Shown here piece after piece: positions 1-64,000 of a DNA stretch of 64,000 nucleotides (within the stretch, counting starts at the first letter, position 1; every line of letters starts with the position of its first letter). Below the pieces are notes generated by a model. That model saw only the letters and a list, made by a program, of their open reading frames with translations, was not told where the DNA came from and did not search any database. The DNA is from Acidobacteriota bacterium. GTDB taxonomy: Bacteria; Acidobacteriota; Terriglobia; Bryobacterales; Bryobacteraceae. A program made the position numbers and the translations under genes. The DNA lies in NCBI GenBank assembly GCA_017307505.1, contig JAFKEE010000020.1:248001-312000 (forward strand), given 5' to 3'.

Positions 1-209
1 GCCACGCCAGTGGGGCGCGCGGTAACGGACTGAGCTTTGCGGATCTTGCGAATGGTGCGGATGAAGTGCCGGTAGGAGACCTTAAAGTCGGTCCAGTCCG
101 CCCAGATGTCGATAAGGGGATAACCGGCATCAATGAGCGGCTCTAGTTTCGGCCACGCATCACGAATGCGCCGGGTCAACTTCCGTCGGTCTTTTGAGAC
201 TTCAGACAT
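1..209 (-). CDS. TraK-like relaxosome protein, partial (5' end only)
   Basis: The leftward frame opens with ATG at 209 (MSEVSKDRRKLTRRIRDAW) and runs off the left edge after about 69 residues. It contains an 'IDAGYPLIDIWADW...VSYRHFIRTIRKIRK' region, cut here into short pieces, that resembles the helix-turn-helix part of IncP TraK proteins (LDAGY...IWEH...YETF...V). TraK binds oriT and helps build the relaxosome. The position supports the call: it is divergent from a traJ-like and relaxase pair across a 336-bp gap, exactly as in RP4. The call rests on that short match and on synteny. A generic phage or plasmid HTH protein is the alternative. Confidence 0.6.
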   Translation of the reverse strand, partial: MSEVSKDRRKLTRRIRDAWPKLEPLIDAGYPLIDIWADWTDFKVSYRHFIRTIRKIRKAQSVTARPTGV

Positions 210-545
210 GTCGGCGGTACCACCTAGACGGTATCACTGAAACGAGTTGGTTTCAAGCCCCTGTGCCGAAAATGTTGCCGTAGTTGTCTGCAACGGCGTC
301 CGAACGGCTCCCCTGTGGCTCCGCAGCGTTACCGGGGCGATTCCGTCACGATGCCGGAACAGTGCCAAAGTGCCGTTCTTGGCCGATTGTCAGTCGCCAT
401 CGCTACGAATCAGCCATAGGTCGGCGACGGAAGAGGCGGTAGTGGAACATAAAGGCATGTGCACCACAGGGCCGTGATTTCGCCTCTTGATTCGTGATTC
501 AATTTGCCTTATCGTGTGAAACAGAGGCAGTCACGGCGGTGCCAC
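210..545. other. oriT-like intergenic region between traK-like and traJ-like genes
   Basis: This non-coding gap separates the divergent traK-like and traJ-like genes, where IncP-type plasmids carry oriT. Visible structure includes a short hairpin TGAAAC/GTTTCA (238-243 and 250-255), a perfect 8-bp inverted repeat AAGAGGCG/CGCCTCTT (431-438 and 481-488), and TATCGTGT at 510-517. The last differs at one position from the IncP-type nick consensus YATCCTGY. It lies 21 nt from the right arm of the inverted repeat, on the traJ side. The oriT role is inferred from layout and these elements, and the exact nick site is uncertain. Promoters for both flanking genes must also lie here. Confidence 0.55.
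431..488. repeat. 8-bp inverted repeat within the oriT-like region
   Basis: AAGAGGCG (431-438) and CGCCTCTT (481-488) are perfectly complementary arms separated by 42 bases. In IncP oriT an inverted repeat beside the nick site is bound by TraJ, and this repeat sits in the comparable place relative to the nick-like octamer at 510. A transcription-factor operator is the alternative. Confidence 0.5.
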
Positions 546-1001
546 ATGGTGCACAGTAAAAACGGTACTGACAAAAGCGCTTCCGAGCGGCTCAATTTGC
601 GGTTGGGGCCGGAAGCGCGGGCGCAACTCGCTGAGCTTGCCAAGAGCGCAGGCTTCCCGAGTGTGTCGGCCTACGCCCGGCACGTCCTCCTGCACCGCAC
701 GGATTCCGATGCCACCGTGAAGAAGATCGGCGACGTGGAGCAGAAGACGGTCGCCACGATCAACCGCCTGAGCCGGGACATGAACCAGCTTCGGATTCAA
801 CTCCTGGCCACGTACTGCCTCGTGGACGGCTTGGCCAAGGTGGTGCTCACGTGTATGCCGGAGCCGTCGCCACAGATGGCGGACCAGGCGACCGCCAACG
901 CCAAACGCCGTTATGAACGGCTGAACCGGGCTGTAGCGCAAGCCATGCGCGGCGAGGGTGCCGCCATTCTTCAGGAGTTGGGCAAATATGTCGGCGAGTG
1001 A
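546..1001 (+). CDS. TraJ/MobC-like relaxosome accessory protein
   Basis: A 151-residue basic protein whose N-terminal third (SERLNLRLGPEARAQLAELA, then a ...SVSAYARHVLL segment) has the strand-helix-helix pattern of ribbon-helix-helix mobilisation proteins. A helical stretch (VATINRLSRDMNQLRIQL) typical of MobC/TraJ-type accessories follows. These proteins bind oriT and recruit the relaxase. I chose ATG 546, where homology-like sequence begins. A TTG at 504 would add 14 residues but would run through the nick-like octamer. The stop overlaps the relaxase start by 14 bases, indicating translational coupling as in RP4 traJ-traI. Confidence 0.7.
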   Translation: MVHSKNGTDKSASERLNLRLGPEARAQLAELAKSAGFPSVSAYARHVLLHRTDSDATVKKIGDVEQKTVATINRLSRDMNQLRIQLLATYCLVDGLAKVVLTCMPEPSPQMADQATANAKRRYERLNRAVAQAMRGEGAAILQELGKYVGE

Positions 1002-2430
1002 AGCGAGCGCCCTTCGTCGGTTCCTCAATCAGGACACGTCGCGCGACGGCGAGCCGGAGTTCAAGATCCGCCCGCGAGCACCGCGCCGGTCGAACGCGGA
1101 GTCGCGCGCTCTGACTGGCTTCAAGCGCGTCATGCAGATCTTCTGCTCGTCGGCGCGCCCGGCCCAAAGCTCGGAGGCCAAACCGGCACGATCATTCAAC
1201 GCCAATCAGCGCTGCGCCGTCCGGGTGTCATATTCTCCGAACAAGACGAGAGGCCAGTGGCGGGCGCATGGCCGCTACTTGGAGCGCGACTCCGCCACCG
1301 GCGACAACAAGCCGTTCGGCGCGGGCGAGACCGCGACCGGCCTCGAAGAGAAGCTCGCCGAGTGGCAGGCGGCTGGAGACCGACGGCTGTTCAAACTGAT
1401 CCTGTCGCCGGAGTTCGGTCATCGGCTGGACCTTCAACAATTCACGCGGGACCTCATCCAGGGAATCGAGCAGCGCACCGGCACGAAACTCGAGTGGGTG
1501 GCCGTCGTTCACAACAACACCGAGCATCCGCATGTCCATGTCGCCTTGCGCGGCGTCGCCGGGGGCCAGGACCTGCGACTCGACCGCGACCTGATCCGGA
1601 ACGGAATGCGCGAGCACGCGGAGCGCCTATGCACTCTCGCGCTCGGCTACCGGACAGAGCAAGATGTTCTGGAAGCGCAACGGAAGGAAGTGGGGTTCTC
1701 GCGAGCGACATCCCTGGATCGCCAAATCCAAAAGCGCGCCGTGCCCGTGTCGCCGACCGAGGCCCACATCGCCATCCCGCCGGGCAACCGCGAGTTCTTC
1801 CAACTGCTCGCCTGCCGGATGGCCGCGCTCACCAAGATGGGGCTCGCTCAGCCGAACGGCTCCGGCTGGCGGCTCCGCCTCGATTTCCTCCAGGTGCTCA
1901 AGGCCATGCAGCAGGTCGGCGACCGTCAGAAGATGCTCAATCAATGCGGCATCCTCCTCTCCGACCCTCGCCTACCGACTCAGATGACCCGCCTCAAGAA
2001 CATCAGGCACTTGGAGGGCCGCGTTATCGCCCACATTAACGACGATGTCACCGGCGCGCCGCACATGATTCTTGAAGGCACGGACGCTCGCGTCCATTTC
2101 ATACGGCACAGCAGTTCAATGGAGGTGATGCGCTGCGCCGGCTCACTGAAGCCGAACAGCTTCGTCGTGATCCGGCGCGCTGGGGAAAGTCAGTCCCAAG
2201 TCAAGTTCGAAGAATTTGGCGACGCAGACAAGTACTTGGCTTCGAATCACATTCGAGACAAGGCGCGTCGCTTGATCCAACGCGGCATCGTCGGTGGGGA
2301 GTCCGAAGAGTATGGCGGCTGGCTTGGCAAGTACTACCGGACGCTCGCCGAGGCAACCGATCCGGCGCAACCGCATCCCGTTGTCCGTATCGCTCCCATT
2401 CCGCAACGGAGCCAGCAACGAACACGGTAA
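988..2430 (+). CDS. MOB-type relaxase (TraI/VirD2-like)
   Basis: A 480-residue relaxase that would nick oriT and pilot the strand through the coupling protein. The N-terminal relaxase domain carries the three-histidine metal motif in HNNTEHPHVHVALRG (HxxxxHxHxH-like) and an upstream LILSPEFG strand found in VirD2/DUF3363-type MOBP enzymes. The tyrosine nucleophile is not obvious; the candidates are Y in VSYSPNK and in GRYLERD. The C-terminal half (about 270-480) is not recognised and lacks a helicase or primase domain, so the protein is much shorter than RP4 TraI. Start ATG 988 follows CAGGAGT at the right distance and lies inside the end of the traJ-like gene. Confidence 0.85.
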   Translation: MSASEASALRRFLNQDTSRDGEPEFKIRPRAPRRSNAESRALTGFKRVMQIFCSSARPAQSSEAKPARSFNANQRCAVRVSYSPNKTRGQWRAHGRYLERDSATGDNKPFGAGETATGLEEKLAEWQAAGDRRLFKLILSPEFGHRLDLQQFTRDLIQGIEQRTGTKLEWVAVVHNNTEHPHVHVALRGVAGGQDLRLDRDLIRNGMREHAERLCTLALGYRTEQDVLEAQRKEVGFSRATSLDRQIQKRAVPVSPTEAHIAIPPGNREFFQLLACRMAALTKMGLAQPNGSGWRLRLDFLQVLKAMQQVGDRQKMLNQCGILLSDPRLPTQMTRLKNIRHLEGRVIAHINDDVTGAPHMILEGTDARVHFIRHSSSMEVMRCAGSLKPNSFVVIRRAGESQSQVKFEEFGDADKYLASNHIRDKARRLIQRGIVGGESEEYGGWLGKYYRTLAEATDPAQPHPVVRIAPIPQRSQQRTR

Positions 2431-2560
2431 CTGCCTCCGAAGCGGCTGCGGAGTATTCCTCGTTCAACGTGGCCGCATCAATCTAAGGGAGGAATCTTTC
2501 ATGCGGCTAGCACAGGGAAGTCACGCACGAAAGTACTGGGCTGAACGGGCACGCCGTTTA

Positions 2561-3250
2561 TCACCATAGCGGCTTTCCCGTGATCCCCTTGACGTGTTTA
2601 TTGACTGCCCCCCCGGTTCGAGATCCGACCTTGCGGATAAACTCGAAAAAGTCCACCAATTGCGCTTTTGTGACCGATACATCCGCTGCACCTCGATGAG
2701 CTATCGCACCCCGAAGCGTAACGAACTTATCAAGTTTTGCTCGCGCTCTTGCGACCGTCATCTTGTTTGGCCAATGCCATGATTTCGAAACTTCTTCGAT
2801 GCCGACCGCCGTCTTGAAGAGGGTGTCGATGTTGTCCGTCTTCGGCGTATTCAACTTGCGATTGCGCGCCTCCCTGAGTTCGTCGGCTCGCTTCTTCAAG
2901 ATGTCGCGCCATCCATCCCCGGCCAAGTCCCAGACACGAAGGTCGTGGGGATCAGCCTTAAGGTCTTTAGCGATTAACTTCTTGAGTTCCATGGGCAGCG
3001 CTTTCGAATCGGGCGCTTCCGTAATCAGATGAATCAGACCTTCTTCTGCAACGTCTTCGCAGTAGGCTTCCCAAAAAGCCGTTATGAGGACGATCCCTGA
3101 CTTGTTGAGCACTTCTAAGCCGAATCTGCGGCCAGGCTGCTCGCCACCCTCCTGGCGATGCAGTTCCAACAGTCGTTCAATATCCTTCGTGTTCGCCTGA
3201 AACGCGGTCCATGCTTTGCTGGGCACGTTCGTAGTGTACTTTAACGGCAT
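2561..3250 (-). CDS. RiboL-PSP-HEPN family protein, putative RNase
   Basis: A 229-residue, mostly helical protein. The sequence LRGAIAHRG contains R180-x4-H185, the catalytic R(x4-6)H motif of HEPN ribonucleases, and an upstream ITAFWEAYCEDVAEEGL helix matches the RiboL-PSP-HEPN subgroup. Such proteins usually act as RNases in abortive infection or toxin-antitoxin modules. The gene is opposite in direction to the surrounding transfer genes and lies between relaxase and ardC, as expected for an inserted defence cargo gene. No partner antitoxin is visible next to it. Upstream of its start lies the 161-bp gap shared with the rightward small acidic ORF. Confidence 0.75.
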   Translation of the reverse strand: MPLKYTTNVPSKAWTAFQANTKDIERLLELHRQEGGEQPGRRFGLEVLNKSGIVLITAFWEAYCEDVAEEGLIHLITEAPDSKALPMELKKLIAKDLKADPHDLRVWDLAGDGWRDILKKRADELREARNRKLNTPKTDNIDTLFKTAVGIEEVSKSWHWPNKMTVARARAKLDKFVTLRGAIAHRGAADVSVTKAQLVDFFEFIRKVGSRTGGAVNKHVKGITGKPLW

Positions 3251-3411
3251 TCCGACAGCTTGGCGGTCCAGTCAATTGCTACCCCTTGCGAGCGTGATTG
3301 AAGCCGTGCGAAATCCACCATAAAACGTTGACAACGGAGCGCGTTCAGCGCAAACTGATACCGTCTACGCAGGACTGCGCAGGCGCTGATAGACACTGTG
3401 GAGGTGACTCG

Positions 3412-3567
3412 ATGTCTGATTCGCTCTTGGCCCCCGATAGTATTGCGGAGACCATACTCGAAGCGACCCTTGAGGGACTCGGCGGTGAACCGCTCGAAGG
3501 GAGCGGCTTTGAAGAAGAGTCGGCCGTTGATCTGGATGTCGAGGCACCAGAGGTGGACGAGTCATGA
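3412..3567 (+). CDS. Small acidic hypothetical protein upstream of ardC
   Basis: A 51-residue ORF starting at ATG 3412 after a strong GGAGGTG ribosome site. It ends in an ATGA overlap with the ardC-like gene (its TGA at 3565-3567). The peptide is very acidic, with many D and E and almost no basic residues, and has no recognised domain. Tight coupling to ardC suggests co-expression. Acidic composition is common among DNA-mimic anti-defence proteins, but that role here is only a guess. Confidence 0.6.
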   Translation: MSDSLLAPDSIAETILEATLEGLGGEPLEGSGFEEESAVDLDVEAPEVDES

Positions 3568-5174
3568 ATCCCACCGCGCTCGAATCTCAAACTCTGCCGA
3601 CACCCGAAACGACGAAGCGCGACTTTCGCCAAGAGGTAACAGACAACATCATAGCCATGCTCGAAAAGGGTACTGCGCCGTGGCAGAAACCTTGGGACCC
3701 ATCCAAGGCTTCGCTCGAACTGCCGCACAACCCAACCACCGAGAAGCCATATCGCGGCGGCAACGCCATTCACCTTCTCGCTATGGGGCTGAAGCGCGGG
3801 TACGAAGATCCGCGCTGGATGACCTACCGCCAAGCTCAAGAGAACGGCTGGCAGGTTCGCAAAGGCGAGAAGGGCACGCAGATCGAGTTCTGGCAGTTTC
3901 CGGATCGCGAAGCTCGCGGCGGCAAGGGCAAGGACGGCAATTCGCCCGATGCAAGTGGCGATGACGACCGCAAAGGCCTCATCCACCGAATCTACACGGT
4001 CTTCAACGGCTCCCAGATCGACGGCATCCCGAAGTACCAGCCCAAGGCGCACCCGGAATGGGAAGTGCTCCAAACCGGAGAGGCGATCATGAAGAACTCG
4101 GGCGCGTTGATTCGGCATGATCAGCAGGATCGTGCCTTCTACAGCCGCCTCACGGACACGATTCACCTGCCCACCAAAACAGCCTTCCCCTCGTCCGCTG
4201 AATACTACGGCACGGCACTTCACGAACTCGGCCACTGGACGGGCCACCCGGATCGGCTCAATCGCCTTTCGCAACCGGGCTCCTATGTGTTCGGCTCACC
4301 CGAGTATGCGAAGGAAGAGCTGCGCGCCGAACTGACTAGCGTCTTTCTCTCTGCGGAGCGAGGCATCCCGCACAACACGGAACAGCACGCTTCCTACCTG
4401 AGTTCCTGGATTCAGGTCTTGAAGAACGATAAGAACGAAATCTTCCGCGCCGCGAAGGACGCCCATCAAGCCGCCGACCTCTTGCTCGACTTGGAGCGTG
4501 GCCTCACGGTGGAGCAGGCTCTCCGCCAGAACGCGAAAGGCGACAACCGCGCCGCCGCCGCGCTGGCGGGCGGCCGGGAAAAGGGTGACGAGCAGACGCC
4601 GCCCGACCGCGCGAATCCGCAAGGTATCGCTGCCCGTGGGGTTCCTGCCTCCGGCCGGTCAACGCGGACCGGCGATGGACCTGGCGAAGAAGGCGCCCGC
4701 CGCGAGACCTCCGAGTTTGTGGCGCAGTACGAAAAGGGCTCGGGCACGGTGGACATCACCGAGAAGCCAACCGCCACCGAGCATCGCAGCGTCACACCGG
4801 CGGCCGGCAAGACCGGCCCCGACCGCCTTGGAGACGCCCGCATCCAGCAAGAGCGAATTCTCGACAACGACATCGGAAAGAGCGGAACCGGCACACTCGA
4901 CCAGGCCAAGGCGCTGATCGAAGAGAAGCTCGGCAAGGGCGCGCAATTGCAGCCGGTGCAAACCGAGAGCGGCATCTATAGAGGCACCGTGATCGGCGCG
5001 ACCGACGCGCACGTGATTCAGCAACTCACCCCTAGCGTCGCGGTCGCTCATCCGAAGGACGCGTTTGCTTCGGTTCCTGGCATCGGCCAGTCCGTCCAGA
5101 TCCAGTATGCGAACAACCACGCGATGTTGAAGGCGCTTGAACCCAAGGTGCGCGGAAAGGAACTCGGAAGGTGA
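3564..5174 (+). CDS. ardC: ArdC-like antirestriction protein with C-terminal KfrB-like domain
   Basis: A 536-residue protein. The first ~130 residues match the ArdC N-terminal ssDNA-binding domain (MLEKGTAPWQKPW, then PYRGGNAIHLL, then WMTYRQAQENGWQVRKGEKG). A zincin-like metallopeptidase domain follows with HELGH at about 220-224. ArdC proteins protect incoming single-stranded plasmid DNA from host restriction. A low-complexity linker (~320-440) leads to a ~90-residue C-terminal domain (YRGTVIGATDAHVIQQL, then SVQIQYANN) that resembles the KfrB domain of plasmid accessory proteins. The gene sits inside the transfer operon, coupled to the upstream acidic ORF and 7 bases before traG, so it is probably made early in transfer. 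Confidence 0.88.
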   Translation: MNPTALESQTLPTPETTKRDFRQEVTDNIIAMLEKGTAPWQKPWDPSKASLELPHNPTTEKPYRGGNAIHLLAMGLKRGYEDPRWMTYRQAQENGWQVRKGEKGTQIEFWQFPDREARGGKGKDGNSPDASGDDDRKGLIHRIYTVFNGSQIDGIPKYQPKAHPEWEVLQTGEAIMKNSGALIRHDQQDRAFYSRLTDTIHLPTKTAFPSSAEYYGTALHELGHWTGHPDRLNRLSQPGSYVFGSPEYAKEELRAELTSVFLSAERGIPHNTEQHASYLSSWIQVLKNDKNEIFRAAKDAHQAADLLLDLERGLTVEQALRQNAKGDNRAAAALAGGREKGDEQTPPDRANPQGIAARGVPASGRSTRTGDGPGEEGARRETSEFVAQYEKGSGTVDITEKPTATEHRSVTPAAGKTGPDRLGDARIQQERILDNDIGKSGTGTLDQAKALIEEKLGKGAQLQPVQTESGIYRGTVIGATDAHVIQQLTPSVAVAHPKDAFASVPGIGQSVQIQYANNHAMLKALEPKVRGKELGR

Positions 5175-5181
5175 TGCCGCC

Positions 5182-7425
5182 ATGTGGAGCCAGCGCCCAC
5201 CTGAAATCTACCGGACGCCTAAGGACCCCAAGCACCTCGGCGGCTACAACTGGTCCGCGCTGCTCTTCGGGCTGCTGTTGCTCCTCGGCGCGAACGTTGC
5301 AGCAACGCAGTTCATCGCCTGGCGTTTTCAATACCAAGCGGCGCTCGGCGCGCCGCTCTTTCGCTCCGCCAGTTTCGCCGTCTATCAACCATTCGCTTGG
5401 GGCTTCTGGGTTTGGAAGCATGGCAGTTCGCCGCAGCCCGAGATCCGATTGCCAATCCTCGGCGGAGCGCTCATCGTTGTCGGCGCATCGACTGTAGCGC
5501 TGGTGCTCGTCTACGCGCTGAACATTCGCCGCACCCGCAAGCTCTCTCTGAACGCGGAAGACATCCATGGCTCGGCTAAGTGGGCTAGTTCAGAGGATGT
5601 CCGCGCCACCGGCCTCCTGGCCAATCCGGAAGGTGTCTATGTGGGCGGCTACTTCGAGGAACGCGCCAAGCGGCTCTACTATCTCCGGCACAACGGTCCA
5701 GAACATGTGCTCGCTTTCGCGCCAACGCGATCCGGCAAAGGCGTCGGCCTTGTGATTCCGACGCTGCTGGCCTGGAGCGAGAGCGCCGTCATCTATGACA
5801 TCAAGGGTGAGAACTGGGCCAAGACCGCCGGATATCGTGCGAAAAGCGGGCATCTCTGCTTCAAGTTCTCGCCCGTGGAGCAGGCGAACGGCAGCCGATT
5901 CAATCCGCTCGCCGAAGTTCGCATCGGCACCCCGCGCGATGTCTCCGATGCGCAGAACGTCGCGGATATGATCGTCCGCACCGGCGAGGACAGTCCTCAG
6001 GAACGGTACTGGCAGGATGCCGCAGCATCGATCACCACGGGCATGATTCTCCACGTCTGCTATGCGGCAGCCGCGGAAAAGCGAGTTGCATGCTTGGCGG
6101 ATCTAGCTCGCGTTTTCACCACACCGGGTCAAGGCTTCCGCGACACGCTCAACGGCATCGCCTCCTACATCCACGACCCGATGCGCCAGTACAACTGGAA
6201 GACCGGCTCGGGACTTCGCACGCAGACGCATCCGGTGGTAGGCGAGAAAGTGCAGGAGATGCTCGACAAGGAAGACAAGGACTTCTCGGGCGTCCTCTCC
6301 ACAGCCAAGACAGCGCTGACCCTTTACAGCGATCCTCTGGTCTCGAAGAACACCTCAGCCAGCGACTTCACCATTCGCGATTTGGTGAATCACGAAAAGC
6401 CCGTGTCGCTGTATCTCGTCGTACCGCCCTCGGACAAGATCCGCTTGCGTCCGCTAATCCGGCTCATCTTCACCATGATCGTTAACCGGCTGACCGAAAA
6501 GATGGACTTCGAGGGAGCCGACCAGAAACGCAACAATCACCGGCTGCTGTTCATGATCGACGAATTCCCGTCGCTGAAACGCATGGAGGTGTTCGCAGAC
6601 GCGCTCTCCTACATGGCTGGTTACGGACTGAAGGCCTACCTGATTACGCAGGACATCCGGCAGATCGTCGATGAGTACGGCCCGAATGAAAGCATCGTCT
6701 CGAACTGCCACGTCCGCGCCGCCTACGCGCCCAACCAGTACGACACCGCGGAATTGCTCTCGAAGATGACCGGCACGCGGACCTTGCAGAAAGCCTCTTT
6801 CAACTTCAGCGGCTCACGCCTGTCGCCAATCCTGAACCACATGAACGCAAGCCTGGAACAGGTGGAGCGCCCGTTGATGACGCCAGACGAAGTGATGCGG
6901 CTCCGGCCGCCAGTCAAGACCGGCGACGGTGAGCATGAACGGATCGTCGAGCCCGGCGACATGCTCATCTTCGTGGCCGGGCATCGACCGATCTACGGCA
7001 AACAACTCCTCTACTTCTTAGACCCCGAACTGGCCAAGCGTGCCGCCGAGAAGCCGCCGGTTTCGTTCGTCATGATTGACGGCGACGGCGCGGTTCGCGC
7101 GCAGCCCGACATCGATAAGACTCCGAATGTGATTAGCGCCGCCGAGGTTCTGTACCCTTCGATCGCGAAGCCACACACCGCCAACGACGGCGACGATCCG
7201 ACCACTGCGCCACCCGCGCCGTTGCCTAAGCCAATTCACGTTAACTCGGCTGCCGCGCGTGTGAGGCCGCCGGCCGTTGTTCAAGTCGACGAGATGGAGA
7301 ACGCGGAGCAAGTCCGGCCGCCCGAAGAACACCATCACAACCCAAACGACGAAGAAGGAAACCATCCCAATTCAAGGAGTGAAGAACCATGCAGCGAAAC
7401 CGAGTCGAGGTCGCGGGCTATCTAG
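5182..7425 (+). CDS. traG: TraG/VirD4-type type IV coupling protein
   Basis: A 747-residue ATPase that would link the relaxosome to a type IV secretion channel. Two or three N-terminal membrane segments lie between residues ~20 and 115. The Walker A motif APTRSGKGVG is at ~180-189 and Walker B LLFMIDEFPS at ~455-464, in the spacing of VirD4/TraG proteins. The C-terminal ~80 residues are proline-, glutamate- and asparagine-rich. ATG 5182 follows GGAAGGTG and fits the family start; an upstream in-frame ATG inside ardC is less likely. The 3' end overlaps ssb by 37 bases. Confidence 0.93.
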   Translation: MWSQRPPEIYRTPKDPKHLGGYNWSALLFGLLLLLGANVAATQFIAWRFQYQAALGAPLFRSASFAVYQPFAWGFWVWKHGSSPQPEIRLPILGGALIVVGASTVALVLVYALNIRRTRKLSLNAEDIHGSAKWASSEDVRATGLLANPEGVYVGGYFEERAKRLYYLRHNGPEHVLAFAPTRSGKGVGLVIPTLLAWSESAVIYDIKGENWAKTAGYRAKSGHLCFKFSPVEQANGSRFNPLAEVRIGTPRDVSDAQNVADMIVRTGEDSPQERYWQDAAASITTGMILHVCYAAAAEKRVACLADLARVFTTPGQGFRDTLNGIASYIHDPMRQYNWKTGSGLRTQTHPVVGEKVQEMLDKEDKDFSGVLSTAKTALTLYSDPLVSKNTSASDFTIRDLVNHEKPVSLYLVVPPSDKIRLRPLIRLIFTMIVNRLTEKMDFEGADQKRNNHRLLFMIDEFPSLKRMEVFADALSYMAGYGLKAYLITQDIRQIVDEYGPNESIVSNCHVRAAYAPNQYDTAELLSKMTGTRTLQKASFNFSGSRLSPILNHMNASLEQVERPLMTPDEVMRLRPPVKTGDGEHERIVEPGDMLIFVAGHRPIYGKQLLYFLDPELAKRAAEKPPVSFVMIDGDGAVRAQPDIDKTPNVISAAEVLYPSIAKPHTANDGDDPTTAPPAPLPKPIHVNSAAARVRPPAVVQVDEMENAEQVRPPEEHHHNPNDEEGNHPNSRSEEPCSETESRSRAI

Positions 7426-7820
7426 GCAAGGATGCCCAGGCCCGCTTTTTACCCACCGGCACGAAGGTCGTGAATCTGCGGCTCGCCGAGAGCTACACCT
7501 TCACGGACCGGAACAAGGGCAAACAGGAACACACCAACTGGCACAACGTCGTCTGCTATGGCGTTGTCGCCGATGTTGCCGAGCGCCTTGCGAAGGGCGA
7601 CAACGTGTTTGTTGATGGAAGCCTCCAGATCCGGGAATTCGAACCGAGCGACGGAAGCAAGCGCCGCAGGGTGGTCGAAGTGGTCGCGCGAAGTGTGGCC
7701 CTGATCGCGCGGATACCCGGCATGTCGAACGCCGAGTCCGTACAGGAGAACGAACCCGCCGATGCTTTGTCCGTTGAAACGGAGGTAGACGATGAAGTCA
7801 TCGAAGACTGGCCCATGTAG
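7389..7820 (+). CDS. ssb: Single-stranded DNA-binding protein
   Basis: A 143-residue SSB with the OB-fold signature RNRVEVAGYLGKDAQARFLP, then TGTKVVNLRLAES, then WHNVVCYG and VFVDGSLQIREF. It ends in an acidic tail finishing VIEDWPM, a variant of the usual DDDIPF tip that recruits partner proteins. Mobile elements often carry their own ssb to coat transferred DNA. The gene starts inside the end of traG after AAGGAGTG and overlaps traF by 29 bases, so it is an integral part of the transfer operon. Confidence 0.9.
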   Translation: MQRNRVEVAGYLGKDAQARFLPTGTKVVNLRLAESYTFTDRNKGKQEHTNWHNVVCYGVVADVAERLAKGDNVFVDGSLQIREFEPSDGSKRRRVVEVVARSVALIARIPGMSNAESVQENEPADALSVETEVDDEVIEDWPM

Positions 7821-8349
7821 AGTTCGACTTCTTGCCATGGCCGTCCTGCCATCCTGCGTATTCGTGTCGGGAGCGCTGCTTGCGATGTGGGCGTACGGGA
7901 TTCGGATCAACATGACGCGATCCCTGCCACTGGGTCTCTACCGGATTTCGGACGATCCCAACGCGGGACTGGTCGCCTTCTGCCCGCCGGTTGGAGTGAT
8001 GGACGAGAGTGCGACACGCGGGTATCGCGGGCAAAGCTACGGCTTTGGCTGTCCTGACGGAGCGCCACCGCTGATGAAGCCAGTGGTTGCGTTCCCCGGC
8101 CAAAGTGTCGAGGTGTCCGCCGCCGGGATCGCGGTGGAGCGGCGCCTGCTGCCCAATACCAAGGCCTTGCCGTTCGACGGCAAACGCCGGCCTTTGCACG
8201 CGTGGCCGAGCGGCAACTACCGCGTCGAGCCCGGAACGCTGTGGGTCGCGAGCACCTTCCACCCCGGCAGCTACGACAGCCGCTATCTCGGACCCATTCG
8301 CGCTGAGCAGGTCCTCTACAGAATGCGGCCCCTTTGGTTGTTCGAATGA
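7792..8349 (+). CDS. traF: TraF-type conjugation signal peptidase (S26)
   Basis: A 185-residue membrane-anchored serine peptidase. A hydrophobic segment spans residues ~12-35. The catalytic serine is S44 in MTRSLPLGLYRI and the lysine is K96 in LMKPVVAFPGQ. The distal SYDSRYLGP box is typical of the TraF/S26 family. In IncP systems TraF cyclises the pilin TrbC. No pilin gene is present in this window, so its substrate must be elsewhere or lost. Start ATG 7792 follows GGAGG inside the ssb gene. Confidence 0.88.
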   Translation: MKSSKTGPCRVRLLAMAVLPSCVFVSGALLAMWAYGIRINMTRSLPLGLYRISDDPNAGLVAFCPPVGVMDESATRGYRGQSYGFGCPDGAPPLMKPVVAFPGQSVEVSAAGIAVERRLLPNTKALPFDGKRRPLHAWPSGNYRVEPGTLWVASTFHPGSYDSRYLGPIRAEQVLYRMRPLWLFE

Positions 8350-8356
8350 GGTCGTC

Positions 8357-9493
8357 ATGTTTGTACGCGAATGTCGTATTCGCATGATGCTTGCCGCGCT
8401 GACGGGCGTTGTCGCCTGGTCCGGACTTGCCGCGTTCATCCCCCTGAGTCTGGCCTTGCCGATTCTGTGCGCGACCCTGCCGACCCGGCGGCATCGGGTA
8501 TCCGTTGCCCTCGCCTACTACGCAGCGGCCCTGTGGCCGGTGATTGCCGCAGGGATTCAACTCTATGGATTGCCTGCTGTCCCGTTTCTACTCGTGCTTG
8601 TCGGGGTTGCTGCTTCTATGCTTGCGGCCTGCTGGCTTCTGCCTGGAACAGTTGTGCCCATGGTCGCGGCAGCGGCTCCACCCATCGGCATTATCGGCGT
8701 AGCCAATCCCGTGACCTCGGCCGGCATTCTGTTTCCCGGCACCAGTTGGATCGGATTGATTGCGACCGCCCTCATTCCGTTCGGCGTGGCGCGATGTCCC
8801 GCTTGCACCGTGCCGACTGTTCTGGCCGTCGCGCTGACGCTGAACGGACTCGCTCGCACTCCGCAGCCGCCCGCCGGTTGGCGCGGCGTGGACACGCCCT
8901 TCGGCGACATCCGGAACAAGAAGGACCTAGCCGCGGAATTCCGTAGCGCCGATTGGATTCAGCAGGTGGCCCGTTCATCTGACGCGCAAGTCCTTGTCTT
9001 CCCGGAACTTTCCGTGACGCGTTGGACCCCAGCCACAGAAGCCTTTTGGCAACCCACCCTGGCGCGGCTTGGAGAAGACAACCGGACCCTCGTTCTCGGA
9101 GCCGGGTTGCCGATATCCGGTGGACAAGACTATAGGAATGTTCTGATCGCTGTGCCTTTTCGCCTTAGTACTGAAACGGCGTTCGTCGAGCAAAGCATCC
9201 CTCTACCGTGGGTCATGTGGAATCCCATCGCCGTCAAGGATCGGGTGCCGCTCAACCTCTGGGGCCGCCGGACAATCGAGGTTGCAGGCCAGCGCGCCGC
9301 CGCACTCATCTGCTACGAGCAACTAATACTGTGGCCAATTTTCACGGCTGTGTCAGAACGGCCAACGGTGCTCGTGGCCATCTCGAATGCGGTCTGGACG
9401 AAACGCACCCCGATTCCCACGGTGCAGAGATCGGCGGTTTGGGCCTGGAGCCGTCTCTTCGACATTCCGGCAGTCTCTGCCGTCAATCAATAG
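8357..9493 (+). CDS. traB: TraB-type conjugal transfer protein (nitrilase-fold, membrane)
   Basis: A 378-residue protein with about five or six hydrophobic segments in the first ~165 residues, followed by a carbon-nitrogen hydrolase domain. The Glu-Lys-Cys triad appears as E217 (VFPELS), K294 (AVKDRVP) and C319 (LICYEQL). This is the layout of Ti-plasmid/IncP-like TraB, a transfer-enhancing protein whose reaction is not settled. It also resembles apolipoprotein N-acyltransferase (Lnt). It directly follows traF, the usual TraF-TraB order in Agrobacterium-type transfer regions. Start ATG 8357 is 7 bases after the traF stop. Confidence 0.8.
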   Translation: MFVRECRIRMMLAALTGVVAWSGLAAFIPLSLALPILCATLPTRRHRVSVALAYYAAALWPVIAAGIQLYGLPAVPFLLVLVGVAASMLAACWLLPGTVVPMVAAAAPPIGIIGVANPVTSAGILFPGTSWIGLIATALIPFGVARCPACTVPTVLAVALTLNGLARTPQPPAGWRGVDTPFGDIRNKKDLAAEFRSADWIQQVARSSDAQVLVFPELSVTRWTPATEAFWQPTLARLGEDNRTLVLGAGLPISGGQDYRNVLIAVPFRLSTETAFVEQSIPLPWVMWNPIAVKDRVPLNLWGRRTIEVAGQRAAALICYEQLILWPIFTAVSERPTVLVAISNAVWTKRTPIPTVQRSAVWAWSRLFDIPAVSAVNQ

Positions 9494-9501
9494 GAGGGCT
9501 T

Positions 9502-10227
9502 ATGCGAGTGCTCGCGTCCCTGGCTCTATTCTTTCCCAATCTCGCGGCGCAGCCAGCTTCGCGCCCCCTGACTACAGCGGAGTTCGCGGCCGTTGCGAAG
9601 AGTTGTGCCCCCGATGCGCCAGTGTCGACCTTGCGCGCAATCGCTAAGGTGGAATCCGCGTTCAACCCGCTCGCGATCTCTATCAACTATCCAGACAAAG
9701 CCCCGGAACGGCTGGGTTTGAATGAAGGTACACTGGCGCTTTCGCGTCAGCCCACAACACTGAGCGAGGCGGTTCGTTGGACGAAATGGCTTTACAGCCG
9801 CGGACTCACGGTCAGCGTTGGCCTGATGCAAGTGAACGCCGAACATCTGGCAGGTCTCGGTCTTTCCCTCGAACAAGCTTTCGACCCATGCGCCAATCTG
9901 CGGGCAGGGTGGACGATTCTGAACACGAAGTATCGAACGGCGGCGGCGGTTCTCGGCCAAGGTCAACTCGCACTTCACGCCGCGATCTCTTCCTACAACA
10001 GTGGTTCGCTAATTGCAGGATTTAACAACGGATACGTAGATAAAGTGATCCAGAACAAGCCCGAGGTGTCATCAATACCCGCGTTGGCGGGTCAATTGAA
10101 TAGGCCGGAGGTGTCTTCAGTACCGCGTAGTGTGGACCCGCCAAGTGTGCCGCCGGTATCGGAGACGGAAGTTGAAGACCCGAACGCGGCAACAACCCGA
10201 GTGTCGTGGAAAAGAAACAAGAACTGA
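9502..10227 (+). CDS. VirB1-like lytic transglycosylase
   Basis: A 241-residue secreted muramidase that would open peptidoglycan for a transfer channel. A signal peptide covers about residues 1-16. The SLT-type domain has its catalytic glutamate at E51 (AIAKVESAFNP), followed by SVGLMQVNAEH and AAISSYNSG. The last ~60 residues are proline- and serine-rich with an imperfect PEVSSIP/PEVSSVP repeat. Start ATG 9502 follows TAGGAGGG, 8 bases after traB. In VirB operons this gene opens the pore cluster (virB2 on), but here no virB2-B11 gene follows. Confidence 0.85.
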   Translation: MRVLASLALFFPNLAAQPASRPLTTAEFAAVAKSCAPDAPVSTLRAIAKVESAFNPLAISINYPDKAPERLGLNEGTLALSRQPTTLSEAVRWTKWLYSRGLTVSVGLMQVNAEHLAGLGLSLEQAFDPCANLRAGWTILNTKYRTAAAVLGQGQLALHAAISSYNSGSLIAGFNNGYVDKVIQNKPEVSSIPALAGQLNRPEVSSVPRSVDPPSVPPVSETEVEDPNAATTRVSWKRNKN

Positions 10228-10322
10228 TGGGAACCTAACGCGCTAAATGAGCATCTAAATTAGAAAGTCCGCAGAGCAGAAAGCGAGGCTGTGTCCAGAC
10301 CCAGTGAGCAGTTGAAGTAGGT

Positions 10323-10340
10323 CGATCTCCACCGAGATCG
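10323..10340. repeat. Hairpin in the gap after the virB1-like gene
   Basis: A perfect 7-bp stem CGATCTC/GAGATCG with a CACC loop lies in the 177-bp gap 10228-10404. No T-run follows, so it is not a typical intrinsic terminator. It may still mark the end of the transfer operon or a regulatory site for the next ORF. Confidence 0.4.
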
Positions 10341-10404
10341 GGCGAGGTTGACCGGATGTCCCGGTAGTCACCGCGTCCAATCTATCTTCCTTCGGAGGAG
10401 ACTT

Positions 10405-10911
10405 ATGGCCATTTTTTCTCTCCTGGCCGACCTGATTCATCAGTGCCGCTTGGCACGTTGGGAGGAGGAACACTGCACCGTCGAGGCAGTGGAGCTTGAC
10501 CCAGGTGAGTCCGTTTCGTACGTGCGGCTGCTTTGCATAGGGCAGTTGGTGAAGTTCAAGGTGTGCTCCTCCTCGCCCGTCGCGGCCTCCATTGGGCTGG
10601 ACAACTCCCTGCCTCTTGAGCCGTTGCCTGAGCCATTCGAATTCAATCCAGAACTGACGTGTTGTGTCTTGGAGCGGCTCTGCTTCCGCACGGATTTCTA
10701 CCGCTTGACAGTGGAGAACCACGGCACCAGTAGAGTGTCGGCGACGGTGGAGATTCTCGCCGAGGTGAGGTTCCCTTGCGCCCGGACTCGCGTCGAAAAG
10801 GTCATAAACTTCGGAGTGAACTTCCTGCGACGCCGGAGGGTGTTCGCCGTGGTTACAAGAATCGAGTCTTCCCCAAAGTCTGACGGCCGATCAAACGCCA
10901 CGCATGGCTGA
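10405..10911 (+). CDS. Hypothetical protein at the transfer/defence junction
   Basis: A 168-residue ORF starting at ATG 10405 after a strong GGAGGAG site. I recognise no family. It has several cysteines, a basic C-terminus (RTRVEKVINFGVNFLRRRRVF) and no clear membrane segment. The predicted fold looks strand-rich. It lies alone between the virB1-like gene and the large helicase operon. The following gap (10912-11050) shows only a ribosome-binding site for the helicase gene. Confidence 0.6.
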   Translation: MAIFSLLADLIHQCRLARWEEEHCTVEAVELDPGESVSYVRLLCIGQLVKFKVCSSSPVAASIGLDNSLPLEPLPEPFEFNPELTCCVLERLCFRTDFYRLTVENHGTSRVSATVEILAEVRFPCARTRVEKVINFGVNFLRRRRVFAVVTRIESSPKSDGRSNATHG

Positions 10912-11050
10912 ACCTTCAGCAAAGTCAGTGATTGAAATGAGATCATGGCATCAAGCAGCGTCTGCCTTCGAACAGCGCTGCTCGCGGCGCCTTCGCAGTC
11001 CGCCGAGAAGCCTTTTTGCCCCATCTTAGGCATTGATCGTTGGAGGATGC

Positions 11051-14000
11051 GTGAACGTATTTGACCTGGACGAATCCCTGATCCGGGACTATGAACGGTT
11101 TGCCAGATCATTCACCCAGATTCGCGCAGACGACATTCGTCGCCAGGTCAATGCCATTTATGCGACAGGCCGGTTTTGGCCCGAGCCCCTGATTAGCATC
11201 AATCCACACTATGAACGCGATGCCGATGTGGATTCGCTTGTTAAGGAAGGCCTGCTTCACCCAAATACAGCTCGGATTTTTCGTGCAGGCGATTCGCCAA
11301 TCACCCTGTATCGGCACCAAGCGCAGGCTGTGGCAAAAGCATCTAAGGGAACTAGCTTCGTCGTGACCACAGGGACCGGATCGGGAAAGTCGCTGTGCTT
11401 CTTCATTCCGATCATTGACGCAGCCGTTCGAGCGCGAGCCGCGGGAAGCGCAGCCCGCACGCGAGCAATCATCGTCTACCCGATGAACGCACTAGCGAAT
11501 AGCCAGATGCAGGAACTGCGGAAATTCATCGACCAATCCGGACTTCCCGAAAACCTCAGGCCCACGTTCGCTCGCTACACCGGCCAGGAAGATAGCAACG
11601 AAAGAGAGCTCATCAAGAACGCAAAGCCGGACATTCTGCTCACGAACTTCATGATGCTCGAATTGCTCATGACCCGTCAGAGCGAACGGGACCAAACCGT
11701 GATCGGGAATGCTGAGGACCTGGATTTTCTAGTCCTAGACGAATTGCACACCTATCGTGGCCGGCAAGGAGCCGACGTTGCCATGCTCGTGCGGCGCGTG
11801 AAGGATCGCCTCTGCAAGCGCAAACCGCCGATCTGCATCGGCACGTCCGCCACCATGGCGAGCGAGGGTGAAGATCAGACGCGCGCGGCTGCCGTAGCCA
11901 GGGTGGCAACGCGGTTGTTCGGTACGCCCGTAACGCCAGACGCCGTGATCGATGAGAGCCTGGAGCGGGCGACCGACGCCGGAGTGGACAAAACTTCGAG
12001 TCTCGCCAAATTAATCGACGCCCCGGTTCCGGAGAGCATGACTGACGAAGATCTGCGGCGGCATCCGTTGGCCGCGTGGATTGAGATGGAGATCGGGCTT
12101 CTCGACGGCCAGCGGCTGAGTCGGCGCGAGCCCACTACCGTGGCAAGGGCGGCGGAACGGCTGGCCGAGGTTACGGGCCGCGACCAGATTCGATGTGCGC
12201 AGCACATTCAGGCAATGTTGACGCTGATGAGCCGTCCCGGCTCCGAACGGGGCGGAGGCGGGGATCGAGCATTTCTCGCCTTCAAGCTGCATCGCTTTAT
12301 CTCTGGTGCGGGGTTCGTCTACGCAACGTTAAGAGGGGGCAGCGACCGGCGCGTCACTTTGGAAGGTCAGCGATTTGATCCGGCCGACCCGGATTCAAGG
12401 CTCTATCCGACGTTCTTCTGCCGCACCTGCGGTCAGGAGTTTCATCCCGTCACGTTGGTCCAGAAAGAGAACGAGCGTCAGATCCTTCCGCGCCCAATTG
12501 ACGAGACGCCGATTGAGGATGACGGATCGGAGGATCAAGCCGGATATCTAATGCCGGAACCGGAGGCCGACCCGGACTACGGCTTCGCTGGCGAGGCGGA
12601 TGACTTCCCGGAGGAGTGGACTGAAGTGGGTCCGGGCGGAGTCAGACGCCTTCGGCCAGACAAGCGCCAACATGCGCCCCAAAGGATCTCCGTGACGTCG
12701 GCTGGGACGGTCGAAGATGGCGGGAAGCCGTCATTGTTCCTCCCCGGAAGATTTAAGTTTTGCCCTTACTGCAAGGACCAGCCGCCAGGCCAAGCGCGTG
12801 AGATCAATAAGTTGGCAGGACTCTCGGCTGAAGGCCGTAGTTCGGCCACAACACTACTCGTGTCGAGCGCGTTGCGTTGGATGAACCTGACAGACAGCCG
12901 CGTTCCAAAGGACAAGCGGAAGCTCTTAGGCTTCACAGACAATCGCCAAGACGCAGCGCTGCAAGCCGGGCACTTCAACGATTTCCTGTTCGTCTCCCTG
13001 TTTCGAGCAGCCACTTTGGCGGCAGTGCGTGCAGCAGGGACGGACGGGCTAGGTGACGACGAGTTCGGCCGGCGTGTCCAGTCGGCGCTGGGCTTCACTT
13101 CTGTCAACAAGTCAAGGCGCGCAGAGTGGCTGTCTCGACCAGACGCGGTTGGCGTGGGACTCATTGAAGCGGAGAGAGCATTGGCTCGTGTCCTGGCCCA
13201 TCGCGTATGGGCTGACCTCCGGCGTGGATGGCGTTTCACCAATCCGAACTTGGAGGAACTTGGTCTAGTTCGCGCCTCGTACGTCGGTATCGACGAACTT
13301 GCCGCCGATGTCGATGCGTTCTCTTCTGCCGCGCCCGAGATTCAAGCCCTCTCACCTGAGAAGCGCCAAGAAGCGCTCACAATTCTTTTGGACACCCTAA
13401 GGCATGGGCTTGCCGTCACGGCGGACGCCCTCGACCCGGCGATGGTAGACATTATCGCCACGGCGGCGAGGCAGTCCTTGCGCCATCCCTGGTCGATCGC
13501 CCAACAAGAAAATCTACGAATCGCGGCCGCACTGATGGTAGAAGCGCCACGACGTGAGGATGTCAGCTTGCGCGGCGAGCCGCTCATTGTTCGCGGAGGT
13601 CCTCGTAGCCGACTGGCCAAACAGCTCAATAGAAGTGAGATCTGGGGCCGCCGCCTTTCAGCCAAAGCGTATGTTGAGGTGGTCCAATCCCTTCTCGAGA
13701 TTGCTGAGCGGTACCAGTTGGTGCGGCGAGTGCCCACGACATTCGACGTTGAAGGGTGGAGGCTCGAAGCGAATGCCGTTCGCCTGACCCCAGGCATTGG
13801 CCGAACCGATGACAGGCCGGTGAACCAGTACTTCGTGAGCCTCTACCAAACCCTCGCGGACGCCCTAGCGAAGGGCGGCGATGGGCTTTTCGGGCTGGAG
13901 AGCCGCGAGCATACAGCGCAGGTTGAACAAGAGCGCCGCGAGTGGCGCGAATGGCGGTTCCGGTGGGAGCCGAAGGATCAGGAAAAGCTGGAGGGCCAAA

Positions 14001-16237
14001 AGGAGCGGCTTCGAGAAGAGGGTGAGCCCAATGTCTTCCTTCCCGCCCTGTTCTGCTCTCCAACTATGGAACTGGGTGTTGATATCTCAGCTTTGAACGC
14101 AGTCTACTTGCGCAACGTGCCTCCGACACCAGCTAACTATGCACAGCGTTCCGGACGCGCTGGCCGATCCGGTCAAGCTGCGCTTGTGGTCACCTATTGC
14201 GCAGCGCAAAGCCCCCACGACCAGCACTACTTTGCCGATCCGAAACAGATGGTCGCAGGCGTCGTGAGACCGCCCGCGTTGGAACTGGCGAACCGTGACC
14301 TGATCGAGTCCCACCTTCATGCTGTTTGGCTGGCTGAGTCTGGGCAGAACCTCCAGGAAGACATTCCGCACGTGCTCGACCTCAGTGTAGGCACCTTGCC
14401 GGTTCGCAAAGAGATCGAAAGCAATCTCAGCAAGCAGGAACTCGCCAAGCGTGCCCGCGTGTCGATGCTGCGCATTCTTCAGAGCGTCAGTTCCGAAGTC
14501 ACTCCGGAGAATGCCCCTTGGGCTGCGGACCGCGAAGCCTTCGTCGGCGTCGTTTCCGATGCTGCATTCAGTAGGTTTTCCGATGCGTTCAAGCGATGGA
14601 GGCAACTCTACCTCAGCGCTCACACACAGTTGACCGAGGCCAACCGAAAGTCCGAGATGCACGGGCTCAGCAGCAACGAACGTCGAGACGCGAAGCTGGC
14701 GCAGGCGCAGGCAAATGAGCAACTCGCGTTGTTAGAAAAAGGAAGGTCCACCGGCGGTTCGGATTTCTACACCTACCGATACCTCGCCACCGAAGGCTTT
14801 CTGCCAGGCTACAACTTCCCACGTTTGCCAATCTACGCTTACGTGCCCGCGTTGGGTGCTGGTGGTCCGAAGGCCGCGTATCTGCAACGGGCTCGATTCC
14901 TGGCCATTGCCGAATTTGGACCGCGCAGCCTCATCTACCATGAGGGCCGGGCGTTTCGCGTCAACAAAGCAAAGATTTCCCCGGAGCTTCGGGCTGCTGA
15001 GGGCGGAAGGCTGGCCACAAAGACGCTTTTTGTCTGCGAGCAATGCGGTGCTTCGCACGAAGCCGAGCCGGAACTGTGCCAAGTCTGTAGCGCCAGCATG
15101 GCTGGCGTTCATCCCATCCGGAACATCGTTCGGATCGACAATGTTGAAACTGCGGCAGCCGAGCGCATCACCGCGAATGATGAGGACCGCCAGCGCCAGG
15201 GCTTCGAGATCCAAACAGTCTTTGCTTGGCAGCAGCGTGATGGGCGGCCCGATGTCTCTTCCGCGATCGCCCAAGACAAGGAAGGTCCGATACTCCGGCT
15301 CGACTATGCGCCCGGCGCGAAGATCAGCCGAGTGAACAAAGGACTTCGCCGACGGAAAGAGAAAAGCCTTTTCGGATTCGGCATCGATCCGGCGTCGGGC
15401 CGTTGGGTTGCCACTCCGGGAGAAACGAACGAAGGAGACGCCGACCAAGCTCCACCTGAGAAAACGCCGCCGCAACTGATTGTTCCGATCGTCGAAGACA
15501 ACAAGAATGCCGCGCTCCTTCGACTCGCTGAGGAGCCTCAATCCATCGGGACGATCACGACCCTGCAACACGCATTCACGCGAGGCTTGGAGACAGTCTT
15601 CCAGTTGGAAGAAGGAGAGACTCTGACGGAACCCGTGCCCAACCGGGAAAGCCGCAAGGCGATCCTCGCATTCGAAGCGACGGAAGGCGGTGCCGGCGTT
15701 TTGACTCGGTTGGTGTCCGAGCAGAGCCGCCTCGCGGAGGTGGCGAAATCCGCGATGGAACTGATGCACTTCCAGAACGTGGAAGAGGCCGTCGCGACCG
15801 GCGATCCCGGAAAGCTGACAGATGACCCAAAAGCCAACTGCGTCAAAGGCTGCTACCGGTGCCTGTTGTCTTACTACAATCAGCCCGATCACGAGCTCAT
15901 AGACCGCACAGATCCAGAAGCTCTCGAAACTCTCTTGCGCCTCGCGCGCGCCGAAATCGTTCCGGTGGCAAGGAAACTTCCAGACGGCGCTCAACAGGCG
16001 TCCTTGCCGATCACGGACACTTGGCGCTTGCCCGACACCGACCCCAGTCCTCTGTCAGTCGGAGACGCCACGTATCCACTCGTCTGGCGTTCTCATCTGG
16101 TCGTCGCGACACCAGAAGCGCCAACCGCAGACCAGCGTTCCGCGCTCGAAGCACTCGGTTTTAGCGTGGTAGCTTTCGACCCCACGTCAGTTGAGCCGCC
16201 AGCCGAATTGCAGCAGCTACTCGGAGCCGCAAAATGA
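11051..16237 (+). CDS. Very large DUF1998 helicase (DrmA-DrmB fusion-like or DruE-like)
   Basis: A 1728-residue SF2 helicase. The Walker A motif TGTGSGKS is at ~107-114 and a DELH box (VLDELHTYRGRQGADVA) at ~230. Two zinc-type pairs follow (FCRTCGQEF at ~456, FCPYCKDQ at ~570). The C-terminal helicase part shows MELGVDISALN and QRSGRAGRSGQA at ~1000-1045, and another zinc ribbon CEQCGASHE lies at ~1330. The end is a DUF1998/MrfA-like region (FEATEGGAGVL; then NCVKGCYRCLLSYYNQ at ~1600). DISARM normally splits helicase DrmA and DUF1998 DrmB, whereas Druantia DruE has both in one long chain. The neighbours (SNF2 helicase, methylase) favour a DISARM-like role. GTG 11051 follows GGAGG. The stop overlaps the next start (ATGA). 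Confidence 0.8.
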   Translation: MNVFDLDESLIRDYERFARSFTQIRADDIRRQVNAIYATGRFWPEPLISINPHYERDADVDSLVKEGLLHPNTARIFRAGDSPITLYRHQAQAVAKASKGTSFVVTTGTGSGKSLCFFIPIIDAAVRARAAGSAARTRAIIVYPMNALANSQMQELRKFIDQSGLPENLRPTFARYTGQEDSNERELIKNAKPDILLTNFMMLELLMTRQSERDQTVIGNAEDLDFLVLDELHTYRGRQGADVAMLVRRVKDRLCKRKPPICIGTSATMASEGEDQTRAAAVARVATRLFGTPVTPDAVIDESLERATDAGVDKTSSLAKLIDAPVPESMTDEDLRRHPLAAWIEMEIGLLDGQRLSRREPTTVARAAERLAEVTGRDQIRCAQHIQAMLTLMSRPGSERGGGGDRAFLAFKLHRFISGAGFVYATLRGGSDRRVTLEGQRFDPADPDSRLYPTFFCRTCGQEFHPVTLVQKENERQILPRPIDETPIEDDGSEDQAGYLMPEPEADPDYGFAGEADDFPEEWTEVGPGGVRRLRPDKRQHAPQRISVTSAGTVEDGGKPSLFLPGRFKFCPYCKDQPPGQAREINKLAGLSAEGRSSATTLLVSSALRWMNLTDSRVPKDKRKLLGFTDNRQDAALQAGHFNDFLFVSLFRAATLAAVRAAGTDGLGDDEFGRRVQSALGFTSVNKSRRAEWLSRPDAVGVGLIEAERALARVLAHRVWADLRRGWRFTNPNLEELGLVRASYVGIDELAADVDAFSSAAPEIQALSPEKRQEALTILLDTLRHGLAVTADALDPAMVDIIATAARQSLRHPWSIAQQENLRIAAALMVEAPRREDVSLRGEPLIVRGGPRSRLAKQLNRSEIWGRRLSAKAYVEVVQSLLEIAERYQLVRRVPTTFDVEGWRLEANAVRLTPGIGRTDDRPVNQYFVSLYQTLADALAKGGDGLFGLESREHTAQVEQERREWREWRFRWEPKDQEKLEGQKERLREEGEPNVFLPALFCSPTMELGVDISALNAVYLRNVPPTPANYAQRSGRAGRSGQAALVVTYCAAQSPHDQHYFADPKQMVAGVVRPPALELANRDLIESHLHAVWLAESGQNLQEDIPHVLDLSVGTLPVRKEIESNLSKQELAKRARVSMLRILQSVSSEVTPENAPWAADREAFVGVVSDAAFSRFSDAFKRWRQLYLSAHTQLTEANRKSEMHGLSSNERRDAKLAQAQANEQLALLEKGRSTGGSDFYTYRYLATEGFLPGYNFPRLPIYAYVPALGAGGPKAAYLQRARFLAIAEFGPRSLIYHEGRAFRVNKAKISPELRAAEGGRLATKTLFVCEQCGASHEAEPELCQVCSASMAGVHPIRNIVRIDNVETAAAERITANDEDRQRQGFEIQTVFAWQQRDGRPDVSSAIAQDKEGPILRLDYAPGAKISRVNKGLRRRKEKSLFGFGIDPASGRWVATPGETNEGDADQAPPEKTPPQLIVPIVEDNKNAALLRLAEEPQSIGTITTLQHAFTRGLETVFQLEEGETLTEPVPNRESRKAILAFEATEGGAGVLTRLVSEQSRLAEVAKSAMELMHFQNVEEAVATGDPGKLTDDPKANCVKGCYRCLLSYYNQPDHELIDRTDPEALETLLRLARAEIVPVARKLPDGAQQASLPITDTWRLPDTDPSPLSVGDATYPLVWRSHLVVATPEAPTADQRSALEALGFSVVAFDPTSVEPPAELQQLLGAAK

Positions 16238-18981
16238 CGCAACAGTTCGCCCCTGGTGACCTTGTCTACGCTCGTGGCCGTGAATGGGTCACGATGCCAT
16301 CGCCCGAAGAAGACTGGCTTTGCCTGCGGCCATTGTCCGGCGCTGAGGCGGATATTCAGTACCTCCGTCCAGAGTTGGAACGTGATCCTGTGCGACCGGC
16401 GCGGTTCGAACTTCCGGACGGCAAAGTAACCGCTACACAAGATGCCGCGCGTATCCTCGCGGACGCCCTACGACTTTCCTTGCGACGGGGAGCGGGCCCG
16501 TTCCGGTCCGCCGCCAGGCTTGGCTTCGAACCGCGCGCCTACCAGTTGGTCCCTTTGCTGATGGCGCTTCGCCTTCCCACCGTGCGCCTGATGATCGCCG
16601 ACGATGTGGGTATCGGCAAGACCATCGAGGCTGGCCTGATCCTCCGTGAACTGATCGACCGCGGCGAGATTGATCGCATCGCAGTCCTATGCCCGCCGCA
16701 TCTTGTCGAGCAGTGGACATCCGAACTCAAACTGAAGTTCGATCTCGACGCCGTCGCGGTCACCGCCGCCACAGCCGCACGCCTGGAGCGCGGTCTTCCC
16801 GCCTCTCAGACCCTCTTTGACGCCCATCCTTTCACCGTCGTCAGTCTCGACTACATCAAGGCGGACAAGCGCCGCGACAGTTTCGCGCGATCGTGCCCCA
16901 AGACCATCGTGGTGGACGAAGCCCACGCATGTGTCGGCGCGCATCAGGGGCGTCAGCAGCGCTTCGAACTACTGAAGCGCCTCTCTGAAGACCCGGAACG
17001 CCACCTCATTTTGCTCACGGCCACTCCACACAGTGGCGACGAAGGCGCGTTCGACCGGCTGTTGAGCCTGCTCGACCCGAGTTTCACAACCAGTTCCATC
17101 GAGGATGCCGAAGATCGCATCCGCGTGGCGCGCCATCTCGTCCAACGCCGCCGCATCGACCTCATAGGCCACGACTGGGGAGAAGACCGCACTTTCCCCC
17201 GTCACGAAACAACAGAACAGCCGTACCCGCTGGAAAATCACCAGTCCTTTCACGAAGCCGTGCTCGACTATTGCCTTTCGGTGGTGACCACTTCCGGTGA
17301 AGACCAGAACAAGCGGCGTCTCGCTTTCTGGGGAACGCTTGCACTCATGCGCTGTGTCGGCTCATCGCCCGCCGCCGCGGCCAGCGCGCTGCGCAATCGC
17401 CTTTCCGGCGATCTCGACAAGCTCGGCGAACAGGTCTTCGACGATGACGAAGCCGAGTCCATCGACATCGAGCCCGCCTCCGGCATTCATACAGATGGTC
17501 CGCTCGAAAAGCTGATTGCCCAAGCCGACAAACTCGCCAAGAGTAAAGACCCGAAGTTGTCGGCGGTCATCGATCTCCTGAAGCCCCTCATCGCCCAAGG
17601 CGCGAACCCGGTCGTCTTCTGCCGATTCATCGCGACCGCCGAACACGTGGCCGAAGGACTCAGCAAGGCTTTCCCTGACCTTCGCGTCGAAGCTGTCACC
17701 GGCGCGCTGCCGTCCGACGAACGTCGCGCCCGCGTGGACGACATGGGCTCGGCGTCGCAGCGGCTACTGGTCGCCACGGACTGCCTATCGGAAGGTATCA
17801 ACCTACAAGCGCTCTTCGATTCGGTCGTCCACTATGACCTCTCCTGGAACCCAACCCGGCACCAGCAGCGCGAAGGCCGCGTAGATCGCTTCGGCCAATC
17901 GAAACCGCTCGTCCGTTCTGTGCTCCTCTACTCGCCGGACAGCGCGATCGACGGCGCAGTGCTCGACGTGATACTTCGAAAAGCCGCCGCTATCCGCAAA
18001 GCCACCGGCGTCACCGTTCCGCTGCCCGATGAGCGCGGCGCTGTCACAGGAGCGCTCATGAACGCCATGCTCCTGCGGAAAGGCAAAGCTCAACAGTTGA
18101 CCCTCGATTTCGGTTTTGCGAGCGACGCACACAATATGGAAATCCGCTGGCGTGACGCGCAGGAGGGAGAAAAGAAGTCCCGCGCCCGCTTCGCGCAGAA
18201 CGCTATCAAGCCGGAAGAAGTCGCCCCAGAATGGCGGCGCTGGCGCGAACTCCTCGGCGGACCCGCCGAAGTCCGGCGCTTCGTCGAGCGCGCACTCAGC
18301 CGTCTCGACGCCCCGCTCGACACGAGCCTCAGCGTGCCACAAGCGCACCTGCACGCACTCCCCGTCGGGCTCCGTGAGCGCCTCGCCGCCCGTGGACTTG
18401 AAGGCACCATCCGCCTGGCCTTTGAAGAGCCGCCGCCGCCGAACACAGAGGTCGTTGTCCGCAGCCACGCGCTGCCAGCCACGCTGGCGGAAGCGTTGCT
18501 CGAAGCGGCCCTCGATCCGACTTCAAGCCCCGTCCCGCCGGTCGGTCGCGCCGGAGCCTGGCTCACGCCCGCCGTCAAAGCAATCACTACCCTCGCGTTG
18601 CTCAGGCTACGTTTCAAACTCATCATCCGTGGGCGCAAGGAAAAGATGCTGCTCGTAGAAGAATCCGCCGCCATTGCCTTTGAAGGCACGTCCGAAACTC
18701 CCACCGCCACCGGCGCGGCAGTGTGGAGCCTGCTAGAAGTGAACGCAAGCGGCAACCTGGCCGACGTCGCCCGAGATCGCATGGTCGAACAAGCCCGCCA
18801 ACGAATTGCCGCCCTGCTCGACGGCTCTATCGCTACGTACGCGCAAGAGCGCGCCGCGTCGCTGGCCGAAGATCATGGGCGCGTCCGCGCCGCCGGCGTC
18901 AACGTGCCGCGTGTCACCGTCGAATCGGTCCTGCCCGCTGACATCATGGGCGTATTCGCATTGATCCCAGGGAGCCTCTAA
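16234..18981 (+). CDS. SNF2-family helicase, DrmD-like
   Basis: A 915-residue SF2/SNF2-type ATPase. The Walker A motif DDVGIGKT ends at residue 130 and the DEAH box is D228-H231. LLTATPHSG follows, and the C-terminal lobe carries QQREGRVDRFGQ. This matches DrmD, the translocase that marks class 1 DISARM. Start ATG 16234 overlaps the upstream helicase stop, and the methylase begins 2 bases downstream, so the three are one operon. RapA-like helicases are the alternative, but the methylase partner makes DrmD the better choice. Confidence 0.82.
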   Translation: MTQQFAPGDLVYARGREWVTMPSPEEDWLCLRPLSGAEADIQYLRPELERDPVRPARFELPDGKVTATQDAARILADALRLSLRRGAGPFRSAARLGFEPRAYQLVPLLMALRLPTVRLMIADDVGIGKTIEAGLILRELIDRGEIDRIAVLCPPHLVEQWTSELKLKFDLDAVAVTAATAARLERGLPASQTLFDAHPFTVVSLDYIKADKRRDSFARSCPKTIVVDEAHACVGAHQGRQQRFELLKRLSEDPERHLILLTATPHSGDEGAFDRLLSLLDPSFTTSSIEDAEDRIRVARHLVQRRRIDLIGHDWGEDRTFPRHETTEQPYPLENHQSFHEAVLDYCLSVVTTSGEDQNKRRLAFWGTLALMRCVGSSPAAAASALRNRLSGDLDKLGEQVFDDDEAESIDIEPASGIHTDGPLEKLIAQADKLAKSKDPKLSAVIDLLKPLIAQGANPVVFCRFIATAEHVAEGLSKAFPDLRVEAVTGALPSDERRARVDDMGSASQRLLVATDCLSEGINLQALFDSVVHYDLSWNPTRHQQREGRVDRFGQSKPLVRSVLLYSPDSAIDGAVLDVILRKAAAIRKATGVTVPLPDERGAVTGALMNAMLLRKGKAQQLTLDFGFASDAHNMEIRWRDAQEGEKKSRARFAQNAIKPEEVAPEWRRWRELLGGPAEVRRFVERALSRLDAPLDTSLSVPQAHLHALPVGLRERLAARGLEGTIRLAFEEPPPPNTEVVVRSHALPATLAEALLEAALDPTSSPVPPVGRAGAWLTPAVKAITTLALLRLRFKLIIRGRKEKMLLVEESAAIAFEGTSETPTATGAAVWSLLEVNASGNLADVARDRMVEQARQRIAALLDGSIATYAQERAASLAEDHGRVRAAGVNVPRVTVESVLPADIMGVFALIPGSL

Positions 18982-18983
18982 GC

Positions 18984-21900
18984 GTGGCCACCAGAAAGAA
19001 AGCCGCCAGCAGTAAGGCATCCACTTCAACAAGGACCGGCAAGTCGCGCCGACAGGCAGCTGTCGTCTTCGACACCATCACGCTCGAAGGCGGACTCCTC
19101 TCCTCCGCCATGCTCGCCCGCATCGCCGCGCGCGGAGCCGGTCACCAAACCGAGGCCGACTACGGTATCCCCAAAGGACTCACCCTCCGCGACGAGATCG
19201 CGCGCTACTTCCGCATCGGCGCGGCCCTCTTCCAGGACTTCGCCGCCAGCCCTACGCCGTCGCAACAGGCCACTGCGTCATTCATCAAAGACCTGTTCGC
19301 GCAGTCCCTCGGTTTCACCGACGCCTTGAAAGACCGCGTGCCGGTCGTGATCGTCCCGCCGGTCGATGAATTGGATAAACCCAGCCCATCCCTCAGCGGC
19401 GAAGGCCGCCGCCGCTCCGCCGCCTCCGCGCTCCAGGACTGGCTCAATCAGCGCGACGAAGCCCTCTGGGGCTTCTGCACCAACGGCGACCGCCTCCGCC
19501 TCATGCGCGACAACGCGAGCCTCACCCGGCCCGCCTTCGTCGAGGTCAACCTCCGACAAATCTTCGAATCCGAAAACTTCGCGGATTTCGCCGCCGCCTG
19601 GCAGATCTTCCACGCCTCCCGCTTCGGCACGCCGGGCACACCCGCCACCGAGTGCATCCTCGAACACTGGCGCTCGGACGGCGCAAAAGAAGGCGTCACG
19701 GCCCGCGACCGCCTGCGCGACGGCGTCGAAACTGCGCTCCTCGCCTTGGGCAATGGCTTCCTCGCGCATCCCGAAAACGCGCCGCTCCGCAATCGCGTCA
19801 CCTCCGGGGAACTCGCCCTGCCGGACTTCTTCGGACAACTCCTGCGGCTCGTCTATCGCCTCATCTTTCTTCTGGTCGCCGAAGACCGCGGACTTCTCCA
19901 TCCGCCCGATAGCTCTCCCACCGCGGCCAAGCTCTACGCTGAAGGCTACAGCGTCAGCGCCCTCCGCGAGCGCGCCATCCGCCGCACCGCGTGGGACCAG
20001 CACTTCGACCGTTGGGAAGGCCTGCTCATCACCTTCGCCGGACTCGCCTACGGTCAACCCAAGCTCGCGCTCCCCGCGCTCGGCGGCCTGTTCGACGACA
20101 CCGTCATTCCCGACCTCGAACGCGCGCGCCTTGGCAATCGCGCCCTCATGGAAGCCGTCTACCGGTTGGCCTGGCTGAAGGACGACGCCAGCCTCGTCCC
20201 CGTCAACTGGCGCGACATGGAGACCGAAGAACTCGGCTCCGTCTACGAAAGCCTGCTCGAACTCACGCCCATCCTCACCAGCGAAGGCCGCGGCATCAGC
20301 TTCGCCCAAGGCGACGAGACCAAGGGCAATCAACGCAAGACCACTGGCAGCTACTACACGCCCGACAGTCTCGTGCAGACCCTGCTCGACAGCGCCCTCG
20401 ACCCTGTACTCGATCGAGTCGAGTCGGAGTCGAGCGACAAGGTCCAGGGACTCCTCGGTGTCACCGTCATCGATCCCGCCTGCGGCTCCGGCCACTTCCT
20501 GCTCGCCGCTTCGCGCCGCATCGCCGTCCGTGTCGCCCGCGCCCGCACCGGCGGTGTCGCCTCGCCACAGGACTACCGCCACGCCCTGCGCGATGTCGTG
20601 CGCTCTTGTATTCATGGAGTGGACCGCAACCCCATGGCCGTCGAACTCACCAAGGTGGCGCTATGGATCGAGACCGTCGAACCCGGTAAACCGCTCGGCT
20701 TCCTCGACGCCAGCATTCTCTGCGGTGACTCGCTCCTGGGAATCTTCGATCTGAAGGTTTTGGTCGAAGGTATCCCGGACGCTGCGTACCGGCAGCTTTC
20801 GGGCGATAGCAGAGAGGCCGCTAAATACTTTGAGAAGCGCAATCAAAAGGAGCGCGATGGCCAGGGAACGTTCGACTTCAGCGGAAATCGGCAGCAGTTG
20901 GTCGCCGCACCGCCAATCGCGGCGGAGATGAAGATTGTACGAGCGTTGCCCGAAGATAGCCCCGCTGACGTCTTGGAAAAGCGCCGCCGCTATCGGACCG
21001 TGAACAAGAACTCCGACCTAATACATTGGCAAGACGCCGCTGATCTTTACGTCGCTGCGTTCTTACTGCCCAAAACGGACTCGCGCCGCGTTCCCGGTAC
21101 AGAACTGGTCCCGACCAGCGAAACGATTTGGCAGAAACTGCGCGGCGGTCAAGTCTTTGGCCCAATGTTAGGAGAGGCCGTGGAGTTGGCTGACAAGGCA
21201 CGAGCTTTTCATTGGCCGCTGAGATTTCCGGACGTGCTGGCGAGCGGCGGTTTCGACGCGGTGATCGGCAATCCACCTTGGGAGCGCCTCAAGATTCAAG
21301 AGCAGGAATTCTTCGCTTCTCGCGAGCCTGAGGTTGCTCTGGCACCAAACGCAGACGCACGCGGCAAGTTGATCGCGGAGTTGAGCCGCGCGGCCGCAGG
21401 AAGTCGAGAGCACCGACTTTTTCTTGAGTTCGAGCAGGCAAAGCGAACAGCCGAAGCTTCCTCGGTATACGCCAGGGAAAGCGGACGTTTCCCACTCACA
21501 GGACGCGGCGACGTCAATACATTCGCGCTCTTCAGTGAACTCTTCGTCAAGTTGGTTAGCAGCACTGGGCGAACCGGAATCATTGTGCCGACACAGATTG
21601 TTACAGCTGACACTACAAAGGCTTTCTTTGACGACCTGATGAACAAGGAGCGACTGATTTCGTTCGTCGGTTTCTCAGAGATTCGACAGTGGTTCCCCGC
21701 CACCGATGATCGAAGTTCGTTCGGGCTATTGACCTCTGGTTCGCACGCGGAGGCGGCCAAGTTTGCGTTTTCTCTAGCTTCGATGGAAGAGTTCAAGCAG
21801 GCGGAAAGACATTTCACTCTTACCGCTGGTCAGATTGCCCGTATCAATCCCAATACGAGAACCGCGCCGATGTTTCGTACCAAATACGACACTGCGCTCG

Positions 21901-22832
21901 TCACCAAGATTCACAAGCGCATCCCGGCACTCATCGACGAGAACAAGGAGGGCGGCAACACTTGGGGAATCTCGTTCATGCGAATGTTCGACATGGCGAC
22001 CGACAGCGGGTTATTTCTCAGGGAGCCCGGCCCTGCCCGTGTGCCGCTGCTGGAAGCCAAGATGATTCATCAGTTCGATCACCGCTGGTGTAGCTATGAA
22101 GGGGATGACACTCGTGATCTTACTTCGCAGGAGATAGCTGACCCTTCATTCGAGACCACTCCCCACTACTGGGTGGAGGAATTCAACGTCCGCGAACGCC
22201 TTGCTGAGAAGAAGTGGTCGCGCGATTGGCTTATGGGTTGGCGCAGAAATGCAAGGACTACGGACGAGAGAACGCTGATTGCCAATGTTATCCCTTGGTC
22301 TGGAGTTGGTGACAGCATGTTCTTGCTCATGCCTTCCACCGATGCAATCCAGTGTGGGGCCCTCATTGCATGCCTAAACTCTCTAGCTCTCGATTTTGTC
22401 GTTCGCCAAAAGGTAGGCGGAGCCAATCTGAGCTACCACTTTGTTAGCCAGTTTCCTGTACCATCAGCAGACTCTTTCGCATCAAGCGACCTCGGATTCA
22501 TTTGTTCCCGCGTCCTTGAGTTGGTATACACAAGCCATGCTATGGTCCCTTTTGCCCGCGATCTCGGCCATCAGGGTCCCCCTTTCCCGTGGAACGAAGA
22601 CCGCCGCGCGCAACTTCGCGCCGAGCTCGACGCTTTTTATGCCCGCGCCTACGGCCTCGACCGCGACGAACTCCGCTACATTCTCGACCCCGCCGACGTG
22701 ATGGGCGAGGACTACCCGTCCGAAACCTTCCGCGTGCTGAAGAACAACGAGATGAAGAAATTCGGCGAGTACCGCACCCGCCGCCTCGTGCTCGCAGCCT
22801 GGGACCGCCTGGAGGCCGGTGATCTGAAATGA
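18984..22832 (+). CDS. Eco57I/DrmMI-like N6-adenine methyltransferase
   Basis: A 1282-residue DNA adenine methylase. Motif I VIDPACGSGHF starts near residue 495 and the catalytic NPPW is at ~763-766. The long spacer between them and the long C-terminal recognition region are usual in Eco57I/PglX/DrmMI enzymes. In DISARM the methylase marks self DNA. The start is GTG 18984, and a lysine-rich tail precedes the conserved DTITLEGGLLSSAML region. Base use changes inside the gene: 18984 to about 20740 and after about 22550 are very GC-rich, while the stretch holding NPPW and the recognition region is clearly less so. Its stop overlaps the HNH start (ATGA). Confidence 0.82.
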   Translation: MATRKKAASSKASTSTRTGKSRRQAAVVFDTITLEGGLLSSAMLARIAARGAGHQTEADYGIPKGLTLRDEIARYFRIGAALFQDFAASPTPSQQATASFIKDLFAQSLGFTDALKDRVPVVIVPPVDELDKPSPSLSGEGRRRSAASALQDWLNQRDEALWGFCTNGDRLRLMRDNASLTRPAFVEVNLRQIFESENFADFAAAWQIFHASRFGTPGTPATECILEHWRSDGAKEGVTARDRLRDGVETALLALGNGFLAHPENAPLRNRVTSGELALPDFFGQLLRLVYRLIFLLVAEDRGLLHPPDSSPTAAKLYAEGYSVSALRERAIRRTAWDQHFDRWEGLLITFAGLAYGQPKLALPALGGLFDDTVIPDLERARLGNRALMEAVYRLAWLKDDASLVPVNWRDMETEELGSVYESLLELTPILTSEGRGISFAQGDETKGNQRKTTGSYYTPDSLVQTLLDSALDPVLDRVESESSDKVQGLLGVTVIDPACGSGHFLLAASRRIAVRVARARTGGVASPQDYRHALRDVVRSCIHGVDRNPMAVELTKVALWIETVEPGKPLGFLDASILCGDSLLGIFDLKVLVEGIPDAAYRQLSGDSREAAKYFEKRNQKERDGQGTFDFSGNRQQLVAAPPIAAEMKIVRALPEDSPADVLEKRRRYRTVNKNSDLIHWQDAADLYVAAFLLPKTDSRRVPGTELVPTSETIWQKLRGGQVFGPMLGEAVELADKARAFHWPLRFPDVLASGGFDAVIGNPPWERLKIQEQEFFASREPEVALAPNADARGKLIAELSRAAAGSREHRLFLEFEQAKRTAEASSVYARESGRFPLTGRGDVNTFALFSELFVKLVSSTGRTGIIVPTQIVTADTTKAFFDDLMNKERLISFVGFSEIRQWFPATDDRSSFGLLTSGSHAEAAKFAFSLASMEEFKQAERHFTLTAGQIARINPNTRTAPMFRTKYDTALVTKIHKRIPALIDENKEGGNTWGISFMRMFDMATDSGLFLREPGPARVPLLEAKMIHQFDHRWCSYEGDDTRDLTSQEIADPSFETTPHYWVEEFNVRERLAEKKWSRDWLMGWRRNARTTDERTLIANVIPWSGVGDSMFLLMPSTDAIQCGALIACLNSLALDFVVRQKVGGANLSYHFVSQFPVPSADSFASSDLGFICSRVLELVYTSHAMVPFARDLGHQGPPFPWNEDRRAQLRAELDAFYARAYGLDRDELRYILDPADVMGEDYPSETFRVLKNNEMKKFGEYRTRRLVLAAWDRLEAGDLK

Positions 22833-23614
22833 TCGAGAACCCGCCGTCCTTCGTCGTCCGCACCGAACTCCACAAGGCCGCCTTCGACAACGGCTTTCGC
22901 ATCGATGCGGGAACGGACTCCGGTTGGCTCCACTACCGCTCGACCACCGCGCCGGGCGACATCTGGATGGCTGCAACGTCAAAGGACGGCCCCTGGTTCC
23001 TCGCCGTCGGCCTATCCGCCATTGCAGCCGAACTCGGCACTCCGCCGGTTACGATGCCAGCGCCCGCCACCACCTTCGCCTTCCCCACGCTGAACGAACT
23101 CCACGACGCGCTCGACCGCACCTACCGTCTCGCGGTCAGCCTGCCGGACGCCCCGCTCCAGGAGTTCCTCGAAAAGACGAAGTCCGTCCCGCGCACCACC
23201 GAAGCCGAACGCCTGGTGATCCAGCGCGTGGGCCAGGACATCTTCCGTCAAGCGCTAATGAAGTATTGGAACAGCCGCTGCCCACTGACCGGCATCACCG
23301 ACCCGGCCCTCCTCCGCGCCTCCCACATCGTGCCGTGGTCCGAATGCGAATCCGACGCCCAGCGCCTCGACGTCCACAACGGCCTCCTACTCTCCGCCCT
23401 CTGGGACGCCGCCTTCGACGCCGGCCTAGTCAGCTTCGACGACGAAGGCCGAGTCCTGCGCTCGCCCCACCTTTCCCCGGCCGCCGCGATTCTGCTCGCG
23501 CCAAAGCCGATGCAAGTGCTGGCGCTGACGCCAGCCCATTACAGAAACCTTGCCCATCACCGCTCCAGATTCCGGTTCAGCGACGGAGGTCGTCCTTACG
23601 AGAGTACAGCGTGA
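22829..23614 (+). CDS. HNH endonuclease (HNH_2 type), fourth gene of the DISARM-like operon
   Basis: A 261-residue protein with a C-terminal HNH nuclease: CPLTG at 151-155, the catalytic histidine H166 in ASHIVPW and N184 in DVHNGLLLSALWDAAFD. The N-terminal ~110 residues are a small domain of unknown role (GWLHYRSTT, then IWMAATS). ATGA coupling to the methylase shows it belongs to the operon. It takes the position where class 1 DISARM has the phospholipase-D-type nuclease DrmC, which is absent here, so I infer it is the cutting subunit. Confidence 0.8.
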   Translation: MIENPPSFVVRTELHKAAFDNGFRIDAGTDSGWLHYRSTTAPGDIWMAATSKDGPWFLAVGLSAIAAELGTPPVTMPAPATTFAFPTLNELHDALDRTYRLAVSLPDAPLQEFLEKTKSVPRTTEAERLVIQRVGQDIFRQALMKYWNSRCPLTGITDPALLRASHIVPWSECESDAQRLDVHNGLLLSALWDAAFDAGLVSFDDEGRVLRSPHLSPAAAILLAPKPMQVLALTPAHYRNLAHHRSRFRFSDGGRPYESTA

Positions 23615-23698
23615 CCGTATTCCGATGGTGAGCATAGCTCCTAGGAAATGAACTACATTACTTAATACACGCAGTACCTTCCGAGAGACCCACTCACA

Positions 23699-24589
23699 AT
23701 GTCTAAAGCTCAAAAGCCGCCAACAAAGAAGGTTAAACTCGAAGCCTTCGCGATTCATGGGCATCTGGGTAATGTCCCTGTCGACTATGAGGCACTGTTC
23801 TCTGCAATCGCGGATATGGACCCCGTTGAGCGCAAAGATCAAGTTGGGGACCGAGTCACCGTGCTTCCGGTATTCCGTCGAGAAGACGATCGGTACTACT
23901 TTGCAGCGCATGTAGGTACTGCGGATGCCTCTTTCCTGCTACTGGATCTGCGGGCAGGTACAGAAGAAGAGCGCGCGCTGGAACCAGGGAAGATCGTGAC
24001 TCGCAAGACTCTTGGATTAGTCGACCCGCGGAAAAGGGTAGCAGTAGTGCAATTCGTGCAACAGGGCGCGCGAGCTGGGCAGATCGCGATGCTCCTTGAG
24101 AAGTTGGCCCGCCGCATTAATCCTGTGGAGTATGCCGAGCTGTCTCTTGAGTTCACGCCTGTTCCCGCTGAAGAGTTCTTGGAGGCCCTCGCGGAGTTCG
24201 ACACGATCAAGTCGGCGAGCATGCGGTTTGCGCGGCCTAATTATGATTGGGAGGACTACGGCGCAACCTTCCAAACTCTGGGCCAGGAATCTGGGGCGAG
24301 TGCTTTGGAAGTTCAGGCGAGCGCCCGCCGCAACGGAAGCCTCAACAAGGACGGAGGAATTATCGGCTTGTTGAGGGATGTCGTACGAAAAGGGCGAAGC
24401 ATGCTTAAGACCGCGACTGTTACGGGAAATACCGCGAGTGCAGCAGGCCTTGTAACCCTAAGGCTAGACAAGCATATCGAAACCAAACAGGCCGAGGTGC
24501 CCAGCACGAGTAGTGGTCAGCCCGCTGAGGCTGAGGTTCATAAGCTCGCCAAGCAGTTTCTGGAAGAACGCCCAAAGATTGAGGAGTGA
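23699..24589 (+). CDS. Unrecognised soluble protein paired with a membrane protein
   Basis: A 296-residue protein that I cannot place in a named family. The N-terminal part (FAIHGHLGNVPVDYEALFSA) begins with a short strand-plus-helix pattern. A middle region (GLVDPRKRVAVVQF, then LLEKLARRINP, and later RFARPNYDWEDYG) is followed by a low-complexity C-terminus. No membrane segment is visible. The stop shares one base with the start of the next gene (TGATG), so the two are translated together. It lies between a DISARM-like operon and CBASS, which suggests a defence role, but function is unknown. Confidence 0.7.
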   Translation: MSKAQKPPTKKVKLEAFAIHGHLGNVPVDYEALFSAIADMDPVERKDQVGDRVTVLPVFRREDDRYYFAAHVGTADASFLLLDLRAGTEEERALEPGKIVTRKTLGLVDPRKRVAVVQFVQQGARAGQIAMLLEKLARRINPVEYAELSLEFTPVPAEEFLEALAEFDTIKSASMRFARPNYDWEDYGATFQTLGQESGASALEVQASARRNGSLNKDGGIIGLLRDVVRKGRSMLKTATVTGNTASAAGLVTLRLDKHIETKQAEVPSTSSGQPAEAEVHKLAKQFLEERPKIEE

Positions 24590-25176
24590 TGACCGGACTT
24601 CTTCGCACCGGAATTATCCGCGCGCTGGCTGGTTACGCCAAGCGCGAAGTCGTTCCTCGCCTAGGTGAGCTGGTCTGGTCCCAACACACCGTTATCGCAC
24701 TCGCGGTGGGCGTTGCGCTGGCCTGGTATGCTCCGTCCATCACGGGTGCACCAAAGGTATCGGAAATTGCGGTAGGCTTCCTCGGATACGCCGCGATCGC
24801 GTTAGGTTTCTGTGTCGCTGGCATCACTATTTCGCTCACTCTTCCGGATCGAGATTTCCTGCAGAGGCTTTCGCAGCACTCCGTACGGGGGAGAGAGGGT
24901 GATGCTCTGTCCTCGCTTCTGTTTGTCTTTACATGGACTGGAGTGGTTCACTGGGCTTGCGTTGTCAACCTAATTGTGGTGCTTCTGTTGGACGGCGGAA
25001 ACCAGCGGCCATTTACGCAAGGAGCCACGCATTGGCGACTGCTCGGGATTGCAGCGACGACCAGCCTGTGCACCTACGCCCTAGAGACGTTCTTGGTTAC
25101 GGTGTTGACTCTTGGGCATGTCGGGCGCACCTTTATCGACGAGCTTCGGAGAAACGGTTCCGGAAGGGCGCAATGA
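24589..25176 (+). CDS. Four-helix membrane protein, partner of the preceding gene
   Basis: A 195-residue protein from ATG 24589 with about four hydrophobic segments: HTVIALAVGVALAWYA, then FLGYAAIALGFCVAGI, then WACVVNLIVVLLL, then SLCTYALETFLVTVL. A charged stretch (LPDRDFLQRLSQHS) lies between segments two and three. No enzyme motif is visible. The pairing with the soluble upstream protein resembles sensor plus membrane-effector defence modules in which the membrane partner causes membrane damage; that is inference. The Cap5 gene starts 2 bases after its stop, so all may share a transcript. Confidence 0.7.
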   Translation: MTGLLRTGIIRALAGYAKREVVPRLGELVWSQHTVIALAVGVALAWYAPSITGAPKVSEIAVGFLGYAAIALGFCVAGITISLTLPDRDFLQRLSQHSVRGREGDALSSLLFVFTWTGVVHWACVVNLIVVLLLDGGNQRPFTQGATHWRLLGIAATTSLCTYALETFLVTVLTLGHVGRTFIDELRRNGSGRAQ

Positions 25177-25177
25177 G

Positions 25178-26299
25178 GTGTCGGTAAGCTATATACCGGA
25201 GAGCGTCAAGATTCGCCTGTGGGGCAAGGCGGGCGGCCGTTGCCAATACGAAGGCTGCAACACGCCGCTATGGATCGACGCGCTTACCCAGAGTGAGTTC
25301 AATTCCGCCTATATCGCCCACATCGTGGCCGACAAAGCGACCGGGCCCCGTGGTGATCCGGTGCTTTCCGAGCAACTCAAGGCCGACATTGGCAATCTGA
25401 TGCTTCTTTGTGACAAGCACCATCGGCTGGTAGACATCGCCGATGTGGCCGGGCATCCCGTTGTTCGGCTCAACGGAATGAAGCAACGCCACGAACACCG
25501 GATCGAGCTTTTGGGCTCGCTTGGGCCTGAGAAGCGGAGCCATGTTGTGCTTTACGGAGCCAACATAGGCTCCCACAATGCCCCGCTTTCAATCAACAAG
25601 GCAGCTCAAGCGATGCTTCCAGATTGGTATCCCGCCGAAGCGAGACCAATAGAGTTCGGTTGGACCAATAGCATTCTCGAAGACCGCAATGAGGCGTATT
25701 GGCAGGGCCAGAAACTGCAACTGTGCGGCATCTTCGAACAGAGCCTAAAGCCGCGCCTCAGGTCAGGCGAGATTCAGCATCTCTCCGTATTCGGCCTCGC
25801 ACCCCAGCCGCTGTTAATGCTACTGGGCCACTTGATGTACGACATCACCGCCGCCGAGGTTTACCAACTGCACCGGGAACCACCGGACTGGCGATGGCAG
25901 GCAGATCCTCACGGCTTCGACTTCTTCGTTTCGGAGCCCACCTCGACTACCGGTCCGCCTGCACTGGTGTTTTCTTTGAGCGCGACCGTCGTAGATGACA
26001 GAATCCACGGCGTGCTGCCCGGTGCGAGCATTTGGAAGCTGTCATGTCCTCAGCCTCACAATGACTTCTTGGCCGGACGGGGGCAATCGAGGCTATTTCG
26101 CCAACAGGTGCGCAGTCTTCTTGACCGCATCAAAGCCGCCCATGGTGAATCTGCCACCTTGCACGTTTTTCCGGCCATGCCCGTGGCGCTCGCTATCGAG
26201 TTCGGCCGGGTGATCATGCCGAAGGCCGATCTGAAAATGCAAATCTACGATCAGAATCAAGCCCTTGGCGGCTTCGTGCCAACATTGACTCTTCCGTAG
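25178..26299 (+). CDS. cap5: CBASS effector Cap5 (HNH nuclease with SAVED domain)
   Basis: A 373-residue protein. The N-terminal HNH domain has zinc-type residues C22, C27 and C78, a core histidine H48 (AHIVADK), N73 and H81/H82 (LLCDKHHRLVD). The C-terminal ~200 residues form a SAVED domain (LVFSLSATVVDDRI; ESATLHVFPAMPVALAIEFG; LKMQIYDQN), which binds cyclic oligonucleotides. In CBASS, the nucleotide signal drives Cap5 to degrade DNA and kill the infected cell. GTG 25178 gives the usual Cap5 length; a longer in-frame start would lie inside the membrane gene. It runs towards the CD-NTase/E2 genes, ending 8 bases from the E2 stop. Confidence 0.9.
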   Translation: MSVSYIPESVKIRLWGKAGGRCQYEGCNTPLWIDALTQSEFNSAYIAHIVADKATGPRGDPVLSEQLKADIGNLMLLCDKHHRLVDIADVAGHPVVRLNGMKQRHEHRIELLGSLGPEKRSHVVLYGANIGSHNAPLSINKAAQAMLPDWYPAEARPIEFGWTNSILEDRNEAYWQGQKLQLCGIFEQSLKPRLRSGEIQHLSVFGLAPQPLLMLLGHLMYDITAAEVYQLHREPPDWRWQADPHGFDFFVSEPTSTTGPPALVFSLSATVVDDRIHGVLPGASIWKLSCPQPHNDFLAGRGQSRLFRQQVRSLLDRIKAAHGESATLHVFPAMPVALAIEFGRVIMPKADLKMQIYDQNQALGGFVPTLTLP

Positions 26300-26307
26300 T
26301 CAGGCAA

Positions 26308-26742
26308 CTACGCTGCCGGTTCGATTTCTTTCACGTCGCCGTGGGTAATCCCCCCACCGTGCCACTCGCCGGTCGCACGCCACATTTCGTAGAAGGCCAG
26401 CCAGAGGGCCAGCCACGGCACGATCTTGTCGGCGAGCTTCATATCCGACCGCCAGGATTCGCGGCTCGGAAAAAAGAGGCAAGGCTGGTCAGGCCCGTAG
26501 GTATGTGGGATCTTGCCGCCAGGCTCGCGCGGCTGCAATTGGTTGCCAGGTACAAAGGCCTTTGGCCATTGGCCGACACGGTATTCAATGCGGACTTCAT
26601 AGGCGGCGTTTACTGGGCTCGGCCGCAATTGGCCCCGGCAAATCAAGAGTCCGTGATCGATGTCGCAGCGGAAGGTCGGATACCGGCTTCGCATCCAAGC
26701 AGCTTGATCGCGGATTCCGATGGCGCGCGTTCTAGGTAGCAT
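26308..26742 (-). CDS. E2-like conjugating protein of short type II CBASS
   Basis: A 144-residue protein with the pattern of stand-alone E2-type CBASS proteins: a strand region VRIEYRVGQWP, then HTYGPDQPCLFFP with a likely catalytic C88 and H80, then WLALWLAFYEMWRATGEWHGGG. Such E2-only proteins conjugate the CD-NTase C-terminus to targets or prime it for signalling. Its ATG shares one base with the cyclase stop (TAATG). No E1 (Cap2) or JAB protease (Cap3) is encoded nearby, so this is the short version of type II. Confidence 0.78.
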   Translation of the reverse strand: MLPRTRAIGIRDQAAWMRSRYPTFRCDIDHGLLICRGQLRPSPVNAAYEVRIEYRVGQWPKAFVPGNQLQPREPGGKIPHTYGPDQPCLFFPSRESWRSDMKLADKIVPWLALWLAFYEMWRATGEWHGGGITHGDVKEIEPAA

Positions 26743-27911
26743 TAATGTCCGTAAAACTGGTTTGGCGCAACTCGCACAACCTTGGGCGAGGCCGTGAGCG
26801 TCGACAAGATGCCGGCCGAATTGATACCGAGATTGCCACTGTTCCGGCTAAGGTTCAATTCGGCGGCCTCAAGCTTGATCGCTTCGCCCACTCGATCAGC
26901 GCCGAACAAGGTGCCGAGCGGTTCGCTGAGTGATTCTAAGCCTTTCCGCTCCTCGGCAAGGTTGGGGCGAAGCGCCCGTTTGAATGTGTTGCGGAAGTTG
27001 CGAATGTAGGCCCGGAACTTGTCGTACTTCTCCTGATCCCATGTGTCGGCAAAATTCTCTAACCGATTGGCAGGATTCTCAATCCGGGGAACAGACGGAT
27101 GTTGTTCCAGCGCACCGTGGACTCCATCCAAGACTCCCTCTAGAGCGAGGGCCAACGAACGTTGACCTTGGTAGAACTCGCCGGCAAGAGTGGTCAAAAT
27201 GACCGAGCGCGCGATATCTCGACCGCCCATGAAGAAGATGTCGCGATGCCGTTTCATCAACTGCACGATCCGTTGCAGCGGATACTTGTATTCGGACGGC
27301 ACAGCAGAGGGGAGTGGTTCTACGGAGGCCTTCAGTTCGCGCTCGGCGATGGCGTCGCGGATAATGCATTGCGCGAAGAACCACGCGGCAAAACCTTTGG
27401 GGTTGCTGTCTTTCCAACACTCCAACTTTCGGTCCGGCACAATAATCGCACCATTGCCCAGCCGATCGTTCGGGCACGCCGGAAGAATGTCCAGATGGAA
27501 GGTTCCCGCGTAGTTCAGCCGGAGGCAACGCTTTAGGCGTTCCAGCATTTCCTTGTAGGTTTGGTTCTCAGCCAATCGACCGTGAACCCACTCATAAATG
27601 AACAGCGGTGGCTGCCCGCCGCAATGATGAAGCTGGCAAACCAGGTCGAGGTCGTACTCATGCCGGCTGTTGTACGGTCGGACCGTTGTCCCGAGGAGCA
27701 TAGAGCCCTGCGGATAGATAACCGGTGCGAACGGCGCAAGGGCGCTTCCGGGAACCGCCAGCCAGGTGCCCACAGCTCTGTACTTGTCTTCAGCGTTGCG
27801 GTACTGAGTTGGCGTGAGTTCTGACAGGACGCAGATTCTCTCCAAGTGGCGATCAAGCCAGGCGACTCGGGTTGTTGGCAGCGTTTGACGCTCAGGTTCT
27901 ACCAGTAGCAC
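26742..27911 (-). CDS. CBASS CD-NTase (CdnG-like cyclase)
   Basis: A 389-residue nucleotidyltransferase. The active-site motif is YPQGSMLLGTTVRP with G69-S70, then D87-L-D89 in HEYDLDLV, and a third aspartate D141 in FHLDILPA. These are the residues expected in a CD-NTase. The enzyme makes a cyclic nucleotide during phage infection; pairing with an HNH-SAVED effector suggests a cGAMP-like or tri-nucleotide product, as for CdnG partners of Cap5. The start is GTG 27911, 12 bases after a TAGGAGG. The gene is transcribed away from the divergent promoter at 27935-27978. Confidence 0.9.
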   Translation of the reverse strand: MLLVEPERQTLPTTRVAWLDRHLERICVLSELTPTQYRNAEDKYRAVGTWLAVPGSALAPFAPVIYPQGSMLLGTTVRPYNSRHEYDLDLVCQLHHCGGQPPLFIYEWVHGRLAENQTYKEMLERLKRCLRLNYAGTFHLDILPACPNDRLGNGAIIVPDRKLECWKDSNPKGFAAWFFAQCIIRDAIAERELKASVEPLPSAVPSEYKYPLQRIVQLMKRHRDIFFMGGRDIARSVILTTLAGEFYQGQRSLALALEGVLDGVHGALEQHPSVPRIENPANRLENFADTWDQEKYDKFRAYIRNFRNTFKRALRPNLAEERKGLESLSEPLGTLFGADRVGEAIKLEAAELNLSRNSGNLGINSAGILSTLTASPKVVRVAPNQFYGH

Positions 27912-27934
27912 TCGTAGGGTGTACCTCCTACCCT

Positions 27935-27978
27935 AATGATAACACATCTTCCATTTTTTGCCCAGTTGCGTTATCATT
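27935..27978. promoter_or_regulatory. Divergent promoter with 9-bp inverted repeat
   Basis: AATGATAAC (27935-27943) and GTTATCATT (27970-27978) are perfect inverted arms, 26 bases apart. Each arm contains a TATCAT that can act as the -10 box for one direction: leftward to the CD-NTase and rightward to the DUF457-like gene. The -35 boxes are weak (TTCCAT 17 bases upstream rightward, TGGGCA 18 bases upstream leftward). A dimeric regulator binding both arms would control both genes. The nearby XRE-ImmA protein is a candidate. Confidence 0.55.
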
Positions 27979-27992
27979 CAGAAGGAGACAAT

Positions 27993-28445
27993 ATGCCAAA
28001 CCGACCAGTTCACCTTGCAACGTCCGGCCCCGCGGGAGCGGCCTTTTCCTACTTTAAGACTATTCACCACAATGATTTGCAGAGATTTCAAGAGATGGTC
28101 GGCGGTGCCTTGGGCGGCCTCCTCGGCGGGCTACTTCCGGACATTCTCGACCCACCCTTGCATCCTGGACATCGAGCTTTAGCTCATGCAGTGCTCCCGG
28201 TCGGCGTCGGCGCAACGGCGTGGCTTCGCGCTTTGGACAACTGGCAGATGAGTCTGCGTAACCGCGCAGATGAGTACACGCGGCTCCAATTTCAGACTGC
28301 CGAACCATTGTTGAAAACCTGGTACGCAACGATAGCGATGGCGCTTCGCATGCTGAGCGGAATGCTAGCGGGAATCGTGGCCGGATACGTTGTCCACGTT
28401 GGGCTCGATTTCATGACGCCGCGATGTTTGCCGCTGATAAGCTGA
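27993..28445 (+). CDS. DUF457/YdjM-like small membrane protein
   Basis: A 150-residue protein with glycine-rich hydrophobic segments (MVGGALGGLLGGLLPDIL, and later LSGMLAGIVAGYVVHVGLDFM). Histidine- and proline-rich loops (DPPLHPGHRALAHAV; GLDFMTPRCLPLI) resemble membrane-bound metal-dependent hydrolases of the DUF457/YdjM family. Substrate is unknown. The start ATG 27993 follows AGAAGGAG. The XRE-ImmA gene begins 11 bases later, so they probably share the divergent promoter upstream. Confidence 0.6.
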   Translation: MPNRPVHLATSGPAGAAFSYFKTIHHNDLQRFQEMVGGALGGLLGGLLPDILDPPLHPGHRALAHAVLPVGVGATAWLRALDNWQMSLRNRADEYTRLQFQTAEPLLKTWYATIAMALRMLSGMLAGIVAGYVVHVGLDFMTPRCLPLIS

Positions 28446-28456
28446 AAGGTTACGTT

Positions 28457-29710
28457 ATGTCGATCGATCAAGTAGAGCTCGGGAAGCGGTTGAAACACGC
28501 CCGCGAGGCTTGCGGGCTGACGCAGGAAGACTCCGCCAACGAGATGGGAATGGTGCGGGCAACCGTCGCGCAAATCGAACTTGGAAACCGATCCGTTTCA
28601 GGGATCGAGCTTTCCAAGTTCGCTCATCTCTATGCGCGGGATATCCGTGAATTCCTCGCTCCGAGTTTCAGTGTCTCAGGGCTCACGGCAGTCCTCTTCC
28701 GTTCAGAAGAGGATGCAGGAGACGGCGTGAAGGCCGCTCTACGTGACTGCATTGCGCTCGGCCATCAACTTCGTGATCTTGAGGAACTCTTGGGAATCAC
28801 GCGAAGCACGGGAAATGTGGCGTCCTATCCTTCTGTCGCACTTGGATCGAAGTGGGATGCCATTCAGAGCGGAACCCAAGCTGCACTTGAGGAGCGCCGT
28901 AGGCTCGGATTAGGGTCAGCTCCCCTATCGGACATGCCTGCCCTCTTGGAAGCGCAAGGTGTCAGAACGGGCTTGATCTCGATGCCGCCAAGCGTATCGG
29001 GGCTGATGATCTCTGACCCGTCTGTAGGCCTATTCGTGGTCGTGAACCGTGAACATCCGCCAGTGCGCCAGCGGTTTTCCTGGTGCCATGAGTATGCCCA
29101 TTTGCTGCTCGATCGAGCGCAGTTGGGGCACGTGAGCCGAGAATCTGAAAGGGCGGATCTCCTTGAGGTGCGTGCGAACGTCTTTGCGGCCACTTTCCTG
29201 ATGCCGGAAGATGGGGTGAGGCAGTTCGTCGCCACCTTGGGGAAAGGCAGTGCGAGCCGGTTGCATGCCGACGTGTTCGACGGGGCCGGTGTAGTGCCGG
29301 TTGATAGCCGCACGGCCGGGGGGAGCCAGGATCTCCAAATCTACGACGTGGTGAAGCTCGCTTCTCACTTCGGGGTCAGCTTGCTATCGGCCTTATACAG
29401 GCTGCTGAACCTCAAACTTGTCACGGACAAGCAGTTCCAAGAGATGAAGCAGATGGATACGGACGGAGTGGGCCGAGCAATCGCAGAACTGTTGGGCCTG
29501 GTAGAGATCTCTGCGGACGAGAATGTGACGGCGTTCTATCGACGTTATCTGGTGCTTGCGCTCGAAGCTTACCGGCGCGAGAAGATCAGCTATCGGAAGC
29601 TCGTTGAGATCGGCGGCAAGCTTGGTGTTGATGTCACTGAGATAGAAATGATTCTCGCTAAGCTTGGTCTGGACCACGAGCCGGCTGAGGTCCTGCTGCC
29701 GGCCCGATAA
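28457..29710 (+). CDS. XRE regulator fused to ImmA/IrrE metallopeptidase (COG2856)
   Basis: A 417-residue fusion. Residues ~5-65 form an XRE helix-turn-helix (LGKRLKHAREACGLTQEDSA; VRATVAQIELGNRSVSG). A zinc peptidase domain of the ImmA/IrrE type follows with HEYAH in FSWCHEYAHLLLD at ~210 and, after a gap, FAATFLMPEDGVRQF. ImmA-type proteases cleave repressors in mobile elements. XRE-COG2856 proteins also act as the antitoxin side of pairs with PIN toxins, and a PIN protein follows at once, 1 base after the stop. It may bind its own or the divergent promoter. Confidence 0.85.
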   Translation: MSIDQVELGKRLKHAREACGLTQEDSANEMGMVRATVAQIELGNRSVSGIELSKFAHLYARDIREFLAPSFSVSGLTAVLFRSEEDAGDGVKAALRDCIALGHQLRDLEELLGITRSTGNVASYPSVALGSKWDAIQSGTQAALEERRRLGLGSAPLSDMPALLEAQGVRTGLISMPPSVSGLMISDPSVGLFVVVNREHPPVRQRFSWCHEYAHLLLDRAQLGHVSRESERADLLEVRANVFAATFLMPEDGVRQFVATLGKGSASRLHADVFDGAGVVPVDSRTAGGSQDLQIYDVVKLASHFGVSLLSALYRLLNLKLVTDKQFQEMKQMDTDGVGRAIAELLGLVEISADENVTAFYRRYLVLALEAYRREKISYRKLVEIGGKLGVDVTEIEMILAKLGLDHEPAEVLLPAR

Positions 29711-29711
29711 C

Positions 29712-30218
29712 GTGGACCAAGAACAAACAATCCGCATCGTTATCGCCGATACGAGTGTGCTCATCAATCTGTTGCATACGGGGCACCTTAGGCTCCTTGG
29801 CAGTGCGCCCCGCTACAGGTTTCTTGTCCCCGATGAGGTTTTAGCTGAGGTCCAAGATCCTGTCCAGAAGGCGATGGTGGAAGGCGCGATTGCGGATGGA
29901 GTCATCGACATGACGATGATTCAGACCGTCGAAGAACTGGCCGCCTACTCCGACCTCACGTCGATTCTCGGTTCGGGCGAATCGGCGTGCCTAGCTGTGG
30001 CGCAAACAAGGGGCTGGTACCTTGCATGCGACGAGCGCCGGGTCTTTCTGAGAGAAGCACGGGCACGAATCGGTGAACATCGCTTGATCAACACGCCGGG
30101 CCTATTCCTTCTTTGGATTCGTACCGGCATTCTAACGGTTACGGAGGCTGACGCTGCCAAGGCTGCACTTGAGGGGAGATTCAGAATGGCGTTTGGTTCG
30201 TTTCAGGAGTTGGTATGA
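29712..30218 (+). CDS. PIN-domain protein (DUF3368/COG2405), putative toxin
   Basis: A 168-residue PIN nuclease with acidic residues in IVIADTSVLINLL, EVLAEVQ, GSGESACLAVA and YLACDERRVFL. This matches the DUF3368 group, predicted RNases often paired with XRE-COG2856 antitoxins. Start GTG 29712 is 1 base after the upstream stop. It is the last gene before the first att repeat, a usual place for addiction modules that keep an element from being lost. Confidence 0.85.
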   Translation: MDQEQTIRIVIADTSVLINLLHTGHLRLLGSAPRYRFLVPDEVLAEVQDPVQKAMVEGAIADGVIDMTMIQTVEELAAYSDLTSILGSGESACLAVAQTRGWYLACDERRVFLREARARIGEHRLINTPGLFLLWIRTGILTVTEADAAKAALEGRFRMAFGSFQELV

Positions 30219-30219
30219 A

Positions 30220-30275
30220 TACCGCCTTCACCGCGGTATACCGTCTTGGAGACGTGTGCCCATTTTTGTGCCCAC
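30220..30275. repeat. Hairpin and direct repeats beside the first att site
   Basis: A perfect stem ATACCGC/GCGGTAT (30220-30226 and 30234-30240) with a 7-base loop is followed by two direct copies of TGTGCCCA (30256-30263 and 30268-30275), 12 bases apart. They lie about 110 bases left of the tRNA-derived repeat. Short direct repeats at this distance are typical arm-type sites of tyrosine integrases. The hairpin could also end the PIN transcript, but no T-run follows. No matching copies are seen left of the second att repeat. Confidence 0.45.
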
Positions 30276-30382
30276 CCTGTGCATAGAGGGGCTGCTACGG
30301 GCTGAGAGGCAATTTTGTTAAACCATTGAAAAGAAGACCAGATAGCAAATGGTCGCAACCGGTCAAAACTCGCCCAATGAGA

Positions 30383-30429
30383 TTCGTAATCAGCAGGTCG
30401 CCGGTTCGATCCCGGCGGGTGGCTCCAGT
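30383..30429 (+). repeat. att-like direct repeat, tRNA-Thr(CGU) 3' half (copy 1)
   Basis: It begins at the anticodon loop TTCGTAA (anticodon CGT), continues with the 3' anticodon arm, variable loop, T-arm (GCCGG..CCGGC) and acceptor strand GGGTGGC, and ends with TCCA. The 5' half of a tRNA is absent: the bases to the left cannot form the anticodon stem. A 47-bp copy with one change lies at 62535-62581 in the same orientation. This is the footprint left when an integrative element enters a tRNA gene. The following 30430-30711 has no gene. Confidence 0.8.
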
Positions 30430-30711
30430 GTCATTTATTTTCAACCACTTAGCTGTATCGGCGCCGGCGAAAGCACGCCTCAAGTTCGGCAGGAGTGGCT
30501 GATCATGAAATAGCAGGTCAAAAAGCAACTGCATCTGTTGTTTCAATCACTTCCCCGGCACATCACCTTTCAGCCTGTTCACAACCTGTCCAGAATACAC
30601 CCAAGGCGGCGCCGTCCGGCGACTAGAAGTCTACCGACTTGTCTTGTGAATAGGAAGGTTGCAGGGCTCACCTACTTTGGTTCGTTGCGTTCCGCGTGGA
30701 CCGGTTCCTGT

Positions 30712-31782
30712 CTACGTCGGCAACTGCTGCAGCTCTCCTTCGAAGTCCAGCCTGCCCGCTGCCAGGTCGTCCAACACGGACCGGATGGCCTGAACGTACC
30801 TGGGGTTTCCGTCGTAGGCGACGACGCCGCACCCCAGCAGGAAGCCGGGGTGGGTGTGAAACTGCCGCAGAATCTCCACCGCCTGACGGCGAACGGCGCT
30901 GGCGGGGCCACGGTTCACCAGTAAGGCGTCGACATTGGCGCGCACCGGTACGCCCGCGGTTCGGGCCTTGGCACACCATTGTGCGAGATTCGCCGGCCGG
31001 TCCGCCAGGAACTGCGTGGCTCCGGTGGCGATGAGGTCGTCAATGATGGAAGTCGTGTTTCCCCCGATGATTAGGGGCAGGAACCGGCCCCCCGCCGCCT
31101 TCAGTTCCGGCAGGACGAAGTCGCGATAGACGGGGAGGAGAAGAGACCGGACCACACGGGGCGAAGCGAGCGTGGGTGTGGCTCGAGAGTCGAACAGGAT
31201 CGGCTCGACACCGCACTGCAGGAATGCCTTGCCGAACTCCACGGTGACCCGCGCGCAGAACTCGATCAATCGCCGGGCGAACGCGGGTTCATCGACGGTC
31301 AGAAGCACGAACTGCTCGGCGCCCACGAGTTCCGCGGCCATGGAGTAGGGGCCGGTCACCGCGCCACGCACAATCATCGATGCGCCCAACTGCCGCTGCA
31401 GCCGCCGGGCTACGTCAAGGTAGAGCGGCATGCGGCCGTCCCGCGCGGGGTCGGGCACACCCAGACGGTCGATGGCGGCCGGGCCATCCACGATCGGCTC
31501 CACGATGCCGGGACAATCGTTGGAGTCTTCGAAGTAGACTACCCGGCAGCCCAGCGCTTCGGCCTCCACGTTGTAGACATCGATGCCGATCACCAGCATG
31601 TCGGCATCGTAGGTATCGAGCTCTTTCCACAGTCCGGCTTCCAGCAGGTCCGCGTCGCGGCAGATCTCGGACGGCGACTTTCCGATCAGCGCGCCTTTGT
31701 GTTCGTAAATTGCGGGTACGAAGGGAATGCGGTCGGCCGGGCGCAGCGCATAGACCGCTTCCACCCGCTCGCGCTTGGTCAT
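30712..31782 (-). CDS. Uroporphyrinogen decarboxylase (URO-D)-like protein
   Basis: A 356-residue protein with the URO-D fold sequence (TKRERVEAVYALRPADRIPFVP; VRGAVTGPYSMAAELVGAEQF; GVEPILFDSRATPTLASPRV; LPLIIGGNTTSIIDDLIATGATQF). Members outside haem synthesis are often corrinoid- or methyl-transfer enzymes (MtaA/CmuA type), and the catabolic context favours that. The substrate cannot be told. The start ATG 31782 overlaps the stop of the EamA gene (ATGA). It is the last gene of a seven-gene leftward run. Confidence 0.75.
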   Translation of the reverse strand: MTKRERVEAVYALRPADRIPFVPAIYEHKGALIGKSPSEICRDADLLEAGLWKELDTYDADMLVIGIDVYNVEAEALGCRVVYFEDSNDCPGIVEPIVDGPAAIDRLGVPDPARDGRMPLYLDVARRLQRQLGASMIVRGAVTGPYSMAAELVGAEQFVLLTVDEPAFARRLIEFCARVTVEFGKAFLQCGVEPILFDSRATPTLASPRVVRSLLLPVYRDFVLPELKAAGGRFLPLIIGGNTTSIIDDLIATGATQFLADRPANLAQWCAKARTAGVPVRANVDALLVNRGPASAVRRQAVEILRQFHTHPGFLLGCGVVAYDGNPRYVQAIRSVLDDLAAGRLDFEGELQQLPT

Positions 31783-32732
31783 CTTCCGGCTGCTTTCTGG
31801 GTGAAGCTCGGATCCCCGGCGACCTGGCGGCGCGCCTCCCACTCCGACGTGATAAACGTCGCCGCAAACACGAGCAGACCGCCGGCGGCCTGCGGCCAGG
31901 TGATCCGCTCGCCCAGGAAAATCGCCGAGAGGAGAACACCGAAGATGGGCAGCATGTAGACGGACGCGGAGACCTGGAGTGCCTCCAGACGACCAAGCAC
32001 CCACATCCAGAGGACCATGGCGATACCCCATGTCATCGAGCCGAGGGCGGCGATGGAAAGCCAGAGTTCGGCGGGCATGCCGCGTAGCGCATAGAACGGC
32101 GTGCTGTCGGTGAGAATCGAGGTTGCCGCGCAGCAGATCAGCGCGACCAGGTAGGTGTAGACGAGGACGGGCACTCCACCGAAACGGGGCAGCAGCCGTT
32201 TGCTGTAGGTATTGAAGAAGGCACTGCCGAGTCCGGAGAGGAAGATTACGGCGTTGCCGGCGAGCAGGCCTACGTCCGCGCCGGCGAAATCGCGCCGGGA
32301 GGTCATTACCGTCCCCAACAGGGCTGCCGCCAAGCCGGCCACTCGCAGCATCGACAGCCGTTCACCGAGTATCCAGACGGCGAGCAGCGCCATGAGAACG
32401 GGGATCGTGAGTTGGATGATGGCGGCGTTCGCGGCCGTTGAGTGCGCAATGCCCCACGAGAGCAGCACGGAGGGCGGCAGGATGCCGAACACGCCCAACA
32501 GGACGAAGTCGACGATGGCGCGCGCATCCAGACCGGGACCGGAGACGGGCTCCCATCGACGCGCAAGGCGCTGGCACGGCGCGAGGATGGCGGCTGCGAC
32601 AAGCAGGCTCCAGAAGTTGAGCGCCGCGGGGCTCATATATTGCGCCGCGATCTTATAGGCCGGGTACTGCGCGGCCCACATCAGGTTGACCAGGACGAGC
32701 ACCGAAACGTTCACGAAGCGTGAGGTGGTCAT
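31779..32732 (-). CDS. EamA/DMT-family transporter
   Basis: A 317-residue integral membrane protein with about ten hydrophobic segments in two EamA repeats. The first begins VSVLVLVNLMWAAQYPAYK, and the second repeat ends with IFGVLLSAIFLGERITWPQAAGG, a typical EamA end motif. The family moves small metabolites, often outward. It is coupled to the URO-D-like gene and lies 49 bases after the ferritin-like gene. It is the only transporter in this operon and may move the sugar acid the operon handles. Confidence 0.85.
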   Translation of the reverse strand: MTTSRFVNVSVLVLVNLMWAAQYPAYKIAAQYMSPAALNFWSLLVAAAILAPCQRLARRWEPVSGPGLDARAIVDFVLLGVFGILPPSVLLSWGIAHSTAANAAIIQLTIPVLMALLAVWILGERLSMLRVAGLAAALLGTVMTSRRDFAGADVGLLAGNAVIFLSGLGSAFFNTYSKRLLPRFGGVPVLVYTYLVALICCAATSILTDSTPFYALRGMPAELWLSIAALGSMTWGIAMVLWMWVLGRLEALQVSASVYMLPIFGVLLSAIFLGERITWPQAAGGLLVFAATFITSEWEARRQVAGDPSFTQKAAGR

Positions 32733-32781
32733 TGTCGTTCTTCCGAGGGGCGCGCTGCGCCGATGGTAGCAGGAACTCGCG

Positions 32782-33987
32782 TCAGAACGGTGCCAAAGCT
32801 CTGGCCTTGCGGTGGCGGTAACTGGCCAGGGTCATCAGATGGGACTCAACCTCCTGTTTCAAGTCCTCGACACTGCGGGCATCGTCCTTCAGGAACCACT
32901 CGGTCCACCGCTTGCCATAGCGCACATGGTTGATCTCGTCGGACCAATCGATGTCGGCGAAGAGCCGCGAGCTGTGGTCACCGGCGGCCTCATACTGCTC
33001 TTTTCTCGGGCGTTTGCGGGGCATGAAGAAGACTTCGAGATTGAGGGTCAGGTGGCAGAAGCGGTGGAGGAACGGCATGCCTTCCGCCTCCTCAAACAGG
33101 ATGGGGTCGAGTTGGGCGGGAGCAAGGCCGAGTTCGCGAAGGCGAATGGCGCCGAACTCGGAGTGGCGCACTTCGTCCCAGCAATGATGGGCGACGTCAC
33201 AGAGGAAGTCGAGTGGGACAGCGGAAGAGGCCGCGTCATAGAGGACAGAGGCGAGGATGCAGGCGGCGTACATCTCGTTGAAGAAGACTTTGAACTGTTC
33301 GGCCACTTCCTCGGTGTAAGACAACCGTCGGCGATCTTCGAAAGCAAGCAGGCCGCCGCGGCGGATGCGGTCGTCGGTAACGATGGTGGCCGGGCGCCGG
33401 AACTGCTGTGCATGCGGCCGCGGCAGCGGACGCGCGGCATCGGGTGGGGCGGCCAAAGGGAAGGCGCCCTGAAGCTGGGCAAGCAGGTACTCGCGCCAGG
33501 ATGGGTCCGGGGCGTCACAACCTTCCAGCCGGCGCCGGGCCCAATCCTGATGGCGCCGCAGGTCCGGGACGATCTGGTTCAGCAGGATGATCTCGGGGGC
33601 GTTCGCGGCCGGGTGAGCCACGGTGAGGTGCGCAGCGTAGGCGGCCTGCAATGCGCCAACAACGCCCAAGTGAAGGCCGTCGGTGAACTCCGCGGTGTTG
33701 CGGCCATGCGGCAACTCGCCGAGCGCGGTCTCCAGGCGCGGCTCAATGCTGGCGTCGGAGATGCCGCCGCGCAGCTCCGTCAGCCGATGCTGGAGGGCCA
33801 GAGCGTGGCGCGCGTGATCCCAGAGCTGGTAGCCGAAGACGTACTTGTCTTCGTAGCGCGGAGCCGTGATGATCCAGCCGGCCAGGGCTCGCATCGCCGC
33901 GCGGTGGACGGCGAGGTACCGGCGCAGATGCGCTCCGGACGATTGCACGTCGAGGCCGGCGGGCTGTGTCAGTGTCTCATCATTCAC
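32782..33987 (-). CDS. Ferritin-like protein, probable di-iron enzyme
   Basis: A 401-residue helical protein. FKVFFNEMYAACILASVLYD and, further on, HHCWDEVRHSEFGAIRLRELG give the E...ExxH pattern of ferritin-like di-iron proteins. An N-terminal segment (YVFGYQLWDHARHALALQHRL) looks like a second, related helical unit. I cannot name the substrate. DUF455/MiaE-like oxidases are the nearest pattern. The start is GTG 33987, after AAGGAGAG, and it overlaps the upstream stop (GTGA). A redox enzyme among sugar-acid genes is unusual. Confidence 0.6.
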   Translation of the reverse strand: MNDETLTQPAGLDVQSSGAHLRRYLAVHRAAMRALAGWIITAPRYEDKYVFGYQLWDHARHALALQHRLTELRGGISDASIEPRLETALGELPHGRNTAEFTDGLHLGVVGALQAAYAAHLTVAHPAANAPEIILLNQIVPDLRRHQDWARRRLEGCDAPDPSWREYLLAQLQGAFPLAAPPDAARPLPRPHAQQFRRPATIVTDDRIRRGGLLAFEDRRRLSYTEEVAEQFKVFFNEMYAACILASVLYDAASSAVPLDFLCDVAHHCWDEVRHSEFGAIRLRELGLAPAQLDPILFEEAEGMPFLHRFCHLTLNLEVFFMPRKRPRKEQYEAAGDHSSRLFADIDWSDEINHVRYGKRWTEWFLKDDARSVEDLKQEVESHLMTLASYRHRKARALAPF

Positions 33988-34838
33988 GGTGTAGTCTCTC
34001 CTTCGCGTTCGCGCGGCGGCGCGTCGAGCAGGGCGCTCAGACGGTCGCGCAGCAGGATGGTCTCCGACACGTTGTCGACCTGGTTGCAGCCCATCCACTC
34101 GGTCCAAACGTACTCGAGGCACAGGAAGCCCTGGAACCGCTGTTCCCGAAGGAAACCCGCGATCGTCTCGAAGTCCACGCGGTTGGCGGCCGCCGCGCAC
34201 TGGAGCAGCCCGTGCGCCGCGCAGCGCATGTGCATGTGTGATGCGCAGGCCAGCAGTGGATGGACCTGTTCGTTCGAACAGCCCACGCAGAGGAAGTGGC
34301 CGTAGTCGAGTGTGAGCGTAAGGCCCGGCACCTGGCGCAGAAAGGCAGCGGCGGAGCCGGGGTCGGGGCAGATGGAGCCGTGATGCGCCTCCACCGCGTA
34401 CCGGACTCCGGCGTTCGCGGCGGTCTCCAACCGCCACGCCGTCGCTTCGGCCGCGAGGCCGAGTGCCGATTCAGGCGAGATGGCGGGGTGGTTCACGCCA
34501 GGCAGGCCGGTCATGTGGCGGCAGCCGAGACGTGTCGTGAACTCGAGAGCCCGCAGGAAAGTCTCACGGCCGGCTTCGCGCGTGGCGGGATCGGGATCGT
34601 TGACAGAGAAGTCCGCCGGGTGGGTCCCAATCTGCAGGAACACGTCGGCCGGTGTGAGGCCGCGGCCATCGAGCTCTCGCCGGACCTCGCGCCCAGCCGT
34701 CACGTCGCCGATGGGAAAGTGAGTGCTGCGTCCGAACAGGCCGATGTCGACGGCATCAAGCTCCAGCAGGCGAATCAGGTCCAGCGCCTGGCCGCGGTGG
34801 AGCAAGGGGAATGTGTAGTCGGCGCAGGAGAGGTTCAT
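33984..34838 (-). CDS. Sugar phosphate isomerase/epimerase-type TIM barrel
   Basis: A 284-residue xylose-isomerase-like (AP endonuclease 2 family) TIM barrel. Likely metal ligands occur in YAVEAHHGSICP, LTLDYGHF, HMHMRCA and FLCLEYVW. Such enzymes interconvert keto-sugars and sugar acids. ATG 34838 overlaps the stop of the solute-binding gene (ATGA), and its own stop overlaps the ferritin-like start. The full-length ORF is shorter by 112 residues than a longer open frame that lacks a ribosome site. Confidence 0.78.
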   Translation of the reverse strand: MNLSCADYTFPLLHRGQALDLIRLLELDAVDIGLFGRSTHFPIGDVTAGREVRRELDGRGLTPADVFLQIGTHPADFSVNDPDPATREAGRETFLRALEFTTRLGCRHMTGLPGVNHPAISPESALGLAAEATAWRLETAANAGVRYAVEAHHGSICPDPGSAAAFLRQVPGLTLTLDYGHFLCVGCSNEQVHPLLACASHMHMRCAAHGLLQCAAAANRVDFETIAGFLREQRFQGFLCLEYVWTEWMGCNQVDNVSETILLRDRLSALLDAPPREREGETTP

Positions 34839-36001
34839 CGGGGTGCCGCGGTGCTCCGGCCGCAGTCGAGATAGAGGCGGTTGAGCTCGTCGACGGCCGC
34901 CTCGGGGTTGCCGCCGGCACGCAGGAACTCCACGATAGGATGGCCGGCGCGCTGCTGGAAGGCGACATAGCCGGGATGGCGCGGCCGCACGAACGAGCGT
35001 TTCATGGCGGTGAGCGTCTGCGAGAAGAAGTTGTGCGTCAGGGCGTTGGCGGCGCCATCCAGCCAGGCTTGCCGGTGGGCAGGCTGGCCGCCTGTTTGGA
35101 CATAGAGCGTGCGCTGGCAGGTTTCTCCGGTGACGTAGGCGGCGAAGCGTAGCGCCGCTTCCCGATGGCGGCATTGCGCGGACAGGGCGAGGCCTGTGCC
35201 GCCGAGGGCACTATTCATCGGCGTTCTGGGCCGGATGTCCGCAAGATCCGTGAAGAGGACCGGGTGGGCGGCGAATCCGGGTCGTGCGTAATTGCTGTAG
35301 GAATAGGCGAAGGGGCAGTAGGCGAACTCGTCGGTACGGGCAAGCGATTCGTAGACGAGGATCGGGTTCAGCGCGTAGATTCGTTCGGGCATGAGCGCGG
35401 CCAGCGCATGCAGGCGCAGCAGGGACTCGACACCGGTGCCGCGGTCGAGCACGGCTTCGGGCCCGGCCTGCGGCATCCCGCCCAGCGAATGATAGAGACC
35501 GAGGAAGTTCAGGTAAAGGTCCGCCGGGAAGGCCGGCATCACGGCCAGCCCTTCTTGCGCTACGCTCAGGACCTCGTCCCAGTTCCGTGGTACGCAGAGG
35601 CCCGCGCGATCGAGCAGGTCCGGACGGTAGCTGGCCACAGGCGCCGCGGCGTCCAGCGGCAGGGCCCAGAGCCGTCCATCGTAGCGGTAGCTGCCGAACG
35701 ACGGGCCGACCGAGTTTGTCTCCAGGTCAGCCAGCAGCGGCTGCGGCAGAAGGTCGTCCAGCGGCAGCAGGATGCCTTGCCCGGAGGCGTCGCCTAACAT
35801 CGGGTGATCGATCACCAGCAGGTCATAGGCGCGAGCCATAGGCGCCAGCGGCGCGTGGCCGAAGTCGTCGAGGCTCCGCCGTTCCCAATCGATGGCGACG
35901 CCGGGGTTCTCTTCCTCGAAACGCTGCGCGGCCGCAACCAGCGGCGGATAGGCGCGGCTGTGGTTCCACGTCATCCCGGTGAGGCGGAGTTGCTCAGACA
36001 T
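34835..36001 (-). CDS. Family 1 solute-binding protein without a signal peptide
   Basis: A 388-residue protein with the sugar ABC-transporter binding-protein pattern (AAQRFEEENPGVAIDWE; YDLLVIDHPMLGD; LWALPLDAAAPVASYRPDLLDRAG; FTDLADIRPRTPMNSALGGTGL). It begins MSEQLRLTGMTWNHSRAYPP, with no hydrophobic leader, lipobox or Tat motif. The start overlaps the Gfo/Idh/MocA gene by 8 bases and no alternative upstream start gives a leader. No ABC permease or ATPase is present. It may be a cytosolic sugar-sensing protein, or export may depend on an unknown signal. Confidence 0.75.
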   Translation of the reverse strand: MSEQLRLTGMTWNHSRAYPPLVAAAQRFEEENPGVAIDWERRSLDDFGHAPLAPMARAYDLLVIDHPMLGDASGQGILLPLDDLLPQPLLADLETNSVGPSFGSYRYDGRLWALPLDAAAPVASYRPDLLDRAGLCVPRNWDEVLSVAQEGLAVMPAFPADLYLNFLGLYHSLGGMPQAGPEAVLDRGTGVESLLRLHALAALMPERIYALNPILVYESLARTDEFAYCPFAYSYSNYARPGFAAHPVLFTDLADIRPRTPMNSALGGTGLALSAQCRHREAALRFAAYVTGETCQRTLYVQTGGQPAHRQAWLDGAANALTHNFFSQTLTAMKRSFVRPRHPGYVAFQQRAGHPIVEFLRAGGNPEAAVDELNRLYLDCGRSTAAPR

Positions 36002-37079
36002 TGACAGTCTCCATCAGCTCCCAGACGGCGACGTTGCGGCCTGTGCGTGCGGAGATGCACGCCGCCTCGACGATCTGCATACTGGCCAGGCCTAACGTGC
36101 CGGGCGAGGCGTTGCTGGCGCGGCCGGCCGCGCAGTCCACCAGGTTCCATGCGGGCGCCCGCTCCGGGTAGATCCCTTCCGGCGGCAGGTCCGGCACGGT
36201 CCATGGTTCGCCGCCGGCCATTGGCCAGTAGCTCATGCGGCCGTTCCACAGATCGAGGAACAGCGCCCCGCCGGTGCCGAAGACGCGGACTTCGTAGTCG
36301 CGGCGGTCCAACGGCGTCGCCCCGGTGCTGGCGATGGTAGCGATGCAACCGTCTACCAACCGGACGTTCAGAGTGTCGTAGAGATCCAGCGGGCCGCCGT
36401 CGCAATGGAATCGCGCGAAGACGTCGATGGGCACGGATCCGGTGAGGTAGGCGAGGTAGGCGGCGGCATGGGAGACCTGCGTGTAGATCTGCCCGCCACC
36501 TGCGACGGCGGCATCGCTGTAAGTGGACGCGTGCGGCTGCAGGTAGGGCTGGCCGTGGGTGGGGATGGTGCTGGTGCCGCGGATGAGGTGCGCGACGGGG
36601 TTGGTCATGAGGACACTGATCATGCGCAGCGCGCCGAGCGCGCCATCGCGTATCAGCCGGCGGGCCGCACTGGCGTGCTCAGTGTAGTGCCATGGGCAAC
36701 TGATGAGCAGATGGCACTTCTCGCGGGCGGAGAGGCTGACGAGGTCTCGGGCCTGGGCCGCGGTGATGGTCATTGGTTTCTCGACGAGCACATGAAGGCC
36801 GTGTTCCAAGGCGGCTCGCGTGGAGTCATAGTGCTGATCCGCGCTGCTGCTCACGACGACCGCGTCCAGATCGAGCGCCAGCACCTCTTCAATGGACGTG
36901 CAGGCGTGAGGGACGCCGAAGTCGCGTGCCACCTTCCCGGCAGCTGCGCGGTCGCGCTTTTGGAGGGCCACCAGGTCGGCGGCGGGGTGCGCCAGGAGCG
37001 CGGGGATGTGGGCGTAGGTCGCCCACCAGCCGGCGCCGAGGACGGCGCATCTCACGTTTCGGCCTTCGACGCGACGCAT
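35994..37079 (-). CDS. Gfo/Idh/MocA-family oxidoreductase
   Basis: A 361-residue NAD(P)-dependent dehydrogenase. The Rossmann start is VRCAVLGAGWWATYAHIPALL, and the family EKP box is HVLVEKPMTITAAQA. The second domain is present (YSDAAVAGGGQIYTQVSHAA). The enzyme oxidises or reduces sugars such as rhamnose, inositol or glucose derivatives; the exact substrate is not visible. It starts 4 bases after the rhamnonate-dehydratase-like gene and overlaps the binding-protein gene, so it is the second gene of the operon. Confidence 0.85.
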   Translation of the reverse strand: MRRVEGRNVRCAVLGAGWWATYAHIPALLAHPAADLVALQKRDRAAAGKVARDFGVPHACTSIEEVLALDLDAVVVSSSADQHYDSTRAALEHGLHVLVEKPMTITAAQARDLVSLSAREKCHLLISCPWHYTEHASAARRLIRDGALGALRMISVLMTNPVAHLIRGTSTIPTHGQPYLQPHASTYSDAAVAGGGQIYTQVSHAAAYLAYLTGSVPIDVFARFHCDGGPLDLYDTLNVRLVDGCIATIASTGATPLDRRDYEVRVFGTGGALFLDLWNGRMSYWPMAGGEPWTVPDLPPEGIYPERAPAWNLVDCAAGRASNASPGTLGLASMQIVEAACISARTGRNVAVWELMETVNV

Positions 37080-37083
37080 GGCG

Positions 37084-38280
37084 TCAGTCCAGTCCCGAGA
37101 CCGGCTCCAGGTAGTCGCGGTTGAGTTCCACCCCGAAGCCGGGTTTGTCGGAGAGATCGATCATGCCGTTCACCGGAAGGGGCTCGCCCACGACCGTGTC
37201 GAAGGTGGAGCGCACCTCGGTGCCGTCGCCCACCGACAGGTACTCGGCGTATGGCGAGTTCAAATTAGAGAGAACGAAATGGTAGGTGTAGGCGCCGGCG
37301 CCGTGCGGAACGACCGGGATATCGTAGGCCTTCGCCATCGCGGCGATGCGCCGCACGGCGGTAAGGCCGCCGCACCACTGGAGCTCCGGCTGGATAATGT
37401 CGCAGGCGCGGTTGACGAGAATCGAATGGAATGCCTTGTAGTCGAACTCCAGGTTGCCGATGGCGACCAGAACCGGGTTCACCCGCTGTCGCAATTCGCG
37501 GTTGAGCGGCTCCGCCCAGCCGTTCGGCAGCGGGTCTTCAAACCACTTGACGTCGTAGTCGCGCACGCGGGCCGCCAGCCGGGAGGCGAATTCGACGTCC
37601 CAGGACATGTAGCAGTCGATCATCAGCTCCAGGTCGTCGCCGATCGCCTTTCTGGTTTCGAGGATGCAGGATTCCATTTGGCGCAGGCCGTCGCGGCCGG
37701 ACGAGACGCCCCACGGAGCGGCAATTTTCACGCCGAGGAACCCGCGGCCTTTCCAGCTCGACGCGGTATCGGGGTGAGTGGTGACATAGCAGGGAATGCG
37801 GTCTTTGGTCCTGCCGCCACAGAGCCGGTAGACGGGCTGGCCCAGCGCACGGCCCATGAGGTCCCATAGGGCGAGGTCGACCCCGCTGATGGCCATCGAG
37901 GTGACGCCGCCTAGTCCGTAGGGCATGACGGAGCGGTACATCTGATCCCACAGGCGCTCGATGTCAAAGGGGTCCTGTCCAATGAGAAAGCGTCGAAAAT
38001 GCTGCAGGATGACGGCGCAGGCGAAGGGCCCGCCCCCGTAGTTGACGGCCGAGCCGACGACACCGTCGTCCGTAAATATCTCGATGGCGTACGGATCCTG
38101 GCCCGGCCCCATCCAGCGCGTACGCACGGGCGCATAGTCGGGGTACACCGACATCGGGTTGGCGATCAGTGCGTGGGTCTGCCACCCGCCGCCCCAATAC
38201 TGCGACTCGCCGAAGCGCGCGCCTTTCTCTCCGGAGTTCCCGGAACGGATCCGGTAGACCTTCACGTCGGTGATCTTCAT
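37084..38280 (-). CDS. rhmD: L-rhamnonate dehydratase-like enolase-superfamily enzyme
   Basis: A 398-residue enzyme that would dehydrate L-rhamnonate to 2-keto-3-deoxy-rhamnonate. It resembles RhmD: GGWQTHALIANPMSVYPDY near the N-terminus, LMIDCYMSWDVEFASRLA with the first metal aspartate, KWFEDPLP with the second ligand, VVPHGAGAYTYH with the base histidine, and a final PVNGMIDLSDKPGFGVEL. The third metal ligand, a glutamate in RhmD (SGEHHGT), aligns with asparagine (IGNLEFD); glucarate dehydratases also use Asn there, so activity is still possible. It is first in its operon; the leader contains a GCCCG/CGGGC hairpin (38323-38336). Confidence 0.8.
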   Translation of the reverse strand: MKITDVKVYRIRSGNSGEKGARFGESQYWGGGWQTHALIANPMSVYPDYAPVRTRWMGPGQDPYAIEIFTDDGVVGSAVNYGGGPFACAVILQHFRRFLIGQDPFDIERLWDQMYRSVMPYGLGGVTSMAISGVDLALWDLMGRALGQPVYRLCGGRTKDRIPCYVTTHPDTASSWKGRGFLGVKIAAPWGVSSGRDGLRQMESCILETRKAIGDDLELMIDCYMSWDVEFASRLAARVRDYDVKWFEDPLPNGWAEPLNRELRQRVNPVLVAIGNLEFDYKAFHSILVNRACDIIQPELQWCGGLTAVRRIAAMAKAYDIPVVPHGAGAYTYHFVLSNLNSPYAEYLSVGDGTEVRSTFDTVVGEPLPVNGMIDLSDKPGFGVELNRDYLEPVSGLD

Positions 38281-38457
38281 CGGCTCACTCCACGCCCCGG
38301 CAGGCGGCGTCTCCCCAGCAAAGCCCGAAAGCGGGCACCTTTCAAGAGAAATGTCGCAGTCATCTGTAGTTGCGGAAATCGCACTTCATGCCGGTGAGCA
38401 GATCTCTCAAGATTCACGGACACACTGAGGCAGAAGCACTTCCGCCGGGCGTCGCGC

Positions 38458-38503
38458 GCAAAATGTTTTGCAATTGACGAGATTGCGATTTCGGCAATAC
38501 GAT
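38458..38503 (+). promoter_or_regulatory. Palindromic operator and promoter of the IclR-sugar-binding regulator
   Basis: GCAAAATGTTTTGC at 38458-38471 has perfect 6-bp arms (GCAAAA/TTTTGC) around a TG centre. It is followed by TTGACG (38474-38479), an 18-base spacer and TACGAT (38498-38503), ending 18 bases before the regulator's ATG. The operator lies between the divergent rhmD and regulator genes, so it is the likely site through which the regulator controls both. Confidence 0.6.
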
Positions 38504-38521
38504 GAGACCGGAATCGCCGCC

Positions 38522-39649
38522 ATGCGCACGCCAGCCCAATACCGACTGGAGACCGTAAGCCGGGCATGCGCAGTGCTGAAGGCGTTTGCCAGCGAGGGCG
38601 AGCCGTTAACTCTCTCTGAGTTGATCGCGCGGACGGGGCTGGAGAAGACGATCGCCTTCCGACTGGTTCACACGCTGACCGAGGAAGGACTTCTGCGGCG
38701 GGCCGGCGGCCGGCGTTATGTGCCAGCTTTCCGCCTGCTCGACCAGACAAGATTCCGCATCGGCTTTGCGGCGCAGACGGGGGCATCGACATTCTCCTCG
38801 GCCGTCACCGGCAGTATTCGCTGGGCGGCGGAAAAGAACGGCGTCGACCTGGTGGTGTTGGACAACCGGTACAGCGCCAAGACGGCGGTGCGGAACGCAC
38901 GCGCGCTGATCGCGGCAAAGGTGGACCTTGCCATCGAATTCCAGACCTATGAAAAGGCCGCACCAATGGTATCGTCGCTATTCGGCGCGGAGGGCATTCC
39001 CCTGATCGCCGTCGAGATCCCGCATCCCGGCGCGACGTACTTTGGCGTCGACAACTACCGGGTGGGCATGCTCGCGGGTTCGACGCTGGCCAAGTGGTGC
39101 AAGCAGCGTTGGAACGGCGATGTGGACGAGGTACTACTGCTGGAACTTGGCATCGCGGGGACGTTGCCGCATCTGCGGCTGTCCGGCGCGGAAGCGGTGC
39201 TGCGGCCGTCGCTCGCCCCAGGTGGGCGGTTCCGCTATATCGAGACACGCGGCGAGTTCGGAAAGGCGCAGGAGGCGGTGCGGAAGCATCTTAGAGACAA
39301 CAAACGGCGCCGGACGCTCGTCGTGGGCGTCAACGACCCGGCGGTGCTGGGCGCGCTGCGGGCGTTTGAGGAAGCCGGACGGGCGGAGTGGTGCGCGGCG
39401 GTGGGCATGGGCGCCATTCAGGATGCATGCGACGAATTGCGGCGTCCTGGTACGCGGCTGGTCGGGTCCGTCGCGTTCTTCCCTGAGCGATACGGTGAGG
39501 ACCTGATCCGTCTGGCCGTCGACATCCTGCAGGGCAAGCCCGCGCCGCCAGCCGTTTACGCGCAGCACCGCCTGATCACGGCACAGAACGTCGAACAGTA
39601 CTATCCGGCCGCGATCGCGCGGTCCGGGCAGAGCGGAGAGAATTCGTGA
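38522..39649 (+). CDS. Hybrid regulator: IclR-like winged helix plus periplasmic-binding-type sugar domain
   Basis: A 375-residue protein. The first ~75 residues are an IclR-type winged helix (YRLETVSRACAVLKAFASEG, then TLSELIARTGLEKTIAFRLV and LTEEGLLRR). The rest is not the IclR effector domain but a sugar-binding fold of the LacI/periplasmic-binding type (WAAEKNGVDLVVLDNRYSAK; FGVDNYRVGMLAGSTLAKW; VVGVNDPAVLGALRAFEEAG). The operon context suggests it senses rhamnose or a rhamnonate-pathway intermediate. ATG 38522 is chosen over a TTG 18 codons upstream. Its stop overlaps the next start (GTGA). Such a fold combination is uncommon; LacI proteins use a different helix-turn-helix. Confidence 0.82.
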   Translation: MRTPAQYRLETVSRACAVLKAFASEGEPLTLSELIARTGLEKTIAFRLVHTLTEEGLLRRAGGRRYVPAFRLLDQTRFRIGFAAQTGASTFSSAVTGSIRWAAEKNGVDLVVLDNRYSAKTAVRNARALIAAKVDLAIEFQTYEKAAPMVSSLFGAEGIPLIAVEIPHPGATYFGVDNYRVGMLAGSTLAKWCKQRWNGDVDEVLLLELGIAGTLPHLRLSGAEAVLRPSLAPGGRFRYIETRGEFGKAQEAVRKHLRDNKRRRTLVVGVNDPAVLGALRAFEEAGRAEWCAAVGMGAIQDACDELRRPGTRLVGSVAFFPERYGEDLIRLAVDILQGKPAPPAVYAQHRLITAQNVEQYYPAAIARSGQSGENS

Positions 39650-40761
39650 ACACTCGACAGATGAGAATCGCGGCAGCTCACATGGCTCTGCTGCTGGCGG
39701 CGCTTCCGGGCATCGCGCCGGGGCAGGTCCGCGACCCGCTTCCGGTGCCGGATGTTCTGGGCTTCAAGACATTGAAGTGCGACTTTCACATACACACGAT
39801 CTTCTCCGATGGAGAGGTGTGGCCCACCACTCGGGTGATGGAAGCCTGGCAGGACGGGTTGGACGCAATTGCCCTTACCGACCATGTCGGGCACCATCCG
39901 CACCGCGCCGATGTATCGACAGACCTGCAGAGGGTCTTCGAGGTGGCCCTTCCGGAGGCCGATCGGCTTGGCGTCATTCTGATCCCCGGGGGCGAGGTGA
40001 TGGAGGGCAATACGCACTTCAACGCGCTCTTCGTGACGGACGCCATGGCATTCGGATCCATGAAACTTCTACCCGCACTGCGGGTGGCCGCCGCTCAGAA
40101 GGCCTTTGTGCTGTGGAATCATCCGGGGTGGAAAGAGACTCCTCGCTGGAGCGAACTGGTAGCCACGGCTCATCAGGAGTCGCTGTTTCAGGGGGTGGAA
40201 CTGGTGAACGGCCTTACGTTCTATCCCGAGGTTCTTCCGCTTGCGCGGGCGAAAGGGCTGACGATGCTGGCCAACAGCGACGTACATGGTCCCATCCGGA
40301 CCGAGTTCGCCGAAAGGACCCGGCCTATCACCCTGGTTCTGTCGAAGACGCGCGATACCGCCGGCATCCGGGAAGCGCTCGACGCCGGACGGACCGCGGT
40401 GTGGGTCAATGGCCAGATCTGGGGCGACGCCGCGATCCTCACCGCGCTGTGGGCCGGGTCGGTTGAGCCGCAGGGAGACAGGATGAGCCTTGGCGGGTCT
40501 GGCAAATCCGCGGCGCTGACCATCGTGAATCGTTCGGCGATTCCCTTCCATACCAGAGTCACCGGCTGCCCCGCCTGGCTTTATTGCGGCGGAACCGGGA
40601 TCGAGCCGCGGCGGGCGGGGCTCTTGTCAGTGAGCCCTGCGAAGAACCCGCCGGCAGGAGTGCACCGGATCGAGATTGAACTGGAAGTCACGAACTTACA
40701 CACGGTCCCCGATTCGAACCTGCACGTCCGCCTGCCTGTCGAGATCGAGATCCGTCCGTAG
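39646..40761 (+). CDS. Secreted PHP-domain phosphoesterase-like protein
   Basis: A 371-residue protein with an N-terminal signal peptide (MRIAAAHMALLLAALPG region). The PHP metal motifs are visible: CDFHIHTIFSDGEVWP, then ALTDHVGHH, then FVLWNHPGW and MLANSDVHGP. PHP proteins hydrolyse phosphoesters; secreted ones in this phylum are not well characterised. Start GTG 39646 overlaps the regulator stop (GTGA), so it is co-transcribed with the hybrid regulator. The gene ends 6 bases before the convergent GH36 stop. Confidence 0.75.
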   Translation: MNTRQMRIAAAHMALLLAALPGIAPGQVRDPLPVPDVLGFKTLKCDFHIHTIFSDGEVWPTTRVMEAWQDGLDAIALTDHVGHHPHRADVSTDLQRVFEVALPEADRLGVILIPGGEVMEGNTHFNALFVTDAMAFGSMKLLPALRVAAAQKAFVLWNHPGWKETPRWSELVATAHQESLFQGVELVNGLTFYPEVLPLARAKGLTMLANSDVHGPIRTEFAERTRPITLVLSKTRDTAGIREALDAGRTAVWVNGQIWGDAAILTALWAGSVEPQGDRMSLGGSGKSAALTIVNRSAIPFHTRVTGCPAWLYCGGTGIEPRRAGLLSVSPAKNPPAGVHRIEIELEVTNLHTVPDSNLHVRLPVEIEIRP

Positions 40762-40767
40762 GCAATC

Positions 40768-42867
40768 TTACAGTGCGAGCCGGAACAGAGCGCAGGTGCC
40801 AGGCTTGGAGAGGCTGACGCGGAGCGCGCCGTTCGTCACCTTCTCTGCGCGGCCAGTATCGAGGTTTTCCGCCCGGACCGCGCCCAATCCATCCAGATGG
40901 TGCAGCGGTACGGTGCACTCCGCCTGCGGATGGTCACCGCGAAAGACATAGACGAGCCCGTGCCGCAGGTCGGGCCGCCAGAACTGGACCGCGTCCCAGC
41001 CACGAGGGTGAGGACGGCCGAGCAGGCGGCTGACGTGCGCGCCCACCAACAGGTGGCGGTGCGCGCGGTAGCGGGCGATCTCCTCCTTGAGAATCTGCCG
41101 CTGGTCCGCGGGCATCCGGCGCGGGTCGCTCAGGATAGTGAGCGGGCCACCGATGGAGCCGCTGCGCATCATAGTAAGGAAGTCGCCTTGACCGTCTTCA
41201 AAGCGCAGGTAGCGGTGCTGGCGGTCGGGCGGATAGACCTGGACGTGGCCGTAGAACATCTGGCGCAACTGGAACGGCTGGTAGGCATCTCCGATGAGCT
41301 GGACGTGGTGCCGCTGGATGACACCGTAGTCGGGCACGGCACTGTTGTTCATCCAGTTCTCACAGAGCAGATTGGGCCAGCGGCTTCGAACGAAGTCCAT
41401 GATCTCGTAGAACGCGGCGCACGACGCGACGCGGCTGTCGCCGGGCGTGTGGGTGTGATGAGGATCCTGGCAGATGGTAATGAGGTCGAAGTCATGCTTC
41501 AGCCAGTCGAGCTCGAAGGAATCGATGACGCGCGTGAGCTGTTCCTTGACCCACTCCCGCGCGGGCCGGTGGGCGAGGCAGACTGTGCGGGTCTTCCACA
41601 CCGACGCGGCCGTGCGCGTGAAGAACTTATCGGGAATCGGCCGGCCGCCGTAGGTGGCAAGCCAGTCCGGATGCCGGCGGATCACCTCTGAATCGTCGTC
41701 GGCGTTGCCGAAGCCGATCCACAAACCGAGCTTCATGCCGGCCTTTTTGACGGCGCGGACCACCGTGCCAGGGCCGTTGGGAAACCGGCGCGGGTCGCAG
41801 TGCCAGTCGCCGACTCGCGGGAACCATCCGTAGTCCCACAGATACATGTCGAAACCGAGGGCGGCAGCGGCCTCCACCTGGCTCAGCAGGTTGTGTTCCG
41901 TTGGAAACCACGGATGCGCCCCCTCATTGAGCGGGCTCTTCTCGTCCAGCGATGCGGACCACGTACAGTAGCCGACCCACGGCGCGCCCTCGACCTTGAT
42001 GGGCGGCGCCAGCGCCTCCACCAACTGATGGCTCAGGTGCGCGGCCTCGTCCAGACCGCCTTCAAAGAAGCCGTACCAGCCCATGGGACCGACAAGCGTA
42101 GCACCGGCCTCCAGGGGTTCGGCGAGTCCGTCGGCATCCCAACCGCCGTGAATCAGGCACGGATCGCGGCGGTCGCCGAATTCCACGGTCATGGGACCGG
42201 ACCATTCCCAACCGCCCACCAGGCCTTCGCGCAGACCGGGTGGAACGAGCGCGAACCACCCGAAGTCCGGCGAGTAGGGGCCGGAGCGGACCAGGTACCG
42301 TGAGTTGTCGTCGACTGAGGCGTGATGAATGGGGTTCCCGGGCTCCGGCATCATGGCGCGGCCGAAGTTGTTTATCCAATGGAGCTCCAGCGGTTCCGGC
42401 ACCGGGCTCACACGCAGTCGGAACGCGTCGCAGCGCGCGACAGTGACCGGCTTCGTTCCGTTGTTGCGCAGTATGCTCTGCTGGCGGACGACCGGCAGGG
42501 TCGCGTGGTGGAGGTAGCGGCGAGTCAGGACTACGGACGAGCCGGGGATCTCGAACTCAAGCAGCAGCTCGTTCCAGACGCCGGAAGTGCTTCGCGTCTG
42601 CCGGACGAAGCGCAGCGGCCCCTTGCCGCTAACGGTGACCGGCGGGTCGCCCACCGAGACAAGCAACTCCTCGGAGGGCAAGGCAGGGTGGATCCACTCG
42701 CGCCCGGACTTGCGGTGCTGTAGTGAGACACAGCGCAAGCCGTTCTCCCGGAAGGCCAGCGTTTGGCGAATGGTCTCATTGCCGATGGTCCACGTGGTGT
42801 CGGACGGCGGCTGCAAGGCGAGGCCGGCGGCCAGGGATTGGCCAAGTTGTCGTCGGGTGAGTTTCAT
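40768..42867 (-). CDS. GH36-type alpha-galactosidase-like hydrolase with Tat-like leader
   Basis: A 699-residue enzyme with a twin-arginine start (MKLTRRQLGQSLAAGLALQ). The GH36 (clan D) barrel shows FDMYLWDYGWFPRVGDWHCD, then GMKLGLWIGF, then WLKHDFDL with the likely nucleophile D, and further on DAYQPFQLRQ, a candidate acid/base. It would remove galactose side chains such as those on rhamnogalacturonan I. The start ATG 42867 overlaps the GH106 stop (ATGA), giving an operon with GH106 and PL26. Confidence 0.8.
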   Translation of the reverse strand: MKLTRRQLGQSLAAGLALQPPSDTTWTIGNETIRQTLAFRENGLRCVSLQHRKSGREWIHPALPSEELLVSVGDPPVTVSGKGPLRFVRQTRSTSGVWNELLLEFEIPGSSVVLTRRYLHHATLPVVRQQSILRNNGTKPVTVARCDAFRLRVSPVPEPLELHWINNFGRAMMPEPGNPIHHASVDDNSRYLVRSGPYSPDFGWFALVPPGLREGLVGGWEWSGPMTVEFGDRRDPCLIHGGWDADGLAEPLEAGATLVGPMGWYGFFEGGLDEAAHLSHQLVEALAPPIKVEGAPWVGYCTWSASLDEKSPLNEGAHPWFPTEHNLLSQVEAAAALGFDMYLWDYGWFPRVGDWHCDPRRFPNGPGTVVRAVKKAGMKLGLWIGFGNADDDSEVIRRHPDWLATYGGRPIPDKFFTRTAASVWKTRTVCLAHRPAREWVKEQLTRVIDSFELDWLKHDFDLITICQDPHHTHTPGDSRVASCAAFYEIMDFVRSRWPNLLCENWMNNSAVPDYGVIQRHHVQLIGDAYQPFQLRQMFYGHVQVYPPDRQHRYLRFEDGQGDFLTMMRSGSIGGPLTILSDPRRMPADQRQILKEEIARYRAHRHLLVGAHVSRLLGRPHPRGWDAVQFWRPDLRHGLVYVFRGDHPQAECTVPLHHLDGLGAVRAENLDTGRAEKVTNGALRVSLSKPGTCALFRLAL

Positions 42868-45626
42868 GGTGCCAGGTTGATCGTGCGGACGGGTTGGATC
42901 GTGACCCTGCCCATGAGTCCTGAGGGCAGAGGGTGCGGATGCGTGGTCAGTGGGACATACGGGGGCGGCGGGCTGCTGGCCGCCAGCATCTGGTTGAAGA
43001 GCAGGTTCGTGACCCGGATCTCGAGGATGTGCGTACCGGGGGCTATGTCAGGAAGAGCGATGCGGTAGGGTGCCTTCCAGGCAACCCCGGCGCTGCGCCC
43101 GTCGATCAGGGCTTCGGCCACTTCGTGGACCTCTTCCAGCGCGAGCACCAGACGCTGCCCGGGCTGGCGCCAGTCTGCCGGCAGGTTGAGTTCCGCACGG
43201 TAGGTGGCGGTGCCGGAGAACCCGGCGAATCCGGGTAGCTCTGTCCAGCTCCGCAGGCCGCTCAAGGTGGCGGTGGCGGCGCCGGACGCGCTGAGCGACC
43301 AGGGTCCGGCGATCGCCAGTGGCGCGGGCACGCCGGCGGCATGGCCCGTCAGGCGGCGGCCCTCGATCTCAGCGAAGTAAGACCCATTGCCGGAGACCTC
43401 CACCGTCGCGCCGGAGGCGGACACCACCAGCACGCGATCCACGTTATGCGCGGTGACCGAGGGCATCGGGTCTGAGCGGAAAGCGACAAAGAGAGACTGG
43501 CCCGAGCGCAGATGTAGCGAAACGACGGTGCGCCCCTCTTCGCGGCGATGTTCGAAGGCAGGCGTGGTGGCTCCAGTCTCGGGATCGAGCACGTAGGGGC
43601 TCTCATACTGCGTGCGAAAGCTGCCCTGAAAGCGGACCTCCGCCAGACCGCGGTTCACCAGGAAGTAGACGTCCTGCCGCGCATCGCGGCGGTGGACGAA
43701 GCCGATGTCCGGCCCGAGCTGATCCGACGCGACGTCGGGGGCGACCTGTCTGGCCAAGCGGGTGACCAGGGGGTGATGGCCCGGATCCAGCACCTGAGCA
43801 GCGTAGCGCGGGAAACTCCGATCGGAGCCCTGCGGAAAGAGCTGCGCGCTGAGCGCCAGCACTTCGTGATTCCTGGCTGCCGCGTTCTCCAGGCCAGGAG
43901 CGTGAATGGGCAGAGATCCACTGGCCAGCACTACGCCGCCGCCGTTCTGGTATTCGACCAGCTTCCGCAGGACGGCGGGCTCCACGGAGGCAAGATCCGG
44001 CAGGATGACGGCGCGGTAGCGGCCTGCCGCACCCGCCTCCAACTGAGGTCCGTTGATCAGGTCGAACTGATAGCCGCCGCGCAGCAAGGCATTGAGCAGG
44101 TCGACAGCGCCCGATTGCCGGAGGTGTGCCTCGGTCGCGCCGGCCAGGTCGTACCAGTCGCCCATGGCGGAGCCCCAGATGTCCTCGATGGGCAGGTAGA
44201 GGGCCACGTCCGTCACCGGCTCGCCCTGCTGCAGTTGGTAGTTGGCGCGGCGCAGGTAGGAAGTGAGATGAGGCAGGTAAGGCCACCACGGATTGGCGGG
44301 GGCGACGAAGGTCGAGGCGTAGAAGTAGAAGCCCGGGGCCGCGGCGTTCTTTGGCGAGAATGGGACGCCATGGAAGTTCACCTGGTTGACGCCATCGAGA
44401 TACGAGTCGTCCGCGGCCGCCTTCATGTCCTGCAGGGTGGCCTGAAACATGGGGTAGCGCAGCCAGGTGAAGGTCTCACAGGAGATCTGACGGCGGTCGA
44501 ACAGGTGTGCGGCCGAGGCCGCCAGGCGGCGGTCGCGAATGCGCAGGCCGGCGTGTTCCGGGGGGCCGTAGGTCTCCGCTTCGGGCACGTCGTTCCGTCC
44601 GTAGGCCTCAATGGTGTCGGCCGGAGTGCCGTGGGCCTCGACGCGGGTACGAAATCCGTGGTCGTGGGCCCAGTCCCGTAACGGTGTGAAGAAATTCTCC
44701 AGCGCCAGCTCTGAGATGGTCCGGCGAAAGTCATAGCGGACTCGCGGCCCCTGTGCGCCGGCCGGGTAGAACAACGCCGCGAGATAGGGTTCCAGGCGGT
44801 AGCCGCGCCGTTTCTGGAATGCGCCAGGCAGGCCGGGTGTCCAATTGGCTCCGAAGACTTCCCAACTGTCCATGGTGACGGACTCGGCTCCACGCAAGGC
44901 CGGCGCCTGGCGGTCACCGTTGTGGCGAAGATGCAAGTCCAGCGCTTCCCGCTGAAAATGGTCCAGCACCAGGCCTTCGCCCCCCGGTGCCGCGCGCTTC
45001 ACCTTCATGCCGGTTCTACCGGCGACAAATGTGATGAGCAGCCACCGGCCCGGCGGAATGCGCCAAGGCGTCATCCGCCCGTCCAGCACCTGGCCGGTAA
45101 GATCGATCAGGCCGTCCAGATCGACCCCGTCGGTGGCGGAAGACGGTAGCGCCTGCACGGCAAGCAGACTCTCGCCGGGACCCAGGCGGCCCGGGATCGG
45201 TCCTTCAAAGACACCGGGGCCGCGCAGTTCCTGGACATAGTGTTTGAGTTGGGCGGCGCCCATCGACGGCGGAATGTACGGCCCTCCATAGGGCCACCCG
45301 GTGCCGAGCAACGAATCGAGAACCATGCCGTTGCCGCGCGCGGCATCCACCGCGGCACGCACAAGGTCCAGGTACCCGGAACTCAGATAGGTGGGGCCGC
45401 CCGACGGGGCGCCCGGGAATGAATAGACCGGTGTGATGCGCAGTCCACCCATGCCGGCGGCTTTCGCATCGGCCATCGCCGCTTGAACATCCGTCTGAGT
45501 GTAGGTCGCGCCCACAAACCACCACCAGAAGGCCGACGGGCCGTAACGTGTGGGTGGATTCTGGAAGTCGCCCTGCCCACTCGCCGCGAGCATCGGGACG
45601 ATCAGCAGGAAAGCCAGCCCATTCAC
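42864..45626 (-). CDS. GH106-like alpha-L-rhamnosidase, secreted
   Basis: A 920-residue protein from GTG 45626 with a signal peptide (VNGLAFLLIVPMLAASG). The start of the mature part (PPTRYGPSAFWWWFVGATYTQ; LLGTGWPYGGPYIPP) and the middle (TMDSWEVFGANWTPGLPGAF; RVEAHGTPADTIEAYGRNDV) match GH106 rhamnosidases, which cut terminal L-rhamnose. The C-terminal part is a beta-sandwich typical of the family. It overlaps both neighbours by 4 bases. Rhamnose set free would feed the rhmD and SMP-30 pathway genes. Confidence 0.82.
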   Translation of the reverse strand: MNGLAFLLIVPMLAASGQGDFQNPPTRYGPSAFWWWFVGATYTQTDVQAAMADAKAAGMGGLRITPVYSFPGAPSGGPTYLSSGYLDLVRAAVDAARGNGMVLDSLLGTGWPYGGPYIPPSMGAAQLKHYVQELRGPGVFEGPIPGRLGPGESLLAVQALPSSATDGVDLDGLIDLTGQVLDGRMTPWRIPPGRWLLITFVAGRTGMKVKRAAPGGEGLVLDHFQREALDLHLRHNGDRQAPALRGAESVTMDSWEVFGANWTPGLPGAFQKRRGYRLEPYLAALFYPAGAQGPRVRYDFRRTISELALENFFTPLRDWAHDHGFRTRVEAHGTPADTIEAYGRNDVPEAETYGPPEHAGLRIRDRRLAASAAHLFDRRQISCETFTWLRYPMFQATLQDMKAAADDSYLDGVNQVNFHGVPFSPKNAAAPGFYFYASTFVAPANPWWPYLPHLTSYLRRANYQLQQGEPVTDVALYLPIEDIWGSAMGDWYDLAGATEAHLRQSGAVDLLNALLRGGYQFDLINGPQLEAGAAGRYRAVILPDLASVEPAVLRKLVEYQNGGGVVLASGSLPIHAPGLENAAARNHEVLALSAQLFPQGSDRSFPRYAAQVLDPGHHPLVTRLARQVAPDVASDQLGPDIGFVHRRDARQDVYFLVNRGLAEVRFQGSFRTQYESPYVLDPETGATTPAFEHRREEGRTVVSLHLRSGQSLFVAFRSDPMPSVTAHNVDRVLVVSASGATVEVSGNGSYFAEIEGRRLTGHAAGVPAPLAIAGPWSLSASGAATATLSGLRSWTELPGFAGFSGTATYRAELNLPADWRQPGQRLVLALEEVHEVAEALIDGRSAGVAWKAPYRIALPDIAPGTHILEIRVTNLLFNQMLAASSPPPPYVPLTTHPHPLPSGLMGRVTIQPVRTINLAP

Positions 45627-48058
45627 GGCTTGCCGCCGCGGCTCAACAAAGCCGCGCCGGGTTGAGCGTAGGCCAGTACAAAGCCCGGCGTCAGGGGCCG
45701 GCCCTGCCCCAGGAACTGGCGGGGGCGACCGGTGCCGGCCGACCCGGCCGGGTTGTTCACGCCGTAGTCCGCCCAGCCGATCTGACCCCGTCCGTACGGG
45801 TCCGGGCTTCGGTTCTGCGCCGTGTTGAGATGATCGAGAAGCTGCGCCAGACGCGTCCGGTATCCTGCGTCGTCGGTGGAGAAGGCCAGCATCGTGAGTC
45901 CGAACGCCACAAGCGGGACCGCCAGATCGCCCGAGGCGAACTGCCATTGCAGCGCCGAGTCGAGCGCCTTGCGAACGGGCTCGGGCTTGCCGGCGGTGAC
46001 GTAGTAGTCGGCCAGCGCGGCGATGGCGTGGTCAACGAAGCCGGGCGTCTTCGGCCGGTCGGGCGCGGCCATGTAGGCGGGCCAGCTTCCGTCGGCATTC
46101 TGAACGCGCAGCAATGCGTCGGCAGGGGCCCGTGCCGCCTCCAGGAACTCGGCTCGGCCGGTGTACTGGTGGAACTGGCACATCATATGGAGGTGGACTG
46201 ACACAGTGCGGGTGTCCACACTGGTGAAGTCCGGCCGGAATGCGCGCAGCGCGTCGCCGCACTTCAGCATCCAGTCCCACACTAGCGGATCGCCGCTGAT
46301 ACCGGCCCAGGCGAGCAGGCCGCGCAGCCAGGAATGGTCGGGCTCACCGGCGGTGGCCGTCTCGACATAGCAGTGACCGTAGCCGTGGGTGTACATGCCC
46401 CAGTGCGGGAAGTGGCGGATGTCGACATCCAGCAGGTGGCGCGCAACCTCCCGGCACCGCCTCCAAGCCTTCTCGTCCGCTGAGCGGAAGTGATAGAGCA
46501 GCAGTCCGAAGAAGGGATCGCCTTCGTTGTTGTGCCAATAACCTTCGCGCGCCATCTCGCCCATGTGGCCCCACTTGGTGCCGGGGTGTGCCATGTTGTC
46601 GGGCGCGGCGTTGAAGTACTTGAAGTCGCCGTAGTCAAACTTGCCGTAACAGCGCATCAGGTCGATGTGCCGGTCAAGCCAGCCGAAACACTCCTGGAAG
46701 AGCGTGGCGTAGCGGCCGCCCTGCGGTGAGCACGGGCCGAGCGCTCCGGTGCGAGCAACGTAAGCAGGATCGGGAAAGCCGCGCGCCGGAACAAGACTAC
46801 CGGCCCAATAGTTGCGTTCAAAATCCCCGGCATGGGCCTTGCCGGTCCACGGGTAGAAATAGACGTCCTGAGTCTTGGCGACACCTTGCTTCACATCCAG
46901 GCAGCGCGATTCGGGATCAAAGAACGCGATGTAGGGGTGAGGCAACACCGGCCAGTATTTGGTCTTTATGTACGGCTTTTTGCCGTCCGGGTTCGCGGGC
47001 AGATGGGGTTTGGATGCAATGTGCGCGGCCGCCCGCTCCGGCCATAGGCCGACGCTGAGGCGTCCGGCGTCGATCGCGATCTCGTTGGGATACTCCTCGC
47101 GGAAGTTCGGCACGAAAAGACCAAGCCCGGCATCGGCGTTGGAGACGCTCACCCAGCCTGGGCAGCAGTCGCCGTCGCAGCCGCCGCTGGAAAGATGCTG
47201 CAGGCGTCCGTCGGGATTCTGCGTCCTGGCCCAGTATTGGTTGTGGTCTTCCTGCGTCAGGAACACCGGCCAGTCCTTCAGCAACGGGCCGTCGTAGACG
47301 CCGCGCTCGCAGCCGAACACCAGGTGGTCCGGCGCCAGGCCCACGGCGCAGTGCAGCCGGATGTCGCTGACCTGGCGCGCTGCTCCCTCGGTGTTGTTGA
47401 GCCAGGTGACCGTGGCCCGCACCTGGGCGCGCTGGCGCCAGGCGGTCCAACGCACAATGTACTGGAAGTGCTGTTCGCCGTCCTCGGCGCGGCATTGGCC
47501 CTCCAGCCGGACGGTGGTCCGCACCGGGCCGCGCTCTTCGACGACGATGCGGCCGGTATCGCCCGCGAGGGACGACCGGTACACCTTGCCGCCAGGCGCC
47601 GTGATCACCAGATCGGCCACCCCCATACCGGTTGGAGACGCACCGGCGCTCGTGATGCGGAGAGTGGTCCGTCCGGTGTCGATGAGTAGGGGATCACCGT
47701 CCCTGAGGAGGTCAGGCAGGGCTGGCGGCTGGCCCTGCTTCAGCAGGTAGCGGCCCGGCCCGGCTTCGGCCTCAAAGGCGCCGACCAGCCAGCGCGCGCT
47801 GCCGTCGGGCCATGTCTGTGAGACACGCAGTTGGCAGGCGACGGCCACGCCCGCGGGGGAGAATACCGCCAGCCCCGCCGCATCGCGCCGTGTCCCACGG
47901 GCGAAGGGGACGCTGATCTCCACTACAGGCAGACGGCCACCACCTTCTCCGGTGACCTGAATCGGGATGCCTTCTTCGGGGGCCCCGGACACGACGGGCG
48001 GCGCCGCCAGGGTCGCCGCCGTCGTGTGCAGGATCAGTGATCGTCGCGAAACATCCAT
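45623..48058 (-). CDS. Exo-rhamnogalacturonan lyase-like protein (PL26, YetA/PcRGLX type)
   Basis: An 811-residue protein with a Tat-like leader (MDVSRRSLILHTTAATLAAP). The N-terminal and central sandwich domains (VEISVPFARGTRRDAAGLAVF; HLVFGCERGVYDGPLLKDW; SSGGCDGDCCPGWVSVSNAD) and the helical domain (WGHMGEMAREGYWHNNEGDPF; HYVET-like HCYVETATAG) match the YetA/PcRGLX lyases. These cut rhamnogalacturonan I exolytically, releasing unsaturated GalA-Rha. The gene heads the PL26-GH106-GH36 operon, 49 bases after the receptor gene. The final product would be handled by the GH105 gene further right. Confidence 0.82.
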   Translation of the reverse strand: MDVSRRSLILHTTAATLAAPPVVSGAPEEGIPIQVTGEGGGRLPVVEISVPFARGTRRDAAGLAVFSPAGVAVACQLRVSQTWPDGSARWLVGAFEAEAGPGRYLLKQGQPPALPDLLRDGDPLLIDTGRTTLRITSAGASPTGMGVADLVITAPGGKVYRSSLAGDTGRIVVEERGPVRTTVRLEGQCRAEDGEQHFQYIVRWTAWRQRAQVRATVTWLNNTEGAARQVSDIRLHCAVGLAPDHLVFGCERGVYDGPLLKDWPVFLTQEDHNQYWARTQNPDGRLQHLSSGGCDGDCCPGWVSVSNADAGLGLFVPNFREEYPNEIAIDAGRLSVGLWPERAAAHIASKPHLPANPDGKKPYIKTKYWPVLPHPYIAFFDPESRCLDVKQGVAKTQDVYFYPWTGKAHAGDFERNYWAGSLVPARGFPDPAYVARTGALGPCSPQGGRYATLFQECFGWLDRHIDLMRCYGKFDYGDFKYFNAAPDNMAHPGTKWGHMGEMAREGYWHNNEGDPFFGLLLYHFRSADEKAWRRCREVARHLLDVDIRHFPHWGMYTHGYGHCYVETATAGEPDHSWLRGLLAWAGISGDPLVWDWMLKCGDALRAFRPDFTSVDTRTVSVHLHMMCQFHQYTGRAEFLEAARAPADALLRVQNADGSWPAYMAAPDRPKTPGFVDHAIAALADYYVTAGKPEPVRKALDSALQWQFASGDLAVPLVAFGLTMLAFSTDDAGYRTRLAQLLDHLNTAQNRSPDPYGRGQIGWADYGVNNPAGSAGTGRPRQFLGQGRPLTPGFVLAYAQPGAALLSRGGKP

Positions 48059-48107
48059 CGTTCTGGTTGGTCTCCTGTAGTTGGGCTAGTCGGACGCCAG
48101 ATCCCTG

Positions 48108-51100
48108 TTACCAGGCAAGGCGGCCGACGAACGAGATCACGCGACTGCCGCTGACGTTGCCCTGGAAGCGGCCGAAGTTGGCCGGGTCGTTGGCGTCCAT
48201 ATTCCACGCCATCGAACGGTGCCAGTAGTAGCCGTGGTTGAAGGCGTCCTGCATGCGGGCGTTGATCTCGAAACGGAGCCGTTCCTTGATGGGGAAGACT
48301 TTGTGGATACCCATGTCGAAGACCCACCAGGTGGGCTCCTGCAGGAACGTCAGCCCGGCGTTGCCGAATCGGCCGATGGACTCGTCCGGGATCTTGAACG
48401 CCTTCGGGTTTAGGAAGAGTTGCCCGGGCTGGAGGTTGGTGTTGCGGAAGTTGATGTCGCCGACAACGTCCGGTGAACCCTGGCGGAAGTTGGTGCTGGA
48501 CGGGTCCGTACCACCCCAGTAGAGCGGCGACATCCACCACCCGGTTTCGATGTTCAGGTTTCCGCTGAGGGCCCAGCCACCCAGAACCTGGTTGAGGAAC
48601 GGGTTCCAATTGCGGCCGATCCATTTGCCGCGGCCGAACGGAAGATCGGAGATGAAGATCGTGGTCCACTTGAACTTCGGATTCTCGGGTTGGTTGCCGC
48701 GCATGCCCTGACGGTTCCAAACCGGGTTGCCCAGGCCAAGATCGTAGCGCAAATCGGGAAGGTCACCAGGGCCGTCATAAGTATCGGTGAAGTTCCGCGA
48801 CCAGGTGAATTGCGAGTTGAACGTCATGCCCTGCGCCAGCCGGCGTTCGGCGGCGATGTTAAGCCCGTGGTAGATCTGGTTCCCGCCGTTCTCCAGGTAT
48901 TGGATCTGGCCGTACTGCGGGTAGGGCCGGCGCGACTCGGTGAACGGGATGGTGCTCGGTGCTGGCGTGTTGTAGTCGCCCCAGCCACCGCGGAGCCAGA
49001 GGAGTTGGGTGGATTTCACGCCAACATACTGGAGCCGGAAGGCGGTCGATGCGATCTGGCGTTCCAGCGTGAAGTTCCACTGCTGCGTGTACGGGTTCTT
49101 GAGATTGCCGATGAACCCGCCGGCCGCATAGGTGCCGCCGAACGACGAGTCGCCGACCTCGTTGGTGGGGAAGGCGGCCGGCCACTGCCAGAGGGGCTGG
49201 CCGTTGGTGAATCGATTAGTGAACGTCTCGTTGCCGCCCCAGGGGCTGCTCCAGGCGAGCCCGACCAGGTAGCTGAGGCTGATCTCATTCGTGTAGATGC
49301 CGTAAGCGCCGCGGATGACCGTCTTGTCCCCCCAGGGACGGTATGCAAAACCGATGCGGGGCGCGAAGTTATTCATGTCTGCCTTGCGCAGCCGGCTGGG
49401 GAATCCGGCCTGTGCGGCAGTGACGGTTTTGATGGTCTTGGGGAAAACGGGCACGATGGCGTCGATGGCCTGTTGGTTCGGCAGAACGAGGTTGCCGGTC
49501 TTGGGGTCGAAGTTGTAGTAGAGGTCACCATCCGCCTTGCCCGGGAAGTTGACATCCCAGCGCAGTCCGAGATTCAGCGTAAGGCGCTGGTTGACTTTGA
49601 AATCGTCCTGGATCCACCAGCCCATATACCAGGCAGACTTGATATCCGGACCGAGAGCAGCCCGCGGGTAAGGCCGCACGGCTGTCGCCGGCGCTCCCAA
49701 TAGGAAGTCGGAAAGGCCGTAACCAGTGAACGTGCCGTTGAAGTTAAACGTGCCCGGGCGGTCGTAGCTGTAGTTGTAGTTTTCGTCCCTGCGCCAGTTC
49801 GTGCCGAACTTGATGTTGTGGCGCTTGTGCACCCACGTGGCGTTGTCGAAGATCTCCCAGAGGTTGTTCTTGCCGATGCCGTCGCCAACCCAGGGCGTGA
49901 TGTACTGGGCGCCAGTGATGTTGAGGTCCGGAACGTTGTGACGCTCCGGACCGGTGAGCGAGGAGGGAATGCCCTGCAGACCGAGAAGGCTGACAATTTC
50001 GCTGGTCCGCAGGCCGATGTACTGCGTGTTGTAAACGCTGGACCGTCCGATACGGAACTCATTGATGAGATTCGGGCGGAAGATGTGGGAGTCGGTCACG
50101 ACGAACGAATCTATGGTGAACAGCGAGGCGTTCATGCCGACACCGAAGTCGCGATAGGCCGCCCCCTCCGGGTTCCACAACCGGCTATAGCGGACGAAGA
50201 AGTTGTTCTTGTCATTGATAACCTGGTCCACCCGGAGGTCCATGCGAACCGATTTGCCGTCGGTTTCCGAAAGCGTCGGCAGGAACAGGTTGTCCTGGTA
50301 GCCTGCGCGGTTGGGCAATGGGTAGATCTTATTCAGGTAGTCGCTCGATCCTTTGTAAATGCGGGCGGTGGGAATCTTGTTGCCCGCGAAAGGCAGTCCG
50401 GTGGTGGGGTCGGTGATCACGATCAGATCGCCGTTGGGGTCGCGGAACGACGAGAAATCGCCGGACCTCAGATTCGCGTCGGGACTGGTGACGAAGCCAT
50501 CGGTGCGCCATGGCGCCGACATGACGGTCAACGAGTTGAGGAAGAATGTCCTGTTCCGGCCGTCGTAGAGCTTCGGTAGATAGACTGGACCATCGACGGA
50601 ATAACCCAAGTAATTGGTCCTGGCAAAGGGTTTGGCCGCGCCTTCTGGTGCATTGTGGTCGTTCGCATTGAAGATCGAGTGCATCGTGTCCAGGAAGACC
50701 GACCCGTGGAACTGGTTGGTTCCACTCTTGGTGATAGCCGAAACCTGGGCCGGCGCACGTGACTCTGCCCCGGCGTTGACCAGCGTGAACTTGATCGAAG
50801 CCAGGGAGTCGACGTTGACCGAAGACTCCTGCTGCATGTTGCCGGCATACGGACTACGATTGGCCAAGCCGTCGTTGTCGAACGAGACCTGCGCCGTCCG
50901 CGCGCCGTTGATCAGCATGCGGCCGCTGAAGCCGTAATTTGCACCGGGCAGAGAGGCGATGATCGTACGCATGTCGGAGCGGGCATTGACGTCGAGCGGC
51001 GCCTGCAGCACCAGCTTGCCCTCGAAGGTCTGCGTCGTCTGAGACCTCTCGGTTTCGATGATTGGCGGAGCTCCGCTGACGTCCACTGTCTGGTTGACAT

Positions 51101-51452
51101 CGCCGAGCTGAAGTTGCACATCCGCGGTGAGGACTCGATTGCTCTCCACCAGCAGGGGCTCACGGACCAGCTTCTTGAAGCCATTCATCGTCACTTCCAG
51201 GCGGTAGGTGTCGGGCGTGAGGTTCACAGCCTGGAAGATGCCTTCGGTGTTGGTTTCCAGCGCGACGTTGGTGCCTTTGGCAAGGCTCGTTATCAGTACC
51301 TTGGCGGCGATCACCGGCGCGCCCGAGGAATCTGTGACGACGCCTGTGAGAGAGCCGTAGTATTGTTGGGCCGTCGCCGGAATCATCGACACGATGGCGG
51401 CGAAAGCGAAAAGAAACCTGAGTTGGCGGCGAGACTTGGCATCGACAAGCAT
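48108..51452 (-). CDS. Oar/TonB-receptor-like outer-membrane protein with carboxypeptidase-regulatory domain
   Basis: A 1114-residue protein with a signal peptide (FLFAFAAIVSMIPATAQ), an N-terminal carboxypeptidase-regulatory-like domain (YYGSLTGVVTDSSGAPVIAAK), a plug region (GVNVDSL-like SSVNVDSLASIKFTLVNAG) and a long beta-barrel ending in VISFVGRLAW, the final aromatic residue expected for outer-membrane insertion. This architecture is very abundant in Acidobacteriota. It probably imports oligosaccharides from rhamnogalacturonan. It opens the leftward PL26 operon and its promoter carries a LacI-type operator at 51538-51551. Confidence 0.85.
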   Translation of the reverse strand: MLVDAKSRRQLRFLFAFAAIVSMIPATAQQYYGSLTGVVTDSSGAPVIAAKVLITSLAKGTNVALETNTEGIFQAVNLTPDTYRLEVTMNGFKKLVREPLLVESNRVLTADVQLQLGDVNQTVDVSGAPPIIETERSQTTQTFEGKLVLQAPLDVNARSDMRTIIASLPGANYGFSGRMLINGARTAQVSFDNDGLANRSPYAGNMQQESSVNVDSLASIKFTLVNAGAESRAPAQVSAITKSGTNQFHGSVFLDTMHSIFNANDHNAPEGAAKPFARTNYLGYSVDGPVYLPKLYDGRNRTFFLNSLTVMSAPWRTDGFVTSPDANLRSGDFSSFRDPNGDLIVITDPTTGLPFAGNKIPTARIYKGSSDYLNKIYPLPNRAGYQDNLFLPTLSETDGKSVRMDLRVDQVINDKNNFFVRYSRLWNPEGAAYRDFGVGMNASLFTIDSFVVTDSHIFRPNLINEFRIGRSSVYNTQYIGLRTSEIVSLLGLQGIPSSLTGPERHNVPDLNITGAQYITPWVGDGIGKNNLWEIFDNATWVHKRHNIKFGTNWRRDENYNYSYDRPGTFNFNGTFTGYGLSDFLLGAPATAVRPYPRAALGPDIKSAWYMGWWIQDDFKVNQRLTLNLGLRWDVNFPGKADGDLYYNFDPKTGNLVLPNQQAIDAIVPVFPKTIKTVTAAQAGFPSRLRKADMNNFAPRIGFAYRPWGDKTVIRGAYGIYTNEISLSYLVGLAWSSPWGGNETFTNRFTNGQPLWQWPAAFPTNEVGDSSFGGTYAAGGFIGNLKNPYTQQWNFTLERQIASTAFRLQYVGVKSTQLLWLRGGWGDYNTPAPSTIPFTESRRPYPQYGQIQYLENGGNQIYHGLNIAAERRLAQGMTFNSQFTWSRNFTDTYDGPGDLPDLRYDLGLGNPVWNRQGMRGNQPENPKFKWTTIFISDLPFGRGKWIGRNWNPFLNQVLGGWALSGNLNIETGWWMSPLYWGGTDPSSTNFRQGSPDVVGDINFRNTNLQPGQLFLNPKAFKIPDESIGRFGNAGLTFLQEPTWWVFDMGIHKVFPIKERLRFEINARMQDAFNHGYYWHRSMAWNMDANDPANFGRFQGNVSGSRVISFVGRLAW

Positions 51453-51537
51453 GATTCAGTCACCTCTTTCCATCCGGACTCGGCTGGCGGCTTACCCCTG
51501 ACACGGTTTTCGGCGTCTGTGTGCGCTCGAAAAGTCC

Positions 51538-51587
51538 ATGAAATATTTCATCTCGCACAGTCTACGCAGAGCTGCTGCTGAAGTCAA
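51538..51587 (-). promoter_or_regulatory. Promoter with LacI-type operator for the receptor gene
   Basis: Leftward -35 TTGACT (plus-strand 51582-51587), a 17-base spacer and -10 TAGACT (51559-51564). ATGAAATATTTCAT (51538-51551), a perfect 14-bp palindrome, starts 7 bases after the -10 box and so covers the likely transcription start. A repressor there would block initiation. The same half-sites ATGAAA/TTTCAT appear at two other promoters beside the LacI gene. Confidence 0.75.
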
Positions 51588-51731
51588 GCGCGTTTTCCGC
51601 TTCGTGCCAGTGAGCGGCCGGCTACCAGAGGTGTTAAAACGACTGTAATACATTGAAAAATATATGTTTTAATATCTACCGTCAAACTGGAAAGTTTTGC
51701 AGCTGCGTCAACGAGTCTGCATTCTCCGGGG

Positions 51732-51787
51732 TTGACAGAAGCCGTTTCGTCGCTTAGTCTGGTCAGGAAATCCATGAAACAATTCAA
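51732..51787 (+). promoter_or_regulatory. Promoter and weak operator-like site of the secreted propeller gene
   Basis: TTGACA (51732-51737), a 17-base spacer and TAGTCT (51755-51760) precede the ATG at 51774 by only 13 bases, giving a very short leader. ATGAAACAATTCAA (51774-51787) overlaps the start codon and differs from ATGAAATATTTCAT at three positions. Control by the LacI protein is plausible but weaker here. The rest of the gap (51588-51731) shows AT-rich sequence with no gene. Confidence 0.55.
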
Positions 51788-52910
51788 CAGACTCGCCGCC
51801 TCCATCCTGACGCTTGGCCTTGGACTCGGAAGCCTACCCCTCCCGGCGCAGTTCCGGGTCGAACTCAAGGACGCACCGTTCTACCGGTTCCCAGGCGTTT
51901 CCCGTCTCGACAAGAAGAACGCAATCGACTGCAACAGCCCGTCGGTCTGGATAGGATCGCGGTTCTTCCTTTTCAACTCGTACGCCCAGCCGAACCGCGG
52001 CGAGGGCAAAGACCTTCTGTCGGTTCGAGCCATGTCCCCCTCCCGGCTCACCGGAACGGTGGATGGCAAGCCGCTCGACGGGTTGTACGTCTGGCTGGAG
52101 AGCGTCTGGCTCGCGCCGGACGGAGCCCTCTACGGCTGGTACCACTACGAACCGGACGACCTGTGCAAGCCCAACGCCCATCTGCCGACGGCGCCCAAGA
52201 TCGGCGCTTTGAGGTCGACAGACCAAGGCGCAACCTGGCAACATCTCGGTGTGGTGATCGAGGCTCCGGCGGGGTCGCTCCGCTGCAAGACGGCCAGCCC
52301 TTGGGACGCCGGCGGCCACGGCGACTTCTCCGTGGTGGCCGATCAGGCGGGGGAATATCTTTATTTTCTGTATAGTAGCTACGTGGCGGACCCCGCTGAA
52401 CAAGGGGTGGCCATGGCCCGGATGCGTCTGGCGGACCGTGATGCGCCGGCGGGCAAGGTCTGGAAATGGCACGGAGGCGGATGGGAGGAACCCGGTGTCG
52501 GCGGCCGGTTGACGCCGGTCTGGGCGGCCCGGATCGACTGGCACCGCCCCGACGCGGATCTATTCTGGGGACCCTCGATTCACTGGAACCACCACCTGAA
52601 TGCCTTCGTGATTCTAATGAGCCGCGCCATAACCACCGGCATGAAAGGCGATGGGACCTGGGCCAGTTTCAGCACCGATCTCTCGCGACCCCAGAATTGG
52701 ACGAATCCCGTACAGATTCTAACGGCGGAACAGGCCAAGCAGGCGGCGAAGGGCGCCAACAAGGGAAATGCGGCGAACTTCGGCTGGTATCCCCAGGTAG
52801 TGGGAACCGGGACTGGTGAGTCCGATCGCCTGGCGGGACAGACGGCCCGCTTCTTCGTCGCCGGCGTTTCCAATAAAGTGATCGTGTTCCGGAAAGACGG
52901 CGAAAAATAG
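51774..52910 (+). CDS. Secreted protein of propeller-like type, function unknown
   Basis: A 378-residue protein with a signal peptide (MKQFNRLAASILTLGLGLGS). Repeated blade-like segments (VWLESVWLAPDGALYGWYHY; GALRSTDQGATWQHLG; GHGDFSVVADQAGEYLYFLYSS; FSTDLSRPQNWTNPVQIL) suggest a five-bladed beta-propeller similar to GH43/DUF4185-like proteins. No catalytic triad can be assigned. Position between the receptor and LacI genes implies a role in binding or trimming plant polysaccharide. Confidence 0.65.
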   Translation: MKQFNRLAASILTLGLGLGSLPLPAQFRVELKDAPFYRFPGVSRLDKKNAIDCNSPSVWIGSRFFLFNSYAQPNRGEGKDLLSVRAMSPSRLTGTVDGKPLDGLYVWLESVWLAPDGALYGWYHYEPDDLCKPNAHLPTAPKIGALRSTDQGATWQHLGVVIEAPAGSLRCKTASPWDAGGHGDFSVVADQAGEYLYFLYSSYVADPAEQGVAMARMRLADRDAPAGKVWKWHGGGWEEPGVGGRLTPVWAARIDWHRPDADLFWGPSIHWNHHLNAFVILMSRAITTGMKGDGTWASFSTDLSRPQNWTNPVQILTAEQAKQAAKGANKGNAANFGWYPQVVGTGTGESDRLAGQTARFFVAGVSNKVIVFRKDGEK

Positions 52911-52914
52911 ACGC

Positions 52915-53964
52915 TCAGCTCTGTGGAATGGGCGCGGCCGCCGCCGGCCGGGTGCTGCCGCGCTTCACCAGACTGACCGGAATCACAACCTCCGGCAGGC
53001 GCCCTTCCGGCTGCTGCAGCTTTTCGATCGCCATCTGGGCCAACTGGCGTCCTACCAATGACTTATTGATCCGCACGGTGGTCATCGGCGGCGCCTTGAA
53101 CTGCGCCTCGTCGTTATCGCCATAGCCGACGATGCTGACGTCGCGCGGGACGTCAAGACCATGTTTGCGGAACGAGTCCCACGCTCCGAAAGCGATCTCG
53201 TCATACGCCGCAAAGACGGCCGTGACGGGATAGCCCTTCTCCAGAATGAACTCCGCGCTGGCGTAGCCGTTGGCGTAGTAGTTGTCGGAGAGCTCGACGG
53301 TCTGGCCAAGCGGGGCCAAGCCGGCCTCGCGCATCGCACGGACGTAGGATTCGTAGCGCGCCTGATACCACGGCAGCGCCGTGTCACCGATATACCAAAT
53401 GTCGCGATGGCCTAATGTAATCAGATACTTGGTAGCTTCATACGGGCCCGACAGATCGTCCCAGCCCACGCGGTCAAACGGTGTTTGCTCGCGCTCAGTT
53501 ACATGGTGGTTGGACAGGATCACATGGGGGACTCCGAGCTTTTCCACCGCCTCCACAAAGTTATCGTAATTGGTGCCCGCCAGGATCATGCAGTCGGCCA
53601 CCCCATGGCTGCGTAGGACCCCGGGCAGACTCAAGTCTTCGGCGCGGACATCTTTGGAATAGTCGTACTTCGTGAACATCACGAAGTAGCCTGCGCTGGC
53701 GCAGTACTCCTCGACGCCTTGCAGGATGCCGGAATGGAACGGATTCAGCAGGCTGCGGTTGCTGAGAATAAAGGAGATGACCGGCGTGGAGTTCTGGACA
53801 AACGTGCGGGCCCGCGCGTTGGGCCGGTAATTGAGCTCCCGAATGGCAGCCTGGACCCGCTCCCGCAGCTCCGGATCAACATCCGGATAGTTGTTGATGA
53901 CCCTCGAGACGGTGCCAATCGAGACGGCGGCGGTCCGGGCGACATCCTTGATGGTGGCGGGCAT
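52915..53964 (-). CDS. LacI-family transcriptional regulator
   Basis: A 349-residue repressor. Residues 1-~60 are a LacI helix-turn-helix (ATIKDVARTAAVSIGTVSRVINNYP, split here at the domain boundary; ELRERVQAAIRELNYRPNARA). The rest is a sugar-binding domain (GVADCMILAGTNYDN; GHRDIWYIGDTALPWY; VFAAYDEIAFGAWDSFRKHG). It ends 5 bases from the convergent propeller gene. Operator-like sequences lie in its own promoter and at both neighbouring promoters, so it probably controls the receptor-PL26-GH106-GH36 operon and the SMP-30 operon, and itself. A pectin-derived sugar is the likely inducer. Confidence 0.88.
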   Translation of the reverse strand: MPATIKDVARTAAVSIGTVSRVINNYPDVDPELRERVQAAIRELNYRPNARARTFVQNSTPVISFILSNRSLLNPFHSGILQGVEEYCASAGYFVMFTKYDYSKDVRAEDLSLPGVLRSHGVADCMILAGTNYDNFVEAVEKLGVPHVILSNHHVTEREQTPFDRVGWDDLSGPYEATKYLITLGHRDIWYIGDTALPWYQARYESYVRAMREAGLAPLGQTVELSDNYYANGYASAEFILEKGYPVTAVFAAYDEIAFGAWDSFRKHGLDVPRDVSIVGYGDNDEAQFKAPPMTTVRINKSLVGRQLAQMAIEKLQQPEGRLPEVVIPVSLVKRGSTRPAAAAPIPQS

Positions 53965-53980
53965 CGATATTATTCCCCAT

Positions 53981-54001
53981 TTTCATCATGAAACATTATA
54001 T
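53981..54001 (-). promoter_or_regulatory. Autoregulatory promoter region of lacI-type gene
   Basis: Leftward -10 TATAAT (plus 53995-54000) overlaps an operator-like ATGAAACATTATAT (53988-54001), next to TTTCAT-C-ATGAAA (53981-53993), another pair of the same half-sites. No good -35 box is seen at 17 bases. Repressor binding over the -10 box would give autoregulation. Confidence 0.55.
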
Positions 54002-54084
54002 AGGCAGATTACGCTCCGTATGATCGGTCTGTCAATCCGCCATCGCTCTGCTCACACGGGATTTCAGTTTCTTCACATCGTGTA

Positions 54085-54137
54085 TTGACACCCATGTGGG
54101 CCATTGGTATCCTTCCGGAGAAGGTGAAACATTTCAT
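54085..54137 (+). promoter_or_regulatory. Promoter and LacI-type operator of the SMP-30 operon
   Basis: TTGACA (54085-54090), a 17-base spacer and TATCCT (54108-54113) form a good promoter. GTGAAACATTTCAT (54124-54137) matches ATGAAATATTTCAT at 12 of 14 positions and starts 11 bases after the -10 box, overlapping the gene's start codon at 54136. The layout mirrors the receptor promoter at 51538. Confidence 0.7.
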
Positions 54138-55059
54138 GGAATCTGACCCCCTGCGGCCTGTTCCCATCGCCGACTTCGACGACCAATGCGGCGAGTGTCC
54201 GGTCTGGGATCCGGCAACGCAATCCCTATACTGGACTGACTGCGTCGGATTGAAGTTCAGCCGGTTCCATGAGCCAACCGGATCGGCCGAGATGATCCGC
54301 AAGGGGTTCGAAGTGTACGGATTCCGGCGCCACGCCGCCGGCGGATGGGTGGTCACAAATCCGTCCGGATTGTGGTCGTGGGACGGAACCGGCGAACCGG
54401 TGCTCCGCCGGAGCGAGGCGGATGGTGAACCACTGAGCCTCAACGACTGCTGTACTGACCTGCGCGGCCGCCTGATCGCCGGGACCTTCTTCTACAATCC
54501 CGGAACCAACTACCGCCTGGGCCACCTGGTCCTGTTCGATCTTGACGGCGAAGCCCGGTTGCTGGACGACGGCTACCACTTGGTCAATGGAATCGCGTTT
54601 TCGCCGGACGGCTCGGTTCTTTACGCGACCGATACGGCTGCGCGGCGCATCTACGCCTACGACTACGACGTTGCCGCCGGGTCGGCTGGCGCCAAGCGCG
54701 TTCTTGTGGAGCTCTCCGGACAGGAGGGGATTCCGGACGGGCTGGCGGTGGATTCCGCCGGGTTTCTGTGGTCGGCCATCTGGTACGGTGGGCGCGTCAA
54801 CCGCTACACGCCGGACGGGCGCCTGGAACGAAAGGTGGAATTGCCAGCCAAACAGCCCTCCTCGGTGGCGTTCGGCGGGCCCGGCCTGCAACAAATCTAC
54901 ATTACGACGGCGGCGCATTGCGAGACGCTGCCGGTGATGCCGCCTGGCTACGACCCGGCCGTCGGCCCTTTCGGCGGCGCCCTATTCCGGGCCGAAGCCT
55001 GCTGTCCGGGGCTGCCCCAGCAACCAGCCGCGATCCGGTTCTCGAGGGAGGACGCATGA
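54136..55059 (+). CDS. SMP-30/gluconolactonase-family sugar lactonase
   Basis: A 307-residue six-bladed propeller hydrolase. The sequence shows FDDQCGECPVWDPATQSLYW, SLNDCCTDLRGRLIAGTF, LVNGIAFSPDGSVLYATDT and IPDGLAVDSAGFLWSAIWYG, which carry the metal-binding E, N and D residues of the family. It would open sugar lactones such as L-rhamnono-lactone or galactonolactone to the acid, which enolase-family dehydratases then use. Start ATG 54136 follows GGAGAAGG. The stop overlaps the GH105 start (ATGA). Confidence 0.85.
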   Translation: MESDPLRPVPIADFDDQCGECPVWDPATQSLYWTDCVGLKFSRFHEPTGSAEMIRKGFEVYGFRRHAAGGWVVTNPSGLWSWDGTGEPVLRRSEADGEPLSLNDCCTDLRGRLIAGTFFYNPGTNYRLGHLVLFDLDGEARLLDDGYHLVNGIAFSPDGSVLYATDTAARRIYAYDYDVAAGSAGAKRVLVELSGQEGIPDGLAVDSAGFLWSAIWYGGRVNRYTPDGRLERKVELPAKQPSSVAFGGPGLQQIYITTAAHCETLPVMPPGYDPAVGPFGGALFRAEACCPGLPQQPAAIRFSREDA

Positions 55060-56201
55060 TTCCCAAGCAGCGCTTGCAACAAATAACCAGGAAAAGCGCC
55101 GACTGCCTGACCCGTCATCCCTGGAAGGTCTGGTTCTGGGGCGACTCGATCGGGCTGGAGGGATTGCTCGACGCGGCTCAGCTCACGGGCGACTCCACCT
55201 ACCTGTCGTTCGTGCACGGCTTACTGAAGGGCTGGCTGCCGCGGGAAGCATCACGGAGCCAGTTCGACTATACGGCACCGGGCGTCGCCCTGTTGCGGGT
55301 CTACGAAGCGACGGGCGACCGTCCGCTGCTGGACGCCGCCTACCGCCACGCCGACTTCATGGCCGGTTTCCGCCAGACGACCGCCGGCGCGTACATGCGC
55401 TATGAGAATGCCGCCATCGAACTGCCGCCCGAGTTGCCGGCCGACCATCCGGAAAACCAGCAGGCGGGCGAGAACGCGGCCCCGGTTGCCGACGGCGGCC
55501 CGTGCGTGTTCGTAGACTCCGTGCACTTTGACGGACCATTTTTCGCGAAGCTGTATCAGGTGACCGGCGAAGAGCGCTACCGCCGGCTGGCGCTGGACAA
55601 CATCCTGCCGCAGATCGAGCTGCTTTACGACCGGGAGGAGCGCCTGTTCCATCATTTCTGGATCGAACGGATCCAGCGTCCGAACGGCGTGCTGTGGGCG
55701 CGCGGCAATGGCTGGGGCCTCCTCGGTGTGGTGCAGACACTCGAATGGGTAGGAGCGGAGGCGCCCGACGCCGCTCGGCTCCGCGAAGTGCTGCGTGACA
55801 CCCTGAAGCGTCTGGCTGCGCTGCAGCATTCCAGCGGCGCCTGGCATACGGTGCTCAACGATCCCGAGTCCTATGTGGAGTCGTCGACGGCGGCATTCTT
55901 CACCGATGTCATCTGCCGGGCCGTCCGGCTGGGGGTGATTGCGCGCGAGGACTACTGGCCGCAGGTGGAGCTGGCCATGCGATACCTGCTCGAACACATC
56001 CGGCCCGACGGCGTGCTAGACGGCGTATCCTATGAGACCTTCCCCAGCACCCGGCCGGAGCACTACCGGAAGATGCCCACCGGGTCGATGTCGCCGTGGG
56101 GGCAAGGTCCATTGCTGGCCGCGGCACTCTCGTATCATGAGTCGACGGCGGCCGCCGCAGAGGGGCGTGCCGCGGACGAGGAGATGCGCGCCATTGGATA
56201 A
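55056..56201 (+). CDS. GH105-like unsaturated rhamnogalacturonyl hydrolase
   Basis: A 381-residue alpha/alpha-barrel protein without a leader, so cytoplasmic. VWFWGDSIGLEGLLDAA, FVDSVHFDGPFFAKLYQVTG and LWARGNGWGLLGVVQTLEW match the YteR/GH105 family; the aspartate in the second segment is the likely catalytic acid. It would cut the unsaturated GalA-Rha made by PL26, giving rhamnose and a keto-uronate. Coupled by ATGA to the lactonase and overlapping the SDR start by 8 bases. Confidence 0.85.
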   Translation: MIPKQRLQQITRKSADCLTRHPWKVWFWGDSIGLEGLLDAAQLTGDSTYLSFVHGLLKGWLPREASRSQFDYTAPGVALLRVYEATGDRPLLDAAYRHADFMAGFRQTTAGAYMRYENAAIELPPELPADHPENQQAGENAAPVADGGPCVFVDSVHFDGPFFAKLYQVTGEERYRRLALDNILPQIELLYDREERLFHHFWIERIQRPNGVLWARGNGWGLLGVVQTLEWVGAEAPDAARLREVLRDTLKRLAALQHSSGAWHTVLNDPESYVESSTAAFFTDVICRAVRLGVIAREDYWPQVELAMRYLLEHIRPDGVLDGVSYETFPSTRPEHYRKMPTGSMSPWGQGPLLAAALSYHESTAAAAEGRAADEEMRAIG

Positions 56202-56949
56202 CAGGGTGGTTCTGGTGACCGGCGCTGCCAAGGGCATTGGCGCCGCCATCGCGCGGCGATTCCTGGCGGCGGGCGACCGCGTGCTGCTATTCGACAACGA
56301 CGAGGCGGGCCTTGCCGCCACAGCCTCGATGCTGGCCGCCGCGGAGCGGGTATTGGCAGTCGCCGGGGATGTTGCCCTCGACGAGGACGCTCGCCGGGCG
56401 GTCGAGACCGCCGAACGGGCCTTTGGCGGGCTGGACGTGCTCGTGAACAACGCCGGCATCGACCTTTCCGGACCCGTGACTGAATTCTTGCCGGAACAAT
56501 GGGACCGAGTGCTGAGCGTGAACCTCAAGGGCGCCTACCTGTTTGCCCGCCATGCCGTGCCGCTACTGTGCCGGCGTCACGGATCCGTGGTGAACATCTC
56601 GTCCGTCCATGCGCTGGTGGCCTTTGCCGGTTCGCCGGCCTATGACGCCGCCAAGGCCGGTATGCTGGCGCTGACCCGGGCACTGGCGCTGGATCACGGT
56701 CCGGCGGGTCTGCGGGCGAATGCGATCTGCCCGGGCTACATCGACACACCGATGACGAGGAAGTGGCTGGACTCGCTGCCGGATCAGGAATCAGTGCTGC
56801 GCGAGGTGGTGGGATTCCACCCGGTACGCCGCATCGGCACGCCCGAGGATGTGGCGGAGGCTGCGTGGTTTCTGGCCGGTGACGGCGCCTCGTTCATCAC
56901 AGGCGCGACTCTGGTGGTGGACGGTGGTTTGACGATTTCCGGACGGTAG
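56194..56949 (+). CDS. Short-chain dehydrogenase/reductase
   Basis: A 251-residue SDR from TTG 56194 (GAGGAG lies about 10 bases upstream; no ATG fits). The NAD(P) site is VLVTGAAKGIGAAIARRF, followed by VLVNNAGID, and the catalytic triad is S-Y-K in VVNISSVHA and PAYDAAKAGM. The end is GATLVVDGGLTI. In this operon it may act as L-rhamnose or keto-deoxy-rhamnonate dehydrogenase, or as a KduD-type enzyme for the keto-uronate; sequence alone does not decide. Confidence 0.82.
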   Translation: MDNRVVLVTGAAKGIGAAIARRFLAAGDRVLLFDNDEAGLAATASMLAAAERVLAVAGDVALDEDARRAVETAERAFGGLDVLVNNAGIDLSGPVTEFLPEQWDRVLSVNLKGAYLFARHAVPLLCRRHGSVVNISSVHALVAFAGSPAYDAAKAGMLALTRALALDHGPAGLRANAICPGYIDTPMTRKWLDSLPDQESVLREVVGFHPVRRIGTPEDVAEAAWFLAGDGASFITGATLVVDGGLTISGR

Positions 56950-56959
56950 AGAGGGCGCC

Positions 56960-58135
56960 ATGCGCATTTCCAGAATCGAGTGTCTTTCGCTGCGGGCGCC
57001 AATGGCGAACGCCGCCGACTGTGACGGGGCGGTGGATACGGCGGTGATCCGCGTCACCGCCGACAATGGGGTCTTCGGCCTCGGTGAGACCGATGCGCCG
57101 CCGCATGCGATCGCGGCCCTGCTGGAAACACCCAGTGCCCATGTCTGGAGCCTGTCCATCGGAGAATTGCTGCTGGGCGAGAACCCGCTGGAAGTCGAGC
57201 GGCTCTGGGACAAGATGTATGAGGGCACCATCTACCATGGCCGGCGCGGTCTGGGCATCATGCTGATGTCAGCGATCGACAACGCTCTGCACGATCTGCG
57301 CGGAAAGCTGCTCGGAGTGCCCGCCTATCAGTTGCTGGGCGGTACGCTGCATTCCGAAATCACCCCCTACGTGACGTTGTTTCCCAGCATGCCTCAGGGA
57401 CGGCCCTGGTCCGAGATGCGGCAGGCGTGTGTGGCTCTGCTCCACCAGGCGCTCGAAGCCGGCTTTCGCGCGATGAAGATGGAGATGTTGTTCTACGACC
57501 TGGTGGACGACCGGGAAATGGTGCGCTTCATCCATGAATGCCGGCAGATTGTCGGCGACGATCGCGAATTGATGATCGACGTCGGCTATCGCTGGAAGAA
57601 CTGGAACGACGCGTTGTGGGTTTTGCGCAGGATCGAGGACGACAAGCTGTACTTCGTGGAGACGCCGCTGCACACCGACGATCTCGACGGCTTGGCGCGG
57701 CTGGCCGATGGGACCACGACACCCTTGGCCGCCGGCGAGTTTCTGCAGACGCGGCACGAGTTCCGGGAATTGATGGACCGCGGCGGCTGCGATGTGATCC
57801 AACCGGACATGGGTCGTGTGGGTGGGTTGACCGAAGCCATGCGTTGCGCGCGAATGGCAGCCGAGCGAGGCGTTGCATGCGTCCCGCATGCGTGGAAGAC
57901 CGGGCTGACCGTGGCCGCCACCCGGCACTTCGGCGCCGCGGCGCCCGCCTGTCCGTTTACCGAGTTCTTCGCGCGCGACTTCTTCCCCTCCTACTTGCGT
58001 TCCCATCTGGCGGGGCCTGAGCCGGAGCTGCGCGACGGCCGTTGGACTTTGCCGGGCGAGCCAGGCCTCGGCGTGAATCTGGATGATGCCGTGGCGACCG
58101 ACTGCCTGACGCAGCCGCCGGTGGTGGTCGAGTAG
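56960..58135 (+). CDS. Mandelate racemase/enolase-superfamily sugar acid dehydratase
   Basis: A 391-residue enzyme, different from the rhmD-like one. The metal ligands are in LMIDVGYRW, YFVETPL and LAAGEFLQTRHEF (D, E, E). A lysine pair region (FRAMKMEML) and VPHAWKTG with the histidine base complete the site. It would dehydrate a sugar acid such as galactonate or a deoxy-uronate derivative. It starts 10 bases after the SDR stop. It lies in the same operon as the lactonase that would supply its substrate. Confidence 0.82.
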   Translation: MRISRIECLSLRAPMANAADCDGAVDTAVIRVTADNGVFGLGETDAPPHAIAALLETPSAHVWSLSIGELLLGENPLEVERLWDKMYEGTIYHGRRGLGIMLMSAIDNALHDLRGKLLGVPAYQLLGGTLHSEITPYVTLFPSMPQGRPWSEMRQACVALLHQALEAGFRAMKMEMLFYDLVDDREMVRFIHECRQIVGDDRELMIDVGYRWKNWNDALWVLRRIEDDKLYFVETPLHTDDLDGLARLADGTTTPLAAGEFLQTRHEFRELMDRGGCDVIQPDMGRVGGLTEAMRCARMAAERGVACVPHAWKTGLTVAATRHFGAAAPACPFTEFFARDFFPSYLRSHLAGPEPELRDGRWTLPGEPGLGVNLDDAVATDCLTQPPVVVE

Positions 58136-58142
58136 AGGACCC

Positions 58143-59207
58143 ATGGGCGGCTGCTCTGTCCGCGAACACGAGCGGAACGGCTTTGCGGCGGTGACGCTGG
58201 AGAACGACGCGCTGGCTGCGACGTTTCTGCCCGGGCGCGGCGCGGAGCTGCATGCGTTGGTGGATAAGGCGCGCGGCGTCGACCTGCTATGGAAGTCCCC
58301 ATGGAATCCCGGCCGCCAGCCGGCGTCTCTGCCGCTGGCCGAAGCCGGATCGGAGGCGGCCTGGCTCGACCAGTACGGCGGCGGCTGGCAGTTTCTGTTT
58401 CCCAACGCTGGGGATGCCTGCGAGTATCGTGGTGCCCGGCTGAACTTCCACGGCGAGGCGTCGGTCCGGCAGTGGGACTATCAGGTCGTCCGCCATGACG
58501 CGGCCGCGGTCGAAGTTCGTTTTGAACTGGCCACCTCGCGCGGACCCTTTCACGTGATCCGGACCATCCGTGTGGAACGCGGACGGCCCGTGATCCTGTT
58601 CGAAGAGAGCATCCGGAATCTGGGCGAAGAGGATCATCACTACATGTGGGGCCACCATCCAGCCTTCGGTGCTCCCTTTCTGGACGAAGGCTGCCGGCTG
58701 ACGATACCAGCTCGGCGCTACCTGGCGCACGACGTGGAGATCAGCGAACACGCGCGCGTCGCGGCCGGGACGCGGGGCAGCTGGCCGCTGGTGCCTGGAC
58801 GCGACGGCACACCGGTGGACTTGAGCGTGTGGCCGGAACGCGGGCGGCGCGTCACCGAGTTCGGATATCTCTGCGAGCTGGACGCCGGCTGGTATGCGCT
58901 GCAGAACGGCGCGCTGGGATTGGGCTTTGGCCTCGCCTGGCCGAAGGAAGTCTTTCCGTATGTCTGGTTCTGGCAGGAGCTGCGCGGCAGTTTTGGATAC
59001 CCGTGGTATGGCCGCAGCTATGTGGCCGCGGTGGAGCCCTTCACCAGCATGCCGGGCAGCGGGCTGGTGAAGGCGATAGAATGCGGCACGGCGCCGTTGC
59101 TCCGGGCGGGCGCCAACGTGAACGCACGGCTCGCCGCGGTCCTGCTGGGCCCGGAGCCGGTACATGGAATTTCGATCGACGGCGAAGTGGCATCGCGTGC
59201 CGGCTAA
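58143..59207 (+). CDS. Aldose 1-epimerase-like (galactose mutarotase fold) protein
   Basis: A 354-residue protein with the mutarotase-like beta-sandwich pattern (VTLENDALAATFLPGRGAEL; WLDQYGGGWQFLFPNAGDAC; NLGEEDHHYMWGHHPAFGAPF; FPYVWFWQELRGSFGYPWYG). The histidines of the third segment would be catalytic. The family includes aldose epimerases and the DUF4432 group. It probably balances sugar anomers released by GH105. It starts 7 bases after the dehydratase and precedes the Tat-type oxidoreductase by 10 bases. Confidence 0.75.
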   Translation: MGGCSVREHERNGFAAVTLENDALAATFLPGRGAELHALVDKARGVDLLWKSPWNPGRQPASLPLAEAGSEAAWLDQYGGGWQFLFPNAGDACEYRGARLNFHGEASVRQWDYQVVRHDAAAVEVRFELATSRGPFHVIRTIRVERGRPVILFEESIRNLGEEDHHYMWGHHPAFGAPFLDEGCRLTIPARRYLAHDVEISEHARVAAGTRGSWPLVPGRDGTPVDLSVWPERGRRVTEFGYLCELDAGWYALQNGALGLGFGLAWPKEVFPYVWFWQELRGSFGYPWYGRSYVAAVEPFTSMPGSGLVKAIECGTAPLLRAGANVNARLAAVLLGPEPVHGISIDGEVASRAG

Positions 59208-59217
59208 GGAGAATCTC

Positions 59218-60522
59218 ATGGATCGATCCAGCAGAAGACGGTTCTTTATGGGCGCAGCGACAGCGGCCGCGGCGTGGCGGGTCATGGGCGCGAACGACAG
59301 CGTTCGCGTTGGGGTCGTCGGACTGGGCGGCCGCGGGCAGGCCCTGTTGAACGCTTACTCCGATCAGCCGGACTGCCGGATTGCCGCGATATGCGATGTG
59401 AATCAGGCGGCGCTGGAGCGGGGCGCCGCCACGGTGCGCAAACGGCAGGGCGCGGCTCCGAAGGAGTACGCACACATGCGGGACCTGTTCGCCGGCAAAG
59501 AGGTGGACGCGGTCGCGATCGTCACCCCCAATCACTGGCACGCCCTGGCCGCCATCTGGGCCTGCCAGGCCGGCAAGGACGTCTATGTGGAGAAGCCGGC
59601 CTGCCACGAAGTCTGGGAAGGCGGCCAGATGGTGGCGGCCGCGCAGAAGTACGGGCGCATGATGCAGGTGGGCATGCAGAGCCGCACCATCGCCCACAAG
59701 CAGCGTGCCATTGAACTGCTGCGGCAGGGCACCATCGGGAAGCTGTATCTGGCGAAGGGTCTCTGCTACAAGCGCAGGCTCTCAATTGGACGGACGCCGC
59801 AGGAGCCCGTGCCGGCCGGGCTCGATTGGGATGGATTCCTTGGCCCGGCGCCGATGCGTCCCTATAGCCGGAACCGCTTTGCCTACAACTGGCACTGGTT
59901 CTGGGAGACCGGCAACGGAGACATCGGCAATCAGGGCGTGCACGAAATGGACATCGCCCGCTGGGGCCTCGGCAAAACCGCGTTGCCCAAGGCGGTGCAC
60001 GCTTCCGGCGGGAAGTTCGCCTACGACGACGACCAGGAGACGCCCAACACGCTGCTGTCGGAGTTCGACTATGGCGACGCCATGCTGGTCTTCGAGGTGC
60101 GTGGACTCCTCACCGGCGACGAAGGCCATATCCCCCTGCGGGACGGGAATGTGATCGGCAACCTGTTCTACGGCAGCGAAGGCTTTATGGCGCTGGACCT
60201 GAGTGGATTCCGAGTCTACAAGGGAGAGAAGCGAGAACTGGCGCTGGAGCAGAAGTTCTCAGAGCCCGTGGAGTGGGATCCCCGTCCGCACATCGCCACT
60301 TTCCTGCAGGCGGTAAAGACGAGGAACGCTCGTCATCTCACGGCACGAATTGAAGAGGGGGTGCTCTCCGCAAGTCTGTGCCACTGGGCAAACATCAGCT
60401 ACCGGGTAGGCCGGAAGCTGCAGTGGGACCCGGGCACCAGCCGGTTCCGCGGCGACGAGGAGGCTAGCCGGATGCTAACCCGCGAGTACCGGCCGCCGTA
60501 CGCCGTGCCGCGAGCGGTGTAG
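59218..60522 (+). CDS. Tat-secreted Gfo/Idh/MocA-family protein
   Basis: A 434-residue dehydrogenase-fold protein with a Tat leader (SSRRRFFMGAATAAAAWRV). The Rossmann motif is VRVGVVGLGGRGQALLNAY, then AIVTPNHWHALAA and VYVEKPACHEVWEG. The second domain is NQGVHEMDIARWGLG. Exported members are frequent in Acidobacteriota and Planctomycetota; some act as glycosidases using NAD. Start ATG 59218 follows AAGGAG. It is the last gene of the SMP-30 operon; no terminator hairpin with a T-run is evident after it. Confidence 0.82.
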   Translation: MDRSSRRRFFMGAATAAAAWRVMGANDSVRVGVVGLGGRGQALLNAYSDQPDCRIAAICDVNQAALERGAATVRKRQGAAPKEYAHMRDLFAGKEVDAVAIVTPNHWHALAAIWACQAGKDVYVEKPACHEVWEGGQMVAAAQKYGRMMQVGMQSRTIAHKQRAIELLRQGTIGKLYLAKGLCYKRRLSIGRTPQEPVPAGLDWDGFLGPAPMRPYSRNRFAYNWHWFWETGNGDIGNQGVHEMDIARWGLGKTALPKAVHASGGKFAYDDDQETPNTLLSEFDYGDAMLVFEVRGLLTGDEGHIPLRDGNVIGNLFYGSEGFMALDLSGFRVYKGEKRELALEQKFSEPVEWDPRPHIATFLQAVKTRNARHLTARIEEGVLSASLCHWANISYRVGRKLQWDPGTSRFRGDEEASRMLTREYRPPYAVPRAV

Positions 60523-61284
60523 TCCGGAGAGCGGTGGTATTGGAATATCGCGTCGGACACGGGCCGAACACTGAACGACCAACGGCCAGTCATCTGTGTG
60601 TAGAACTTGGCAATCAGCACCGAACCTGTGGCTCACCTTGAAATGCCGGTAATCCCGCACTTCGAAAACAAGTGCGCTTCAGTCGGCATGTGAGCGATCC
60701 CGGGAGAGTTTGCGCCTTGGGGAACAAAGAGATCCTCATCACTAATGCTCATAACTAGATCACCCGTGCCCCACATCCGAATCGCGATCCAGATTGGAGA
60801 TGATCACCGCGATGGTTCAGTCCAGACAAAACTCTGTCCACCTCGCGTCGATGCAATCCAGGTACCTTAGTCGCATGGCGTGACGAGCCCCGAGCTAGAC
60901 TGCCGCGTCGCCAGGGACTTGAGGCTACTCGGAGTCCAACCGGATCAGGATTTCCCAGACCAATTACCGAAATCACTGCTTCCCGGCGCGACCTACAATC
61001 GGAGTCGGGGGCCCTCCGTGAATTCCTTGAGGCGCACGACCGGAATATGAAACAAATCCACCTCACCTGCTCTGCCACCTCGCCCCCAATGGCCAGCCCG
61101 CTTGCGCCTTGAGCTGGTCGACGGCTCCTTGAAACTGTTCGCAGTAGAGCTGCTCAGGCACGAATTGTCTGCATACCGCGTCCAGACACGGCGAAGGCTT
61201 CAATCGGCGGTTATTGACCGTAGACGCGAGCCAGGAATCCGCTGTGGAACTACGTGCGGAGAAGCAACTGACGTCTGAACGTCG
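60523..61284. other. Gene-poor spacer, probably decayed sequence
   Basis: This 762-base stretch has no convincing ORF. On the minus strand it contains short open pieces broken by stops (for example the 107-codon frame at 60755-61078), as expected of decayed mobile DNA. Base composition is lower in GC than the operon to the left. It lies between the catabolic island and repA. I see no iteron-like repeats. Confidence 0.5.
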
Positions 61285-62286
61285 TCAGCTTCCACCTCTC
61301 TCACAGCTAGTCTTTTGCTCTGCTGGATACACGGCGCTAGCAGGGCCTACTAGGAGCCCGTCGCCGTCGTCGTCGATCGCCGCTGGACATCCCGGCCACA
61401 TCGCACGTACCAATCGCAACCAACACTGCAGTTTCTCTCTAAACTTCCGGGGACGGGCGTACTCGGTGGTTCCGAGCTGGTTCGCCAAGCCGTGCAGTCC
61501 AAAGAGTGGAATACGCTCGCGACCCTTCGCCATGAAGCATCTGTATGAAAGCCACATGAACAGGTCAAGGGCGGCCGGACTGGAGGACAGCACCTTCGCC
61601 GCATCGAGATCGGCCGGAATCGGGTGGCTGCGGATCTCACGATAAAACTCGTCGCTCAAAACGATCACATTCTGGCAATCGCCTGGAAGGAGTCGCTGGC
61701 CGGGGTCCCGAGAGTACCAGATTCGCGCTTCGCTCATGAAGTTGAATCGAGCGCGATGGACCACGGCGGCATGCTCCCGCTGGGTATCCGTGCCGAAGAA
61801 GATGGTCGCGCCAAAGATCCGCTGGAATGCGGCGACCAAACGCCGGTACTGCGAACCACCTTGCTGCATGCCGAAGATGTCCAGCATCTCGGCTGCGCTG
61901 TCGAAGGTGATCCGTGGGCCCTGTTGCCGGATAGCTAACGTAGCCAGGAAGATCGGGACGAGTCGATCCTGGCCATAGGGCAGACCGAAGTCGGGGTGCC
62001 CCGTGATCTGAAGAGTGAAATGACCATTGCGCCGTTCGTAAACGAAAGTAGAACGGGGAGGGCATCTCACTGGCAGCCCACACAAGACAAAGGGTCGGGA
62101 GGCAAACCCGATCTGCTGTTTCGCTGCTTCGCGACGATCGCGAACCAACTGGATACTCTCGACCTGGCGCAAGCGCCGCGTCGAAATGAGGATCTCCGCG
62201 AAACTGTCCTGCAGAATCGAACTCGTTCGTTCGAGCCCGATGTGATGCCGCGCTTTGCTCGGCTGCGGAGCGGCACCCAAGCTCAC
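61285..62286 (-). CDS. repA: Plasmid-type RepA replication initiator
   Basis: A 333-residue protein matching the plasmid RepA_C family: LPYGQDRLVPIFLATLAIRQ, then AAEMLDIFGMQQGGSQYRRLV, then GATIFFGT, then DEFYREIRSHPIPADLDAAKV and DLFMWLSYRCF. The start is probably GTG 62286, although homology-like sequence begins some 60 residues in. RepA starts replication of plasmids and of some integrative elements while they are excised. It lies beside the second att repeat and faces into the island. The intervening 62287-62534 has no convincing gene. Confidence 0.85.
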   Translation of the reverse strand: MSLGAAPQPSKARHHIGLERTSSILQDSFAEILISTRRLRQVESIQLVRDRREAAKQQIGFASRPFVLCGLPVRCPPRSTFVYERRNGHFTLQITGHPDFGLPYGQDRLVPIFLATLAIRQQGPRITFDSAAEMLDIFGMQQGGSQYRRLVAAFQRIFGATIFFGTDTQREHAAVVHRARFNFMSEARIWYSRDPGQRLLPGDCQNVIVLSDEFYREIRSHPIPADLDAAKVLSSSPAALDLFMWLSYRCFMAKGRERIPLFGLHGLANQLGTTEYARPRKFREKLQCWLRLVRAMWPGCPAAIDDDGDGLLVGPASAVYPAEQKTSCERGGS

Positions 62287-62534
62287 GCTTCGCCTCGAAG
62301 TGCCCGACGCGAGATCGGAGAGATCAGCGAAACTATGATGCCATGGACATGCATCCTATCCCACGCGAGCGGATCGCCGACCTGTCCAACCACTGACTTC
62401 ATGCCCGCTGGATGCGGTGCAGCTGAGGCGACCTGTCCAGAAGCCTGTTCAACTTCCGCCGCAACCGGCTCAGCGGTTGCTGTAGACTGCGGACAGTGGC
62501 CTTCGTTTTCAGCCAGTTGCGTGAACCGAATTGT

Positions 62535-62581
62535 TTCGTAATCAGCAGGTCGCCGGTTCAATCCCGGCGGGTGGCTCCAGT
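62535..62581 (+). repeat. att-like direct repeat, tRNA-Thr(CGU) 3' half (copy 2)
   Basis: Same 47 bases as at 30383-30429 with one change (A for G in the T-loop), running from the TTCGTAA anticodon loop to TCCA. The 5' half of a tRNA is again missing. A terminator follows at once, which suggests this copy keeps the native downstream flank of the tRNA gene and so marks the right junction of the integrated DNA. Confidence 0.8.
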
Positions 62582-62602
62582 TTAAAATCTATGATTTGCA
62601 GG

Positions 62603-62630
62603 CCCGCCTTTGGCGGGTTTTCGTGTTTTT
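62603..62630 (+). terminator. Rho-independent terminator after the tRNA-Thr fragment
   Basis: CCCGCC (62603-62608), a 3-base loop, GGCGGG (62612-62617) and then a T-rich run interrupted by CG. It lies 24 bases after the CCA end of att copy 2, the usual place for a tRNA terminator. Nothing similar follows att copy 1. Confidence 0.75.
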
Positions 62631-63151
62631 GTGCGGCAGTTTGAATCGCACAGGGACATGTCGAGCAGCCCCTCAACGGAGCAGAGGGTTTAAAGGAGCT
62701 GCTGCGGATATTTGCCGTGGCATCTTAGCCGGACCGATCCGTCGAGTTGCCCGAGTGGCGTAAGGGCCGCGCAAAGGTTCGGCTGAGTCTCGACCGCTGG
62801 AATCGCCGCCGTCCTTCGCACCCTTGGTACGCTTCCCATCTGCTATGCTCTGCCGTCCAGCTCAGATCTGGATGGGGTGAGATGCAACTCGACGACGCCC
62901 TGGAGGCAGGTCGTTGAGATCGAGGTCGCTGCCGGCGGAGGCAAGGGGCTCCGCTGGCAGCGCTTTCAACGGATCCATCCAGTCGCGTGGTCCATAAGCT
63001 CCTCGCACCGGGAGCCTTCCTCGCCAAGTGTGTTTGACTCCGATGCCACGCCGCGATAGACTCGCTGCGGGCCTGAATGCAAGCGCATGCAATCCTTTGG
63101 GAATGCACCAAGTAGCTCCGGCGTTGGCATTCGGGTTGGGAGTCTCGCCAA
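62631..63151. other. Non-coding flank before the GH43-like gene
   Basis: No convincing gene is seen in these 521 bases; the open frames on the minus strand look like shadows of GC-rich sequence. The stretch should hold the promoter of the GH43-like gene, but I see no clear -35/-10 pair. It lies right of the att repeat and is read as chromosomal. Confidence 0.5.
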
Positions 63152-64000
63152 ATGAGTTTTGATTCGGTCCTCCGTACGGCAGCCGCCACCGGCGCCGCCA
63201 TTGTCCTTTGCGCCGCCTCGATGTTGGCCCAGCCGGCCGCTCGCAAACCGGGCCCCGTCATCGGCAAGGCCGCCCGTTACATCAATCCTCTACCCATCGA
63301 GACTTCATCCAGGGACGGTTCGCCACAGGGGGTCCATCTGGGCGACGTCACCGTGGTGAAGTCAGGAGACCTTTACTACCTGTTCGGTACCGGGGGCGGC
63401 GCCTGGGTGTCGAAGAACTTCCTGGATTGGAAATACCAGGCCGTGGAAGTGCGCGGCGGCCGTTTGCCGGTCGCCCCGCACGTTGTCGAGTACAACGGCG
63501 CCTTTTACATGTCGGGCAACGATGCGCCGCTCTACAAGGCCCCTTCCATTCTGGGCCCTTATGAAGTGCTGGGGCCCTGGAAAAACGAGAAGGGCGAGCC
63601 GTGGACCGGCGTCTCGAACGGCAAGTCCTGGAAGGGCGCCTTCGACGTCGACATCTACATTGACGACGACAACAAGCCGTACCTCTATTTCCCCGGCAGG
63701 TCCACCGACGGCATCTACGTCGCCCCGCTCGACCCGAGGGACCTCACCCGATTTGCCGCCGCACCCAAACACCTGTTTGGCTTCCAGCCCGAGCACGTCT
63801 GGGAACGGTGGGGCGAGAACAATGAGTACCTCTACACGGCCTGGATCGAAGGCCCCTGGGTTTTCAAACGCAACGGTATTTACTATCTCGAATACAGCGC
63901 TTCCGGCACGCAATGGATGAGCTATGCCAGCGGTGTCTACACGTCCCGGAGCCCGCTGGGGCCGTTCACCTACTCCCCGCGCAATCCGCTGCTGCGTAAG
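63152..64000 (+). CDS. GH43-like glycoside hydrolase, secreted, partial (3' end off window)
   Basis: The frame from ATG 63152 stays open to the end of the window (283 codons). A signal peptide (TGAAIVLCAASMLAQ region) precedes a five-bladed-propeller type domain: GDVTVVKSGDLYYLFGT, FDVDIYIDDDNKPYLYF and WIEGPWVFKRNGIYYLEYS. The last carries the EGP acid of GH43 enzymes (arabinosidases, xylosidases, galactanases). It is in the presumed chromosome beyond the att repeat, so its link to the island's pectin genes may be chance or may show that the host is itself a pectin degrader. Confidence 0.8.
   Translation, partial: MSFDSVLRTAAATGAAIVLCAASMLAQPAARKPGPVIGKAARYINPLPIETSSRDGSPQGVHLGDVTVVKSGDLYYLFGTGGGAWVSKNFLDWKYQAVEVRGGRLPVAPHVVEYNGAFYMSGNDAPLYKAPSILGPYEVLGPWKNEKGEPWTGVSNGKSWKGAFDVDIYIDDDNKPYLYFPGRSTDGIYVAPLDPRDLTRFAAAPKHLFGFQPEHVWERWGENNEYLYTAWIEGPWVFKRNGIYYLEYSASGTQWMSYASGVYTSRSPLGPFTYSPRNPLLRK

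What the first reader, a model, noticed from the sequence alone, without database searches (positions are those of the whole stretch)
11051..23614. Four-gene DISARM/Druantia hybrid: fused DUF1998 helicase + SNF2 helicase + adenine methylase + HNH nuclease
Classical class 1 DISARM is DrmD, DrmMI, DrmA, DrmB and DrmC. Here DrmA- and DrmB-like functions appear joined in one 1728-residue protein, which also resembles DruE of Druantia. DrmC is missing and an HNH nuclease is coupled to the methylase instead. All four genes overlap or nearly touch. This is the best candidate in the window for an undescribed restriction-like defence system.
Basis: partly seen in the sequence, partly recalled or inferred. 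Interest (0 to 1): 0.88.

Follow-up and report, generated by a model that had tools for sequence, protein, structure and literature searches.

The report
ARMADA-like defence operon with HNH nuclease
These four bacterial genes look like a version of a recently described anti-virus system (ARMADA) in which the DNA-cutting part of the big helicase has lost its active site and a separate cutting enzyme has been added to the operon.

Summary
The four genes are real, on one strand and tightly packed (11051-23614). Genes 1-3 (YprA/DUF1998 helicase, RapA/BrxHII-like helicase, PglX-like adenine methylase) have the content and order of ARMADA type I, a DISARM-related system in a 2025 preprint. So the core is not an undescribed DISARM/Druantia hybrid; the one-piece helicase is the usual YprA architecture.

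The departure is the nuclease. The preprint gives ARMADA helicases a predicted active C-terminal Vsr nuclease. Here that domain is recognisable but its catalytic motif is gone, and a separate intact HNH nuclease ends the operon. Among 97 relatives (sampled near the window), 61 of 64 resolved inactive-Vsr loci carry this HNH; active-Vsr loci carry it in 8 of 20. HNH seems to have been gained about once and Vsr lost perhaps three times afterwards: too few events for statistical proof. HNH follows the helicase in descent, and its full-length family lay at ARMADA loci or a remnant wherever this could be checked.

In 47 of 70 relatives with HNH, genes sit on the same strand between methylase and HNH, sometimes parts or all of other defence systems (Mokosh, DRT1). 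In the window this slot is empty. Most likely: methylase marks self, helicases engage foreign DNA, HNH cuts.

The parts
11042..11046 (+). GGAGG ribosome-binding site of gene A
   Evidence: read directly
11051..16237 (+). Gene A: YprA-family (DruE/ArmC-like) DEAD-box helicase with DUF1998/MZB region, 1728 aa
   Evidence: alignment A1
11312..11866 (+). RecA1 (DEAD) domain of A, residues 88-272; Walker A at 107-114, DELH at 230
15563..15865 (+). MZB (MrfA Zn-binding, DUF1998) region of A, residues 1505-1605
   Evidence: model matches DrmB 7s9v_B Z 7.6 and MrfA 6znq_B Z 6.3
15989..16234 (+). Pseudo-Vsr: C-terminal nuclease-fold domain of A (residues 1647-1728) without the PDF...FIDGPHH-type motif
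   Evidence: alignments; no Pfam nuclease hit whereas four active tails hit DUF559; hhalign to active tails 97.3%; VIA rows 3hrl and 3r3p
16234..18981 (+). Gene B: RapA/BrxHII-like SNF2 helicase, 915 aa
18984..22832 (+). Gene C: PglX/Eco57I-type N6-adenine methyltransferase, 1282 aa (DPACGSG 497, NPPW 763)
22829..23614 (+). Gene D: HNH endonuclease, 261 aa, catalytic-site residues H166, N184, D193, D197
22829..23143 (+). N-terminal domain of D (about residues 1-105), no significant PDB match listed; shared by the ARMADA-linked HNH family
23195..23593 (+). Linker helix and HNH domain of D (residues 123-255), related to VcaM4I

Best explanation
A variant of ARMADA type I. Shown by sequence: the operon order YprA helicase, RapA/BrxHII-like helicase, PglX-like adenine methylase, HNH nuclease; the helicase's C-terminal Vsr-type domain lacks its catalytic motif; the HNH active-site residues are present; the full-length HNH family goes with ARMADA loci and follows the helicase in descent. 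Inferred: C methylates host DNA as a self mark; A and B recognise and move along unmarked or replicating phage DNA; D, held by its N-terminal domain and kept inactive by its linker helix, is recruited or released to cut it. HNH was probably added to an ancestor with an active Vsr, after which the fused Vsr decayed (three times if it was never regained), leaving HNH as the main cutter in the window's lineage.
For: Gene content and order fit ARMADA I as written in PMC12458937. A is nearest DruE models, far above DrmA (298.6 vs 47.8 bits), and groups with ARMADA-I-like loci apart from an E. coli ARMADA II locus, a Druantia-like protein and a DrmA. Vsr: (97.3%, E 1.8e-11; best of 30 column shuffles 0.64%). 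HNH: VcaM4I relative, E 4.5e-39; residues matching VcaM4I H224, N241, D250, D254 are invariant in 21 of 21. Association: inactive Vsr 61 with HNH, 3 without, 5 unresolved; active Vsr 8 with, 12 without, 8 unresolved. Distance correlations: A-B 0.90, A-D 0.76, A-C 0.55, A-cargo SMC 0.41. In draws not chosen for gene A (299, 385 and 369 genomes), leaving out the three centre genomes, 4 full-length D genes appeared: 3 downstream of A-B-C and 1 beside a remnant of B.
Against: The Vsr/HNH link rests on 4 changes of Vsr state; the independent-pairs test has no power (3 pairs: 1 in the expected direction, 2 without difference), and the Fisher p of 3.7e-7 ignores shared descent. 8 loci have both an active-looking Vsr and HNH, so HNH is not simply a replacement. 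Three inactive-Vsr loci lack HNH: L166 (IS21 genes right after the methylase), L076 (methylase in pieces), L160 (Chloroflexota, EVE-domain and DUF2357 genes downstream instead). L081 has only an HNH remnant. The cargo SMC gene also follows A better than chance (permutation p 0.002, the floor, as for every pair tested). Two full-length HNH genes (G317, G323) lie on other contigs and could not be assigned. No activity was measured; 'inactive' and 'active' are motif calls. The preprint's supplements may list HNH.
Confidence: 0.7

Rival explanations
1. ARMADA core plus an independent modification-dependent (type IV-like) HNH restriction enzyme that merely sits in the operon and catches phages with modified DNA, as VcaM4I does.
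For: The HNH domain is closest to VcaM4I and, weakly, TagI, both modification-dependent. PMC12839542 (abstract and passages seen) reports auxiliary HNH nucleases beside BREX and BREX-related systems as backup effectors.
Against: No EVE or SRA reader found (Pfam finds only HNH_2; the PDB sequence match starts at residue 123). The full-length family is tied to ARMADA loci and follows the helicase in descent.
Confidence: 0.16
2. HNH is an extra nuclease on top of a helicase tail that still cuts with a rearranged active site; nothing was handed over.
For: 8 loci keep an active-looking Vsr beside HNH, and the degenerate tail keeps a predicted fold and a recurrent W-R/P patch.
Against: The motif is absent in all 66 rows of the clade that holds the window, as scored by pattern, and no Pfam nuclease model matches the 6 degenerate tails tested.
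Confidence: 0.09
3. A new DISARM/Druantia hybrid, as first read.
For: DruE, DrmD and DrmMI models all hit.
Against: Scores are far under NCBIfam cut-offs, DrmB is not a separate gene, no DrmC or Druantia partner among the four genes, and the gene order is that of ARMADA I.
Confidence: 0.05

Closest known systems
ARMADA type I (Bell et al. 2025 preprint, PMC12458937)
   Same: YprA-like helicase first, then BrxHII/RapA-like helicase, then PglX-like methylase; helicase nearest Druantia's DruE
   Different: C-terminal Vsr has no catalytic motif; a fourth gene, an HNH nuclease, ends the operon and is not mentioned in the preprint's main text
ARMADA type II (tested in E. coli in the same preprint; L172 here)
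   Same: same three enzyme classes; four genes
   Different: order helicase-methylase-YprA-ArmD; the fourth gene is a GajB-like helicase fused to a RelE-like domain, not HNH
DISARM class 1
   Same: DrmD-like and DrmMI-like enzymes and a YprA-type helicase with a DUF1998 module
   Different: DISARM splits DrmA/DrmB and usually has the PLD nuclease DrmC
Druantia
   Same: DruE is the nearest modelled relative of A
   Different: no DruH or other Druantia gene among the four; a methylase partner of this kind is not part of Druantia as I recall it
VcaM4I (EVE-HNH, PDB 6yex)
   Same: linker helix, HNH domain and all four active-site residues named in PMC7897488 section 21
   Different: D has another N-terminal domain instead of EVE
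Type-1 BREX-related systems (PMC12839542, passages seen)
   Same: helicase-PD-(D/E)XK fusion in 79% of taxa, other nucleases including HNH nearby in the rest: a parallel for nuclease turnover
   Different: DUF499-centred; the paper's main text does not mention YprA

Membership tests
ARMADA type I | YprA-like helicase with DUF1998 module in one chain, nearer DruE than DrmA | tested here: met
ARMADA type I | order YprA, BrxHII/RapA-like helicase, PglX-like methylase | tested here: met
   against the text
ARMADA type I | separate from ARMADA II, no ArmD-like helicase | tested here: met
   32-row tree with one E. coli type II locus (very long branch, quick search); no UvrD/GajB domain in the four proteins
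ARMADA type I | predicted active C-terminal Vsr nuclease (stated for types I and II; typical rather than the clade definition) | tested here: not met
ARMADA type I | lies in the published clade with representative WP_108720193.1 | not testable with these tools
   that record was not found in the collections used
ARMADA type I | BrxA-like insert after RecA1 and zinc-binding beta-barrel in RecA2 | not tested
   CxxC pairs at 457 and 571 seen; fold not predicted
ARMADA type I | anti-phage activity | not testable with these tools
   bench work
DISARM class 1 | DrmA and DrmB as two genes, DrmC present | tested here: not met
DISARM class 1 | DrmD by NCBIfam cut-off | tested here: not met
   284 of 610 bits
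Druantia | DruE with Druantia partner genes | tested here: not met
   none among the four genes; flanking genes scanned by Pfam are conjugation and CBASS genes, 3 of 10 without a match
EVE-HNH restriction enzymes | HNH active-site residues | tested here: met
EVE-HNH restriction enzymes | N-terminal EVE domain | tested here: not met
   no Pfam match; PDB sequence match only from residue 123
BREX-related (BR) type 1 | DUF499 ATPase | tested here: not met
   no such domain in the four proteins

The most novel reading that the evidence does not exclude
A nuclease hand-over inside a helicase defence system: an HNH enzyme with its own ARMADA-specific docking domain joined the operon once, the fused Vsr then died repeatedly and became a structural platform, and the gap between methylase and HNH became a slot into which other defence genes, even whole systems, are inserted and co-expressed.
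Probability: 0.48. Interest if true: 0.65.

Novelty: new variant of a known kind. Interest (0 to 1): 0.5.

Why it matters
Which enzyme cuts DNA in ARMADA is open in the text I read. A lineage in which the fused nuclease looks dead and a separate, easily mutated nuclease is kept makes that step directly testable: one catalytic mutation in D should abolish defence. It would also show effector turnover in the YprA family as a natural experiment, and an internal slot that collects other defence genes between two genes of one operon, useful for detection tools and for the study of synergy.

Tried and rejected
Rejected: 'dead Vsr has HNH, active Vsr has none'. The first count within 10-kb flanks suggested it. 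Whole-genome searches and longer stretches showed 8 active-Vsr loci with HNH 2.1-10.6 kb beyond the methylase, and I replaced the claim by the weaker one.

Rejected: HNH plus SMC ATPase as a Septu-like pair. The SMC gene is present in 24 of 70 HNH loci (L022 repeats L007), matches only LmuB and PDC-M68B weakly and follows A less closely than D does.

Led nowhere: HNH relatives in viral contigs (none); Foldseek of A's tail (nothing at E 0.001 or better). In one search the Z values are middling and unrelated LuxS chains score as high (7.8) over the DUF1998 part; two mitoribosomal chains also match the tail (Z 5.7 and 4.3). The N-terminal domain of D has no listed fold match, which does not show that its fold is new. 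FastTree leaves the HNH-bearing rows unresolved (open fork; HNH state needs 4 changes, two of them the absences in L166 and L076), whereas the 32-row mixture tree puts its 14 HNH rows in one clade.

Sample and rows: one search kept the best 80 of 530 encoded relatives (itself a capped list), so the sample leans to near relatives of the window. Rows dropped before the count: 7 of 104 (L022 duplicate of L007; L029, L043, L062, L077, L090, L167 truncated or broken gene A). 90 of the 97 kept rows have both B and C in the stretch; on those alone the counts are 60/3/4 (inactive: HNH/none/unresolved) and 8/11/4 (active). L163 has no B in its stretch and L089 has B on the other strand and no C. L161 and L162 were set to active by eye because the pattern missed their motif; L157 was set to HNH-present after reading the rest of its circular plasmid. 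For L087, L091 and L092 the contig ends near the methylase and 'no HNH' rests on no match in the assembly. Found later and not counted: L169, L176, L177 (inactive Vsr, HNH; found through HNH, so biased) and L170 (active-looking Vsr, no HNH annotated before a transposition gene). Searches scored at most 6-7 candidates per genome at E 1e-40, so full-length D may be undercounted; of 8 partial HNH matches there, 7 were fetched (G327 was not): no A in about 19-20 kb for 5 of them, in about 5 kb upstream for one, and one lies at a contig end and says nothing.

Full report
Observation. The four genes exist as stated and are packed with 4-nt overlaps or a 2-nt gap. A (1728 aa) is a DEAD-box helicase with the MrfA/DUF1998 zinc domain; B (915 aa) a SNF2-type helicase; C (1282 aa) an Eco57I/N6 adenine methylase; D (261 aa) an HNH_2 nuclease. 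The motifs searched for in the motors of A and B and in C and D are all present.

What the core is. PADLOC gives A as DruE (298.6 bits; DrmA 47.8), B as DpdE (633 bits, full length) then DrmD (254), C as DrmMI (241) or type IIG (144). NCBIfam shows no match above a curated cut-off. A literature search led to PMC12458937 (abstract, results and figure legends read), which describes ARMADA type I by this order: YprA homolog, BrxHII-like helicase, PglX-like methylase. In a 32-row tree the window groups with ARMADA-I-like loci and apart from an E. coli ARMADA II locus, a Druantia-like protein and a DrmA, though these references have very long branches. The core is therefore a member of a known kind, as far as content, order and this tree can tell.

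What differs. The preprint says that ARMADA I and II helicases end in a predicted active Vsr nuclease, and its main text mentions HNH only in a reference title (supplements not readable). In the window's A the tail aligns with active tails such as L013 (PDF...FVDGPHHH) but lacks the motif. Ten tails were scanned with Pfam: the four with the motif all hit DUF559 (three above its cut-off of 20.6 bits, one at 19.5), and the six without it hit no nuclease model. A profile of 56 degenerate tails aligns with a profile of 28 active ones at 97.3% (E 1.8e-11); 30 column-shuffled controls reached at most 0.64%. The AlphaFold model of A 1479-1728 (pLDDT 90) matches, over its last 80 residues, 3hrl (titled a putative endonuclease-like protein; Z 7.2, 79 aligned, rmsd 3.3) and 3r3p (homing endonuclease I-Bth0305I catalytic domain; Z 5.8, 76 aligned, rmsd 3.7), and DrmB and MrfA over the rest. 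These Z values are middling and some unrelated chains score alike. That 3hrl and 3r3p are Vsr-like is recalled, not from a call. The tail is thus most likely a dead Vsr.

The HNH gene. D models with pLDDT 94.5. Its linker helix and HNH domain match VcaM4I by sequence (E 4.5e-39); VcaM4I is also the best structure match. The residues matching VcaM4I H224, N241, D250 and D254 (section 21 of PMC7897488) are H166, N184, D193 and D197, invariant in 21 of 21 homologs. No EVE reader was found; D has another N-terminal domain. [quoted passage not shown]

Is D part of the system? (1) Pairwise distances: A-B 0.90 (69 loci), A-D 0.76 (65), A-C 0.55 (68), A versus the commonest cargo gene 0.41 (21); within 20 loci holding all five, 0.93, 0.73, 0.68, 0.38; every pair beats all 499 permutations, the cargo too. 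(2) Genomes not picked for having A: besides the window's own genome, one full-length D among 299 genomes drawn from its class (a same-family genome with the whole operon); three among 385 of another class besides its centre genome, of which two follow A-B-C and one follows a remnant of B; none among 369 of a third class besides its centre genome. Proteins sharing only the HNH part showed no A nearby in the 5 cases with 19-20 kb to look at. (3) In 34 assemblies that hold A, 22 of 24 full-length D genes (240 bits or more) lie downstream of an A on the same contig; the other two are in assemblies whose A contig ends within or 2.4 kb after the methylase.

Vsr and HNH. Of 97 A genes kept, 69 have a degenerate tail: 61 with HNH, 3 without, 5 unresolved. 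Of 28 with the motif, 8 have HNH, 12 do not, 8 are unresolved. Fisher p is 3.7e-7, but related loci are not independent: the tree needs 4 changes of Vsr state (3 forced by well-supported branches) and the independent-pairs test cannot decide (3 pairs). HNH-less active-Vsr loci are basal. In the 32-row tree the 14 HNH rows are one clade, which suggests one gain; FastTree leaves this open. Inside the HNH-bearing part, degenerate Vsr appears in the L157 lineage, the L065 lineage and a 66-row clade that holds the window, i.e. three losses unless Vsr was once regained; one more case, L160, lies outside. My first count, limited to 10-kb flanks, had overstated this as mutual exclusion; one search corrected it.

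A cargo slot. Of 70 HNH loci (one a duplicate record), 17 (the window among them) have no ORF of 90 aa or more between methylase and HNH, 47 have at least one on the same strand, and 6 have only opposite-strand ORFs that may not be genes. The commonest is an SMC-like ATPase of mostly 644-685 aa (24 loci). Ten representatives scanned include Mokosh MkoA/MkoB, a DRT1a reverse transcriptase, a GmrSD/HEC-05 protein, PDC-S39, HEC-03B, a second DrmD-like helicase, an HD-domain protein and a UvrD-like helicase.

Mechanism. In E. coli ARMADA II all four genes are needed, Walker mutants of ArmA and ArmC and the methylase NPPW mutant lose defence, and defence is non-abortive (PMC12458937). By analogy C marks self, A and B act on foreign DNA, and D cuts. 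In a Druantia III preprint (PMC13192584; abstract and outline seen) DruE is a helicase-nuclease engaging ssDNA-containing intermediates. Recruitment of D by A and its release from autoinhibition are inference.

Context. Upstream are conjugation genes (VirD4/TraG coupling protein, SSB, signal peptidase, transglycosylase) and downstream CBASS genes, so the operon sits in a defence island, perhaps on a conjugative element. The same genome holds a second ARMADA-I-like locus with an active-looking Vsr and no HNH within 6.7 kb of the methylase; the whole-genome search gave one D match, the window's (8 of 15 candidates scored).

Literature searches for prior description. By titles, abstract starts and the passages opened, none describes an ARMADA operon with HNH; only the open-access library was searched.

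Noticed in passing
L140, L143, L126, L124, L011 (methylase-HNH interval): Other defence genes, among them Mokosh A/B, DRT1a, GmrSD-like and HEC-03B genes, lie between the methylase and HNH genes of ARMADA-I-like operons.
   Followed up: partly
L158, L159, L160 downstream of methylase: ARMADA-I-like loci without HNH in Actinomycetota, Deinococcota and Chloroflexota have McrBC-like or DUF2357 genes within about 4 kb of the methylase; L160, with a degenerate Vsr, has EVE-domain and DUF2357 genes directly after it.
   Followed up: no
L155 (G000:C67:76600-96500): A second ARMADA-I-like operon in the window's own genome, with active-looking Vsr and no HNH within 6.7 kb.
   Followed up: partly
window 25112-27911: CBASS genes: a SAVED-domain protein (25112-26299) and a SMODS cyclic-nucleotide synthase on the other strand (26742-27911).
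   Followed up: no
window 5137-10227: Conjugation genes (T4SS coupling protein, SSB, S26 peptidase, transglycosylase) upstream.
   Followed up: no
L165, L170: Two ARMADA-I-like loci have Mu-type transposase and TniB genes shortly downstream, suggesting carriage by transposons of that kind.
   Followed up: no
PADLOC model PDLC02853: Labelled DpdE, but it matches ARMADA gene B over its full length at 1.7e-190, so the label may cover ARMADA helicases.
   Followed up: no
L175: A full-length ARMADA-type HNH directly after a 63-aa stretch of gene B, with no A or C match in the stretch: probably a decayed locus.
   Followed up: no
L169: A same-family genome carries the same four genes at 75/79/62/70% identity, the methylase diverging most.
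   Followed up: yes
L062: A short MAG contig whose gene A reads straight into an HNH-like sequence; an assembly chimera or a deletion.
   Followed up: no
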